Assembly: GCA_029945665.1 (NCBI GenBank)
Contig: JAQSCZ010000025.1
Location: 1 to 40,603 of the forward strand
DNA: 40,603 bases
Direction: 5' to 3'
Origin: a bacterium
GTDB lineage: Bacteria; Bacteroidota; Bacteroidia; NS11-12g; UBA955
A model generated the notes under the pieces. That model did not search any database, was not told the origin of the DNA, and saw only the letters and a program-made list of their open reading frames with translations. Position 1 is the first letter of the stretch, and each line of letters opens with the position of its first letter. This document shows positions 1 through 40,603 of the stretch, one piece after another. The translations under genes were made by a program, and so were the position numbers.

Positions 1-47
1 CCGCTAGTAAGCCGTGGTACCAGCCATATGTGCAACCTTCGTAACAG

Positions 48-191
48 TCATATTACTTTATATAGAATTTTGCTGTTCCCATCATAATATTGGTATTCAT
101 TATTTCGACCTGTATCTGACAAGCTAGAAACATTGGGCAAGGACATACAACCAGTGATGCCGATAGCAAACAGAATAATGAACTTCTTCAT
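48..191 (-). CDS. Small putative lipoprotein (47 aa), unknown function
   Basis: Reading the minus strand from an ATG at 191 gives 47 residues ending in TGA. It begins MKKFIILFAIGITGC, a short lipoprotein signal peptide with lipobox ITGC and predicted lipidated Cys15. The mature part is only about 33 polar residues, rich in Ser, Asn and Tyr. I recognise no family. If real it would be anchored in the envelope. It lies downstream of the infB 3' relic on the same strand and about 335 bp from it. In a relative lacking the 527-13049 block it might therefore sit directly downstream of infB. No clear TAnnTTTG element was found just upstream. The signal peptide is the main support; a random small frame cannot be excluded. 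Confidence 0.45.
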   Translation of the reverse strand: MKKFIILFAIGITGCMSLPNVSSLSDTGRNNEYQYYDGNSKILYKVI

Positions 192-526
192 GAATTTTTA
201 TTTATATTTATAAGGGTTAGACAACTTTAAATTGCAATGGTTTAATGCTATGAGAAAATTAGGGGTAAAAATGCATATTGATAACCCGAACCTTAGAGTA
301 AATATAGCCTCGTCATGCGTTTTAATTTAAGGCTTATGTTTCATCCTTATATTATACTTTTGCCTTACTGAAATTATTTTTTAGCTCCTAATACTAATTT
401 CAACCCTAATTTAGTTCCAAATATTTTACTGGTAACTGCTGGTATAGTTTTCTCATAGCAAAATATAGCGTTAGCAGAATTGGACGATTGAATAAACATA
501 AGTGGTATAATATAAAAATATTTCTA
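192..526. other. Intergenic, no gene seen
   Basis: AT-rich stretch of 335 bp between the small lipoprotein and the infB relic. I found no convincing coding frame, RNA gene or terminator. A 13-bp inverted repeat pairs 246-258 with 448-460, but the arms are about 190 bp apart and I assign no function to it. Confidence 0.6.
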
Positions 527-897
527 TTACTCTAACTTTCTAGCGATACTAACTTCCTCAAAAGCTTCGAAATTATCATCTACTTGCATATCGCTGTAAT
601 TCTCTAATGAAATACCACATTCGAAACCTTTTAATACATCTTTAACATCGTCTTTAAAGCGTTATAAGGATTCTAATACACCTGTGTGAACAACTACACC
701 ATCGCGTATTACCCTTACTTTGCTACCACGGGTTATTTTACCATCGGTAACCATACAACCCGCAATGGCTTCAACTTTGGTAATTTTAAATACTTCGCGC
801 ACTTCTACGTTACCAATTATAGTTTCTTTAATCTCTGGACTCAACATACCTTCAATAGCCGATTTAATTTCATTTATGGCTTGATAAATAATAGAGT
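527..897 (-). pseudogene. infB: 3' fragment of infB (translation initiation factor IF-2), relic copy
   Basis: This 371-bp stretch aligns without gaps to 13050-13420, the last part of the intact infB, on the same strand. By hand I count 20 substitutions (about 95% identity). It corresponds to the C-terminal domain of IF-2 (about 123 residues) and keeps the terminal Ala-Arg-Lys-Leu-Glu-stop. It lacks the rest of the gene, and one in-frame nonsense change (Lys to TAA, near 664-666) breaks it, so it cannot make functional IF-2. Other residue changes are Asp to Asn, Gly to Glu, Gly to Val, Lys to Glu and Gly to Asp; most remaining differences are silent. Homology stops abruptly after ATAGAGT at 897. 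A shared CAATTTTTTA near 921-930 may be a more diverged continuation with a 7-nt deletion, but is too short to count. The terminator that follows the real infB is not conserved here. Confidence 0.93.
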
Positions 898-1043
898 TAT
901 TGGCATTGAAATGGTATGGATCAATTTTTTACTCCTTCTTTTTATAAGTTAGGTAGTTTATCTAAAATATCGCAGAGTATTTTTACATTCAAATAATGAA
1001 ATAAAATACAATGCACATTTGAATTTAATGGAACCTCCTTTTT

Positions 1044-2072
1044 CTATTTATTTTTCAAAACTACAAACTTCCAATATGTTTTGACAATTAAACCAAAAGA
1101 AACAGGCTTTAAACCTTCTTTCATATTTATTGCAGAAATATCAGCCAATCTTTTCCAGTGGTATAGTAAATCCTTGTAAGCTTTAAAAACAGTGAATGTA
1201 TTATCATAAATATGACCAGGTTCTGAACTTGCACCATTTAATTCCATTATTTTAATACAATCACCCTTTTGAAAATCCGCTAAGCTTTTTACTTTCAAAT
1301 CGAAGCGACCGTAATAAAAACCCTTAATTGGTAAACTTATTTTATTAAAAGTAGTATTCAAATCATCAGTTATTAAATGATTAAAATTAATAAAACGAGT
1401 CCCTCGGCAATGGTTGCCAATTGGCTCCAGTAAGACATTCTCGCTATCGGCAGGAACACGGTTAATGGCATCACCCATTGTTAATTTTAACCTTTCTATT
1501 TGAAATCTCGCCCTTGTAAAATTCTGCATTAATTGAAGAATACTTGACTTTCCATCTCCACGAACAGATAAAAATTCCTTAAGTGTAACAGAACTTACTT
1601 CGCCCCTTTCTGAATTTGGCAAACGACTAAAAAGTACACCAAATTCAAAATCGTAGTTAACAAACTCTTGAATAATATAGTTAAAACTAGCTCTGTTGTG
1701 GTATAGCCCTAACTCACTTTCACTGTTTATTTTACAGACATCGTTTCCTCTTTCGCCTACATCTGGCTTTGCAATTAGGGGGTAACTAATTTTATTATCT
1801 AACAGATTTGATTTTAGAATTGAGAAATCCGAATTACAAATTATATAAATACTACTTGGCAAAAATTCCTTGTCAATAAGTGATAAAATTTCCGACTTTT
1901 TTTCTCCAAAAAAACCACCTAAATCTATCCCTGGATTTGCGACACTAAAATAGGCAAATGACCTGTTTCTTATAGAAAGGAATACCCAATATGGCAGCAC
2001 AGGTAAATAAAAGAACCACCAAGGCCAATACTCATATTTAAATATTTTAAAGAAAAATAAGGGTGTTCTCAT
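1044..2072 (-). CDS. ATP-grasp superfamily protein (342 aa)
   Basis: Probable ATP-dependent carboxylate-amine (or thiol) ligase; the substrate is unknown. The stretch YPLIAKPDVGERGND (97-111, Lys102) resembles the nucleotide-binding lysine strand and flexible loop of ATP-grasp enzymes. IIQEFVNYDFEFGVLF (133-148) resembles the adenine-hinge region. YYGRFDLKVKS (253-263) and IKIMELNGASSEPGH (273-287, Glu278 and Asn280) resemble the Mg-binding end of the fold. The aromatic N-terminus (residues 5-35, WPWWFFYLPVLPYW) could contact the membrane but is not a clean signal peptide. It is the last gene of a five-gene operon, starting 3 nt after the stop of the NRDE-like gene. The family assignment rests on these motifs, not on full-length similarity; the role in the operon is unknown. 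Confidence 0.7.
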   Translation of the reverse strand: MRTPLFFFKIFKYEYWPWWFFYLPVLPYWVFLSIRNRSFAYFSVANPGIDLGGFFGEKKSEILSLIDKEFLPSSIYIICNSDFSILKSNLLDNKISYPLIAKPDVGERGNDVCKINSESELGLYHNRASFNYIIQEFVNYDFEFGVLFSRLPNSERGEVSSVTLKEFLSVRGDGKSSILQLMQNFTRARFQIERLKLTMGDAINRVPADSENVLLEPIGNHCRGTRFINFNHLITDDLNTTFNKISLPIKGFYYGRFDLKVKSLADFQKGDCIKIMELNGASSEPGHIYDNTFTVFKAYKDLLYHWKRLADISAINMKEGLKPVSFGLIVKTYWKFVVLKNK

Positions 2073-2075
2073 ACA

Positions 2076-2801
2076 TTAATTTCCAATGATTCTATTCGAA
2101 TAAAATTTTATATTGAGCAGGTCTTCATAAATCATTTCAGTTTCTATTTCAGTTTTTTTATTGATGGAACAAATACTCACTGTTTTTATTCCTGAACGGT
2201 TCATTACCATATCATTTTCGACATCACCTGAGCTACCAAAGTGATGAAACATTAAGATAGAATCTCTTGAGAAAATCTCATTTTTTTTAACCCAATTTAT
2301 AAACCCTCTTTCGCGCTGTTTAATGACATCTTCGGAATAAATTGCATTTGAAGACCAAATATGAGGGAGGGCTGGGTCGTGATTTAATAATTTTATATTT
2401 TTACCATCCCAAATAATTTCCAACAAACACAACTTTTTATTTTGTTGATGAACAATAATCAATGAGAAAGATTCGACAGTATTAAAATCATATTGTTTCA
2501 TAAAATCGTTATGATCTTTATAATTAAAAAAATCTAAAAGAGCCAACCCTCTGCTTCTCCGTTCAATCAATTTTGTTTTGGTCTTATCAAAAGCTCCGTT
2601 CAATAAACAAAGGTTAAATCCGTTGGACCCTGCCGCAATCCAGCTACCCCCGCCTTTAGGGTCTTTGGGACAATAAACGCTTACACCGTTTATTTTATAC
2701 TTATTAATTGGCACGGCAACCTCTTTTAACAAATCCACATCACGGTTACATGTCAAATTAAAACAATTTTGGTTCTGAGGGAAATAGGTTACTTTACCCA
2801 T
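2076..2801 (-). CDS. NRDE / TANGO2-like family protein (241 aa)
   Basis: Matches the NRDE (TANGO2, Ser-rich) family by pattern. An N-terminal Cys-Asn-Arg-Asp (18-21) stands where the family has NRDE. A glycine-rich GGGSWIAAGSNGF follows near 51-63, then CLLNGAF, then RRSRGLALLDFF near 82-93. These are the family's landmarks, in order. The catalytic-like N-terminal cysteine of family members is not at residue 2 here; Cys13 and Cys18 are the nearest. Biochemical function is unsettled in the family; eukaryotic TANGO2 has been linked to haem and lipid handling. Fourth gene of the operon, 5 nt after the DinB gene and 3 nt before the ATP-grasp gene. Probably cytoplasmic: no signal peptide is seen. 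Confidence 0.72.
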   Translation of the reverse strand: MGKVTYFPQNQNCFNLTCNRDVDLLKEVAVPINKYKINGVSVYCPKDPKGGGSWIAAGSNGFNLCLLNGAFDKTKTKLIERRSRGLALLDFFNYKDHNDFMKQYDFNTVESFSLIIVHQQNKKLCLLEIIWDGKNIKLLNHDPALPHIWSSNAIYSEDVIKQRERGFINWVKKNEIFSRDSILMFHHFGSSGDVENDMVMNRSGIKTVSICSINKKTEIETEMIYEDLLNIKFYSNRIIGN

Positions 2802-2806
2802 GCGTC

Positions 2807-3310
2807 TTAATTTAAAATTTTCTGAGATTCCATATACTGAATTGTGGACGCTGCATAACCAAAAGTTTTCGATAGGTTAATGTATTTTAATTCATAAGAA
2901 ATTGCAATACGGATAATAGCTAAATGGTGAACAGTATGTTCAATATTATAAGTTATTTCGCGATAAAGAGAGGATTCCATAAGAACCTCACTTTGTTCGA
3001 ATTTTGACTTCAAAAGCAAACGTTTATTAATACCCAATTGCTCTATTCGATCTATAATTTGGTCTATATAATCGGCAGCAAAGCGCGCGCTTTCTTCGAG
3101 TTTAAGATTCCTTTTCCTATCATCATAACAAACAGTCTCTTCAGTATTCGAAAAAAAGAGACATTCATAAAATTCCAATACATGCCTTACATGCCTGCCA
3201 ATGGTGCCATCTTCAAGGATACTCAAGGTCTTGGAATAGTCAGAGTCCTTCACCTGATTTAAAATTAATTTCAACTCTAACAATTGTTTTTTAGAGATTT
3301 CCTTAAGCAT
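2807..3310 (-). CDS. DinB/YfiT-family four-helix protein (167 aa)
   Basis: A helical protein with the DinB-like metal site: GRHVRHVLEF (38-47; His40, His43) in the first helices and NIEHTVHHLAIIRIA (122-136; His125, His128, His129) in the third. The family includes divalent-metal-dependent thiol transferases using bacillithiol, mycothiol or glutathione, and many uncharacterised members. Length is normal. It has no signal peptide. It starts 3 nt after the yceI-like gene and ends 5 nt before the NRDE-like gene, so it is translated from the same message. In Bacteroidota a thiol-dependent detoxification role is possible, but the sequence does not show a substrate. Confidence 0.8.
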   Translation of the reverse strand: MLKEISKKQLLELKLILNQVKDSDYSKTLSILEDGTIGRHVRHVLEFYECLFFSNTEETVCYDDRKRNLKLEESARFAADYIDQIIDRIEQLGINKRLLLKSKFEQSEVLMESSLYREITYNIEHTVHHLAIIRIAISYELKYINLSKTFGYAASTIQYMESQKILN

Positions 3311-3313
3311 AAA

Positions 3314-3865
3314 TTATTTTTTCACAACGTTTAATAGCAGTGTAAGCGTAACCTCATCTGAGAGAAACATGCTGCTTTCTCCTACACCAAAATCTAATCT
3401 ATTAATTTTAAAAGTACCCTTAAAAACACCATTGTTATCCTTTTGTACAAAACTAAACGGAACAACAATATTTTTGGTCTTTCCCTTGATGGAAAGATTA
3501 AAAAAACCTTTAAAAGTACCATTACTTTCAACACTGAATGATGTGCTTTGCATTTGAATTTTCGGGAACTTTTCGGAACTAAAATACTCATCTTTTTTAA
3601 GGTGCCCATCTCTCATGCCATTTCCTGTATTTATTGTCTTGGAATCTATCGTAGCTTCGATAGTATTACTAGTACTTTTTGTGCCATCAAAAACAACTTT
3701 TGCTGTTACTGCTCCAAATTTTCCATCCACATTAAACCCTGCATTCTTAATCTTAAAAGTTACCGAGGAAGAAACAGGTGTCCATTCCGCACTCTGTACC
3801 TCATTTTTAAAACTTGATAGTGTCAGTGAAATGGTAGCTAGGAGCGCGATAATAAATTTATTCAT
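3314..3865 (-). CDS. YceI-family periplasmic polyisoprenoid-binding protein (183 aa)
   Basis: Lipocalin-like YceI fold, expected to bind a long isoprenoid such as a quinone or polyprenyl lipid in the periplasm. An N-terminal signal peptide (MNKFIIALLATISLTLSS) is followed by the family start WTPVSSSVTFKIKNAGFNVDGKFG (about 28-51). Later family blocks are MRDGHLKKDEYFSSEKFPKI (about 83-102) and the final GVGESSMFLSDEVTLTLLL barrel strands. Length fits the family. It is the second gene of the operon, 17 nt after the beta-barrel gene, transcribed from the promoter at 4646-4653 with the palindromic operator. Its isoprenoid-binding role is notable because a UbiA prenyltransferase unit about 7 kb away has the same operator. 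Ligand identity is inferred only from the family. Confidence 0.9.
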   Translation of the reverse strand: MNKFIIALLATISLTLSSFKNEVQSAEWTPVSSSVTFKIKNAGFNVDGKFGAVTAKVVFDGTKSTSNTIEATIDSKTINTGNGMRDGHLKKDEYFSSEKFPKIQMQSTSFSVESNGTFKGFFNLSIKGKTKNIVVPFSFVQKDNNGVFKGTFKINRLDFGVGESSMFLSDEVTLTLLLNVVKK

Positions 3866-3882
3866 ATTTTTAATTCTTGATT

Positions 3883-4623
3883 TTATTTAAAAGGTGAAAA
3901 ACTAATTCCAATCATGCCCATTAAAGATTTGTTACGCCATCGGTCGTTTTCTAACCTTAATTTATTCTCAGTAGTGTATTCTGTGAATGCAAATGAGGCG
4001 CCCGCTTTAACAGCCCATCTGGTTTTAAACCAATATCTAAAATAGATTTCGGAGTTTAATGAACCTATGTCGTTATCACTAACAAGTAGTAAATTAAATG
4101 CAGTTGGCTTAGCTTTTTGCATGGTTCCATTGTCCTGCGATTGATAAGAGATGTATTGACCTGTTGTTTTTGCTCCAAACGAAAACCCCACGGCATCAAT
4201 ATTAAATCCAATATCATACTTATTCTTAATGGTGTACTGAAGATTAATACTGATATTCAAAAAATTATTCTGAGCTCTATTAACATAAAATGAATCAATG
4301 TTCTCGTTGTATATTTTTGAAAAAAGCACTTGAGGTCCCGTTTGTTTGGACGTCAGTTTTGCTGGTGCTGTTACATAATATAAATCCTTGCCTATTTGAG
4401 AACTAAAACGGATTCCATAACCAACTTTAAATTTAGCCTTTTTATTAACCGCATTAAAATGTGTCCATGACAAGGCTCCCAGCGATTGATTGCCGCTCGT
4501 AGCTAGCGCTATATCAAAATTGTTATTGAATTTATAACCCTTGGTTAAAGCTGTTGATTCTTGCGCAAAACCTTTGTTAATTATCAATAAAATGACGGTT
4601 GCTAATACTATATTTTTTTTCAT
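3883..4623 (-). CDS. Outer-membrane beta-barrel protein, unknown function (246 aa)
   Basis: Signal peptide MKKNIVLATVILLIINKGFAQ with cleavage probably after GFAQ. The remainder is alternating polar/aromatic strands (for example FNISINLQYTIKN-type stretches, FRYWFKTRWAVKAGASFAF) ending in IGISFSPFK, as in small outer-membrane porin-like barrels of Bacteroidota. I do not recognise a named family with confidence. It is the first gene of the five-gene operon with YceI, DinB, NRDE-like and ATP-grasp proteins. The predicted transcription start, about 6 nt past the -7 element at 4646-4653, leaves a leader of about 17 nt. Neighbours suggest an envelope role, perhaps partner of YceI in lipid or small-molecule traffic; this is inference. 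Confidence 0.75.
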   Translation of the reverse strand: MKKNIVLATVILLIINKGFAQESTALTKGYKFNNNFDIALATSGNQSLGALSWTHFNAVNKKAKFKVGYGIRFSSQIGKDLYYVTAPAKLTSKQTGPQVLFSKIYNENIDSFYVNRAQNNFLNISINLQYTIKNKYDIGFNIDAVGFSFGAKTTGQYISYQSQDNGTMQKAKPTAFNLLLVSDNDIGSLNSEIYFRYWFKTRWAVKAGASFAFTEYTTENKLRLENDRWRNKSLMGMIGISFSPFK

Positions 4624-4645
4624 AACTTTTACTGGTTATATGTTA

Positions 4646-4653
4646 CAAAGGTA
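4646..4653 (-). promoter_or_regulatory. Predicted -7 promoter element TACCTTTG for the YceI operon
   Basis: Minus-strand TACCTTTG fits the Bacteroidota consensus TAnnTTTG. The last G is at 4646 and the predicted start of transcription near 4640, 17 nt before the ATG at 4623. No TTG is present at the -33 position; instead a palindrome sits 21 bp upstream, as expected for an activator-dependent promoter. Confidence 0.75.
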
Positions 4654-4674
4654 TTTTACGGTTTACATTTTAAT

Positions 4675-4690
4675 TGTCGGCTGCCCGACA
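4675..4690. promoter_or_regulatory. Crp/Fnr-type operator, site 1 (TGTCGGCTGCCCGACA)
   Basis: Perfect 6-bp arms TGTCGG/CCGACA around CTGC, i.e. TGTCG-N6-CGACA. It is separated by 21 bp from the -7 element of the YceI operon, so its centre lies about 42 bp upstream of the predicted transcription start. The same motif and spacing recur at 6304-6319 and 11518-11533. The likely binder is the Crp/Fnr-family protein at 11542-12231. Confidence 0.8.
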
Positions 4691-4941
4691 TTTACAGACT
4701 ATTTTAATAATTGCAATTAATAATGAATACTTTTATTTCGCATTCAGGATATTGGTTTCCTTCTCTTCTCATTCTTTTGAATCAAAAGGCATTTTACACT
4801 TAGATTTAGTAAAGGTTAAAACGCATATTTAAATGATGGTTTAAAAGCAATATTGCCTATTCGAATCCAGAATGACTGACTTAATATTTAAATTACAAAA
4901 AAATTCCATTGGTAAAAATAGAAAAGCTAAGAAGCATGCCA
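4691..4941. other. Intergenic, no gene seen
   Basis: AT-rich spacer between the operator of the YceI operon and the 3' end of the BamA-like gene. It holds a 15-bp palindrome (CTTTTGA-A-TCAAAAG, 4774-4788) without a T-tract. I see no coding frame of interest and no clear terminator. Confidence 0.5.
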
Positions 4942-6057
4942 TTAAAATGCTTCTGCAAATATAAAGTACAGTCCTTGGGAGTCTTTTGTAACCCCATAAT
5001 CCAAGCGAATATTTGTGTTTTCCTTTTTATTAATTCGCAGTCTTAATCCAACACCAAAATTATGGTGAATCTCATTTTTCGAAAATTCCTTCACCTGTTT
5101 TGCTACCGAACCTAATCCTCCGAATGCAGCAATGCCAAACCATTTGTAAATAGGCATCCTTAATTCTTGTTGTAAAATAACCATGTTATTACCTCTAAAA
5201 CGTCCTTTATAATACCCTCTTAAAAATCTTGCACCACCTATTGTTGCCAACATTCTATATGGCACTTGACCATTATTCAAGTGTGCATATAAATTACCAT
5301 TCCAAATTACTTTTTCAAAAAGGACATTGTATTTACGAGCATCGAAAATGAAAGACTTAAAATTATAACCACTCCCAATTGATTTATCAAAATATTGAAA
5401 TGAGGTTTCAAAGTATCCCCCTTTCGCAGGATTTAATGGGTTATCTCTTTGATCATAAATTAAAATTGGACCAATACCTGAGGCAGAGTAGCCATTACCT
5501 CCAGGAATGAGCTCACAAAGCTGAGCCATTGGTTCTTTTAGTTTCATGTTAAGATTGTATAATTTTTCAAATTGATAAAAAATACCAGCATAAAAATATT
5601 TTTTTATCTGAATCAAGTTTTTGCTTCTAATTTTAAAAAGATCGAATGATATCATAATTTTGTCATGTTCTTTCGAATTGTTCGAAATGCCATAAAAATA
5701 TTCAGGATATCTTTGGTAATCCAGCCCTCCAGTGAAATAAAACTTATTGCGCTTTAACCAAATTTGATAATCGTTTTCAATAGAAAATTGCTTGTTAATG
5801 GTATAGGAAAAATAACTTTGGGCGTTCGATTTTTTACAGGCCACAGTCGCTTTACTCGCTTTAAAATAAGCGTAAACAAAGCCACCAAAACCAAAACGGG
5901 TTTCAGGTGCGTAAAAAGCAGCGGGCAAAACCCCGATTTTTGAAATAGATGTATCATTTTTCATTACGCGAGGTAGCGTATCATTTTGCGCTAGACAAGG
6001 CAGATGGCCTAAATAAATACTACAGAGAAAGTATCCTATGATTTTTAAATATTTCAT
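4942..6057 (-). CDS. BamA/TamA-family outer-membrane protein, barrel only (371 aa)
   Basis: Signal peptide MKYLKIIGYFLCSIYLGHLPCLAQ, then a 16-strand-type Omp85 (bacterial surface antigen) barrel. Typical signatures are GPILIYDQRDNPLNPAKGGYF (about 197-217), IGGARFLRGYYKGRFRGNN (about 273-291) and a C-terminal strand ending in Phe. At 371 residues it has no room for POTRA domains, so it is a short Omp85-like barrel rather than BamA itself. Such proteins are common and mostly uncharacterised in Bacteroidota. It is a single-gene unit. A possible minus-strand TAATTTTG at 6254-6261 would give a leader of about 190 nt, and the operator at 6304-6319 would lie about 63 bp upstream of that start. Membership in the regulon is therefore possible but less certain than for the other three units. 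Confidence 0.85.
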   Translation of the reverse strand: MKYLKIIGYFLCSIYLGHLPCLAQNDTLPRVMKNDTSISKIGVLPAAFYAPETRFGFGGFVYAYFKASKATVACKKSNAQSYFSYTINKQFSIENDYQIWLKRNKFYFTGGLDYQRYPEYFYGISNNSKEHDKIMISFDLFKIRSKNLIQIKKYFYAGIFYQFEKLYNLNMKLKEPMAQLCELIPGGNGYSASGIGPILIYDQRDNPLNPAKGGYFETSFQYFDKSIGSGYNFKSFIFDARKYNVLFEKVIWNGNLYAHLNNGQVPYRMLATIGGARFLRGYYKGRFRGNNMVILQQELRMPIYKWFGIAAFGGLGSVAKQVKEFSKNEIHHNFGVGLRLRINKKENTNIRLDYGVTKDSQGLYFIFAEAF

Positions 6058-6253
6058 TGTGCGGCTTGTGGTTGTAGTTTATTACAAGGTCAAAGATTTA
6101 AAATAAAATGGTCCATTTCTTCTATAGGTGCTGAGCTCGTTGTATTAAAACTGACACTGATTCAATTTAGCCACATAAAAACATAAATGTATTATAAGGC
6201 ATAAGCTGATTGTGATAATTTTAGTTGGATCTAATTTTAAACTAAAAACTTTT

Positions 6254-6261
6254 CAAAATTA
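6254..6261 (-). promoter_or_regulatory. Possible -7 element TAATTTTG for the BamA-like gene
   Basis: Fits TAnnTTTG on the minus strand. The shared operator centre (6311.5) is 57.5 bp from its last G, about -63 from the predicted start, near the class I position of Crp-type activators. The long 5' leader it implies lowers confidence. Confidence 0.35.
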
Positions 6262-6303
6262 AAGCTTAGTAAGACAAAGATAATTTTATAAAATTTTTCA
6301 AAA

Positions 6304-6319
6304 AGTCGGCTAGGCGACA
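6304..6319. promoter_or_regulatory. Crp/Fnr-type operator, site 2 (AGTCGGCTAGGCGACA)
   Basis: One end base differs from TGTCG-N6-CGACA; the arms GTCG/CGAC are perfect. It lies in the divergent region between the BamA-like gene and the Omp28-like gene. It is exactly 21 bp upstream of TAATTTTG at 6341-6348 on the plus strand, the same spacing as at sites 1 and 3. Confidence 0.75.
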
Positions 6320-6340
6320 ATTGCTAGAAAATAATTCTGC

Positions 6341-6348
6341 TAATTTTG
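6341..6348 (+). promoter_or_regulatory. Predicted -7 promoter element TAATTTTG for the Omp28-like gene
   Basis: Fits TAnnTTTG. A TTG at 6321-6323 lies 17 nt upstream and could serve as a -33 element. The predicted start of transcription is near 6354, leaving about 73 nt to the ATG at 6427. Confidence 0.7.
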
Positions 6349-6426
6349 TTTATTATTAACTCATTAATTGTTTTAATAAAGCATTTTAATTCCATTGTAA
6401 AAAATAAAAAAACATCCAACTTATTT

Positions 6427-7434
6427 ATGAAAAATCTATTTAATCTTTTCCTCACATGCCTTGTTTCAATTCAAGTATTACAGGCGCAAGTACCTAAAAA
6501 AATTGTTGTTGAGCATTTTACAAACACCAATTGCAGTGTATGTGCATCTAGAAACCCTGGATTTTACACCAATTTTAACAATCAAAACAATGTCATTCAT
6601 TTAGCAATCCATCCCAGTTCTCCGTATGCTTCTTGTGTTTTAAGTAAGCACAATGCTGCTGAGAATGATGGACGAACAAATTATTATGGCATTTATGGCG
6701 CTACGCCGCGGATAGTGATTCAAGGAGTTGTTGTTTCAAGTGGCTCAAATTATAGCTCTGCTACCATTTTTACCCCCTATTTAGATCAAACTTCACCTGC
6801 AAGCATTAAAATATATCAGACAAAATATGGCAAAGATTCTATTCATTCAAGAATTGTTGTAAAAACAGAAGCATCCCATACATTAACTAGTTTGCGTTTA
6901 TTTGTTGCATTAGTTGAGGACACCTTAAATTATACGGGTTCTAATGGTGAACCTAGCCATTTTGATGTGTTCCGTAAATCTTTAACAGGCACTTCTGGGG
7001 TAACTGTAACCTTACCCTCCAAAGTTGGCGATTCTTTGGTTTACAACTTCTCTTCTGCAGCCAATGGGGTGTGGAATTTTTCAAGAATATATACTTTGGC
7101 TATTTTGCAAGATGCAGCAACCAAATCTGTCATTCAAAGTGAAAACATAGCGACCAAAATTAATAAAGTAGCGACAAGTCTTCAAAACACATTACCAAAT
7201 GACTTATATTCCAATATCTACTTTTATGAGCACACAATATTTGTCGACATCGAAAAAATACATGAGCATTTGAACTTTGAAATTTATGATATTTCAGGGA
7301 GAAAAATATTGGAGAAAAATATTGAATCAAATCGCGAACAGTTGAATGTTGCCAGCATGTCACCAGGCGTTTATCTTTACCTTATAAAATCGGATAATGG
7401 ATTCATAAAAACTGGAAAAATTCTTATTAACTAG
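6427..7434 (+). CDS. Omp28-like secreted protein with T9SS sorting domain (335 aa)
   Basis: An upstream in-frame TTG at 6346 would add 27 residues, but it overlaps the predicted -7 element. The ATG at 6427 gives a proper signal peptide (MKNLFNLFLTCLVSIQVLQAQ), so I choose it. The mature N-terminus has a thioredoxin-like Omp28 motif: VVEHFTNTNCSVCASRNP with a CxxC pair, then YYGIYGATPRIVIQG around the usual cis-Pro. The last ~75 residues form a type A T9SS C-terminal domain (IYDISGRKILEKN, then SPGVYLYLIKSDNG, ending KTGKILIN). The product should therefore cross the outer membrane through the SprA channel encoded at 32574-39836 and be released or anchored at the surface. Monocistronic, with its own operator-controlled promoter. 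Redox or adhesive function is unproven. Confidence 0.85.
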   Translation: MKNLFNLFLTCLVSIQVLQAQVPKKIVVEHFTNTNCSVCASRNPGFYTNFNNQNNVIHLAIHPSSPYASCVLSKHNAAENDGRTNYYGIYGATPRIVIQGVVVSSGSNYSSATIFTPYLDQTSPASIKIYQTKYGKDSIHSRIVVKTEASHTLTSLRLFVALVEDTLNYTGSNGEPSHFDVFRKSLTGTSGVTVTLPSKVGDSLVYNFSSAANGVWNFSRIYTLAILQDAATKSVIQSENIATKINKVATSLQNTLPNDLYSNIYFYEHTIFVDIEKIHEHLNFEIYDISGRKILEKNIESNREQLNVASMSPGVYLYLIKSDNGFIKTGKILIN

Positions 7435-7462
7435 TCTTAGAGATTTCTTTTAATTAAATCTA

Positions 7463-8587
7463 TCAAAATCGCTGCCCATGGGTTAAGGCAATTAGTTTTT
7501 GAAGAAGTCTTGGTGAAGTTTGCAATAACTTAAGCGTTAGGTGTGTTATTTGATTTTGACCCAAAAGTTTTTGCAAATAATAACCAGCTTTGATGCGTTT
7601 CTCAAAGTTCTGATTCCACTTGGGTTGGTATAAATAAATTGCTTCAGGTTTCGAGATTTCCAATTGCAAATACAGGTTTAAAATAGGGGCCAATAGATAC
7701 GAAGCCCGCATCGCCATACTCATTCCATTGCCGCATAATGGAGCAATGGCTCCTGCAGCATCGCCCAACAAAAAAACACCATTGGCGTATGAGGCCTTTT
7801 TATTGAAAGTAACTTGACTAATAGTCAATGGTTTTTCATATAAGAATTTTGAATCTTGAAATATCGCTTTTAAATATGGGTTTTTGTATAAGATATTCTC
7901 TTCGAGTTGCTTTATATTATTATTGCTATTGTTTAAATTTTTGGCAGTAGTCAAATAGCATAAACAATAGGTATCATTGTCAACTTTTGATATACCACAA
8001 TAACCATCTTTAAAATTGTGCAATTCAATTCGATTGTCGGCTAGTTTTGTTTTGATATGATACTTAACACCTATGTAATTTGTGGATTGCAGATCTAATG
8101 CCTTTTCAATAAACTTAGGATTGTGTCTTCCATAACTACCGCAAACAACCTTTGAACCAAATTGGCCATTTGAGGTTTCAATTAAAGAACCACCTTCAAC
8201 TTTTTCAACGTTATTTACTTTGCAATTCTGCAAAACTTTAACACCATTTTTTTCAGCAATTTTCAATAATTCAGAATCTAATGTAAAACGACTGATTCCA
8301 AACCCACCCATTTTAAGTGGAGCTTCGAGCATAAATCCTTTGGTAGATGAAACACCCAATTGATTTATTTGTGGTAAATTCATGCCAGATAATGGCAAGC
8401 CAAGACCTTCCAAAAAACTCCAACTCTCATTGGATATATACTCACCACACACCTTATGAAAGGGGTATTCATTCTTTTCAAATAATACAACAGAATGTTG
8501 GAGCTTTGCCATTTGAATGGCCAAACACAAGCCTGCCAAACCTCCACCAATAATGGCACAATCATATTTATTTAATTCATTCACCAT
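7463..8587 (-). CDS. FAD-dependent oxidoreductase of the polyketide unit (374 aa)
   Basis: Class A flavoprotein of the geranylgeranyl-reductase / aromatic-hydroxylase type. An N-terminal Rossmann motif AIIGGGLAGLCLA binds the FAD adenosine phosphate, and KVCGEYIS near residue 45 is typical of the reductase branch. The second FAD motif GVFLLGDAAGAIAPLCGNGM lies near 270-290. It may hydroxylate the polyketide ring to a hydroquinone/quinone or reduce an isoprenoid chain. Start: ATG at 8587 (MVNELNKYD) overlaps the methyltransferase gene by 11 nt; an ATG at 8602 adds five residues (MKLLF) and is possible. It is the last gene of UbiA-PKS-MT-FAD, ends convergent with the Omp28-like gene 28 bp away, and has no strong terminator. 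The gene order PKS-methyltransferase-flavoprotein resembles srsABC of Streptomyces griseus (phenolic lipid quinones). Confidence 0.85.
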   Translation of the reverse strand: MVNELNKYDCAIIGGGLAGLCLAIQMAKLQHSVVLFEKNEYPFHKVCGEYISNESWSFLEGLGLPLSGMNLPQINQLGVSSTKGFMLEAPLKMGGFGISRFTLDSELLKIAEKNGVKVLQNCKVNNVEKVEGGSLIETSNGQFGSKVVCGSYGRHNPKFIEKALDLQSTNYIGVKYHIKTKLADNRIELHNFKDGYCGISKVDNDTYCLCYLTTAKNLNNSNNNIKQLEENILYKNPYLKAIFQDSKFLYEKPLTISQVTFNKKASYANGVFLLGDAAGAIAPLCGNGMSMAMRASYLLAPILNLYLQLEISKPEAIYLYQPKWNQNFEKRIKAGYYLQKLLGQNQITHLTLKLLQTSPRLLQKLIALTHGQRF

Positions 8588-9269
8588 AAACAATAACTTC
8601 ATGCCTGAAGGCCCATTTGCCAGTCACAGAATATTTTTTTGCTTTTGAATGCACAAGCATCAATTCCCATTCACGTTTTTTAAAACCTCTTAATACCGAC
8701 AAGGGTGCATCGTTTTTTACCAAATACGACTTTGAAAATAATGCAGTTAATATTTTTATTGCAAAATAAGCGATAGGGTTACGCTCAAGATCATTTACAA
8801 TGAGTGTAATTTTATTTAACACGCAAAATTCAATCAACTCAGCTATTTCATTTTCGCTTAGATGGTGACAAAATAAACTGGCGTGGATGACATCGACTTT
8901 AGGTATATAATCTAAAATACTTCTGTAATCATCACATATAAAAGTGATTTCAGTATTATTGTTTTCTAAAGAATAATCAACACAAGTTTGCTTTAAGTCA
9001 ATCCCATAAAGTTTTAAGTCCAAATTCCGTTTTAAACTCCATTTTTGTATTTGCTTTAAGGTATCTCCTCCTCCACTTCCAATGTCTACTAAAACAATTG
9101 TCTGCTTACCATGGAGCACTTTTTTTAAAGCATCAAATGTTATTTTATAACCGCCTAACCAATTATTGATGGTGTTCAGTTCATATAAATTTCTATAAAG
9201 ATCAGCCTGAGGTATAATGTCCCCATCTAATAGTTCTTTCTTATGCGACCTTTGTTTAAACATATTCAA
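8577..9269 (-). CDS. Class I SAM-dependent methyltransferase of the polyketide unit (230 aa)
   Basis: Rossmann-fold methyltransferase. Motif I is VLVDIGSGGGDTL (about 59-71), motif II the acidic LYGIDLK near 88-94, then CDDYRSI, and VDVIHASLFCHHL as motif IV/post-IV. Expected to O- or C-methylate the polyketide product of the neighbouring PKS. Start ATG at 9269 (MNMFKQRS) or 9263. It overlaps the PKS stop by 14 nt and the FAD gene start by 11 nt, so translation is coupled. It is a soluble class I enzyme. As far as I recall, SrsB, the methyltransferase in the analogous Streptomyces unit, is an integral-membrane ICMT-type enzyme; the resemblance is thus of gene order and logic rather than orthology. 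C-terminal half GKWAFRHEVIVYGE is short and basic. Confidence 0.85.
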   Translation of the reverse strand: MNMFKQRSHKKELLDGDIIPQADLYRNLYELNTINNWLGGYKITFDALKKVLHGKQTIVLVDIGSGGGDTLKQIQKWSLKRNLDLKLYGIDLKQTCVDYSLENNNTEITFICDDYRSILDYIPKVDVIHASLFCHHLSENEIAELIEFCVLNKITLIVNDLERNPIAYFAIKILTALFSKSYLVKNDAPLSVLRGFKKREWELMLVHSKAKKYSVTGKWAFRHEVIVYGE

Positions 9270-10344
9270 GTTGCATTGTTTCGATACTTAACCCCGGACC
9301 AAAAGCGGCTGTAAATATTTTTCTACCAAAAGGATTCGTTTTGTTCATTTCTATGACCTGCTTTAAAACAAACAAAACTGTGGGAGAAGACATGTTTCCA
9401 AAATTGTTAAGAACATCATAAGACTGTTGCAATTGTTCCTTTGATAAATCAAGCGATTTTCTAAAATCGTCTAATATTTTTTTACCTCCTGGATGTACCG
9501 CCCAAAAATCTACATCTTTACTATTTACGCCAATAGAATCGAATAGTTCCTTTATACTGCCGTTAATTAATTGAGAAACATACGAGGTTAAATTAATTAC
9601 AAAGCCTTTATCTGAAATATGCCAAGCCATCTCATCTACCCCTTTGTGCAACAAATTAGAATGAAAGGCCTTTATCTCAATGGCTGGGTAGTATGGCGGC
9701 TTGGGCCTTGAACTACTCACGATCATAGCAGCACTGCCATCGCCAAACAAAGCAGTTGATATGATATAGTCGTCGCTATATTTTTTTTGAAAGTGAATGG
9801 TAGATAGCTCAGTGCATACGATAAGTACATTCGCCTTAGGGTTTGTTTTACAAATATAGTCTGCGTTTTTTAATGCTAAAATGGCGGCATTACAACCCAT
9901 AAAATTAACACTATTTCTTTCAATTTTTGGATTTAGTCCCAATTCTCTAACAATCTCAATATCTAATCCTGGAGCTGAAAGTCCGGTGCAAGTAACCGTA
10001 ATAATATGGGTAATAGAATGCTTGATAGATTCAAAATCTATGATTTTTTTAATTGCATCAATGGATAAAGTGCAAGCATGTTTTTTAAATAAATCCATTC
10101 TTTCACTAATACTAGGCTCAGGTTCTAAAAATCTATTTTTAGGAAAAAATTCAAAATCAGCCGCATCCTTACTAAAATCATTTAATACAGAATAGCGTGT
10201 TTTTATGGATGCTCGCGATGCAACAGTTGTTATTTTCCGTTTGATATTTTCATCGTCTGTTGAATTTCGATAAAAATTCGCAATGGTATCCTGCGTATGC
10301 TTAAACTCAGGAACAGCCGTTTGAATATCAATAATATAGCTCAA
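9256..10344 (-). CDS. Type III polyketide synthase, chalcone/alkylresorcinol synthase-like (362 aa)
   Basis: Homodimeric ketosynthase that extends an acyl-CoA starter with malonyl-type units and cyclises it to a resorcinol, pyrone or acylphloroglucinol. All catalytic residues are present: Cys151 in NFMGCNAA, His284 in WAVHPGGKK, Asn317 in NNFGNMSSPT. The family loop GFGPG appears as AFGPG (347-351). Length is normal. Lower-eukaryote- and bacteria-type motifs (TVTCTGLSAPGLDIE, 117-130) favour the bacterial alkylresorcinol/alkylpyrone group over plant CHS, but starter and product cannot be read from sequence. It starts 1 nt after the UbiA stop and overlaps the methyltransferase by 14 nt: second gene of the operon driven from 11489-11496. 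Confidence 0.95.
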   Translation of the reverse strand: MSYIIDIQTAVPEFKHTQDTIANFYRNSTDDENIKRKITTVASRASIKTRYSVLNDFSKDAADFEFFPKNRFLEPEPSISERMDLFKKHACTLSIDAIKKIIDFESIKHSITHIITVTCTGLSAPGLDIEIVRELGLNPKIERNSVNFMGCNAAILALKNADYICKTNPKANVLIVCTELSTIHFQKKYSDDYIISTALFGDGSAAMIVSSSRPKPPYYPAIEIKAFHSNLLHKGVDEMAWHISDKGFVINLTSYVSQLINGSIKELFDSIGVNSKDVDFWAVHPGGKKILDDFRKSLDLSKEQLQQSYDVLNNFGNMSSPTVLFVLKQVIEMNKTNPFGRKIFTAAFGPGLSIETMQLEYV

Positions 10345-10345
10345 A

Positions 10346-11263
10346 TTAAAACTTCAAATAGATAAATAAAAGGAAACATGAATTCATGCAAACAGCCGCA
10401 ATTAGATTCATCCGCATTGTGTTTTTAAAACTAGCTTCCGCTTTGTTTTTATTTACTCTTATAGCCCAATACAAAAAATAAAAAACTATGGGTAGAAAAA
10501 ATACCTGGAGTATATAGAATAAATGACTGTTGTTGTTTTGTATAAAATAGAAATAGTAAAAAACATTACACAGTGCAAACATAACAGCTGTGAAAATAAA
10601 CGTTCCCTTGTATCCTAATTGATAACTTAAGGTTATTACACCATCTTTTAAATCCTCCTGGTGCTGATAAATTTGGGTAAGTGGGTATGCTCCGGCTATT
10701 TGCAGTGAACAAGCCAACATAATAAGTGAATTGGCATAGGAAAGATCAAAAGGCAAATCTGAAATTCCAACTGTACTCATAAAGAATGTAAATCCCCCTT
10801 GAAATACAACAACAGTAAGAAAACCAAGAAGCGGATACTTTTTTAATCGTATCTGTTTTGAACTGTACATTCTGGATGCTATGATATAAATAAAAATACT
10901 GGCCGAAAAAAGCCATTTTACAAAAATTAGCGACAAGCCAACCGCTAAAATATCCAGCATTAAAGTAACGTAAAATAAGTGCTCCGTTGGCATTGGAGGC
11001 TTCTCCAAACCTCCGATACTGCCCTCATCTCGATCAATATAACTATTATAACCATTGCTAGCAGGGTATACTAAAAAATGAATAATGAAAAAGGACCAAA
11101 TGGTTGTTTTTAAATTTAATTGACTTGCCTGTCCGATGGCTAACAAAAAAACAGGCATTAACAATAAAGAAAATGGTATCCGAAGAAGTTTAATCGTATT
11201 CTTAACTGTCATCAATAAGCTGTGATGTGGTGATTCATTGCTGTTTTTTACGGTGTGACTCAT
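10346..11263 (-). CDS. UbiA-family prenyltransferase (305 aa)
   Basis: Polytopic membrane enzyme (about eight hydrophobic segments from residue 24 on). The first Asp-rich prenyl-diphosphate/Mg site is NGYNSYIDRDEGS (about 69-81, fitting NxxxDxxD). The second is YQHQEDLKDGVITLSYQLG (about 202-220), matching the UbiA DxxxD-G-x-TL pattern. It would attach an isoprenoid chain to an aromatic acceptor. As first main gene of the unit with a type III PKS, a methyltransferase and a flavoprotein, the acceptor is probably the polyketide ring; a role in ordinary menaquinone or haem A synthesis is less likely here. Predicted message start near 11483 leaves a leader of about 220 nt that contains a possible 43-codon ORF. 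PKS starts 1 nt downstream. Confidence 0.9.
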   Translation of the reverse strand: MSHTVKNSNESPHHSLLMTVKNTIKLLRIPFSLLLMPVFLLAIGQASQLNLKTTIWSFFIIHFLVYPASNGYNSYIDRDEGSIGGLEKPPMPTEHLFYVTLMLDILAVGLSLIFVKWLFSASIFIYIIASRMYSSKQIRLKKYPLLGFLTVVVFQGGFTFFMSTVGISDLPFDLSYANSLIMLACSLQIAGAYPLTQIYQHQEDLKDGVITLSYQLGYKGTFIFTAVMFALCNVFYYFYFIQNNNSHLFYILQVFFLPIVFYFLYWAIRVNKNKAEASFKNTMRMNLIAAVCMNSCFLLFIYLKF

Positions 11264-11347
11264 AACTTAATCAGAATAAGGTTAACATATAAATCCAATA
11301 TTAGTTCACAATTGCATTTGCATTCTATGATGAACATTGTATAATAT

Positions 11348-11479
11348 TTAATAACCATTCTCATTCGCTAGGTATGAATTTGATGATTCCAATTCCAAAA
11401 CTTGATTGGATACCAGATTATTTCTAATAAATTCAACTAGGCCTTTGAAGGCTAAAAAAAAATGGAAGCATAAAGTCAT
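11348..11479 (-). CDS. Possible small leader protein (43 aa) of the polyketide operon
   Basis: An ATG at 11479 opens a 43-codon frame ending TAA at 11348-11350. The protein begins MTLCFHFFLAFKGLVEF and ends NSYLANENGY: a hydrophobic start and a polar Asn/Ser/Glu tail. The ATG is only 9 nt beyond the last G of the activator-controlled -7 element (11489), so the message would be nearly leaderless. It fills much of the otherwise long leader upstream of the UbiA gene (84 nt from its stop to the UbiA ATG). No family is recognised. A chance frame in AT-rich DNA is possible. Confidence 0.35.
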   Translation of the reverse strand: MTLCFHFFLAFKGLVEFIRNNLVSNQVLELESSNSYLANENGY

Positions 11480-11488
11480 TTTGTAATA

Positions 11489-11496
11489 CAAAAGTA
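11489..11496 (-). promoter_or_regulatory. Predicted -7 promoter element TACTTTTG for the UbiA-PKS operon
   Basis: Minus-strand match to TAnnTTTG located by applying the spacing seen at the other two operators. Last G at 11489, predicted start near 11483. The 21-bp spacer to the operator contains TTTG at other phases but no well-placed -33 element. Confidence 0.75.
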
Positions 11497-11517
11497 AATA
11501 ACAAATAGTTTTCAAAC

Positions 11518-11533
11518 TGTCAGCTACACGACA
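11518..11533. promoter_or_regulatory. Crp/Fnr-type operator, site 3 (TGTCAGCTACACGACA)
   Basis: TGTCA-N6-CGACA, the third copy of the palindrome, in the region between the regulator gene (stop at 11542) and the UbiA operon. It is 21 bp upstream of TACTTTTG on the minus strand, the same distance as sites 1 and 2. It matches the site I recall for the CO sensor CooA (TGTCA-N6-CGACA). Confidence 0.8.
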
Positions 11534-11541
11534 TTTGAGAA

Positions 11542-12231
11542 CTATAAACTATCGATGTTAGGAATAATCACCTTTTTGCGTCCTTCATAAATAATTTTAC
11601 CTTCATCTACTAATTTATTGACAATACTTGTTACAGATTGTCTGGATGATGCTGTGTAATCCGCAATTTCTTGATGTGTAAGCATCATCTCCATTTCTAA
11701 CATACCATTCACAACTTTCGCATGGTAGCTCGCATAGCGCTTAAAAAATTCGACAACTCTAGTATTAACATCTTTAAAAACTAAATCCGAATATTTTTGC
11801 TGTAACGAACCCAATTTCTCATTGATTAATAGCGAATATTTAATACTCAAATCCTGATTATTTCTCAAAACGGATTTGAAATCCTCAACGGCAAAACTAC
11901 AAATACTGAGCTTTTTACTGAGCACCACGGCATATTCCTCTTTTATTCTATTATCTGAGCTATTCAGACTGATGTAGCCAAAAATATCATTTTCAGTGAG
12001 AATTTCAGTAATGACTTCCTTTCCTTCATTATTCTGATGACAAATTTTTAGTATACCATGTTTAATCGTATAAAGTCTTTTCTTATCTGAATCTGAAAAG
12101 AAAATAATATCATTTTTATCTCCTTGCTTGAAACTAGACATAATGCAAAGTGCGTCAACATCCTTTTCTGACAATTGATCAAACAATTTGTGACTCTTTA
12201 GATACCAATATTTTATCTCTTCTTTCATCAT
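11542..12231 (-). CDS. Crp/Fnr-family transcriptional regulator (229 aa)
   Basis: N-terminal cyclic-nucleotide-binding-type beta-roll (about 15-115), dimer helix (about 125-160) and C-terminal winged helix. The HTH is LTHQEIADYTASSRQSVTSI (184-203), and R197-Q198 align with Arg180-Glu181 of E. coli CRP. The recognition helix SSRQSVTSIVNKL closely resembles CooA's SSRQTTSTALNSL as I recall it, in keeping with the TGTCR/CGACA half-sites found in the block. It lacks the FNR cysteine cluster (only Cys29, 64, 111), has no obvious cAMP-binding Arg-Ser signature, and shows no CooA-type haem ligands I can assign, so the signal is unknown. Two adjacent ATGs (12231, 12228); the first overlaps the LysE-family stop by 4 nt. 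No operator was found upstream of the lysE-regulator pair, so autoregulation is not evident. Confidence 0.9.
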   Translation of the reverse strand: MMKEEIKYWYLKSHKLFDQLSEKDVDALCIMSSFKQGDKNDIIFFSDSDKKRLYTIKHGILKICHQNNEGKEVITEILTENDIFGYISLNSSDNRIKEEYAVVLSKKLSICSFAVEDFKSVLRNNQDLSIKYSLLINEKLGSLQQKYSDLVFKDVNTRVVEFFKRYASYHAKVVNGMLEMEMMLTHQEIADYTASSRQSVTSIVNKLVDEGKIIYEGRKKVIIPNIDSL

Positions 12232-12860
12232 AATTTTATCAGCTGCTGTATAGCAATAGCTATGAAGAGAATGCTTAATACTTTGTAATAGTATTTATTA
12301 TTTATGTATTTCAAAACTTTTTCTTTAAATCGATCAATGGTTATAATTATCAAAAGCAATAGGCAAAAAGCACCAAAACCAGCCCCAAAGATATACGCTA
12401 ATTTTTCAATTTCGGATTTTAATATTAAAAATTTAATAGAATTAAAATACACCATCACAAACATCCAATAAGGCAATAATTGAGGGTTTAATCCTGCCAA
12501 TGCAAATCCTTTCATGAAATGCTGACTTTTAGATCCTTCAACCCGAATGTGCAATGATTGTAACTCAACTGGTTTGTGTTTTTTAAAAAAATAGATAACC
12601 CCAACTGTAAAAAGCAAGATGATTAACAAAATTTTGAAGACTAGAAAAAAGCCAGGATTGTTGATAAAATAGGATCCGCAATAGACTGCCAATCCACAAT
12701 AGATAAATTCAGGTATTACGCCTCCAAATGCGACCCAATAAGCATTTGTTCTATTTTTATTTAATGCTGTATTTATAACGAAAATATTGACAGGACCAAG
12801 CTGCAAAGAGCCAATAAAACTAGCCAAAACAGACGCTAAAAAAATTAAAATAAAATTCAC
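12228..12860 (-). CDS. LysE/RhtB-family membrane exporter (210 aa)
   Basis: Six hydrophobic segments and the family N-terminus ASFIGSLQLGPVNIFVINTALNKN (about 14-37), with the conserved Gly-Pro turn, then GGVIPEFIYCGLAVYCG. LysE proteins export amino acids or small metabolites; the substrate here is unknown. Start is GTG at 12860; a TGA lies two codons upstream in frame, and no other good start precedes the first membrane segment. The -7 element TATATTTG (12865-12872) ends only 4 nt before this GTG, so translation may be leaderless. It overlaps the Crp/Fnr regulator by ATGA and forms a two-gene operon with it. Confidence 0.85.
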   Translation of the reverse strand: MNFILIFLASVLASFIGSLQLGPVNIFVINTALNKNRTNAYWVAFGGVIPEFIYCGLAVYCGSYFINNPGFFLVFKILLIILLFTVGVIYFFKKHKPVELQSLHIRVEGSKSQHFMKGFALAGLNPQLLPYWMFVMVYFNSIKFLILKSEIEKLAYIFGAGFGAFCLLLLIIITIDRFKEKVLKYINNKYYYKVLSILFIAIAIQQLIKL

Positions 12861-12864
12861 TAGT

Positions 12865-12895
12865 CAAATATACAATCTTGCTTTTACCTTCCCAA
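12865..12895 (-). promoter_or_regulatory. Predicted promoter of the lysE-regulator operon
   Basis: Minus-strand TTG (12895-12893), 20 nt, then TATATTTG (12872-12865): a good Bacteroidota promoter. The predicted start falls in or at the GTG start codon. Just upstream lies an inverted repeat TCCTATAAA/TTTATAGGA (12917-12925 and 12952-12960) that could be an operator or part of a hairpin. Confidence 0.6.
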
Positions 12896-13002
12896 AAAAC
12901 ACAATCTATGTTATAGTCCTATAAAATAAGGTGTTGTAAAATTGAGTTGTATTTATAGGATTTGAGGAGCTTAAAGTAAATTTCATTTTCTCATGATTAA
13001 AC

Positions 13003-13027
13003 AAAAAAAGGGGCATCAGCCCCTTTT
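13003..13027 (-). terminator. Rho-independent terminator of infB
   Basis: Read on the minus strand: arms AAAAGGGGC and GCCCCTTTT (9 bp) around a 4-nt loop, followed by further T residues (the A run at 13003-13009 on the plus strand). It starts 23 bp past the infB stop. Confidence 0.9.
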
Positions 13028-13049
13028 CCTTTATAATAATAGTTTTATA

Positions 13050-15797
13050 TTACTCTAATTTTCTTGCAATACTAACTTCCTCAAAAGCTTCGAAATTATC
13101 ACCTACTTGCATATCGCTGTAATTCTTTAATGAGATACCACACTCAAATCCTTTTAATACATCTTTAACATCGTCTTTAAAGCGTTTTAAGGATTCTAAG
13201 CCACCAGTGTGAACAACTACGCCATCGCGTATTACTCTTACTTTACTACCACGGGTTATTTTACCATCGGTAACCATACAACCGGCAATGGCTCCAACTT
13301 TGGTAATTTTAAATACTTCGCGCACTTCTACGTTACCAATTATAGTTTCTTTAATCTCTGGACTCAACATACCTTCAATAGCCGATTTAATTTCATCTAT
13401 GGCTTGGTAAATAATAGAGTAATGGCGAATATCGATTTGCTCAGCCTCGGCCAATTTTTTAGCACTAGGCGAAGGTCGCACTTGGAAACCTATAATAATG
13501 GCATCGGAAGCAGATGCTAACAATACATCACTCTCTGTTATCTGACCCACACCACGGTGTATCACTTTAACCAATACTTCGCTATTTCCTAGATTCAACA
13601 ATGAATCACTCAAGGCTTCAACCGAACCATTCACGTCACCTTTTACAATTAAGTTTAATTCTTTGAAATTACCAACCGCTAAACGTCTTCCAATCTCATC
13701 GAGTGTAATGTGTTTAGTGGTTCTAATGCCTTGTTCTCTCATTAATTGTTGGCGTTTGTTGGCCAAATCTTTTGCAGCATCCTCGGTATCAAATGCTACC
13801 AAAGGATCGCCAGCAGATGGTGCATCGCTAAATCCTAACATGCTCACTGGCGCACCAGGACCAGCAGAATCAACCCTTACGTTTCTTTCATTGAATAAGG
13901 CTTTTACTTTCGCATAATTTGGTCCAGCTACCAAGTGGTCACCCACTCGCAAAGTACCAGTCTCAACCAGTAGGTTAACCATGATACCGCGGCCTTTATC
14001 CAAACGTGCTTCAACAATAGTACCTTTTGCATTTCTTGTAGGATCTGCTTTCAAATCCAACAACTCCGCTTCAAGTAATATTTTTTCAAGTAACTTATCA
14101 ATGTTTAATCCTTTCTTAGCAGAAATTTCCTGACTCTGGAACTTACCGCCCCACTCTTCTACTAGGATATTCATACCAGCAAGTGCCTCTCTGATTTTCT
14201 CCGCATTGGCACCGTCCTTATCCATTTTATTGATAGCAAATACCATTGGCACATTGGCTGCTTGCGCATGGCTAATGGCCTCTCTTGTTTGTGGCATAAT
14301 GCTATCATCCGCAGCAATTACTATCACCGCTATATCTGTAACCTTAGCACCCCTAGCACGCATCGCAGTAAACGCCTCGTGACCTGGTGTATCTAAAAAT
14401 GTGATTTTTTCGCCTTTCGGTAAAGTTACCTCATAAGCACCGATGTGCTGCGTAATACCTCCCGCTTCACCAGCAATAACATTGGCATGGCGGATATAAT
14501 CCAATAAGGATGTTTTACCGTGATCTACGTGACCCATTACCGTAACAATTGGAGGACGAGGTACCAATTTGGTAACATCGTCTTCTTGCTCATCAAATGC
14601 AATGGTTTCTTCAGCATCCACGAATTCAACTTCAAATCCAAACTCATCGGCAACAAGTGTAATGGTTTCTGCATCCAATCGCTGATTGATAGACACCATC
14701 ATTCCCAATGTAAAACACGCTGAAATAACATCTGTTACTTGCGCATCCATCATCTTAGCCAAATCATTGGCTGTTAGGAATTCTGTTACCTTTAAGATTT
14801 TCTCTTCTTGCTCTAGTCTGTCTTGTTCGTTCTGTCTGGTCTGGAAGTGATCATCTCTCTTTTGACGTTTGAACTTCGATTTATTGGTTTTTCCACGACC
14901 GAAAGACCCAATTTTATTCAAAGTAGTTTTTAACTTATTTTGAATTTCTTTTTGAGTTATTTCCTTCTTAGGTTCAGTTTTATTTGGAGTATTTACTTTG
15001 TTAACTCTTATTTCCTGTTGGATGTTAACTTTAATAGCGCCCGATTTTCGTTTGCGTTTCTCTCTGTTTGCAGGACTTTCGTAAGGCTGTTTAGGTTTAG
15101 CAACTGGTTCAGGCTTCAATTCAATTTTACCTCTAATAGTTAAGCCTCCTAATTCTACCAAGTTGGCTTTTACCAATTCTCTTTCCTCATCAGGAATTAC
15201 TTCTTCTACAACTGGAGGTGCAACCACAATTGGTGCTTCTACCTTTATTTCAGGTTTTATAACCTCAGGTACCACTTCTGGTTCTACTGGTTTTTTAGCG
15301 ACCTTTACTTCTTGCTTCTCAGGTTTCTTTTTATCAAGGTCAATTTTACCTTTTACATTCAAACCTATTTTCTGTGGCGTTGATTTTTCAACTACTTCAG
15401 CTTTAGGTTCTTCAATAATTTCTTTCTTAACAGGTGGCGCTTCCACAATTACTTCTTTCACAACCTCTTTTACCACCTCTTTTACAGGAGCTATATTCTT
15501 AACAAATACTTCTGGCTCTTCGATTTTTTCGTCAACTTCGGTAACTTTTTTAACGATAGGTTCTTCGACCTTTACAATATCCTCGCGCTTTTTAAGTTTT
15601 AAACCCTGAGATTTAGACTCTTCTTTTGCGGCTTTATCCGAAACAAATAAGTTGGATACATACTGGTACATTTCATCATTAAGCTTTGCTGTAGGTTTAT
15701 TATCTATAGCAAATCCTTTCTTCTGCAAACTCTCTACTATCGTTTGCACACTGACATTTAATTCTGCTGCTGCTTTTACTAATCTAATTTCGGCCAT
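13050..15797 (-). CDS. infB: Translation initiation factor IF-2 (915 aa)
   Basis: GTPase that positions fMet-tRNA on the 30S subunit and drives subunit joining. The N-terminal IF2-N motif is [19 protein letters not shown] (about 4-22). A long Lys/Glu/Val/Pro-rich linker (about 55-330) follows, typical of Bacteroidota. The G domain has GHVDHGKT (422-429), DTPGHEAF and NKMD, then domains II, III and C2 up to the final ARKLE. Length is normal. It has its own promoter (TACCTTTG at 15837-15844) and terminator (13003-13027). nusA and rimP, its usual upstream partners, are not here; an ECF sigma gene precedes it. A 371-bp copy of its 3' end lies at 527-897. Local base composition looks richer in GC than the island to its left (32 of 60 at 13801-13860 versus 17 of 60 at 9001-9060, hand counts of single lines). 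Confidence 0.98.
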
Positions 15798-15836
15798 TAA
15801 AGGTTATTTATAATTGGGGGCTAATTTTGCCAAATG

Positions 15837-15844
15837 CAAAGGTA
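15837..15844 (-). promoter_or_regulatory. Predicted -7 promoter element TACCTTTG of infB
   Basis: Minus-strand TAnnTTTG match 39 nt before the infB ATG; predicted start near 15831. Suggests infB is transcribed by itself. Confidence 0.65.
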
Positions 15845-15930
15845 AGGTTATGTATGTATATATCAAAAGGGGTGCATAATTTGTTTTTAATGTCTTAATT
15901 ACCTCTGATTCAGAAAAAATAAGAGTGCCT

Positions 15931-16470
15931 TTACCCATTTAATAACAGCCATGCAGCCAACCAAGGCAACCATACAATTTTAAAGCTATTGTCTTGCTGC
16001 TGGCGCTGTTTCAAACTTTCTTTTATAATCCTAATAGCGATGGTTATTTGATTTTCAATGGTTTTTTCACTCAATTGCATGAGTGCCGCAATTTCTTTGT
16101 TAGGCATGCTTTCTTTTCGGCTCAAAACAAAAATTTGTTTGCATCGCGGCGGCAATTTCTCAATTACCTCGAAAATAAGCTTCTCGGTTTCCTTGGCCTG
16201 TAAGTGCTCTACAATCGAAGTTTCCGACGAAGCAATCTCATATTCCGCTTCGAGCACAATGGCATCCATCTTCTTCTTTTTAAGCAAGTTTAAACTCTTG
16301 TTGCGAACAATGGTGTACAGATAATTTTTTATTGAATCATCTAAAGTCAACTCATCCTTTTTTTGCCAAGCGACCAAAAAAGTATCGTTTACAATTTCGT
16401 CGGCGTCTTCGGCCGACTTTACATATTGCATACAGAACCAATGCAAGCCTGGCTGATACTTGTAAAACAA
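15931..16470 (-). CDS. ECF-type RNA polymerase sigma factor (about 179 aa)
   Basis: Sigma-70 region 2 (WFCMQYVKSAEDADEIVNDTFLVAWQKKDELTLDDSIKNYLYTIVRNKSLNLL, about 11-63) and region 4 with HTH (LPPRCKQIFVLSRKESMPNKEIAALMQLSEKTIENQITIAIRIIKESL, about 105-152). These match the ECF type expanded in Bacteroidota. A hydrophobic tail (FKIVWLPWLAAWLLLNG) could touch the membrane. The only usable start I see is TTG at 16470. An in-frame TGA stands 13 codons upstream, and the intervening codons (T-L-T-E-P-Q-L-P-H-L-E-Q) look like the missing start of region 2.1 but contain no ATG, GTG or TTG. The true start may be non-standard, or the 5' end may be damaged. No FecR-type anti-sigma gene is adjacent. 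Confidence 0.82.
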   Translation of the reverse strand: MFYKYQPGLHWFCMQYVKSAEDADEIVNDTFLVAWQKKDELTLDDSIKNYLYTIVRNKSLNLLKKKKMDAIVLEAEYEIASSETSIVEHLQAKETEKLIFEVIEKLPPRCKQIFVLSRKESMPNKEIAALMQLSEKTIENQITIAIRIIKESLKQRQQQDNSFKIVWLPWLAAWLLLNG

Positions 16471-16499
16471 TTGTTCAAGATGTGGGAGTTGTGGTTCCG

Positions 16500-16523
16500 T
16501 AAGTGTTCAAAATTAAACACTTA
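16500..16523. promoter_or_regulatory. Palindromic operator candidate over the sigma-factor promoter
   Basis: Perfect 8-bp arms TAAGTGTT (16500-16507) and AACACTTA (16516-16523) flank 8 nt that, on the minus strand, are TAATTTTG: a full -7 element. A protein bound here would cover the promoter, so repression is the simplest reading. The predicted message starts near 16502, about 30 nt before the TTG start of the sigma gene. Confidence 0.55.
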
Positions 16524-16628
16524 TTACGACTAAAAAAATCTAACTAATTCACATTAGACTATGGAGTGTTTTGATTAGACGAAAAAACCTACAATTATTA
16601 CAATTAAATTAGAGAAAGTGACGTATTC

Positions 16629-18827
16629 TTAATTGGCCATATCACTAATGAACTGAAGGCGTAACAACTGAAACTCCTCGAATGAAAAATCATTGTCGAA
16701 ATCTATCACAGCACGCTCCAAATCATCGTCCTCTTGGCGTTTAAAATAATCGAAAATTTCTTCTTGGAATTCCTCTTCAATTATTTCATCAATACAATAA
16801 TGTAAATCTAAACTGGTACCTAGGGTTACCATTTGCTCCAATTCATCCATTAATTCTTGATAAGTTAAACCATTGCTTCGCGCAATATCTTCAAGGGCCA
16901 TTTTCTTATCAATGTTAAGAATGATAGCAATTTTTTTCTTCGATTTTTCTCCCGAAGTTTTAACTACTACATCCATCGGACGATCGATATTATTTTCCTT
17001 AACGTATTGAGCAATATAATCTAAAAATGGCTGTCCATACTTAGCCGCTTTGTTTTTTCCAACACCATGCACAGTCTCAAGTTCATCCATTGTAATTGGA
17101 TATTTTGTAGCCATGTCATCCAATGAAGGATCTTGGAAAATGACATAAGGTGGTAAACTATTCTCTTTGGCAACACGTTTTCTTAAATCTTTTAGATGGG
17201 CGAACAAAACTTCATCTGAAATACTTTCAAGCACTGCATTCTCAAATGTATCATCTGATACAAATGCAAATTCTGTATCTTTAGCCATCTCAAATTTCTT
17301 AGGATTAGCAATGGCTGTATGCCCTTCAGCTGTTAAACTCAACAAACCGTATTTTTCAATATTTTTATTGATATAACCATTCAACAAACCGATTCTGAAT
17401 ACGCCTTTCCAAAATATTTTGTCATGGTCTTTACCAATACCAAACATTGGAAGCTTCTCGTGTCCATGGTCTTTAATCGTATCCGATTTTTTGCCAATCA
17501 CAAAATTCACCAAGTGGCTTAAATCAATTTCACCTTTCAAACTATCCAAAGCTTTTAAAGCAGTAACAACCTCTTCAGTAACATCTACTTTTGGCTTAGG
17601 ATGTCGGCAATTGTCGCACATGGCGTTGCAATTCTCGTCGTTGAAAGATTCACCAAAATAATTTAACAACAATCTTCTTCTGCATTGTGAACTCTCAGCA
17701 AACGCAGAGGTTTCATCCAATAATAATGTACCAATTTCTCTTTCAGCTACTGGCTTATCTTTCATGAACTTCTCGAGTTTCTCTATATCACTGGGATTAT
17801 AGAATAGAATACAATCGCCATCCATCCCATCTCTTCCGCCTCTGCCAGTCTCTTGATAATAACCTTCCAAACTTTTCGGCACATCAAAGTGAATCACAAA
17901 ACGCACATCTGGTTTATCTATTCCCATACCAAACGCAATCGTTGCAACGATTACATTGCAATCTTCCATCAAGAAGGCATCTTGATTATTGGCCCGTGTT
18001 TTGGCATCTAAACCAGCATGGTAAGGCAAAGCTTTTACACCATTTAAGGTTAACATCTCCGCAATTTCTTCAACACGTTTTCTGCTCAAACAGTATATAA
18101 TACCCGAACGGTTAGGTCTACTTTTTATACAAGAAATAATATCCTTAAATACTTTTTCTTTACTTCCTTTTGGTTTTACTTCGTAGTATAAATTATCTCT
18201 ATTAAAGGATGATTTATAAATCACCGCATCTTGCATGCCTAAATTTTTCTGAATATCACTTTGTACTTTGGGCGTAGCAGTTGCTGTTAATGCAATCATA
18301 GGCACATCGTTAATATCTTTAATCATTTGCTTGATTCTGCGATACTCCGGACGGAAATCATGGCCCCATTCGCTGATACAATGCGCTTCATCAATGGCAA
18401 CAAAGGAAATGGTTATACTCTTTAAAAAATCTATCGTCTCCTCCTTTTTTAAGGTTTCAGGAGCGACATACAGCAATTTGGTATTACCATGACTCATGTC
18501 TTCTTTTACTTTCGCTATCTCAGTTTTTGAAAGTGAAGAATTTAAGAAATGAGCAACATGATCTGTATCAGAAAAACCGCGGATACTGTCCACCTGATTT
18601 TTCATTAAAGCTATCAAAGGTGAAATAATGATTGCGGTACCTGGCATCATCAAAGCAGGTAGTTGATAGCAGAGTGATTTACCGGCCCCAGTTGGCATAA
18701 TTACAAAACAATCCTCTCCTCTCAAAACGCTCTCTATCACTTGCTGTTGCGTACCTTTAAAACCATCAAAACCAAAAAACTCCTTTAATGCTAATTTAGC
18801 ATCCATCTTTCGCTGCGTTGTTGTCAT
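16629..18827 (-). CDS. recQ: ATP-dependent DNA helicase RecQ (732 aa)
   Basis: 3'-5' superfamily 2 helicase for recombination and fork repair. Walker A is MPTGAGKS (44-51, Lys50), DEAH is 146-149 (AIDEAHCISEWGHDFRPEYRR, with the aromatic-rich RecQ loop). The motif VI stretch GYYQETGRGGRDG precedes the RQC zinc cysteines (CRRRLLLNYFGES ... CNAMCDNC). A winged helix and an HRDC domain follow (about 525-605, VIFQDPSLDDMATKYP, HGVGKNKAAKYG). The last ~120 residues are an additional acidic helical region common in Bacteroidota RecQ. No operon partner is evident; recQ and the sigma gene are 158 bp apart on the same strand. Confidence 0.97.
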   Translation of the reverse strand: MTTTQRKMDAKLALKEFFGFDGFKGTQQQVIESVLRGEDCFVIMPTGAGKSLCYQLPALMMPGTAIIISPLIALMKNQVDSIRGFSDTDHVAHFLNSSLSKTEIAKVKEDMSHGNTKLLYVAPETLKKEETIDFLKSITISFVAIDEAHCISEWGHDFRPEYRRIKQMIKDINDVPMIALTATATPKVQSDIQKNLGMQDAVIYKSSFNRDNLYYEVKPKGSKEKVFKDIISCIKSRPNRSGIIYCLSRKRVEEIAEMLTLNGVKALPYHAGLDAKTRANNQDAFLMEDCNVIVATIAFGMGIDKPDVRFVIHFDVPKSLEGYYQETGRGGRDGMDGDCILFYNPSDIEKLEKFMKDKPVAEREIGTLLLDETSAFAESSQCRRRLLLNYFGESFNDENCNAMCDNCRHPKPKVDVTEEVVTALKALDSLKGEIDLSHLVNFVIGKKSDTIKDHGHEKLPMFGIGKDHDKIFWKGVFRIGLLNGYINKNIEKYGLLSLTAEGHTAIANPKKFEMAKDTEFAFVSDDTFENAVLESISDEVLFAHLKDLRKRVAKENSLPPYVIFQDPSLDDMATKYPITMDELETVHGVGKNKAAKYGQPFLDYIAQYVKENNIDRPMDVVVKTSGEKSKKKIAIILNIDKKMALEDIARSNGLTYQELMDELEQMVTLGTSLDLHYCIDEIIEEEFQEEIFDYFKRQEDDDLERAVIDFDNDFSFEEFQLLRLQFISDMAN

Positions 18828-18976
18828 TTATATTCTAATATTATCGTGTTAATTTCTTAAAAATTTGATGACACTAAATTAATACTATTGGCACCATACC
18901 ACCAAACGTTTTTTAAAAAAAAATTATTTTCCATTATTTTGCCTTTATTTTGCAACGTTTTGAAATAAGGCACCCG

Positions 18977-19948
18977 ATGAATAAATCAATTGATGAAATA
19001 ATTAACTTTGGTAAAACTACCATTCAATCTGAATTGGATAATGTAGCAGACCTTATTAATTTTATAGACGAAACCTTTGCAAAAGTTATTGTTCTAATAT
19101 TAGAATCGAATGGAAGAGTGGTCATTACTGGCATAGGGAAAAGTGCCATTATTGCTCAGAAAATTGTTGCTACCCTTAACTCTACTGGCACACCGTCAAT
19201 TTTCATGCATGCCGCAGATGCCATTCATGGTGACTTAGGAATCATTCAAAAAGATGATGTGGTAATTGCCATTTCTAAAAGTGGGAATACGCCTGAAATT
19301 AAAGTTTTAGCGCCTTTACTAAAACAATTTGGCAATAAATTAATCGCCATTGTGGGAAATATCGACTCGGTTTTAGCAAATTCTGCAGATTTTGTTTTGA
19401 ATACTACGGTTGCCAAAGAGGCCTGTCCAAATAACCTTGCACCTACCACAAGCACCACCGCACAATTGTTAATGGGCGATGCGATTGCTGTTGCATTGCT
19501 TAAATGTAAAAATTTCTCATCCACCGATTTCTCGAAGTACCATCCTGGTGGAGCCTTGGGCAAACGCCTATATTTAACCGTTAAAGACATTGCTTCACAG
19601 AATGAACAACCAGCTGTAAAACCATCGGATAGCATACAAACAGTGATCATAGAAATATCTAAGAAACGTTTAGGTGCAACTGTGGTAATAGATCAAGGTG
19701 AAATTAAAGGTATGATTACCGACGGGGACATAAGACGATTAATAGAGAAAACAACTGATCTTAAAGGCATAGTGGCAGGGGACATTATGAACCCAGATCC
19801 AAAGACCATCGACGCAGATCAATTGGCAGTAAATGCAATTGAAATAATGAGAGAAAATAAAATAAGTCAGATGATTGTAACAGACCGATCTGAATACATT
19901 GGCATTGTGCATATACACGACTTAAATAAAGAAGGCTTAATGGCTTAA
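18977..19948 (+). CDS. kdsD: Arabinose-5-phosphate isomerase, KpsF/GutQ/KdsD family (323 aa)
   Basis: Converts ribulose-5-phosphate to arabinose-5-phosphate, the first step to Kdo for lipopolysaccharide. An N-terminal SIS domain (VVITGIGKSAIIAQKIVATL, then AADAIHGDLG, SKSGNTPE, and the EACPNNLAPTTSTTAQL segment typical of this family) is followed by two CBS motifs in the C-terminal third (about 205-320). Start ATG at 18977; an in-frame TTG at 18950 would add nine residues but looks less likely. It is followed 17 nt later by the mannose-1-phosphate guanylyltransferase gene, so both probably form an operon for surface-sugar supply. Gene symbol by family; kpsF or gutQ would be equivalent names. 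Confidence 0.93.
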   Translation: MNKSIDEIINFGKTTIQSELDNVADLINFIDETFAKVIVLILESNGRVVITGIGKSAIIAQKIVATLNSTGTPSIFMHAADAIHGDLGIIQKDDVVIAISKSGNTPEIKVLAPLLKQFGNKLIAIVGNIDSVLANSADFVLNTTVAKEACPNNLAPTTSTTAQLLMGDAIAVALLKCKNFSSTDFSKYHPGGALGKRLYLTVKDIASQNEQPAVKPSDSIQTVIIEISKKRLGATVVIDQGEIKGMITDGDIRRLIEKTTDLKGIVAGDIMNPDPKTIDADQLAVNAIEIMRENKISQMIVTDRSEYIGIVHIHDLNKEGLMA

Positions 19949-19965
19949 AAAATAGAAAAAATAGA

Positions 19966-21060
19966 ATGAAGAAAAATAAAAACAATTATGTGGTAATTAT
20001 GGCTGGTGGCATCGGAAGCAGATTCTGGCCATTGAGTAAAAAAAATTACCCCAAACAGTTCCACGACATACTAGGCGTAGGAAAGTCACTTTTACAATTG
20101 ACCTACGACAGATTCAAGAAAATAATTCCAGAAGAAAATATTTATGTTATTACAAATGCTGGTTATAGTTTATTGGTGAGCGACCAATTACCCGACTTAC
20201 CCGAACAAAATATTTTAGCTGAACCAGCCGCTATGAATACCGCACCCTGCGTAGCCTATTCAAGTTTTAAATTATTTGCAAAAAACGAAAAAGCCAACAT
20301 TGTTTTTGCTCCAAGCGATCATTTAATAACCGATGATGCGTCTTTTGAAGAAAGCATTTTAACTGCATTAAATCATACAGAAAACAACAAAGAATTAGTA
20401 ACATTAGGTATCAAGCCGAACCGTCCAGATACAGGCTATGGTTACATCCAATTTAAAAATGAAGGCGACAAGACCGGTGTAATTCCTGTGAAAACTTTTA
20501 CTGAAAAACCAACGTACGATTTGGCAATGACTTTTCTTGAAAGTGGCGACTTCTATTGGAACAGCGGGATCTTCATTTGGAAAGCAAGTGATATTCTTGA
20601 TGAATTTGCAGCCTACCAAACTGACATGCATGCCATCTTTAAAAAAGGACTTAAAAAATACAATACAATGGAGGAACAAACCTTCATCAATAAGCAATAC
20701 CCTTTTTGCAAATCTATTTCAATTGATTATGCAATCATGGAAAAAACAAAGATTGCATCCATACTTCCTGCTACTTTTGGTTGGAGCGATTTAGGCACTT
20801 GGAAATCGCTTTATGAATTGCGCAAAAAAGATAAAAACGGTAATTTATTACACGGTAAAAACATGCAGGTTTACAATACAAAAAACAGTTTGATAATATG
20901 TGAATCGGGCGATGATAAATTAGTCGTTGTTGAAGGCATGGAAGGTGGAATGGTAATCGATACTGAAGATATTTTATTTATTAGTAGCCTGAGTAAAGAA
21001 CAAGAGGTAAGGGATATTACCAACGATATTAAGGAAAAGTTTAAAGGCAAATTTTCGTAA
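19966..21060 (+). CDS. manC: Mannose-1-phosphate guanylyltransferase (364 aa)
   Basis: Makes GDP-mannose from mannose-1-phosphate and GTP for glycan synthesis. Nucleotidyltransferase signature VIMAGGIGSRFWPLSKKNYPKQF (10-32), FAPSDHLI (Asp near 118), DTGYGYIQ, FTEKPTYD (Lys of the active site), and GDFYWNSGIFIWKASDIL are all present. At 364 residues it lacks the C-terminal phosphomannose-isomerase (cupin) domain of long bifunctional ManC/AlgA proteins. Second gene of a pair with kdsD; followed by a strong bidirectional terminator at 21091-21120. Confidence 0.95.
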   Translation: MKKNKNNYVVIMAGGIGSRFWPLSKKNYPKQFHDILGVGKSLLQLTYDRFKKIIPEENIYVITNAGYSLLVSDQLPDLPEQNILAEPAAMNTAPCVAYSSFKLFAKNEKANIVFAPSDHLITDDASFEESILTALNHTENNKELVTLGIKPNRPDTGYGYIQFKNEGDKTGVIPVKTFTEKPTYDLAMTFLESGDFYWNSGIFIWKASDILDEFAAYQTDMHAIFKKGLKKYNTMEEQTFINKQYPFCKSISIDYAIMEKTKIASILPATFGWSDLGTWKSLYELRKKDKNGNLLHGKNMQVYNTKNSLIICESGDDKLVVVEGMEGGMVIDTEDILFISSLSKEQEVRDITNDIKEKFKGKFS

Positions 21061-21090
21061 TAATTTTACCGGATTCAAAAGGACAATAAA

Positions 21091-21120
21091 AAAAGCCAGA
21101 AAATTTTCTGGCTTTTTTTT
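21091..21120. terminator. Bidirectional rho-independent terminator
   Basis: Perfect stem GCCAGAAAA (21095-21103) with TTTTCTGGC (21104-21112), flanked by an A run and a T run of eight. It sits between the convergent manC-type gene and the small-protein/thioredoxin operon and can serve both. Confidence 0.9.
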
Positions 21121-21133
21121 TGTCTAATATATT

Positions 21134-21376
21134 TTAATTAATCGAACCACGCACTCTCTGACTGTAAAGTCGGACGGCTTGGTTGATATTAACACCCGAC
21201 TTGGCCATTTCTTCTTGACAAAAAACTGCGGCCAAAATATGGGTCAATTGTTCACCTTCATCTTTACCTTCGACTACAATTGCTAAGGTTTCTTCGTTTA
21301 ACAATGCTTGCTCGGCTGCTTGCAACTGGGTTGTGGTATAAGTATCCACCAAATGTTTAATACTATTGATATTCAT
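21134..21376 (-). CDS. Small conserved-looking protein of unknown function (80 aa)
   Basis: Acidic, helical 80-residue protein (MNINSIKHLVDTYTTTQLQ ...) with no signal peptide or membrane segment. It starts within the stop of the thioredoxin gene (ATGA, 4-nt overlap), so the two are translationally coupled. I recall similar short proteins beside thioredoxins in other Bacteroidota but know no function. One Cys (in AVFCQEEM) could be a thioredoxin target. Third and last gene of the rhodanese-thioredoxin operon. Confidence 0.75.
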   Translation of the reverse strand: MNINSIKHLVDTYTTTQLQAAEQALLNEETLAIVVEGKDEGEQLTHILAAVFCQEEMAKSGVNINQAVRLYSQRVRGSIN

Positions 21377-21687
21377 AAGGCAGTTAACATTTCGACTAAG
21401 CTCTCTTCTTTTGCAGTACTCAAAGCTTTCACCAATTCCCCATTTTTAAAGGTGGCAAAAAAAGGCAAAGTATCCACACCCGCTAATTTTCGTGCTTCTG
21501 GATTATGCTCAGCATCGATATCCAAAAATACAGTATCAGCAAAGCGTTCATCGCCACTTAATCTTTTGTATTTAGCTGCAAATAATTTGCAACTTCCACA
21601 CCAATCGGCATAGTATTTTACAACCACTTTTGGATGTTTACCCAATTGGGCATTTAAGGTTTCGTCATTTGCTATTTCTACGGCCAT
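21373..21687 (-). CDS. Thioredoxin-family protein (104 aa)
   Basis: Cytoplasmic thioredoxin fold with active site YADWCGSCKLF (about 26-36; CGSC instead of CGPC) and the cis-Pro loop DTLPFFATF (about 73-81). Acts as a protein disulfide reductant. Starts 2 nt after the stop of the rhodanese-thioredoxin lipoprotein and overlaps the following small gene by 4 nt. The CGSC pair should shift redox potential relative to classical thioredoxin; the actual partner is unknown. Confidence 0.9.
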   Translation of the reverse strand: MAVEIANDETLNAQLGKHPKVVVKYYADWCGSCKLFAAKYKRLSGDERFADTVFLDIDAEHNPEARKLAGVDTLPFFATFKNGELVKALSTAKEESLVEMLTAL

Positions 21688-21689
21688 GT

Positions 21690-22403
21690 TTATTTATATT
21701 TCGTTACAAGATCGTTCAGTGCTTTTTGGTCGTGGTAACCTTCTTGTCGGTATAACACCGCGCCTTTTTTAAGTAATATAACCGTTGGCAAATTATAAAT
21801 TTGGTATTCTTTAGCTAACTCAACTTCCTGATCGGTGTCTATGCTATAAACCAATACTTCTGAACTGCGTTCCTCTTTGATTATATCAACAAAAGGTTGC
21901 ATTCTTTTGCAGGGTCCACACCATGTTGCATTGAAATCCACAAAAACCAATTTGTCTCCGTATATGGCTGTTTTAAAATCAACCTGCTTTTCTTGTTCAA
22001 CTTTTTCAACGGCCGGTTGCGCAATGGAAGCCGTTTCTACTGGCAATTGAGCAGATTTCCAAGCGGTAATTCCACCACTTAAACTATAAACATTTTTATA
22101 CCCTAATTTTTTGAGTAAGTCTAAAGCACTTCCGCTTCTTGCTCCGCTTTTACAATATAAATATATCTTTTGTTCTTTTCCATATTGTGAAATACTCGTT
22201 TGAAAATCTCCTGCATACCAGTCGATATTCACAGCTCCTTTAATGTAACCTTCTTTAAATTCTTCAGGTGTTCTTACATCAACAATTTTTGCATCCGCTG
22301 ATGCAATTTGCTTATTAAAATCTGTGGGTGATAACAACCCTGCTGTTTGTGTCTTACATGCTAGTAAAACCAAAGCCATTGTAAAAGTTAAAATGTATTT
22401 CAT
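21690..22403 (-). CDS. Rhodanese-thioredoxin fusion lipoprotein (237 aa)
   Basis: Signal peptide MKYILTFTMALVLLAC with lipobox LLAC, so membrane-anchored on the periplasmic side. A rhodanese domain (about 25-115) follows, with catalytic Cys in YLYCKSGARSGSAL. Then a thioredoxin domain (about 135-237) with active site ATWCGPCKRMQ and cis-Pro YNLPTVILL. Start chosen at the ATG at 22403: an upstream ATG at 22415 (MNRHM) overlaps the predicted -7 element TAATTTTG (22413-22420), so it should not be in the message. The leader is then only about 4 nt. Combines sulfane-sulfur transfer and disulfide reduction in the periplasm; first gene of a three-gene operon. Confidence 0.9.
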   Translation of the reverse strand: MKYILTFTMALVLLACKTQTAGLLSPTDFNKQIASADAKIVDVRTPEEFKEGYIKGAVNIDWYAGDFQTSISQYGKEQKIYLYCKSGARSGSALDLLKKLGYKNVYSLSGGITAWKSAQLPVETASIAQPAVEKVEQEKQVDFKTAIYGDKLVFVDFNATWCGPCKRMQPFVDIIKEERSSEVLVYSIDTDQEVELAKEYQIYNLPTVILLKKGAVLYRQEGYHDQKALNDLVTKYK

Positions 22404-22412
22404 ATGTCGATT

Positions 22413-22420
22413 CAAAATTA
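22413..22420 (-). promoter_or_regulatory. Predicted -7 promoter element TAATTTTG
   Basis: Fits TAnnTTTG for the rhodanese-thioredoxin operon and decides the start codon: the predicted start near 22407 lies between the two candidate ATGs. Confidence 0.6.
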
Positions 22421-22478
22421 ATGGTTTATTGGATATTGTTAAAATTTATAATTATCATATTTATATAGCAAAAATCTA

Positions 22479-22778
22479 TTATTTACCAAAAAGCCCCATC
22501 AATCCTGGCATTCCACCTGCCATTGCGCCTACTTCGGCCATGTTTGCTTTTTCTGCATTCTCCAATGCTTTGTTAATGGTTTGAACCAAATGATCTTCTA
22601 ATTGAGTTTTATCACTCAATTTCGCCGCATCTATATGTATAGATAAAATTTTTCTGTTGCCGTTACAATCAACCGTGATGCCATTAATTGTTTCAGTAAT
22701 GGTAATGGCTTCGAGTTTATTTTTTAGCTCTTCTGCCTTTTTCTTCATTTCTAATATTTGTGAAATATTGCCTAACAT
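22479..22778 (-). CDS. YbaB/EbfC-family nucleoid-associated protein (99 aa)
   Basis: Small dimeric DNA-binding protein of the YbaB family. It has an N-terminal coiled helix (ISQILEMKKKAEELKNKLEAI), a central sheet with VDCNGNRKILSIHID, a C-terminal helix, and a Gly/Met-rich tail (GGMPGLMGLFGK) common in the family. Normal length. In many bacteria it lies beside dnaX and recR; here neither is present. It stands alone, 63 bp downstream-facing from the rhodanese-thioredoxin promoter region on the same strand. Confidence 0.92.
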   Translation of the reverse strand: MLGNISQILEMKKKAEELKNKLEAITITETINGITVDCNGNRKILSIHIDAAKLSDKTQLEDHLVQTINKALENAEKANMAEVGAMAGGMPGLMGLFGK

Positions 22779-23077
22779 GTTAATATAAAATAAGTTTACG
22801 AAATTAACAGAAATTTTTCTGCTTTTAAAATCCTTTTCCTAAATTACACGGCAAATTACACCAACTTTATCGAACAGTATGGCAACTCTATCGAAAGTAA
22901 AAACATGCTGTATCATACTTATACCAACCAAATGAGCAAGCATAAACCATTTACATTAGGTATCTATCCTTTCTTGTATCCAATGATAAATATCATGCAT
23001 TTAAATTAATTGACAACAACCTAAGATGCAAAAATAACAATCGGTATTGCAAAAAATATTAAATTTGGAACTTTAAT
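22779..23077. other. Divergent intergenic region with a long open frame and a promoter
   Basis: Between ybaB (minus) and the metalloprotein gene (plus). A plus-strand frame stays open from about 22793 to the TAA at 23007-23009 (about 70 codons). Its only early ATG is at 22905, giving a possible 34-residue product (MLYHTYTNQMSKHKPF...). It looks somewhat protein-like but has no recognisable family; it may be a gene relic or chance. TAAATTTG at 23060-23067 is the likely -7 element of the downstream gene. Confidence 0.4.
23060..23067 (+). promoter_or_regulatory. Predicted -7 promoter element TAAATTTG
   Basis: Fits TAnnTTTG; ends 10 nt before the ATG at 23078, so the leader of the metalloprotein-protease operon would be very short (or translation starts at the second Met, 23084). 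Confidence 0.55.
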
Positions 23078-24772
23078 ATGAAAATGAGAAAAATTGTTTT
23101 AATGTTTTTTGCTTTGTTATCACTCTCTATCAAAGCGCAAGTTTCTAAAACTGAAATAGCCAAACGACTAGAAGGCTATAAGGTAGTAAAGCTTACGGCA
23201 GATTTATCAGGATTAACGCCTTACCAAAAGCAAGGTCTTAGATACCTGCTCGAAGCGGCCAAAGTGATGGATGATTTATTTTACGAACAAAGTTATGCGC
23301 CTCGCGCAGTCATTGATTCTATAGAAGACAATAAAACAAGAGCGTTTGCACAAATAAATTATGGCCCGTGGGACCGCCTAAACGATTTAGAACCTTTTGT
23401 TAAAGGCATTGGTGCCAAACCAAAAGGATCTAATTTTTACCCTAAAGATATGCGACCAAGCGAATTTGATAGTTTACAAGATCCGAAAAAAAGAGATCCT
23501 TATACAGTGATAATTCGCGATGAAAACAACAAACTTAAAGTCGTTCCCTATTCAGAATACTACATGCAGCTGCAAATGGCAGCAGAATCTTTGCGAATGG
23601 CTGCAATGGCATTTGGTGACGATACCAGTTTTGCAAAATACTTACGACTGAGAGCTGAGGCATTAATCACCAATGATTATAACGCTAGTGATATTGCATG
23701 GCTCGATTTGAAAGACAATGCAATAGATATTATCATTGGCCCCATAGAAAATTATGAAGACCAGTTATACGGCATTAGGACTTCATTTGAAGCTTATGTT
23801 TTAATAAAAGACATGGCTTGGAGCAAGAAACTAGAAAAATATGTGCAATACTTACCTGAACTGCAAAAAGGATTGCCCGTAGACAAAAAATACAAATCCG
23901 AACAAGCTGGAAGCAGCAGTCAATTAAATGCGTATGATATTATATATTACGCTGGCGATTGCAATGCTGGTAGCAAAACCATTGCCGTAAATTTACCAAA
24001 CGACGAGAAATTACAACTTGAGAAAGGCACACGCAGAAGTCAGTTAAAAAACACCATTCGCGCCAAATATGAAAATATCATGGTGCCAATTGCCAAAGAA
24101 CTGATTGATACCGTGCAATTAAAACATATCACCTTCGATGCTTTCTTTTCTACCATCATGTTTCATGAAGTTTCACATGGTTTAGGTATTAAGAATACTG
24201 TCAATGGCAAAGGCACCGTAAAAGACGCATTAGGAGCCGACTACAGTGCGCTTGAAGAAGGCAAAGCAGATATATTAGGCCTATACATGATTACTCAATT
24301 GTATGATAAAAAAGTATTGAAAGAGGGTGAGTTGATGGACTATTATGTAACATTCATTGCTGGCATTTTTCGTTCCGTGCGATTCGGTGCGTCAAGCGCC
24401 CATGGCAAAGCCAATATGATTCGTTTTAATTATTTTAAAGAAAAAGGCGCCTTTACCAGAAATGATAAGACAGGACGTTATACTATCCATTTTGAAAAAA
24501 TGAAATTGGCCATGACTTCACTTTCGGCACTTATTTTGCAATTACAAGGTGATGGTGACGTGGATGGTGTCAAAAATCTTTTGAAAGAAAAAGGAACGAT
24601 CAATTCTGAACTACAAAAAGATCTAGATAAACTAAGTGCTAAAAATATACCTGTAGATATTATTTTCGAACAGGGTGCCGAAGTGCTTGGCTTAAGCACA
24701 TTTCCAAACGAACCGATACAACCACTAGAACCTAAAACATTGCCAAAACCACCATTTCCAATTATCCGATGA
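23078..24772 (+). CDS. M49-like (dipeptidyl-peptidase 3 family) zinc metalloprotein (564 aa)
   Basis: Signal peptide MKMRKIVLMFFALLSLSIKAQ, so exported. Predicted zinc site: HEVSH at 363-367 within FHEVSHGLGIKNTVNGKGTV, and the Glu-Glu-Gly-Lys-Ala-Asp block at 393-398 (ALEEGKADILGLYM) supplying the third ligand. This resembles the short branch of dipeptidyl-peptidase 3-like proteins, which have HExxH rather than the classic HExxxH of DPP III. It probably cleaves dipeptides from oligopeptides in the periplasm, but substrate is not shown. The stop overlaps the start of the S41 protease by 4 nt (ATGA), so the two proteases are co-translated. Confidence 0.8.
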   Translation: MKMRKIVLMFFALLSLSIKAQVSKTEIAKRLEGYKVVKLTADLSGLTPYQKQGLRYLLEAAKVMDDLFYEQSYAPRAVIDSIEDNKTRAFAQINYGPWDRLNDLEPFVKGIGAKPKGSNFYPKDMRPSEFDSLQDPKKRDPYTVIIRDENNKLKVVPYSEYYMQLQMAAESLRMAAMAFGDDTSFAKYLRLRAEALITNDYNASDIAWLDLKDNAIDIIIGPIENYEDQLYGIRTSFEAYVLIKDMAWSKKLEKYVQYLPELQKGLPVDKKYKSEQAGSSSQLNAYDIIYYAGDCNAGSKTIAVNLPNDEKLQLEKGTRRSQLKNTIRAKYENIMVPIAKELIDTVQLKHITFDAFFSTIMFHEVSHGLGIKNTVNGKGTVKDALGADYSALEEGKADILGLYMITQLYDKKVLKEGELMDYYVTFIAGIFRSVRFGASSAHGKANMIRFNYFKEKGAFTRNDKTGRYTIHFEKMKLAMTSLSALILQLQGDGDVDGVKNLLKEKGTINSELQKDLDKLSAKNIPVDIIFEQGAEVLGLSTFPNEPIQPLEPKTLPKPPFPIIR

Positions 24773-26853
24773 AAAAAATAAAATATAGCTTAATTCTCTT
24801 ACCGCTTAGTGTATTACTTACACTTGCTTTTTGTTTTAGAAAAAACCAACCCAACGAAAACCCTCTTTCCATTGCTGTACTTCAAGTTTTGGAAAATTAT
24901 CACTACGAACCTAGAGAGGTAAACGACGAATTCTCTGAAAAACTATTCGATTTATATGTTAAGCGCCTTGACAATAGTAAACGCTTTTTTTTAAAATCAG
25001 ATATGGATTCACTGTCGGTTTATAAACGCTTGTTAGATGATGAAGCCAAATCTGGAGAATACCAATATCTTGACGCTGCCAATAGAATGTATGCCCGCCG
25101 AGTGGATGTAATTTCAAAATGGTATGCTGAAATTCTATCTCAACCTTTCAACTTTAAAACAGATGAATATTTCGACTTTGATGAAGACCATTCTGAGTTT
25201 CTATCAAGTGATGCTGAATTGAAAGAATTTTGGCGCAAATCAATTAAACAACAGGTTCTTGAAAAATTAGCAGCTAAACTTAGCGCACAAGAAAAGGCTC
25301 AAACACGCAAAGACACCTTTGTTAAAATTAAACCTTACGACACCCTCGAAAGTATCGCTAGAAAAGAAGTTTTAAAAACACATACAGACTGGTTTAACAG
25401 ATTAAAAAAATTCGATAAAAAAGAAAAGTTGAATCTATATGTTAACTGTATCACCGAGTTATTCGACCCACACACCAATTATTTTCCTCCGAAAGATAAA
25501 GAAAATTTCGACATTAGAATGAGTGGTAAATTAGAAGGAATTGGCGCGCAATTGCAAGAAAAAGACGGATTCTTGAAAGTAGCTTCAATTGTACCTGGTT
25601 CTCCAAGTTACAAGCAGGGCGACTTAAAAGCGGGCGATATTATTTTAAAAGTAGCACAAGGTAGTAACGACCCTGTAGATGTTACGAACATGAAGATAGA
25701 TGACGCCATTCAATTAATAAGAGGAAAGAAAGGTACTGAAGTGCGTTTAACAGTTAAAAAACTGGACGAGAGTATTACCATTATTCCCATTGTTCGCGAT
25801 GTTGTTGTACTAGAAGATGGTTTTGCAAAATCGGCCATTGTAATGGACGGAGGCAAAAAATTCGGGTACATTAATCTACCTACATTTTATGTGGATATGA
25901 ACGATAGAAATGGTCGCTCTTGTGCGAAAGATATAGCCATTGAAATTGAAAAATTAAAAGAAGACAAAGTCGATGGTATTATTTTAGACCTTCGCAACAA
26001 TGGCGGTGGCTCTTTGGGCGATGTCATAGAAATGGGTGGTTTATTTATTAAAGATGGCCCTATAACCATGGTAAAAAGCAGAGGTGATAAAATTGAAATC
26101 TATGGCGATGAAGACAAAAGCGTACTTTACAGTGGACCGCTTACCATCATGGTTAACGAGAACAGTGCATCAGCGTCAGAAATTTTAGCCGCAGCAATGC
26201 AAGACTATCATAGAGCTGCTATTATTGGAACAACTACTTTTGGAAAAGGTACTGTGCAGCGTTTTATTGAATTAGATGATGCCTTTATGACACCTGAAAA
26301 TGAAAAATTGGGTGCACTAAAAATCACAATTCAAAAATTCTATAGAATTAATGGAGGAACTACACAATTAGCAGGTGTAACACCCGATATATTAATTCCA
26401 GACAGATACCGCTACATTGAATATGGCGAAAAAGACAGTGAACATCCACTTGGTGTCGACCTTATAAAAAAGGCGCCTTATAGCTATACCATTGATTACA
26501 CCAAACAAATTGCTAAGGCTAAAAAAAATAGCGACAAACGTATTGCGCAAAGTCAGATTTTTAATGAAATTGAACGTTTAGCCAAAAAAATTAAGACACA
26601 AAGTAAGCGCACCCATTTCACCTTAAATTTAGAAAAATATCAAGCAGAACAAATAGAAATGGAAGCTGATAACAAAGCATTTGACGAAAGTGTTAAAAAA
26701 ATAAAAGCAATGGATTATATCAATACAAGTTCAGACAACCAATTAATTGGAAAAGACACCTTAAAAATGAAGGTTAAAAACGATTGGAACAAAGCCTTTG
26801 AAAAAGATATTTATATCCAAGAGGCTGTTGAAGTATTGAAAGATTTAAAGTAA
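24769..26853 (+). CDS. C-terminal processing protease, S41 family Tsp/Prc type (694 aa)
   Basis: Periplasmic serine protease with an N-terminal membrane/signal segment (SLILLPLSVLLTLAFCF). A helical N-domain, a PDZ domain (about 255-330: GIGAQLQEKDGFLKVASIVPGSPSYK) and the S41 core (about 345-545) follow. The serine motif is NSASASE (465-471) and the catalytic lysine is Lys493 in TTTFGKGTVQ. A C-terminal domain as in long E. coli Prc-type enzymes (about 560-694) completes it; the length fits that subgroup. Degrades or trims proteins from their C-termini. Second gene of an operon with the M49-like metalloprotein; followed by a strong hairpin at 26875-26913. Confidence 0.95.
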   Translation: MKKIKYSLILLPLSVLLTLAFCFRKNQPNENPLSIAVLQVLENYHYEPREVNDEFSEKLFDLYVKRLDNSKRFFLKSDMDSLSVYKRLLDDEAKSGEYQYLDAANRMYARRVDVISKWYAEILSQPFNFKTDEYFDFDEDHSEFLSSDAELKEFWRKSIKQQVLEKLAAKLSAQEKAQTRKDTFVKIKPYDTLESIARKEVLKTHTDWFNRLKKFDKKEKLNLYVNCITELFDPHTNYFPPKDKENFDIRMSGKLEGIGAQLQEKDGFLKVASIVPGSPSYKQGDLKAGDIILKVAQGSNDPVDVTNMKIDDAIQLIRGKKGTEVRLTVKKLDESITIIPIVRDVVVLEDGFAKSAIVMDGGKKFGYINLPTFYVDMNDRNGRSCAKDIAIEIEKLKEDKVDGIILDLRNNGGGSLGDVIEMGGLFIKDGPITMVKSRGDKIEIYGDEDKSVLYSGPLTIMVNENSASASEILAAAMQDYHRAAIIGTTTFGKGTVQRFIELDDAFMTPENEKLGALKITIQKFYRINGGTTQLAGVTPDILIPDRYRYIEYGEKDSEHPLGVDLIKKAPYSYTIDYTKQIAKAKKNSDKRIAQSQIFNEIERLAKKIKTQSKRTHFTLNLEKYQAEQIEMEADNKAFDESVKKIKAMDYINTSSDNQLIGKDTLKMKVKNDWNKAFEKDIYIQEAVEVLKDLK

Positions 26854-26874
26854 TTTCCGAATAAAATAAAAATA

Positions 26875-26913
26875 AAACAGCAGTTCATTTAAACATAAAA
26901 TGAACTGCTGTTT
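26875..26913 (+). terminator. Hairpin terminator after the S41 protease
   Basis: 16-bp perfect stem: 26875-26890 pairs with 26898-26913 around the loop AAACATA. The trailing T run is short (TTT then GCATT), so termination may be partial. It ends 11 nt before the next ATG (26925), so it could also act as a 5' structure for the methyltransferase message. Confidence 0.75.
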
Positions 26914-26924
26914 GCATTAAAAAC

Positions 26925-27800
26925 ATGATAGAAGAAAAAATCCATTGGCCCGAATATGAATTATTAGATAGTGGCGACTTTGAAAAAATAGAGCGATTTG
27001 GCAACTATATTCTAATCCGTCCGGAGCCCCAAGCATTATGGCCAAAACAGCTAAATACTGCAGATTGGCAGAAATTGGCACACGCCCGATTTGAAAGAGA
27101 CAATACCAAAAAAAGTCACCGTGATAGCACCAACGAAAATGGTGGTTGGCAATACTTTAAAACAATGCCCAAGCAGTGGGAAATTAGTTATGCCCCCTTG
27201 GGTTTGAAATTAAAATTAAGTTGTACCTCATTTGGACATTTAGGTGTTTTTGTTGAACAAATAAGCAATTGGCATTTCATTGATGAACAAATAAAACGGA
27301 TCGGCAATCGACCAAAAGTTTTAAATTTATTTGCCTACACTGGCGCTGCAAGCATTGTTGCGGCAAATGCTGGTGCAGATGTTACGCATTTAGATGCTGT
27401 AAAAAATGTAGTAACCTGGGCCAACGAAAACAAACAATTATCCAATGCGCCTGACATCCGTTGGTTAGTAGAAGATGCCTTAAAATATGTTAAACGACAA
27501 GCCAATAAAGGCGCTATCTATCAAGGTATCATTATAGACCCCCCTGCCTATGGGCGTGGACCAACAGGAGAGAAATGGATACTCGAAGAAAATCTGAATG
27601 AGTTGGTACAATATTGCGCAGCAATTAGTGATAAAAATAATTCATTTGTCTTGTTAAATTTATACAGCATGGGCCTAAGTGGCACCATTGGTTGTAATTT
27701 AATTAAAGCGCACTATCAAAAAGAGGCTACTTGGGGTGAATGTTTAGTACCAAGTAAAAATGGTTTCGATTTGCCCCTTTGTACATGGGTGAGAGGGTAA
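26925..27800 (+). CDS. Class I SAM-dependent methyltransferase, RlmI/RlmK-like (291 aa)
   Basis: Probable rRNA cytosine methyltransferase-type protein. Motif I is VLNLFAYTGAASIVAANAGA (about 129-148), with the acidic HLDAVKN after it. Motif IV is IIIDPPAYGRGPTGEKW (about 204-220), a DPPxYGRG form characteristic of the RlmI-like family. The protein lacks the N-terminal PUA domain of E. coli RlmI but retains the preceding beta domain. Cytoplasmic. Single gene between the hairpin at 26875-26913 and the SGNH operon. Target nucleotide not determinable. Confidence 0.85.
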   Translation: MIEEKIHWPEYELLDSGDFEKIERFGNYILIRPEPQALWPKQLNTADWQKLAHARFERDNTKKSHRDSTNENGGWQYFKTMPKQWEISYAPLGLKLKLSCTSFGHLGVFVEQISNWHFIDEQIKRIGNRPKVLNLFAYTGAASIVAANAGADVTHLDAVKNVVTWANENKQLSNAPDIRWLVEDALKYVKRQANKGAIYQGIIIDPPAYGRGPTGEKWILEENLNELVQYCAAISDKNNSFVLLNLYSMGLSGTIGCNLIKAHYQKEATWGECLVPSKNGFDLPLCTWVRG

Positions 27801-27927
27801 GTAAATTTTTATTCTAACAACGGCCTTGTATTTAAGAAAACCAATATTTGAAAACATCCGTTAAATGGTTTAAACACTATGTTCAAAAAAATCCAAAAGC
27901 GCATCATAAAACCCTTTCATATTTCGT

Positions 27928-27935
27928 TACTTTTG
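27928..27935 (+). promoter_or_regulatory. Predicted -7 promoter element TACTTTTG of the SGNH-MBOAT operon
   Basis: Fits TAnnTTTG; predicted start near 27941, 31 nt before the ATG at 27972. Confidence 0.6.
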
Positions 27936-27971
27936 CAAACTCCATAACCTTTTTGAAATAAAAGCAAAAAA

Positions 27972-29417
27972 ATGAAGCCCATCAAAGTATTAATATTCTT
28001 AGTTGCCTGCCTGCTTACACTTGGCGTTATTTCATTATTTTTTCCTGTCGATGGCATAAGTTATGGCGATGGAAAAAAAATCAGTTTCCCGAATCTCAAA
28101 ACTGTTATCTCGCCAAAAATTGATTCAACAGCTATTTTTGCGGAACAGAAGAAAACGGAGGATAACAGAAGCCTGGTAGAAAAAAAAGAAGCCATTCTTA
28201 AAAAAGTACACCGCTCCTCGGCAGATACCTTATTGCTAATGCAGGTAGATGCCATTGAAAGTCCAGCCCGTTTTTATTTTGCCAATGACGACCGAAAAGT
28301 AATGGATCAATTTTTTGAAGCTTTAGAAAATTCAAGACGAGACAATACCACTTTTCGCATCATACACTATGGCGACTCGCAAATAGAAATGGATCGTATC
28401 AGCAGTCATATTCGCGAGCAATTGCAGCGCACCTACGGCGGCAGTGGCATGGGCTTATTGCCCGCCATGGAAGTTACACCCAAATACACAGTCTCCGAAG
28501 AAATTGCAGGTGCTTGGGTGCGTAAATTAGCCTTTGGTACTGAAGATGGCCGGGCGAAACACAACCGTTATGGACCAATGGCCTACTTCTGCCAAAAACA
28601 AAGTGATGTAGCTAGTGTTGTAATTACCGCCAGAGAGAATACATCCTTTAAAAATAAAAATTTCAAAACTTGCAAAGTTGTTGTGGGCAGTATAACAAAA
28701 CCCCTTGAAATTAGCATAGCGGCCAATGGCAAAACAATCGGCACACAAACTTTACAAGCATCTACTACAGAGCAATTAGCAATATTTAATGTTGATAGTA
28801 CCAATGGTAAAATAGGATTGAAATTCAATGGGGCCAATGCAGATATTTTAGGTATTGCATTGGATGGCGATGGTGGTATTTGTGTTGATAATGTGCCTAT
28901 GCGCGGATGTTCGGGTACAATTTTTAAAAGAATTAATGCTGAAACATTGCGTAAAACCTATAGTTTATTGGGTGTAAAGATGTTGATTTTACAATTTGGA
29001 GGAAATGCCCTTCCAGGTATGAAATCAAAAGGGAGTGCAGATGCTTATGGTAAAAAATTCTTAGAAGAATTAAAATATTTAAAGTCTGTTGATCCAAATC
29101 TAATTTTATTTGTAATCGGTCCGGCCGATATGAGTATTAAAGTCAATGGTACTTTCCAAACCCATCCATATTTAGAAAATGTGCGTGATGCTCTAAAAGC
29201 TGCTACACTTCAAGCAGGCGGGGTATTTTGGGACATGTACGAAGCCATGGGTGGCAATGGCAGCATGGTTACATGGGTTAAAGCAAAGCCTAGTCTGGGT
29301 TCGCCAGATTATATACACTATACCCAAAAAGGTGCCGTGAAAATCTCAGAGATATTTTACAGCTCCTTAATGAAAGAATACGAAATGTTTAAATTAAGAA
29401 AAACGATCGGCACCTAA
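27972..29417 (+). CDS. SGNH/GDSL-family hydrolase, surface glycan acylation type (481 aa)
   Basis: N-terminal membrane anchor or signal (VLIFLVACLLTLGVISLFF), Lys-rich linker, then an SGNH esterase/acyltransferase domain. Block I is HYGDSQIEMD with Ser136, the later LQFGGNALPG carries the Gly/Asn, and Asp446-Tyr-Ile-His449 is the DxxH catalytic pair. This is the arrangement of AlgJ/AlgX- and OAT-like periplasmic acyl-transfer partners. It is followed 16 nt later by a second SGNH gene and then an MBOAT gene, so it probably helps O-acetylate a cell-wall or surface polysaccharide rather than act as a lipase. Confidence 0.8.
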   Translation: MKPIKVLIFLVACLLTLGVISLFFPVDGISYGDGKKISFPNLKTVISPKIDSTAIFAEQKKTEDNRSLVEKKEAILKKVHRSSADTLLLMQVDAIESPARFYFANDDRKVMDQFFEALENSRRDNTTFRIIHYGDSQIEMDRISSHIREQLQRTYGGSGMGLLPAMEVTPKYTVSEEIAGAWVRKLAFGTEDGRAKHNRYGPMAYFCQKQSDVASVVITARENTSFKNKNFKTCKVVVGSITKPLEISIAANGKTIGTQTLQASTTEQLAIFNVDSTNGKIGLKFNGANADILGIALDGDGGICVDNVPMRGCSGTIFKRINAETLRKTYSLLGVKMLILQFGGNALPGMKSKGSADAYGKKFLEELKYLKSVDPNLILFVIGPADMSIKVNGTFQTHPYLENVRDALKAATLQAGGVFWDMYEAMGGNGSMVTWVKAKPSLGSPDYIHYTQKGAVKISEIFYSSLMKEYEMFKLRKTIGT

Positions 29418-29433
29418 ATCTCCAAAAATTATA

Positions 29434-30714
29434 TTGCGTTATTTTAAATTATATCTCCTCTCCTTTATTTGCCTCAGCAATTTAATGTTATGTAATGGTC
29501 AGGATGGAGCGGTAAATTTAGACCGTTATCCATTTGTCAACTATGATTTAAATGAGGTAAAATTTTACAAAGACAGTCTCGACTTTTACGGTTTTTTTAG
29601 AAAGCTAGACAAGTTAGTAACCACCGGTAAAGGCAAAATAAACATTGTTCACTTTGGTGGCTCGCATGTTCAAGCTGATATTTGGACTGGAAAACTTCGT
29701 GAAAATTTCAATGAATTCTTGAATCAAAAGCAAACCTCGAGAGGTTGGATTTATCCTTTTAAATTGGGATTTAAGAGCAATAACAATCCTGCAAATTATG
29801 GTTTCGATTGGACTGGCAGATGGGAAGGTTGCAGAGCCGTAAACTCCTACTGCATTGGCAATATTGGCATGAATGCGATTACCACCACGACCCACGATTC
29901 TGATGCTTCATTCGGCGTAATTATGAAACCAGATGGCAAAACAGATTATGTATTCGATCGCATCAAAGTTTTTTATGACAATCACCATCAAAGTTTTCAA
30001 GTGGTGCTCGACTCACCGTATTTAGCCAAGCAAATTATTGATAACAAAGAAGCTGGTTATAGAGAGTTTATCTTTGAAGAGCCAATGCGTCAAGTAAAAT
30101 TCAAATGCATTAAGACAGATTCACTTCAAAATATTTTTACACTTTATGGTCTGTTCTGCGATTTAGATGCACCTGGTATTAATTACAATGCCATGGGAGC
30201 CAATGGCGCTTCGGTGCCTACCTATCTCAAATGCAATATGCTCGAAAGAGAAATTGCAGAATTAAAACCTGATTTGGTTATTTTTTCAATCGGAATTAAC
30301 GATGCCTTTGCCCCCGATTTTTGTCAATCTTGTTTTGAACACAATTATGAAGAACTCATTAAAAGAATTAAAAGGGTAGCACCCAATGCTGCGATCCTTT
30401 TTACAACCAATACAGACAGTTATAAAAAAAATCGCAAGGGCAAATTCTATCAAAACATTACAGGTTTGGATGTCAAGGATGCGATGCAAAACTTGGCTAC
30501 GCGTTATAATGGTGGCGTTTGGGATTTATTCTCTATCATGGGTGGTCTAGGTAGTATCGAATTTTGGGCGCGTAATGGCATGGCTTCTAACCGCGACCGT
30601 GTTCACCTTTCTGCCAGAGGTTACCGATTGCTAGGGGATTTAATGTTTGTAGCATTTATGAGAAAGTATGAAGAATATTTAAAACTTCCTGTTTCAAAAA
30701 TAAAACATGATTGA
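29434..30714 (+). CDS. Second SGNH/GDSL-family protein of the acylation operon (426 aa)
   Basis: Starts with TTG at 29434; no ATG or GTG gives a complete signal peptide, while the TTG gives MRYFKLYLLSFICLSNLMLCNGQ. The SGNH block I is VHFGGSHVQADIW (Ser in GGSH instead of GDS, so the usual Asp is replaced by Gly). Block III is FSIGINDAF and the final pair is DRVHLSARGYRLLGD (DxxH). Closely related in design to the preceding gene. Ends 8 nt inside the MBOAT gene. The altered GDS motif may mean changed catalysis or a binding role. Confidence 0.8.
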   Translation: MRYFKLYLLSFICLSNLMLCNGQDGAVNLDRYPFVNYDLNEVKFYKDSLDFYGFFRKLDKLVTTGKGKINIVHFGGSHVQADIWTGKLRENFNEFLNQKQTSRGWIYPFKLGFKSNNNPANYGFDWTGRWEGCRAVNSYCIGNIGMNAITTTTHDSDASFGVIMKPDGKTDYVFDRIKVFYDNHHQSFQVVLDSPYLAKQIIDNKEAGYREFIFEEPMRQVKFKCIKTDSLQNIFTLYGLFCDLDAPGINYNAMGANGASVPTYLKCNMLEREIAELKPDLVIFSIGINDAFAPDFCQSCFEHNYEELIKRIKRVAPNAAILFTTNTDSYKKNRKGKFYQNITGLDVKDAMQNLATRYNGGVWDLFSIMGGLGSIEFWARNGMASNRDRVHLSARGYRLLGDLMFVAFMRKYEEYLKLPVSKIKHD

Positions 30715-32377
30715 TAATCTGTTACATATCATTACTTCGTTTTTCGTATACTCAGCAGCGAATCCAATCATTTTTACATCGATTTCCTTTTGGGTGTTTT
30801 TTACTTTTGTGTTTGCTGTATTTACAATCATTCATAAACAATACTCCCTGCGAAATATTTTTCTTTTTTTAATAAGCATTTTCTTTTACTATAAAACCAG
30901 CGGACTGTTTTTTTTACTACTCCTGTTCACTATCACCAATGAATTTTTTGTAGCCAAAGCGATCTATAAATCGGAGGATAAATTAAAACGAAAATTACTC
31001 ATTACTTACAGTGTTATTTTAAATATTGGTTTCCTTTCATATTTTAAATACGCCTATTTTTTTACAGATTCATTCAACAAAGTATTTCATACAAATAACC
31101 AAGTAGTGAATTACTTTTCTCAATGGAGTAATAGCTTTGCAGGCACTCATTTTGAAATAGACAAAATATTATTGCCCATTGGAATATCATTCTATACTTT
31201 TCAAATTTTAACTTACACCCTTGATGTATACAGAGGTAAATTAAAACCTTTGAATAATTTCTTTGACTTTGGATTTTACGCCTCATTTTTTCCTCAAATA
31301 TTATCAGGACCCATTGTTAAAGCGAGAGATTTCATACCGCAAATGAACAAACCATACCACTTGAATCAATATCAATTTGGTTTGGCTTTATTCATGATAT
31401 TAAATGGCTTGATAAAAAAAATGGTGGTCGGTGATTATATAGCGACTAATTTTATAGACCGAATTTTTGGCAATCCTTTATTATTTACAGGCGTAGAAAA
31501 TCTATTTGCAGTAATTGGCTATTCCTTGCAAGTATATCTTGATTTTTCGGGTTATACCGATATTGCCATTGGCATCGCATTATTGATGGGCTATCGATTA
31601 AATCGCAACTTTAATTCCCCCTACAAAGCTGAAAATACTGGAGATTTTTGGAAACGTTGGCATATTTCTTTGTCATCATGGCTGCAAGAAAACTTATACA
31701 TACCACTTGGCGGCAATCGAAAAGGGAGCATAGCTTCGTATATTATCATTAGTGTTCTTACAATATTCTTAGCCTTGTTACTCGATGCTATTTTAGTGCT
31801 TTGGATCGTTGGAGGCATTGCCTTGGTATTGGTTATACTTTCATACTATTCTCCTAAAGTAAAACACCAAGTAGATACGAATATAAATCTGATGATTACC
31901 ATGTTATTAGGTGGTTTATGGCACAACCCCACGGTTAATTTTTTAGTTTGGGGTGGCCTAAACGGGTTGGGTTTGATTATTTATAAATTTTGGAAAAAAA
32001 TTAGTCCTTATCAAAATCTCAAAACGCTTCCCATACATTTTTGGAAAGTATTTTCAACCTTTATGTTCATTACATTTACGCGTATTTTCTTTAGAGCCGA
32101 GGATATGACGCAAGCCAATGAAGTGATTCAAAAAATTGTTTACGACCTTAAAATTTCAATTGCTCCAGAAATAATCAGCAATTTTTGGGAGGTTTTTGCA
32201 CTTATGGCTCTGGGCTTCATTATCCATTGGTTGCCTTCGAATATAAAATGGCAATACCGCAAATTTTTCATTAAATCTCCAGCGGTTATCAAAGTAGTGA
32301 TTATTGTTTTATGCGTATTTTTCATTTTTCAAACCATGTCTAGCGAAATGAAACCTTTCATCTATTTCCAATTTTAG
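30707..32377 (+). CDS. MBOAT-family membrane O-acyltransferase, AlgI/DltB-like (556 aa)
   Basis: Polytopic membrane protein (about 11-12 hydrophobic segments) that should pass acyl groups across the inner membrane to the periplasmic SGNH partners. MBOAT landmarks: FNSPYKAENTGDFWKRWHISLSSWLQENLYIPLGGNRKG (about 302-342) and the catalytic His406 in LGGLWHNPTVNFLVWGGLNG. Overlaps the preceding SGNH gene by 8 nt. Last gene of the SGNH-SGNH-MBOAT operon. It has about 50 residues more than a typical AlgI, with a hydrophobic insertion near 345-385. Confidence 0.93.
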   Translation: MIDNLLHIITSFFVYSAANPIIFTSISFWVFFTFVFAVFTIIHKQYSLRNIFLFLISIFFYYKTSGLFFLLLLFTITNEFFVAKAIYKSEDKLKRKLLITYSVILNIGFLSYFKYAYFFTDSFNKVFHTNNQVVNYFSQWSNSFAGTHFEIDKILLPIGISFYTFQILTYTLDVYRGKLKPLNNFFDFGFYASFFPQILSGPIVKARDFIPQMNKPYHLNQYQFGLALFMILNGLIKKMVVGDYIATNFIDRIFGNPLLFTGVENLFAVIGYSLQVYLDFSGYTDIAIGIALLMGYRLNRNFNSPYKAENTGDFWKRWHISLSSWLQENLYIPLGGNRKGSIASYIIISVLTIFLALLLDAILVLWIVGGIALVLVILSYYSPKVKHQVDTNINLMITMLLGGLWHNPTVNFLVWGGLNGLGLIIYKFWKKISPYQNLKTLPIHFWKVFSTFMFITFTRIFFRAEDMTQANEVIQKIVYDLKISIAPEIISNFWEVFALMALGFIIHWLPSNIKWQYRKFFIKSPAVIKVVIIVLCVFFIFQTMSSEMKPFIYFQF

Positions 32378-32573
32378 GAAATAGTTCAAACCCTTTGTAC
32401 CTATGCCTTCGAGGACTTCTATTTTTGTCATTTTTTTTTGACATATGCAATAAAATTATAGTAAACATTGTTATATTCGCACTTTACACCTAATAATAAA
32501 GCCTATAGAATCTAGCATTTACACAAAAAATTTAGTATTGTCGTTTTCAAATAAAATAATTGTAGTGAATTCT

Positions 32574-35500
32574 ATGCAACGTATTCAGGGGCTTTGGGAT
32601 GCAAGGCTTCTTGTGCTTTTACTTTCTGCATTCGCTTTTCCTCTGTTTAGCATATCTGGGTACCAAAGGTCTGTTTCCTTTGGCTATATCCCTACAGATG
32701 AAGAACTCAGTGCCGATGTTTTAAAAAACAATAAAAAAACAATTCCAAGCACCGCAAAAAAAACAAAAGTTAATTCAGCCATTAAAAAAGTGGCGCCACA
32801 ATCTCCTTTCTTTTCGCCTCAAGATTCAACAAAAAATACAGGAAAAGACTCGCTAGTCCTAAAATATCCAGTCAAACAAAATACAGGCAGGGGCACCTCC
32901 GATTATCAAAACAACATAGACCTGAACGACCCTTCTGTTAAAACACTTGTTGAGTATAATACAAGCACTGGTATGTATGACGAATACCGTGTGGTGGCAG
33001 GCAAAAAAACCCTTACCCGGTCCTTAACAAAGGATGAGTATATGGAAGAAAGCGCCCGCGCAGAGCGAAAAAGATATTTCGAACAAAGAAGTAAAAGTAA
33101 TGCTGGTGGCAGTGGATACAACAACAACAAAAAAATTGATTTAATAAAAACCCCACCAGTCATCGATAAGATTTTTAGAGGTGGTTTGATTGATATTCGC
33201 CCTAGTGGGTCGGCAGAATTAACTTTTGGAGGCAATTTTAATACCGTTAGAAATCCGATGTTCAGCGCACGTCAGCAAAAAACTGGACAATTTAATTTTG
33301 ATCAAAAAATACAAATTAACGTTACCGGCAAAATTGGTAATGCCTTAAATCTTGGCATAAAATACGATACTGATGCAACCTTCGATTTTGACAATCAAAC
33401 CAAATTAGATTGGGTAGGTAAAGAAGATCAAATTGTTCAAAAAATAGAATTGGGAAATGTGAGTTTGCCTTTGAACGGTAGTTTAATTCAAGCTGGGCAA
33501 TCCCTATTTGGCATCAAGGCAGGCTTAAAATTTGGCCGATTAAAAGTAACTGCTATAGCTACTCAAAACAAAGGACAACGCACCGAAACAACGGTAAATG
33601 GTGGCGCTCAAATAACCAACTTCAATATTCAGGCTCACAACTACGACCAGAACAGACACTATTTCCTTTGTCAGCAATTTAAAGACAATTTTGATGTGGC
33701 GATGTCTAGTCTGCCATTAATATCTTCTGGCGTTGTTATTAATCGTGTAGAGGTTTGGGTAACCAACAGAAGTGGTAGTTATGATAACACACGCGATTTA
33801 TTGGCTTGTATGGACTTAGGTGAAAAAACGCCTTACAATAGCTCCATCACTACTGGTGCTAGTTTAGGTGCCGATAACAATTCAAATAATTTATATACTA
33901 CTTTACTTTCCTCTAATAATATCCGAACATCTAAGACCTGTTTAGATGAAATGAATAGATTACCTGGAACTCAAAATCTAAAACAAGGTCTAGATTATGA
34001 ATTATTGACTTACGCCAGACAATTGACCGAGCAGGAATTTAGTTTTAATTCTCGTTTGGGTTACATTTCCTTAAACTCATCTTTAAATAACGATGAGATA
34101 TTGGCGGTTGCTTTCGAATACACATTGAATGGCAAGGCGTATAAAGTTGGTGAATTTGCTTCTGAAATTGTCAGCGACAGAGCCAATAGCAAAGTATTAA
34201 TGGTAAAAATGCTGAAAGGCAACATCATTCGCACACGCCTACCAATGTGGGAATTGATGATGAAAAATATTTATTCTTTGGGTTCATTCAATATCAATAC
34301 TTCCGATCTAAAATTTGACATTATTTACAATGATGATCCTTCTGGGGCAGATTTAAATTACCTCCCTGTTAGCAATATTCCAGGCTTAAGCGATGGTATC
34401 CCCTTAATCCGTGTGATGAACATGGACCGTATCAACCGTCAGCAAGAAGCAAAACCCGATGGCGTTTTCGATGCCATTGATGGTATTACCTTCCAATCAC
34501 AACAAGGCCGTGTTATATTTCCAGTGTTGCAGCCATTTGGCAACCATCTAAGAAGCAAGTTCCCGCTATCCGACCCAATTGCAAACAAGTATGTTTTTGA
34601 TGCTTTGTACGACAGTACGAAATGGTTAGCCGAACAAGATGTCGTTCACAATAAATTCTTTTTAAAAGGAAGTTTCAAAGGAAATAGCAGCGCCGACATT
34701 TCTTTAAATGCACTGAATGTCCCCCAAGGCTCGGTAATTGTAACAGCCAATGGAACCAAGCTTACAGAGAATGTAGATTATACTGTCGATTACAATGCTG
34801 GAAAGGTTACCATTATCAATCAAGGCATCTTACAATCGGGGGCTATTATTAAAGTTTCAGCCGAAAGTAATAGCATGTTCAATATTCAACAAAAAACTTT
34901 GCTCGGTGCGCGATTCGATTACAATGCCCATAAGAAATTACTGTTAGGTGGCACAATCCTTCACATGTATGAACGCCCTTTAACACCTAAAACTAATATA
35001 GGGGATGAACCCCTGTTGAATACCATTATGGGTGCAGACTTTAGCTATGCATCGCCCTCTCAATTGCTCACAAAATTAGTCGATAAACTGCCATTTATAG
35101 AAACTAAAGTACTCAGTAAATTAACCGCACAAGGCGAGTATGCGCGTATTTTTCCGGGTAAAGCTAAGGGACAAAATAACACCCGTGGTGTAAGTTATTT
35201 GGATGACTTCGAGGGCGCAGAAACTACCTTCGATTTAAAATTAAGTTCAAATTGGAAAATGGCCAGTTTGCCACAATATCAAAAAGATTTATTCCCTGAA
35301 TGGGACTTAGCATTACAAAACAAGCGTCCTTGGGGCTTTCAAAGAGCGCGTTTGGCCTGGTACACCATCGATCCTACTTTTTACAGAAACGACCCATACA
35401 CGCCTACACACATTAAAAACGATGTGCAAATGCAGAGCAATCACTACATGAGAGAAGTATTGGTTACCGAAGTATTCCCCAATAAACAAATTCAGCAAGG

Positions 35501-38500
35501 CGCTCCTTCGATATTACCTACACTCGACATGGCCTATTTTCCTCAAGAAAAAGGCATGTATAATTATGATACTGCTAATTTAAATCCAGATGGTACTTTT
35601 AAAACGCCTTCAAAATCATGGGGCGGTATAATGCGCAGAATTGAGAGCAACGACTTTGAAGCAGCCAATATTGATTACATAGAAATTTGGATGATGGATC
35701 CCTTTCGTTACAATACAACCGGTTCAAATAAAGGTCAGTTGTACATTGACCTAGGAAACGTTAGTGAGGATATTTTACCTGATAGAAGAAAAGCATTTGA
35801 AAATGGATTTAATGCCAAAGGGTTGCATACCGACGAAGATGAATCTAGTTTTGGTAAAGTGCCGCTGCTTCCTCAAATTAATAATGCATTTGACAATGAA
35901 CCGACCTCTCGACAATTTCAAGATTTAGGGTTAGATGGTATGAATGACGAAGATGAGCGTTTATTTTACAAATCATACCTCGAAAAACTTGACTCAATGT
36001 ATGGCAAAACATCAAAAATCTACCAAGATGCTTTGGCCGACCCTTCCAATGATAATTATTTGCACAACAGGGAACCTAGCTATGATGGACAATTGGCAAA
36101 TATTATCGACCGTTACAAACGTTATAATTCTTTAGAAGGCAATTCAACCCTTAATAAATTTGCTGATGGTTCGCCTAAGTCGGCCACCAACGTGCCAGAC
36201 AACGAGGATATCAATAGTGACTTTACCATGAATCAATCGGAAGATTATTTTCAATATCAAATTGCATTAAGTCCAAGCGATTTAGAGATAGGCAAAGGCT
36301 TTGTAACCGATATATCCGAAGTAGATAAATTACTAAAAAACGGAAAAACGGAAAAAATAAAATGGATCCAAATTAAAGTACCGATTCGCCAATACACCAA
36401 ATCGGTGGGTAGCATTTCAGATTTCAAGTCGATTCGTTTTATGCGCATGTACATGAAAGGATTTGACAGTGCAACAATTTTGAGATTTGCTCAATTACAA
36501 TTGGTGAGAGCCGATTGGCGCAGATACACCCAATCCTTAAACACACCTGGTGCAGTAGTTCCTATCGACCCTACAGACAATACCACTTTTGTTGTTTCTA
36601 CAGTTAATATCGAAGAAAACGGCAAACGCTCACCTATTCGATACACCATGCCTCCGGGTATTAACCGTGTGCAAGATCCTACTTCGCAAAACGTGGTAAA
36701 ACAAAACGAACAGTCACTTTCTTTAAGAGTTTGCAACCTAAAAGCTGGCGATTCAAGGGCTGCCTATAAAACAACCAACTCGGATATTAGAAACTACAAG
36801 AACATGAAAATGTTTGTGCACGCCGAAGGTAAAAATTTAAAAGATGGCGATATTTCTGGTTTCATAAGAATAGGCACTGATTTAATAAACAACTACTACG
36901 AATATGAAATACCACTCAGAATTACAGCAGATGGTACTTATGCGCCCGACCAAATATGGAAAGTAGAAAATGAATTTGATTTTGCTTTGTCAGATTTATT
37001 TAATTCAAAAGATTTGCGATCTAACGCGCTTGTGCCGCTTAATAGGCCTTTCTCCTACCTCAACGCAAAAGGGCACAAAATAACAGTTCTAGGGTTACCA
37101 GATTTAAGCAATGTGCGTGTCATGATGTTGGGTATTCGCAATAACACCGATGTGTCACAATGTGGCGAAGTATGGTTCAATGAATTAAGAGTAACAGATA
37201 TTTCGAACAAAGGCGGCTGGGCAACTACTGGCCGGGTGGTAGCGCAAATGGCAGACTTCGCAACACTTTCTGCTTCGGGCAATATTTCTACCATTGGTTT
37301 TGGTGGCGTAGATAAGCGTTTAAATGAAAGAAATCTGAGCAATAATTATCAATACGATTTATCATCTAGTTTTGAATTGGGTAAGTTCTTCCCTCAAAAA
37401 GCGGGTGTAAATATTCCATTATTTATTGGTTACAGTGGTACAATTAGTCGACCTAAATTCAACCCACTGAATCCAGATGTTGAATTAAAAGATGCTGTTT
37501 CGCGACTCAGTCCAGATGCGGCAAAAGCCATTATCAAATCGGCCGAGGATTACAACAGCCGATACAGTTTTAACTTAACCAACGTTAGGGTTAATAGAAC
37601 CGGAACAGGTAAATTAATGCCTTGGAATATTTCAAATTTCAATATGACTTATTCCTATATTTTATTGAGGAAAAGAAATATTCAAATAGAAGATAATTTT
37701 AGCAAAACTTACTACGGTAGTATCGGTTATAATTATGCCCCTAAAATAAAATATTGGGAACCGTTTAAATTTATAAGGAGTAAAAAATTAAACATCATTC
37801 GTGATATAAATTTAAATTATAAACCACAGAACATATCTGTTAGAATGGATGCCAACCGTTATTATTCTGAGACTCAAAACAGAAACAATGATGTGTTCAA
37901 GCAAATAACACCGCGACTATACGACAAAAACTTTACGCTACTGCGCAATTATAATGTTAATTTCCCCTTAACAAAATCACTGAAACTGGATTATACCGCA
38001 ACCGTGAACGCCCGTGTGCAAGAGCCTTTTGGACAATTGAATTCTGAGGCAAAGAAAGATTCTGTGAGAGAACAATTTTTTGCTTTAGGTAAAATGAGTA
38101 GCTATACCCAAACAGCTAATTTCAATTATACCTTGCCGTTCCAGAAAGTAGGTTTCTTAAATTGGATCAACACATCTGTTAAATATGGCACAAACTATGG
38201 CTGGCAGCAAGCACCTCCTTCCGTTACCTCTTTAGGAAATATCATACAAAACAGCCGCGAAATTGCCGTTAATTCGCAATTCAATATGATGAGTTTATAC
38301 AACAAAGTACCGTTCTTAAAACGTATAAACCAAGGCACTAAAAAGAAACCATCTGCCAAATCAAAAGCCACAGAGAAAAAAGGTGCTGACAAAGGCAACG
38401 TTGCGAAAACAGAAACTGAAGAAGAAAAACCTGGCGCTAAAAAGAAGAAGGAGAAACAACAATTTGGTACCAATTTCTTTAAAATGCTAATGATGCTTAA

Positions 38501-39836
38501 GAATGTAAGCATTACCTATAATCAAAAAGATGGAACAGTATTACCTGGTTTTAATTATCAAATTGATTATTTCGGACAGAATTTTGCTCACAACGCACCA
38601 GGTATGGAATTCATACTGGGCAGTCAAAATAAAAACAACCGCTATAATTTGGCAGAACAAGGCGCTCTAACCAATGATTCGCGTTTAAATAATCTATTCC
38701 TTCAAAACTCAATAAAGAGCTTGCAAGGAAATGCTACCATTGAACCATTCAAAGACTTTAAGATTCAGGTTAATTTCAGTCAGAACCGCTCCAATAATTT
38801 GCAATCACTTTTTAGATTCGATACGGCTACCCGAGATTGGAAAGATTTGCAAGTGACTGAAACTGGTAACTTCACACAATCTGGTATTTTTATACGTACT
38901 GCCTTCGACAAACAAGGACCTGCCAACAATTGGGAAAGTACAACGTTCGACCTTTTTGAAAATTCAAGAACAACTATTTCTAAAAGAATGGCCGCAGAAG
39001 ATAGCAGAATTGTAGATAAAAATAAATTCGACGATACATTTAAAGGCTACCATTCTGGTTACGGACCGACCTCGCAAGGTGTATTGATTCCATCATTTAT
39101 TGCAGCCTATACGGGTGTTAATCAAAGCAAGGTATCTTTAAGTCCTTTCCCTAAATTGCCTTTGCCTAACTGGAATATCAATTACAATGGCTTAACTAAA
39201 ATAAAATCTATTGGCAAACGATTCTCAAATATTACCTTACAACACCGTTATCAAGGCACTTATACTGTAGGAAGTTTTACAAGTAATTTGCAATACAATC
39301 CTGATACTACGCCAGTCGTCGGGAAGGATTTAATTAGTAAATACAATATTACAAACATTACAATTCGAGAATCGTTTAGTCCCTTAATTGGTATTGATGT
39401 GACGACTAAATCGGGGGTTACAGGTGGATTTAAAATGGGCAGAACCAGGAATGTAACACTGCTTGTACCAAACTCAACGGTTACCGAAAACAATATCAAA
39501 GACTATACTTTCAACATGGGATATAGAACCAACGGTGTTAAACTTCCAATTAAATTCAATGGCAAGAAAGCTTATTTGGCCAATGATTTAGCCATGACCT
39601 TAGAGATAACAGTTCAGAACAATGTGAACATTGTACGCAGGGTCGATCAAAACACAAACACCCCAACAGGTGGTCAGCGCGTGGTGCAAATTCGTCCTAA
39701 TATTACTTACATGGTTAATACAAATGTGAATTTACAAATTTTCTACGATCGACGTTCTTCAAAACCATTTGCTTCCAACACTTTCCCAACGGCTTTAACA
39801 ACCTTTGGTGTTAAATTGAGATATACTATACAATAG
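32574..39836 (+). CDS. sprA: SprA/Sov, T9SS outer-membrane translocon (2,420 aa)
   Basis: Giant outer-membrane beta barrel that is the protein-conducting channel of the type IX secretion system; also needed for gliding in motile relatives. Start chosen at ATG 32574 (MQRIQGLWDARLLVLLLSAFAFPLFS, a signal peptide); an in-frame TTG at 32538 would add 12 residues. Typical SprA stretches are present, e.g. GGLIDIRPSGSAELTFGGNFN, YLDDFEGAET, EYEIPLRI, and the C-terminal strand NTFPTALTTFGVKLRYTIQ. Length agrees with the family (about 2,400). A 40-residue Lys/Glu/Ala-rich segment at about 1922-1962 interrupts the barrel. Single gene, terminator at 39870-39898. Confidence 0.97.
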   Translation: MQRIQGLWDARLLVLLLSAFAFPLFSISGYQRSVSFGYIPTDEELSADVLKNNKKTIPSTAKKTKVNSAIKKVAPQSPFFSPQDSTKNTGKDSLVLKYPVKQNTGRGTSDYQNNIDLNDPSVKTLVEYNTSTGMYDEYRVVAGKKTLTRSLTKDEYMEESARAERKRYFEQRSKSNAGGSGYNNNKKIDLIKTPPVIDKIFRGGLIDIRPSGSAELTFGGNFNTVRNPMFSARQQKTGQFNFDQKIQINVTGKIGNALNLGIKYDTDATFDFDNQTKLDWVGKEDQIVQKIELGNVSLPLNGSLIQAGQSLFGIKAGLKFGRLKVTAIATQNKGQRTETTVNGGAQITNFNIQAHNYDQNRHYFLCQQFKDNFDVAMSSLPLISSGVVINRVEVWVTNRSGSYDNTRDLLACMDLGEKTPYNSSITTGASLGADNNSNNLYTTLLSSNNIRTSKTCLDEMNRLPGTQNLKQGLDYELLTYARQLTEQEFSFNSRLGYISLNSSLNNDEILAVAFEYTLNGKAYKVGEFASEIVSDRANSKVLMVKMLKGNIIRTRLPMWELMMKNIYSLGSFNINTSDLKFDIIYNDDPSGADLNYLPVSNIPGLSDGIPLIRVMNMDRINRQQEAKPDGVFDAIDGITFQSQQGRVIFPVLQPFGNHLRSKFPLSDPIANKYVFDALYDSTKWLAEQDVVHNKFFLKGSFKGNSSADISLNALNVPQGSVIVTANGTKLTENVDYTVDYNAGKVTIINQGILQSGAIIKVSAESNSMFNIQQKTLLGARFDYNAHKKLLLGGTILHMYERPLTPKTNIGDEPLLNTIMGADFSYASPSQLLTKLVDKLPFIETKVLSKLTAQGEYARIFPGKAKGQNNTRGVSYLDDFEGAETTFDLKLSSNWKMASLPQYQKDLFPEWDLALQNKRPWGFQRARLAWYTIDPTFYRNDPYTPTHIKNDVQMQSNHYMREVLVTEVFPNKQIQQGAPSILPTLDMAYFPQEKGMYNYDTANLNPDGTFKTPSKSWGGIMRRIESNDFEAANIDYIEIWMMDPFRYNTTGSNKGQLYIDLGNVSEDILPDRRKAFENGFNAKGLHTDEDESSFGKVPLLPQINNAFDNEPTSRQFQDLGLDGMNDEDERLFYKSYLEKLDSMYGKTSKIYQDALADPSNDNYLHNREPSYDGQLANIIDRYKRYNSLEGNSTLNKFADGSPKSATNVPDNEDINSDFTMNQSEDYFQYQIALSPSDLEIGKGFVTDISEVDKLLKNGKTEKIKWIQIKVPIRQYTKSVGSISDFKSIRFMRMYMKGFDSATILRFAQLQLVRADWRRYTQSLNTPGAVVPIDPTDNTTFVVSTVNIEENGKRSPIRYTMPPGINRVQDPTSQNVVKQNEQSLSLRVCNLKAGDSRAAYKTTNSDIRNYKNMKMFVHAEGKNLKDGDISGFIRIGTDLINNYYEYEIPLRITADGTYAPDQIWKVENEFDFALSDLFNSKDLRSNALVPLNRPFSYLNAKGHKITVLGLPDLSNVRVMMLGIRNNTDVSQCGEVWFNELRVTDISNKGGWATTGRVVAQMADFATLSASGNISTIGFGGVDKRLNERNLSNNYQYDLSSSFELGKFFPQKAGVNIPLFIGYSGTISRPKFNPLNPDVELKDAVSRLSPDAAKAIIKSAEDYNSRYSFNLTNVRVNRTGTGKLMPWNISNFNMTYSYILLRKRNIQIEDNFSKTYYGSIGYNYAPKIKYWEPFKFIRSKKLNIIRDINLNYKPQNISVRMDANRYYSETQNRNNDVFKQITPRLYDKNFTLLRNYNVNFPLTKSLKLDYTATVNARVQEPFGQLNSEAKKDSVREQFFALGKMSSYTQTANFNYTLPFQKVGFLNWINTSVKYGTNYGWQQAPPSVTSLGNIIQNSREIAVNSQFNMMSLYNKVPFLKRINQGTKKKPSAKSKATEKKGADKGNVAKTETEEEKPGAKKKKEKQQFGTNFFKMLMMLKNVSITYNQKDGTVLPGFNYQIDYFGQNFAHNAPGMEFILGSQNKNNRYNLAEQGALTNDSRLNNLFLQNSIKSLQGNATIEPFKDFKIQVNFSQNRSNNLQSLFRFDTATRDWKDLQVTETGNFTQSGIFIRTAFDKQGPANNWESTTFDLFENSRTTISKRMAAEDSRIVDKNKFDDTFKGYHSGYGPTSQGVLIPSFIAAYTGVNQSKVSLSPFPKLPLPNWNINYNGLTKIKSIGKRFSNITLQHRYQGTYTVGSFTSNLQYNPDTTPVVGKDLISKYNITNITIRESFSPLIGIDVTTKSGVTGGFKMGRTRNVTLLVPNSTVTENNIKDYTFNMGYRTNGVKLPIKFNGKKAYLANDLAMTLEITVQNNVNIVRRVDQNTNTPTGGQRVVQIRPNITYMVNTNVNLQIFYDRRSSKPFASNTFPTALTTFGVKLRYTIQ

Positions 39837-39869
39837 CCTATAATTAAAAAAGTGACTCTTAATAATAAA

Positions 39870-39898
39870 AGCTCAACCGTTTAAGTTGGGCTATTTTT
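39870..39898 (+). terminator. Rho-independent terminator of sprA
   Basis: Stem AGCTCAAC (39870-39877) with GTTGGGCT (39885-39892, one G-T pair), 7-nt loop, then A and a T run. 33 nt after the sprA stop. Confidence 0.85.
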
Positions 39899-39952
39899 TA
39901 ATTCATTTTTTTTCAATTGATAAAAGAACAAAGAATAGGTAGGCTTATGATT

Positions 39953-39984
39953 TTTGTTTTCATCCCAAAAAAATCGTAACTTTG
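39953..39984 (+). promoter_or_regulatory. Predicted promoter of the YkuK-like gene
   Basis: TTTG (39953-39956), 20 nt, TAACTTTG (39977-39984): full match to the Bacteroidota -33/-7 pattern. Predicted start near 39990, leader about 80 nt. Confidence 0.75.
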
Positions 39985-40069
39985 GGATAAGTTGTGCTTA
40001 AATATAATATCTACTTAAGAATTCAATCACACTTAAAATCGAAAATTTGTAAAACCCCGTATAAATAAT

Positions 40070-40543
40070 ATGCCTTGGAGAAAATTAGATGGAACAGAAA
40101 TCTTAATTCCCATTATGGACGAAGTAGAAAACGTCATAAGAAAAGAGGAATTAAAAGGGAGCCGATTGAAAGTATGCATTGGCACCGATAGTCAGGTAAA
40201 ACACAATATTGTTGAGTTTGCAACTGCTGTTGTGTTTATCCGCGAGAAAAGCGGTGGCTTTATGTACTTCAATAATTTTATTACTAAAAATCATTTCTCT
40301 ATCAAAGAGCGCATGATACACGAGGTAAGTAAATCGATTGAAATTGCCTACGCTTTGTGCCCCATTTTCGATGCGCATAAGATAGAATTAGAAGTACATG
40401 CTGATATTAATACCGACCCACAATTCAAAAGCAACGATGCTTTAAAAGAAGCCATGGGATATATCATTGGTATGGGTTACACGTTCAAAGCAAAACCCGA
40501 AGCTTTTGCAAGCAGTTGCTGCGCCAATAAGGTGGTGCAATAA
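40070..40543 (+). CDS. YkuK-family ribonuclease H-like protein (157 aa)
   Basis: RNase H-like fold protein of the YkuK family. N-terminal LKVCIGTDSQVKHNIVEFATAVVFI (about 33-57) carries the first acidic residue (Asp of GTDSQ), and ELEVHADINTDPQFKSND (about 107-124) the later Asp residues. The C-terminal MGYIIGMGYTFKAKPEAFASS is typical of the family. Function is not established; a nuclease or nucleic-acid role is inferred from the fold. Length is near the family's. It ends 4 bp from a convergent gene at the window edge. Confidence 0.85.
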   Translation: MPWRKLDGTEILIPIMDEVENVIRKEELKGSRLKVCIGTDSQVKHNIVEFATAVVFIREKSGGFMYFNNFITKNHFSIKERMIHEVSKSIEIAYALCPIFDAHKIELEVHADINTDPQFKSNDALKEAMGYIIGMGYTFKAKPEAFASSCCANKVVQ

Positions 40544-40547
40544 AAGA

Positions 40548-40603
40548 TTACCTCAAAACCTCTACCACACCCGATATTTCTTGATCGATATTGTATAAAT
40601 CTT
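40548..40603 (-). CDS. 3' end of a gene cut by the window edge
   Basis: The minus strand is open from the edge to TAA at 40548-40550. It would encode a C-terminus ending DLYNIDQEISGVVEVLR, a protein-like mix of charged and hydrophobic residues. Convergent with the YkuK-like gene, 4 bp apart. Too short to assign. Confidence 0.5.
   Translation of the reverse strand, partial: DLYNIDQEISGVVEVLR

Follow-up and report, generated by a model that had tools for sequence, protein, structure and literature searches.

CooA of Rhodospirillum rubrum and its relatives, which carries the recognition helix SSRQ, is a haem-based CO sensor that switches on the genes of CO oxidation. In Escherichia coli, CRP and FNR read the half-sites TGTGA and TTGAT, respectively, and at their class II promoters the palindrome is centred at −41.5. 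The consensus site of CooA is TGTC-N8-GACA (PMC7306483). Two further systems are comparable in gene content: the BcnA-LcoA system of Burkholderia, which is directed at lipid peroxyl radicals and for which tocopherol and isoprenoid-quinone binding has been reported (PMC9113575), and the hidABC operons of Planctomycetota, which encode a type III polyketide synthase (PKS), a methyltransferase, and an FAD oxidoreductase (PMC10896814).

The stretch of DNA analysed here (the window) comprises 40,603 nucleotides of contig JAQSCZ010000025.1 (GCA_029945665.1) from a Bacteroidota bacterium of the lineage NS11-12g/UBA955. It contains three palindromes of the form TGTCR-N6-YGACA, which fit the CooA site (PMC7306483), and it encodes a Crp/Fnr-family regulator with the same Arg-Gln as CooA at the DNA-reading columns. 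With a probability of about 0.8, these palindromes are the operators of this protein, which would act as class II activator of a regulon in the window. The system has the Crp/Fnr domains and the predicted −41.5 position in common with CRP and FNR of E. coli, but its half-site, TGTCR, and its promoter box, TAnnTTTG, differ from theirs; moreover, unlike the CO-oxidation genes of CooA, the candidate targets are envelope and redox genes. The YceI-family lipocalin, with a probable envelope antioxidant role, recalls BcnA-LcoA, although the available part of that account mentions neither a Crp-type regulator nor a PKS operon (PMC9113575). A trio like that of hidABC (PMC10896814) is also found in a window operon, where a UbiA prenyltransferase leads and a putative Crp operator is added. 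No earlier description of the regulon or of the motif in Bacteroidota was found in the open-access literature, which was the scope of the search.

Predicted operators and promoter boxes of the window

Table 1. Predicted operators, −7 boxes, and genes of the window units
Feature	Position	Strand	Remarks
Operator 1, YceI operon	4675..4690	-	TGTCGGGCAGCCGACA in the direction of the gene
−7 box of operator 1	4646..4653	-	TACCTTTG; 21 bp away
Operator 2, common to two divergent promoters	6304..6319	.	AGTCGGCTAGGCGACA
−7 box of Omp28-like gene	6341..6348	+	TAATTTTG; 21 bp from operator 2
−7 box facing Omp85-like gene	6275..6282	-	TATCTTTG; 21 bp from operator 2
Operator 3, upstream of UbiA/type III PKS operon	11518..11533	-	TGTCGTGTAGCTGACA in the direction of the gene
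−7 box of operator 3	11489..11496	-	TACTTTTG; 21 bp away
ATP-grasp-like protein, 342 aa, YceI operon	1044..2072	-	Weak NCBIfam matches only, far under cut-off
241-aa protein, YceI operon	2076..2801	-	No Pfam or NCBIfam match; relatives near crp in several loci; N-terminus presumably resembling TANGO2/NRDE proteins
DinB-like protein, 167 aa	2807..3310	-	Sub-threshold Pfam only; resembles a C50-operon protein
YceI-family lipocalin	3314..3865	-	Pfam E 7.3e-31
Probable outer-membrane barrel protein, 246 aa, first gene of YceI operon	3883..4623	-	Sub-threshold Pfam OMP_b-brl_2 only, E 0.015
Omp85-family outer-membrane protein, candidate target via the minus-strand promoter at operator 2	4942..6057	-	Pfam E 5.9e-9
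Omp28-like protein	6427..7434	+	T9SS sorting domain above gathering score; Omp28 Pfam below its own
FAD-dependent oxidoreductase	7463..8602	-	Best NCBIfam match geranylgeranyl-reductase family, below its cut-off
Methyltransferase, UbiA/type III PKS operon	8577..9269	-	
Type III PKS	9256..10344	-	Best NCBIfam match DpgA, below its cut-off
UbiA-family prenyltransferase	10346..11263	-	Pfam E 3.9e-19
Crp/Fnr-family regulator, 229 aa, proposed activator	11542..12231	-	Pfam cNMP_binding and HTH_Crp_2 above cut-off
LysE-type translocator, overlaps crp	12228..12860	-	crp neighbour also in L106-L109 and L175

The sequence-only reading had described three palindromes, each followed in the direction of its gene by 21 bp and a TAnnTTTG element, and all three pairs were found in place, the third box included. 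Its observation is confirmed, but it missed a fourth predicted promoter, on the minus strand and facing the Omp85-like gene; the three palindromes accompany four predicted promoters in total, with operator 2 common to two of them. Operator 3 lies 8 bp past the crp stop codon. The consensus of the three palindromes with up to three mismatches matches the window only at these three places; its six strand-wise matches compare with 0.59 expected, and none of 100 shuffles reached six. Palindromes with at most one mismatch occur 16 times strand-wise in the window, and TAnnTTTG lies within 8–40 bp of four of them, in every case at 21 bp. A scan for palindrome and −7 box found no operator ahead of lysE-crp in the window, and autoregulation is therefore unsupported there.

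In Flavobacterium psychrophilum, the −7 box extends from −12 to −5 (PMC9723704), and this position, taken together with the 21-bp spacing, places the palindrome centre at a predicted −41.5. The earlier estimate of about −42 is refined accordingly, while its class II assignment stands, since the predicted operators would occupy the class II position of Crp/Fnr proteins.

Recurrence in the genome, the class, and relatives

The scan with TGTCG-N6-CGACA that the sequence-only reading had proposed was carried out over the 3.79 Mb genome and, with up to one mismatch, gave 18 places, compared with 68 for a reversed control pattern; the only perfect match genome-wide is operator 1. The composite TGTCN8GACA-N21-TAnnTTTG with up to one mismatch occurs at five places genome-wide, four of which are the window promoters. 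The remaining one-mismatch match, the intergenic C125 (TGACAATCTTATGACA), was not retained, as it is without the conserved core. At up to two mismatches the composite gave 41 matches in the genome, barely above the 32 of the reversed control; 37 lie outside the window, and among the 26 of these that were examined, 21 fall within mechanically called ORFs and five are intergenic. The two-mismatch scan was thus dropped as a source of more targets, and from it the C50 operon alone was retained, its site being found again in two relatives.

Across the class, with TWnnTTTG allowed, the composite has 33 matches in 26 of 395 sampled genomes, against 10 matches for the reversed control. Homologues of the regulator are present in 48 of the 395, and the composite is found in 17 of these Crp-positive genomes versus nine of the 347 others (Fisher p = 2e-11). 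The exact composite is missing in 31 of the 48, and five of the nine composite-bearing genomes that lack a homologue at 1e-28 also lack one at 1e-10.

The spacing was also followed in 53 loci selected by Crp homology. They consist of 37 of the 52 listed Crp-homologue places outside the window, three others, and 13 of 21 further loci, the eight omitted being duplicates or a fragment. In these loci, 32 palindrome/−7 box pairs are spaced by 21 bp and at most two by any other distance from 8 to 40 bp. Among the further loci, those of Flavobacterium luteum (L188) and Flavobacterium aquariorum (L189) have a 21-bp operator close to crp, and their regulators share about 36–37% identity with that of the window. 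When the window is added to the same 53 loci, 26 of 36 sites show A at the predicted +1, which played no part in the selection, no clear −33 TTG is kept, and two-way operators account for 3 of 33 places.

Comparison of the regions upstream of orthologous units, which had likewise been proposed, showed that operators are kept at the orthologous positions of as many as four further genomes. Operator 1 is present in G331, G401, G148, and G459, some of these copies deviating at a single base of the palindrome or the box. In the alignment of the Omp28 intergenic region, boxes and operator make up 23 of the 36 invariant columns; the columns of the minus-strand box toward the Omp85-like gene are invariant in relatives, and the two-way arrangement of operator 2 recurs in G401 and G148. 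Among the best 30 of 79 matches to the UbiA operon, the operator occurs in five of six loci of Crp-positive genomes and in none of the 24 others. G220 combines a Crp homologue with a UbiA operon that lacks the operator. Further Crp-positive genomes stand lower in the list of 79, outside the 30 scanned (e.g., G401, G341, and G464). In G331 and G357, the −7 box of the UbiA-operon site contains a mismatch.

The proposed activator, its predicted promoters, and its possible signal

The regulator belongs to the Crp/Fnr superfamily, with an N-terminal cNMP-binding-type beta roll and a C-terminal Crp helix-turn-helix, both Pfam domains scoring above their cut-offs. Its DNA-binding part has a single PDB match at E ≤ 0.01, CooA, which shows Arg-Gln in the corresponding columns, and in the regulators of the 53 loci and the window the Arg of the recognition helix is found in 54 of 54 sequences and the Gln in 53. 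The cAMP-pocket Glu of CRP is E72 in E. coli numbering. The column of this phosphate-cassette Glu holds Tyr86 in the window regulator and Glu in 36 of 54 sequences, and no Arg-Ser stands opposite the cyclic-phosphate pair of CRP, in an aligned stretch that is gapped. The only cysteines of the window regulator are residues 29, 64, and 111, and the four-cysteine [4Fe-4S] set of FNR is missing. Cys111, the sole cysteine in the stretch compared with FNR, aligns with an FNR Cys and is present in 53 of 54 sequences.

The earlier proposal that the neighbouring Crp/Fnr gene encodes the activator gains support from the spacing, the orthologous operators, the co-occurrence with crp, and the CooA-like helix. 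From these we infer that a dimer of the regulator would bind TGTCR-N6-YGACA with its centre at −41.5. Acting as a class II activator, it would bring RNA polymerase that carries the primary sigma factor of Bacteroidota to TAnnTTTG promoters without a clear −33 element. The YceI operon, the Omp28-like gene, the Omp85-like gene, and the UbiA/type III PKS operon would be under its control, with operator 2 driving both the Omp28-like gene and the divergent Omp85-like gene.

Chance palindromes in AT-rich intergenic DNA might explain a motif with few window sites and a genome scan near background at two mismatches, but they are hardly credible given the histogram of spacings at 21 bp, the shuffles, the class-wide scan, the co-occurrence with crp, and the orthologous operators. 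The palindromes could also be true operators read by another protein with the same helix, such as the Crp paralogue beside the C50 operon, the local Crp being minor or cross-talking. The helix of this paralogue likewise contains Arg-Gln, and a 21-bp site of its own is present (TGTAAAGCAGCCGACA); G459 retains three operator places with the crp of the locus reduced to about its last 31 residues and a 26% match as best other homologue; and G237 has composite sites at MsrA and MsrB that are not ascribable to a window-type regulator, because it has no homologue at 1e-10. However, the operator at the UbiA operon tracks a close crp among the best 30 of 79 matches, and the paralogue is also found in two same-genus genomes without the Crp of the window, so another reader seems unlikely. 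Repression, in which the regulator bound over −49 to −34 would block the polymerase until a signal frees it, could draw on the extension of the site to the −33 region. Nevertheless, repressor sites vary in position at Crp/Fnr promoters, whereas the rigid 21-bp spacing is what contact with the polymerase would lead one to expect, and with no clear −33 TTG kept, a repressor is very improbable.

For the class II activator, the signal is the least certain step. Thiol oxidation via Cys111 and Cys29 is preferred, and if correct, it would add a thiol-sensing branch to the Crp/Fnr family. Light, CO/NO, or a lipid ligand, all compatible with the operator model, could take its place, and this has a substantial chance of being right, though somewhat short of even: CooA, with the same DNA code, is a haem sensor, and UbiA, PKS, and YceI hint at lipids or pigments, but the near-invariant Cys111 aligned with an FNR Cys and the thiol and methionine repair enzymes among targets elsewhere point to redox. 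A LitR/light regulon had been considered because UbiA, PKS, YceI, and Crp occur together; it was rejected, as the NCBIfam model of the light-induced Crp regulator LdrP gave 36 bits against a cut-off of 300 and no link was found in the open-access literature, and light is left as a rival signal only.

Candidate regulon content

Among the window products, the YceI and UbiA assignments of the sequence-only reading hold, its T9SS export of the Omp28-like protein is in keeping with the sorting domain, and its Omp28 label corresponds to a match below the gathering score (Table 1). Remains of a peroxiredoxin gene were searched for between operator 2 and the Omp85-like gene, with no match. The C50 operon of the same genome, with YHS-like, DoxX-like, and DinB-like genes, adjoins a second Crp and has a related operator at 21 bp; it is probably a further target outside the window.

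Downstream genes were surveyed for 56 sites, including loci found through the motif itself; four had no downstream ORF under the rule applied, and of the other 52 downstream proteins, 20 and later three more were searched against Pfam. The families behind 21-bp sites elsewhere include AhpC/TSA, MsrA, MsrB, DM13, YceI, YHS, and Omp28. The occurrence of peroxiredoxin, Msr, YceI, DM13, and YHS-like genes behind the operator suggests an envelope oxidative-stress regulon, which would most likely serve to repair and shield the proteins and lipids of the envelope when oxidants attack them. In a more specific and rather doubtful version, a thiol-redox Crp activator with the DNA code of CooA and without the FNR cluster cysteines would control an inducible envelope antioxidant programme of Bacteroidota in which a lipid antioxidant is itself synthesised. 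UbiA, type III PKS, methyltransferase, and geranylgeranyl-reductase-like enzymes might then yield a prenylated phenolic lipid akin to tocopherol, with YceI as its carrier and with peroxiredoxin and methionine sulfoxide reductases in support, and one operator would act on two opposed class II promoters.

The motif offers a testable, DNA-defined regulon for the Crp/Fnr homologue group of the class, and TGTCR-N6-YGACA-N21-TAnnTTTG is specific enough for finding further members by genome scan. It places the poorly understood envelope families YceI, YHS-like, DM13, DinB-like, Omp28, and type III PKS/UbiA in a single likely stress response, and operator 2 shows in compact form how the same palindrome might act for two class II promoters. 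As regulon evidence, MsrA and MsrB are weakened, since, of four Msr sites, L166 alone comes from a Crp-positive genome; L146 and L171 are both in G237, and L167 is in G110, which has only 24–25% matches. In G103, MsrB lies within a YHS-DoxX operon beside crp, where the operator has a poor box (GAACTTTG).

Putative operators of the window and their spacing

The three palindromes and the three TAnnTTTG boxes (-7 elements) described in the sequence-only reading are present in the window, with a gap of exactly 21 bp in each case, and the claim that other intergenic regions contain no copy of the motif holds, since the three-palindrome consensus with up to three mismatches matches only these places in the window, a number of matches equalled in 0 of 100 shuffles. 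The sharing of one operator among promoters was also seen correctly, but their count of three was too low, as a fourth, minus-strand promoter at palindrome 2 had been overlooked (Table).

Table. Features of the window and of two other contigs
Feature	Position	Strand	Remarks
Block	1044-12860		contains the operators and the regulator gene
Palindrome 1	4675-4690		YceI operon; box 4646-4653 (-)
Palindrome 2	6304-6319		Omp28-like gene; box 6341-6348 (+)
Fourth box, TATCTTTG	6275-6282	-	21 bp from palindrome 2, ahead of Omp85-like ORF 4942-6057
Leader of the UbiA operon	11264-11488		225 bp
Palindrome 3	11518-11533		UbiA/type III PKS operon; box 11489-11496 (-)
Regulator gene (crp)	11542-12231	-	229 aa
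Long ORF	32538-39836		2432 aa
Second Crp paralogue, own genome (G000)	C50:3626-5743		with its operator and operon; loci L068, L145
Crp homologue in G137	C40:2154-3268		loci L156, L231

The composite TGTCN8GACA-N21-TAnnTTTG, with at most one mismatch, occurs at five places in the 3.79 Mb of the own genome, four of them within one 6.9-kb stretch of the window. With at most two mismatches, 41 matches are obtained, the reversed control giving 32; outside the window, 26 matches were examined and 21 of them fall in ORFs.

The strongest test against chance is the spacing count in 53 loci (949,359 bases) selected by a Crp homologue without use of the motif, where a palindrome with at most one mismatch is followed by TWnnTTTG 32 times at 21 bp and 0 to 2 times at any of the remaining spacings between 8 and 40. 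The palindrome TGTCN8GACA without mismatch is found 33 times in these loci, and each of ten rearranged control palindromes 2 to 27 times; thus, the signal is carried by the exact spacing more than by the palindrome alone. Across the class (395 genomes), the composite without mismatch, TWnnTTTG being allowed, is matched 33 times in 26 genomes and the reversed control 10 times; some of these sites are probably due to chance. Regulator homologues at 1e-28 are present in 48 genomes, of which 17 have a composite match, versus 9 of the 347 others (Fisher p = 2e-11, or 1e-10 when the genome of the window is left out). Four of these nine do have a homologue at 1e-10, among them G137, where the 28 % identical Crp homologue lies between the two outward-facing composite sites of that genome; the other five have none.

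Conservation at orthologous places

The block, composed of LysE-Crp, UbiA-PKS-methyltransferase-FAD, Omp28/peroxiredoxin/Omp85 and the YceI operon, is found again in relatives, entire or piecemeal, and close regulator orthologues are encoded in G331, G401, G148, G357 and G156 (56 to 62 % identical) and in a Fluviicola MAG (L175). The YceI-operon genes are preceded by a palindrome 21 bp from the box in G331, G401, G148 and G459, the box departing from TAnnTTTG at one position in the first three and the palindrome of G401 also having one mismatch. In G401 and G148, as in the window, a single operator flanked by two full boxes is common to the Omp28 gene and the divergent peroxiredoxin-Omp85 pair; that of G459 stands 21 bp from the box toward peroxiredoxin and 20 bp toward Omp28. 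In a four-way alignment of the Omp28 intergenic region, 36 of the 97 columns are invariant, and 23 of these belong to the two boxes and the operator, namely all 6 defined positions of either box and 11 of the 16 operator positions. The peroxiredoxin gene is absent from its place in the window, where a search for remnants found no trace. Two-way operators, with a box on both sides, represent 3 of the 33 operator places in a 36-site set. Another two-way operator lies in G473 (L151:1530), with the gene of a Pyr_redox_2 oxidoreductase on one side and, on the other, that of a 292-aa protein lacking Pfam matches.

The UbiA-PKS-methyltransferase operon is common in the class, 78 of 395 genomes having a UbiA homologue; among the best 30 UbiA loci, an upstream site was found in 5 of 6 from regulator-positive genomes versus 0 of 24 others, which argues that the operator is no inherent part of this operon. 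The site stands before DM13 or a YceI-DM13 pair, with UbiA after, in G331 and G148, and before DM13 in G156; its box has one mismatch in G331 and G357. In the window, the leader occupies the place where relatives have DM13 or YceI-DM13 after the operator, these genes being missing. Two cases go against the operator following the regulator. In G459, crp is cut down at its locus to roughly its final 31 codons, with unrelated sequence adjoining (L198:1-760), and the best other homologue is a 26 % match, yet three operator places persist; crp may have been lost recently, an insertion or a join made in assembly may have disrupted it, or another protein may use these sites. The second case is G220, which has a Crp homologue and a UbiA operon without operator.

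Searches of the 16 other genomes of the genus and of 108 genomes of the order found no match to the window's Crp exceeding 34 %. The nearest relatives of this Crp belong to other families, which points to a possible horizontal acquisition of the block.

Proposed recognition, mode of action and signal

Both Crp/Fnr domains are found in the regulator, and, in the PDB, its DNA-binding part matches CooA alone at E <= 0.01. CooA shares Ser-Arg-Gln in the recognition helix with the regulator, the corresponding residues being Arg-Glu in CRP and Val-Glu in FNR; among 54 regulator sequences, Arg is kept in 54 and Gln in 53. The CooA consensus site is TGTC-N8-GACA (PMC7306483), and, thus, helix and consensus together tie the protein to the palindrome by independent evidence. 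This link and the co-occurrence with crp support the proposal that the neighbouring Crp/Fnr protein reads the operators. In a second Crp clade, which has an LW(H/Y)LE N-terminus and the Arg-Gln helix but no Cys29, a 21-bp site stands ahead of the Crp gene itself (L134:10152, L138:9071, L140:10144), suggesting autoregulation in that clade.

Class II activators bind at sites centred at -41.5. The sigma-A box TAnnTTTG of Flavobacterium psychrophilum spans -12 to -5 (PMC9723704), and a 21-bp gap would place the palindrome centre at -41.5; the class II placement thus stands, this exact value replacing the earlier estimate of about -42. In 36 aligned sites, A occurs at the predicted +1, a position not selected for, in 26 and the inner T of the palindrome in 30, the promoter-proximal half of the palindrome is better kept, and a -33 TTG is not clearly present. 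The regulator would activate by touching the polymerase. To judge from the sequences, this is a new member of the Crp/Fnr class II type, not a new kind of system, and searches of open-access literature found no earlier description of its regulon. The reading as a local class II Crp/Fnr regulon was right in observation and, within the limits of sequence evidence, in interpretation too.

Regarding the signal, Cys111 is present in 53 of the 54 sequences, and its counterpart in the alignment with FNR is a Cys that serves as a cluster ligand; the other cysteines of FNR are absent from the window regulator, and the cAMP-pocket Glu of CRP is replaced by Tyr. Cys29 is found in 35 of 54 sequences, mostly those with a YWYL N-terminus. 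Disulfide-type sensing is the preferred guess, although we would put it at somewhat less than even odds, the alternative being that haem, light or a lipid ligand is sensed instead.

Regulon content and proposed role

The genes behind 56 sites at 21 bp, duplicates removed, include YceI, YHS-like (some matches under the Pfam cut-off), AhpC/TSA peroxiredoxin, MsrB, MsrA, DM13, thioredoxin and Omp28-like genes. Not all of this content can be ascribed to this regulator, since both exact composite sites of G237 (L146, L171) precede MsrB and MsrA genes and this genome has no regulator homologue at 1e-10. In G103, MsrB lies within a YHS-DoxX operon adjoining crp, and one MsrA site belongs to the Crp-positive G284. 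YceI lipocalins guard Burkholderia against lipid peroxyl radicals (PMC9113575); this role and the gene content behind the sites suggest that the regulon is an envelope oxidative-stress response. Alkylresorcinol operons likewise combine a PKS with a methyltransferase and an oxidoreductase (PMC10896814), but the window operon adds UbiA and a geranylgeranyl-reductase-like enzyme; as a guess, its product could be a prenylated phenolic antioxidant.

The own genome also contains a second Crp paralogue, 34 % identical, with its own 21-bp operator: the paralogue is followed by 10 bases, TGTAAAGCAGCCGACA, 21 bp, TTATTTTG and then YHS-like, DoxX-like and DinB-like genes, whose Pfam matches are under cut-off or absent. 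Two further genomes of the genus (L017, L018) retain both the layout and the site.
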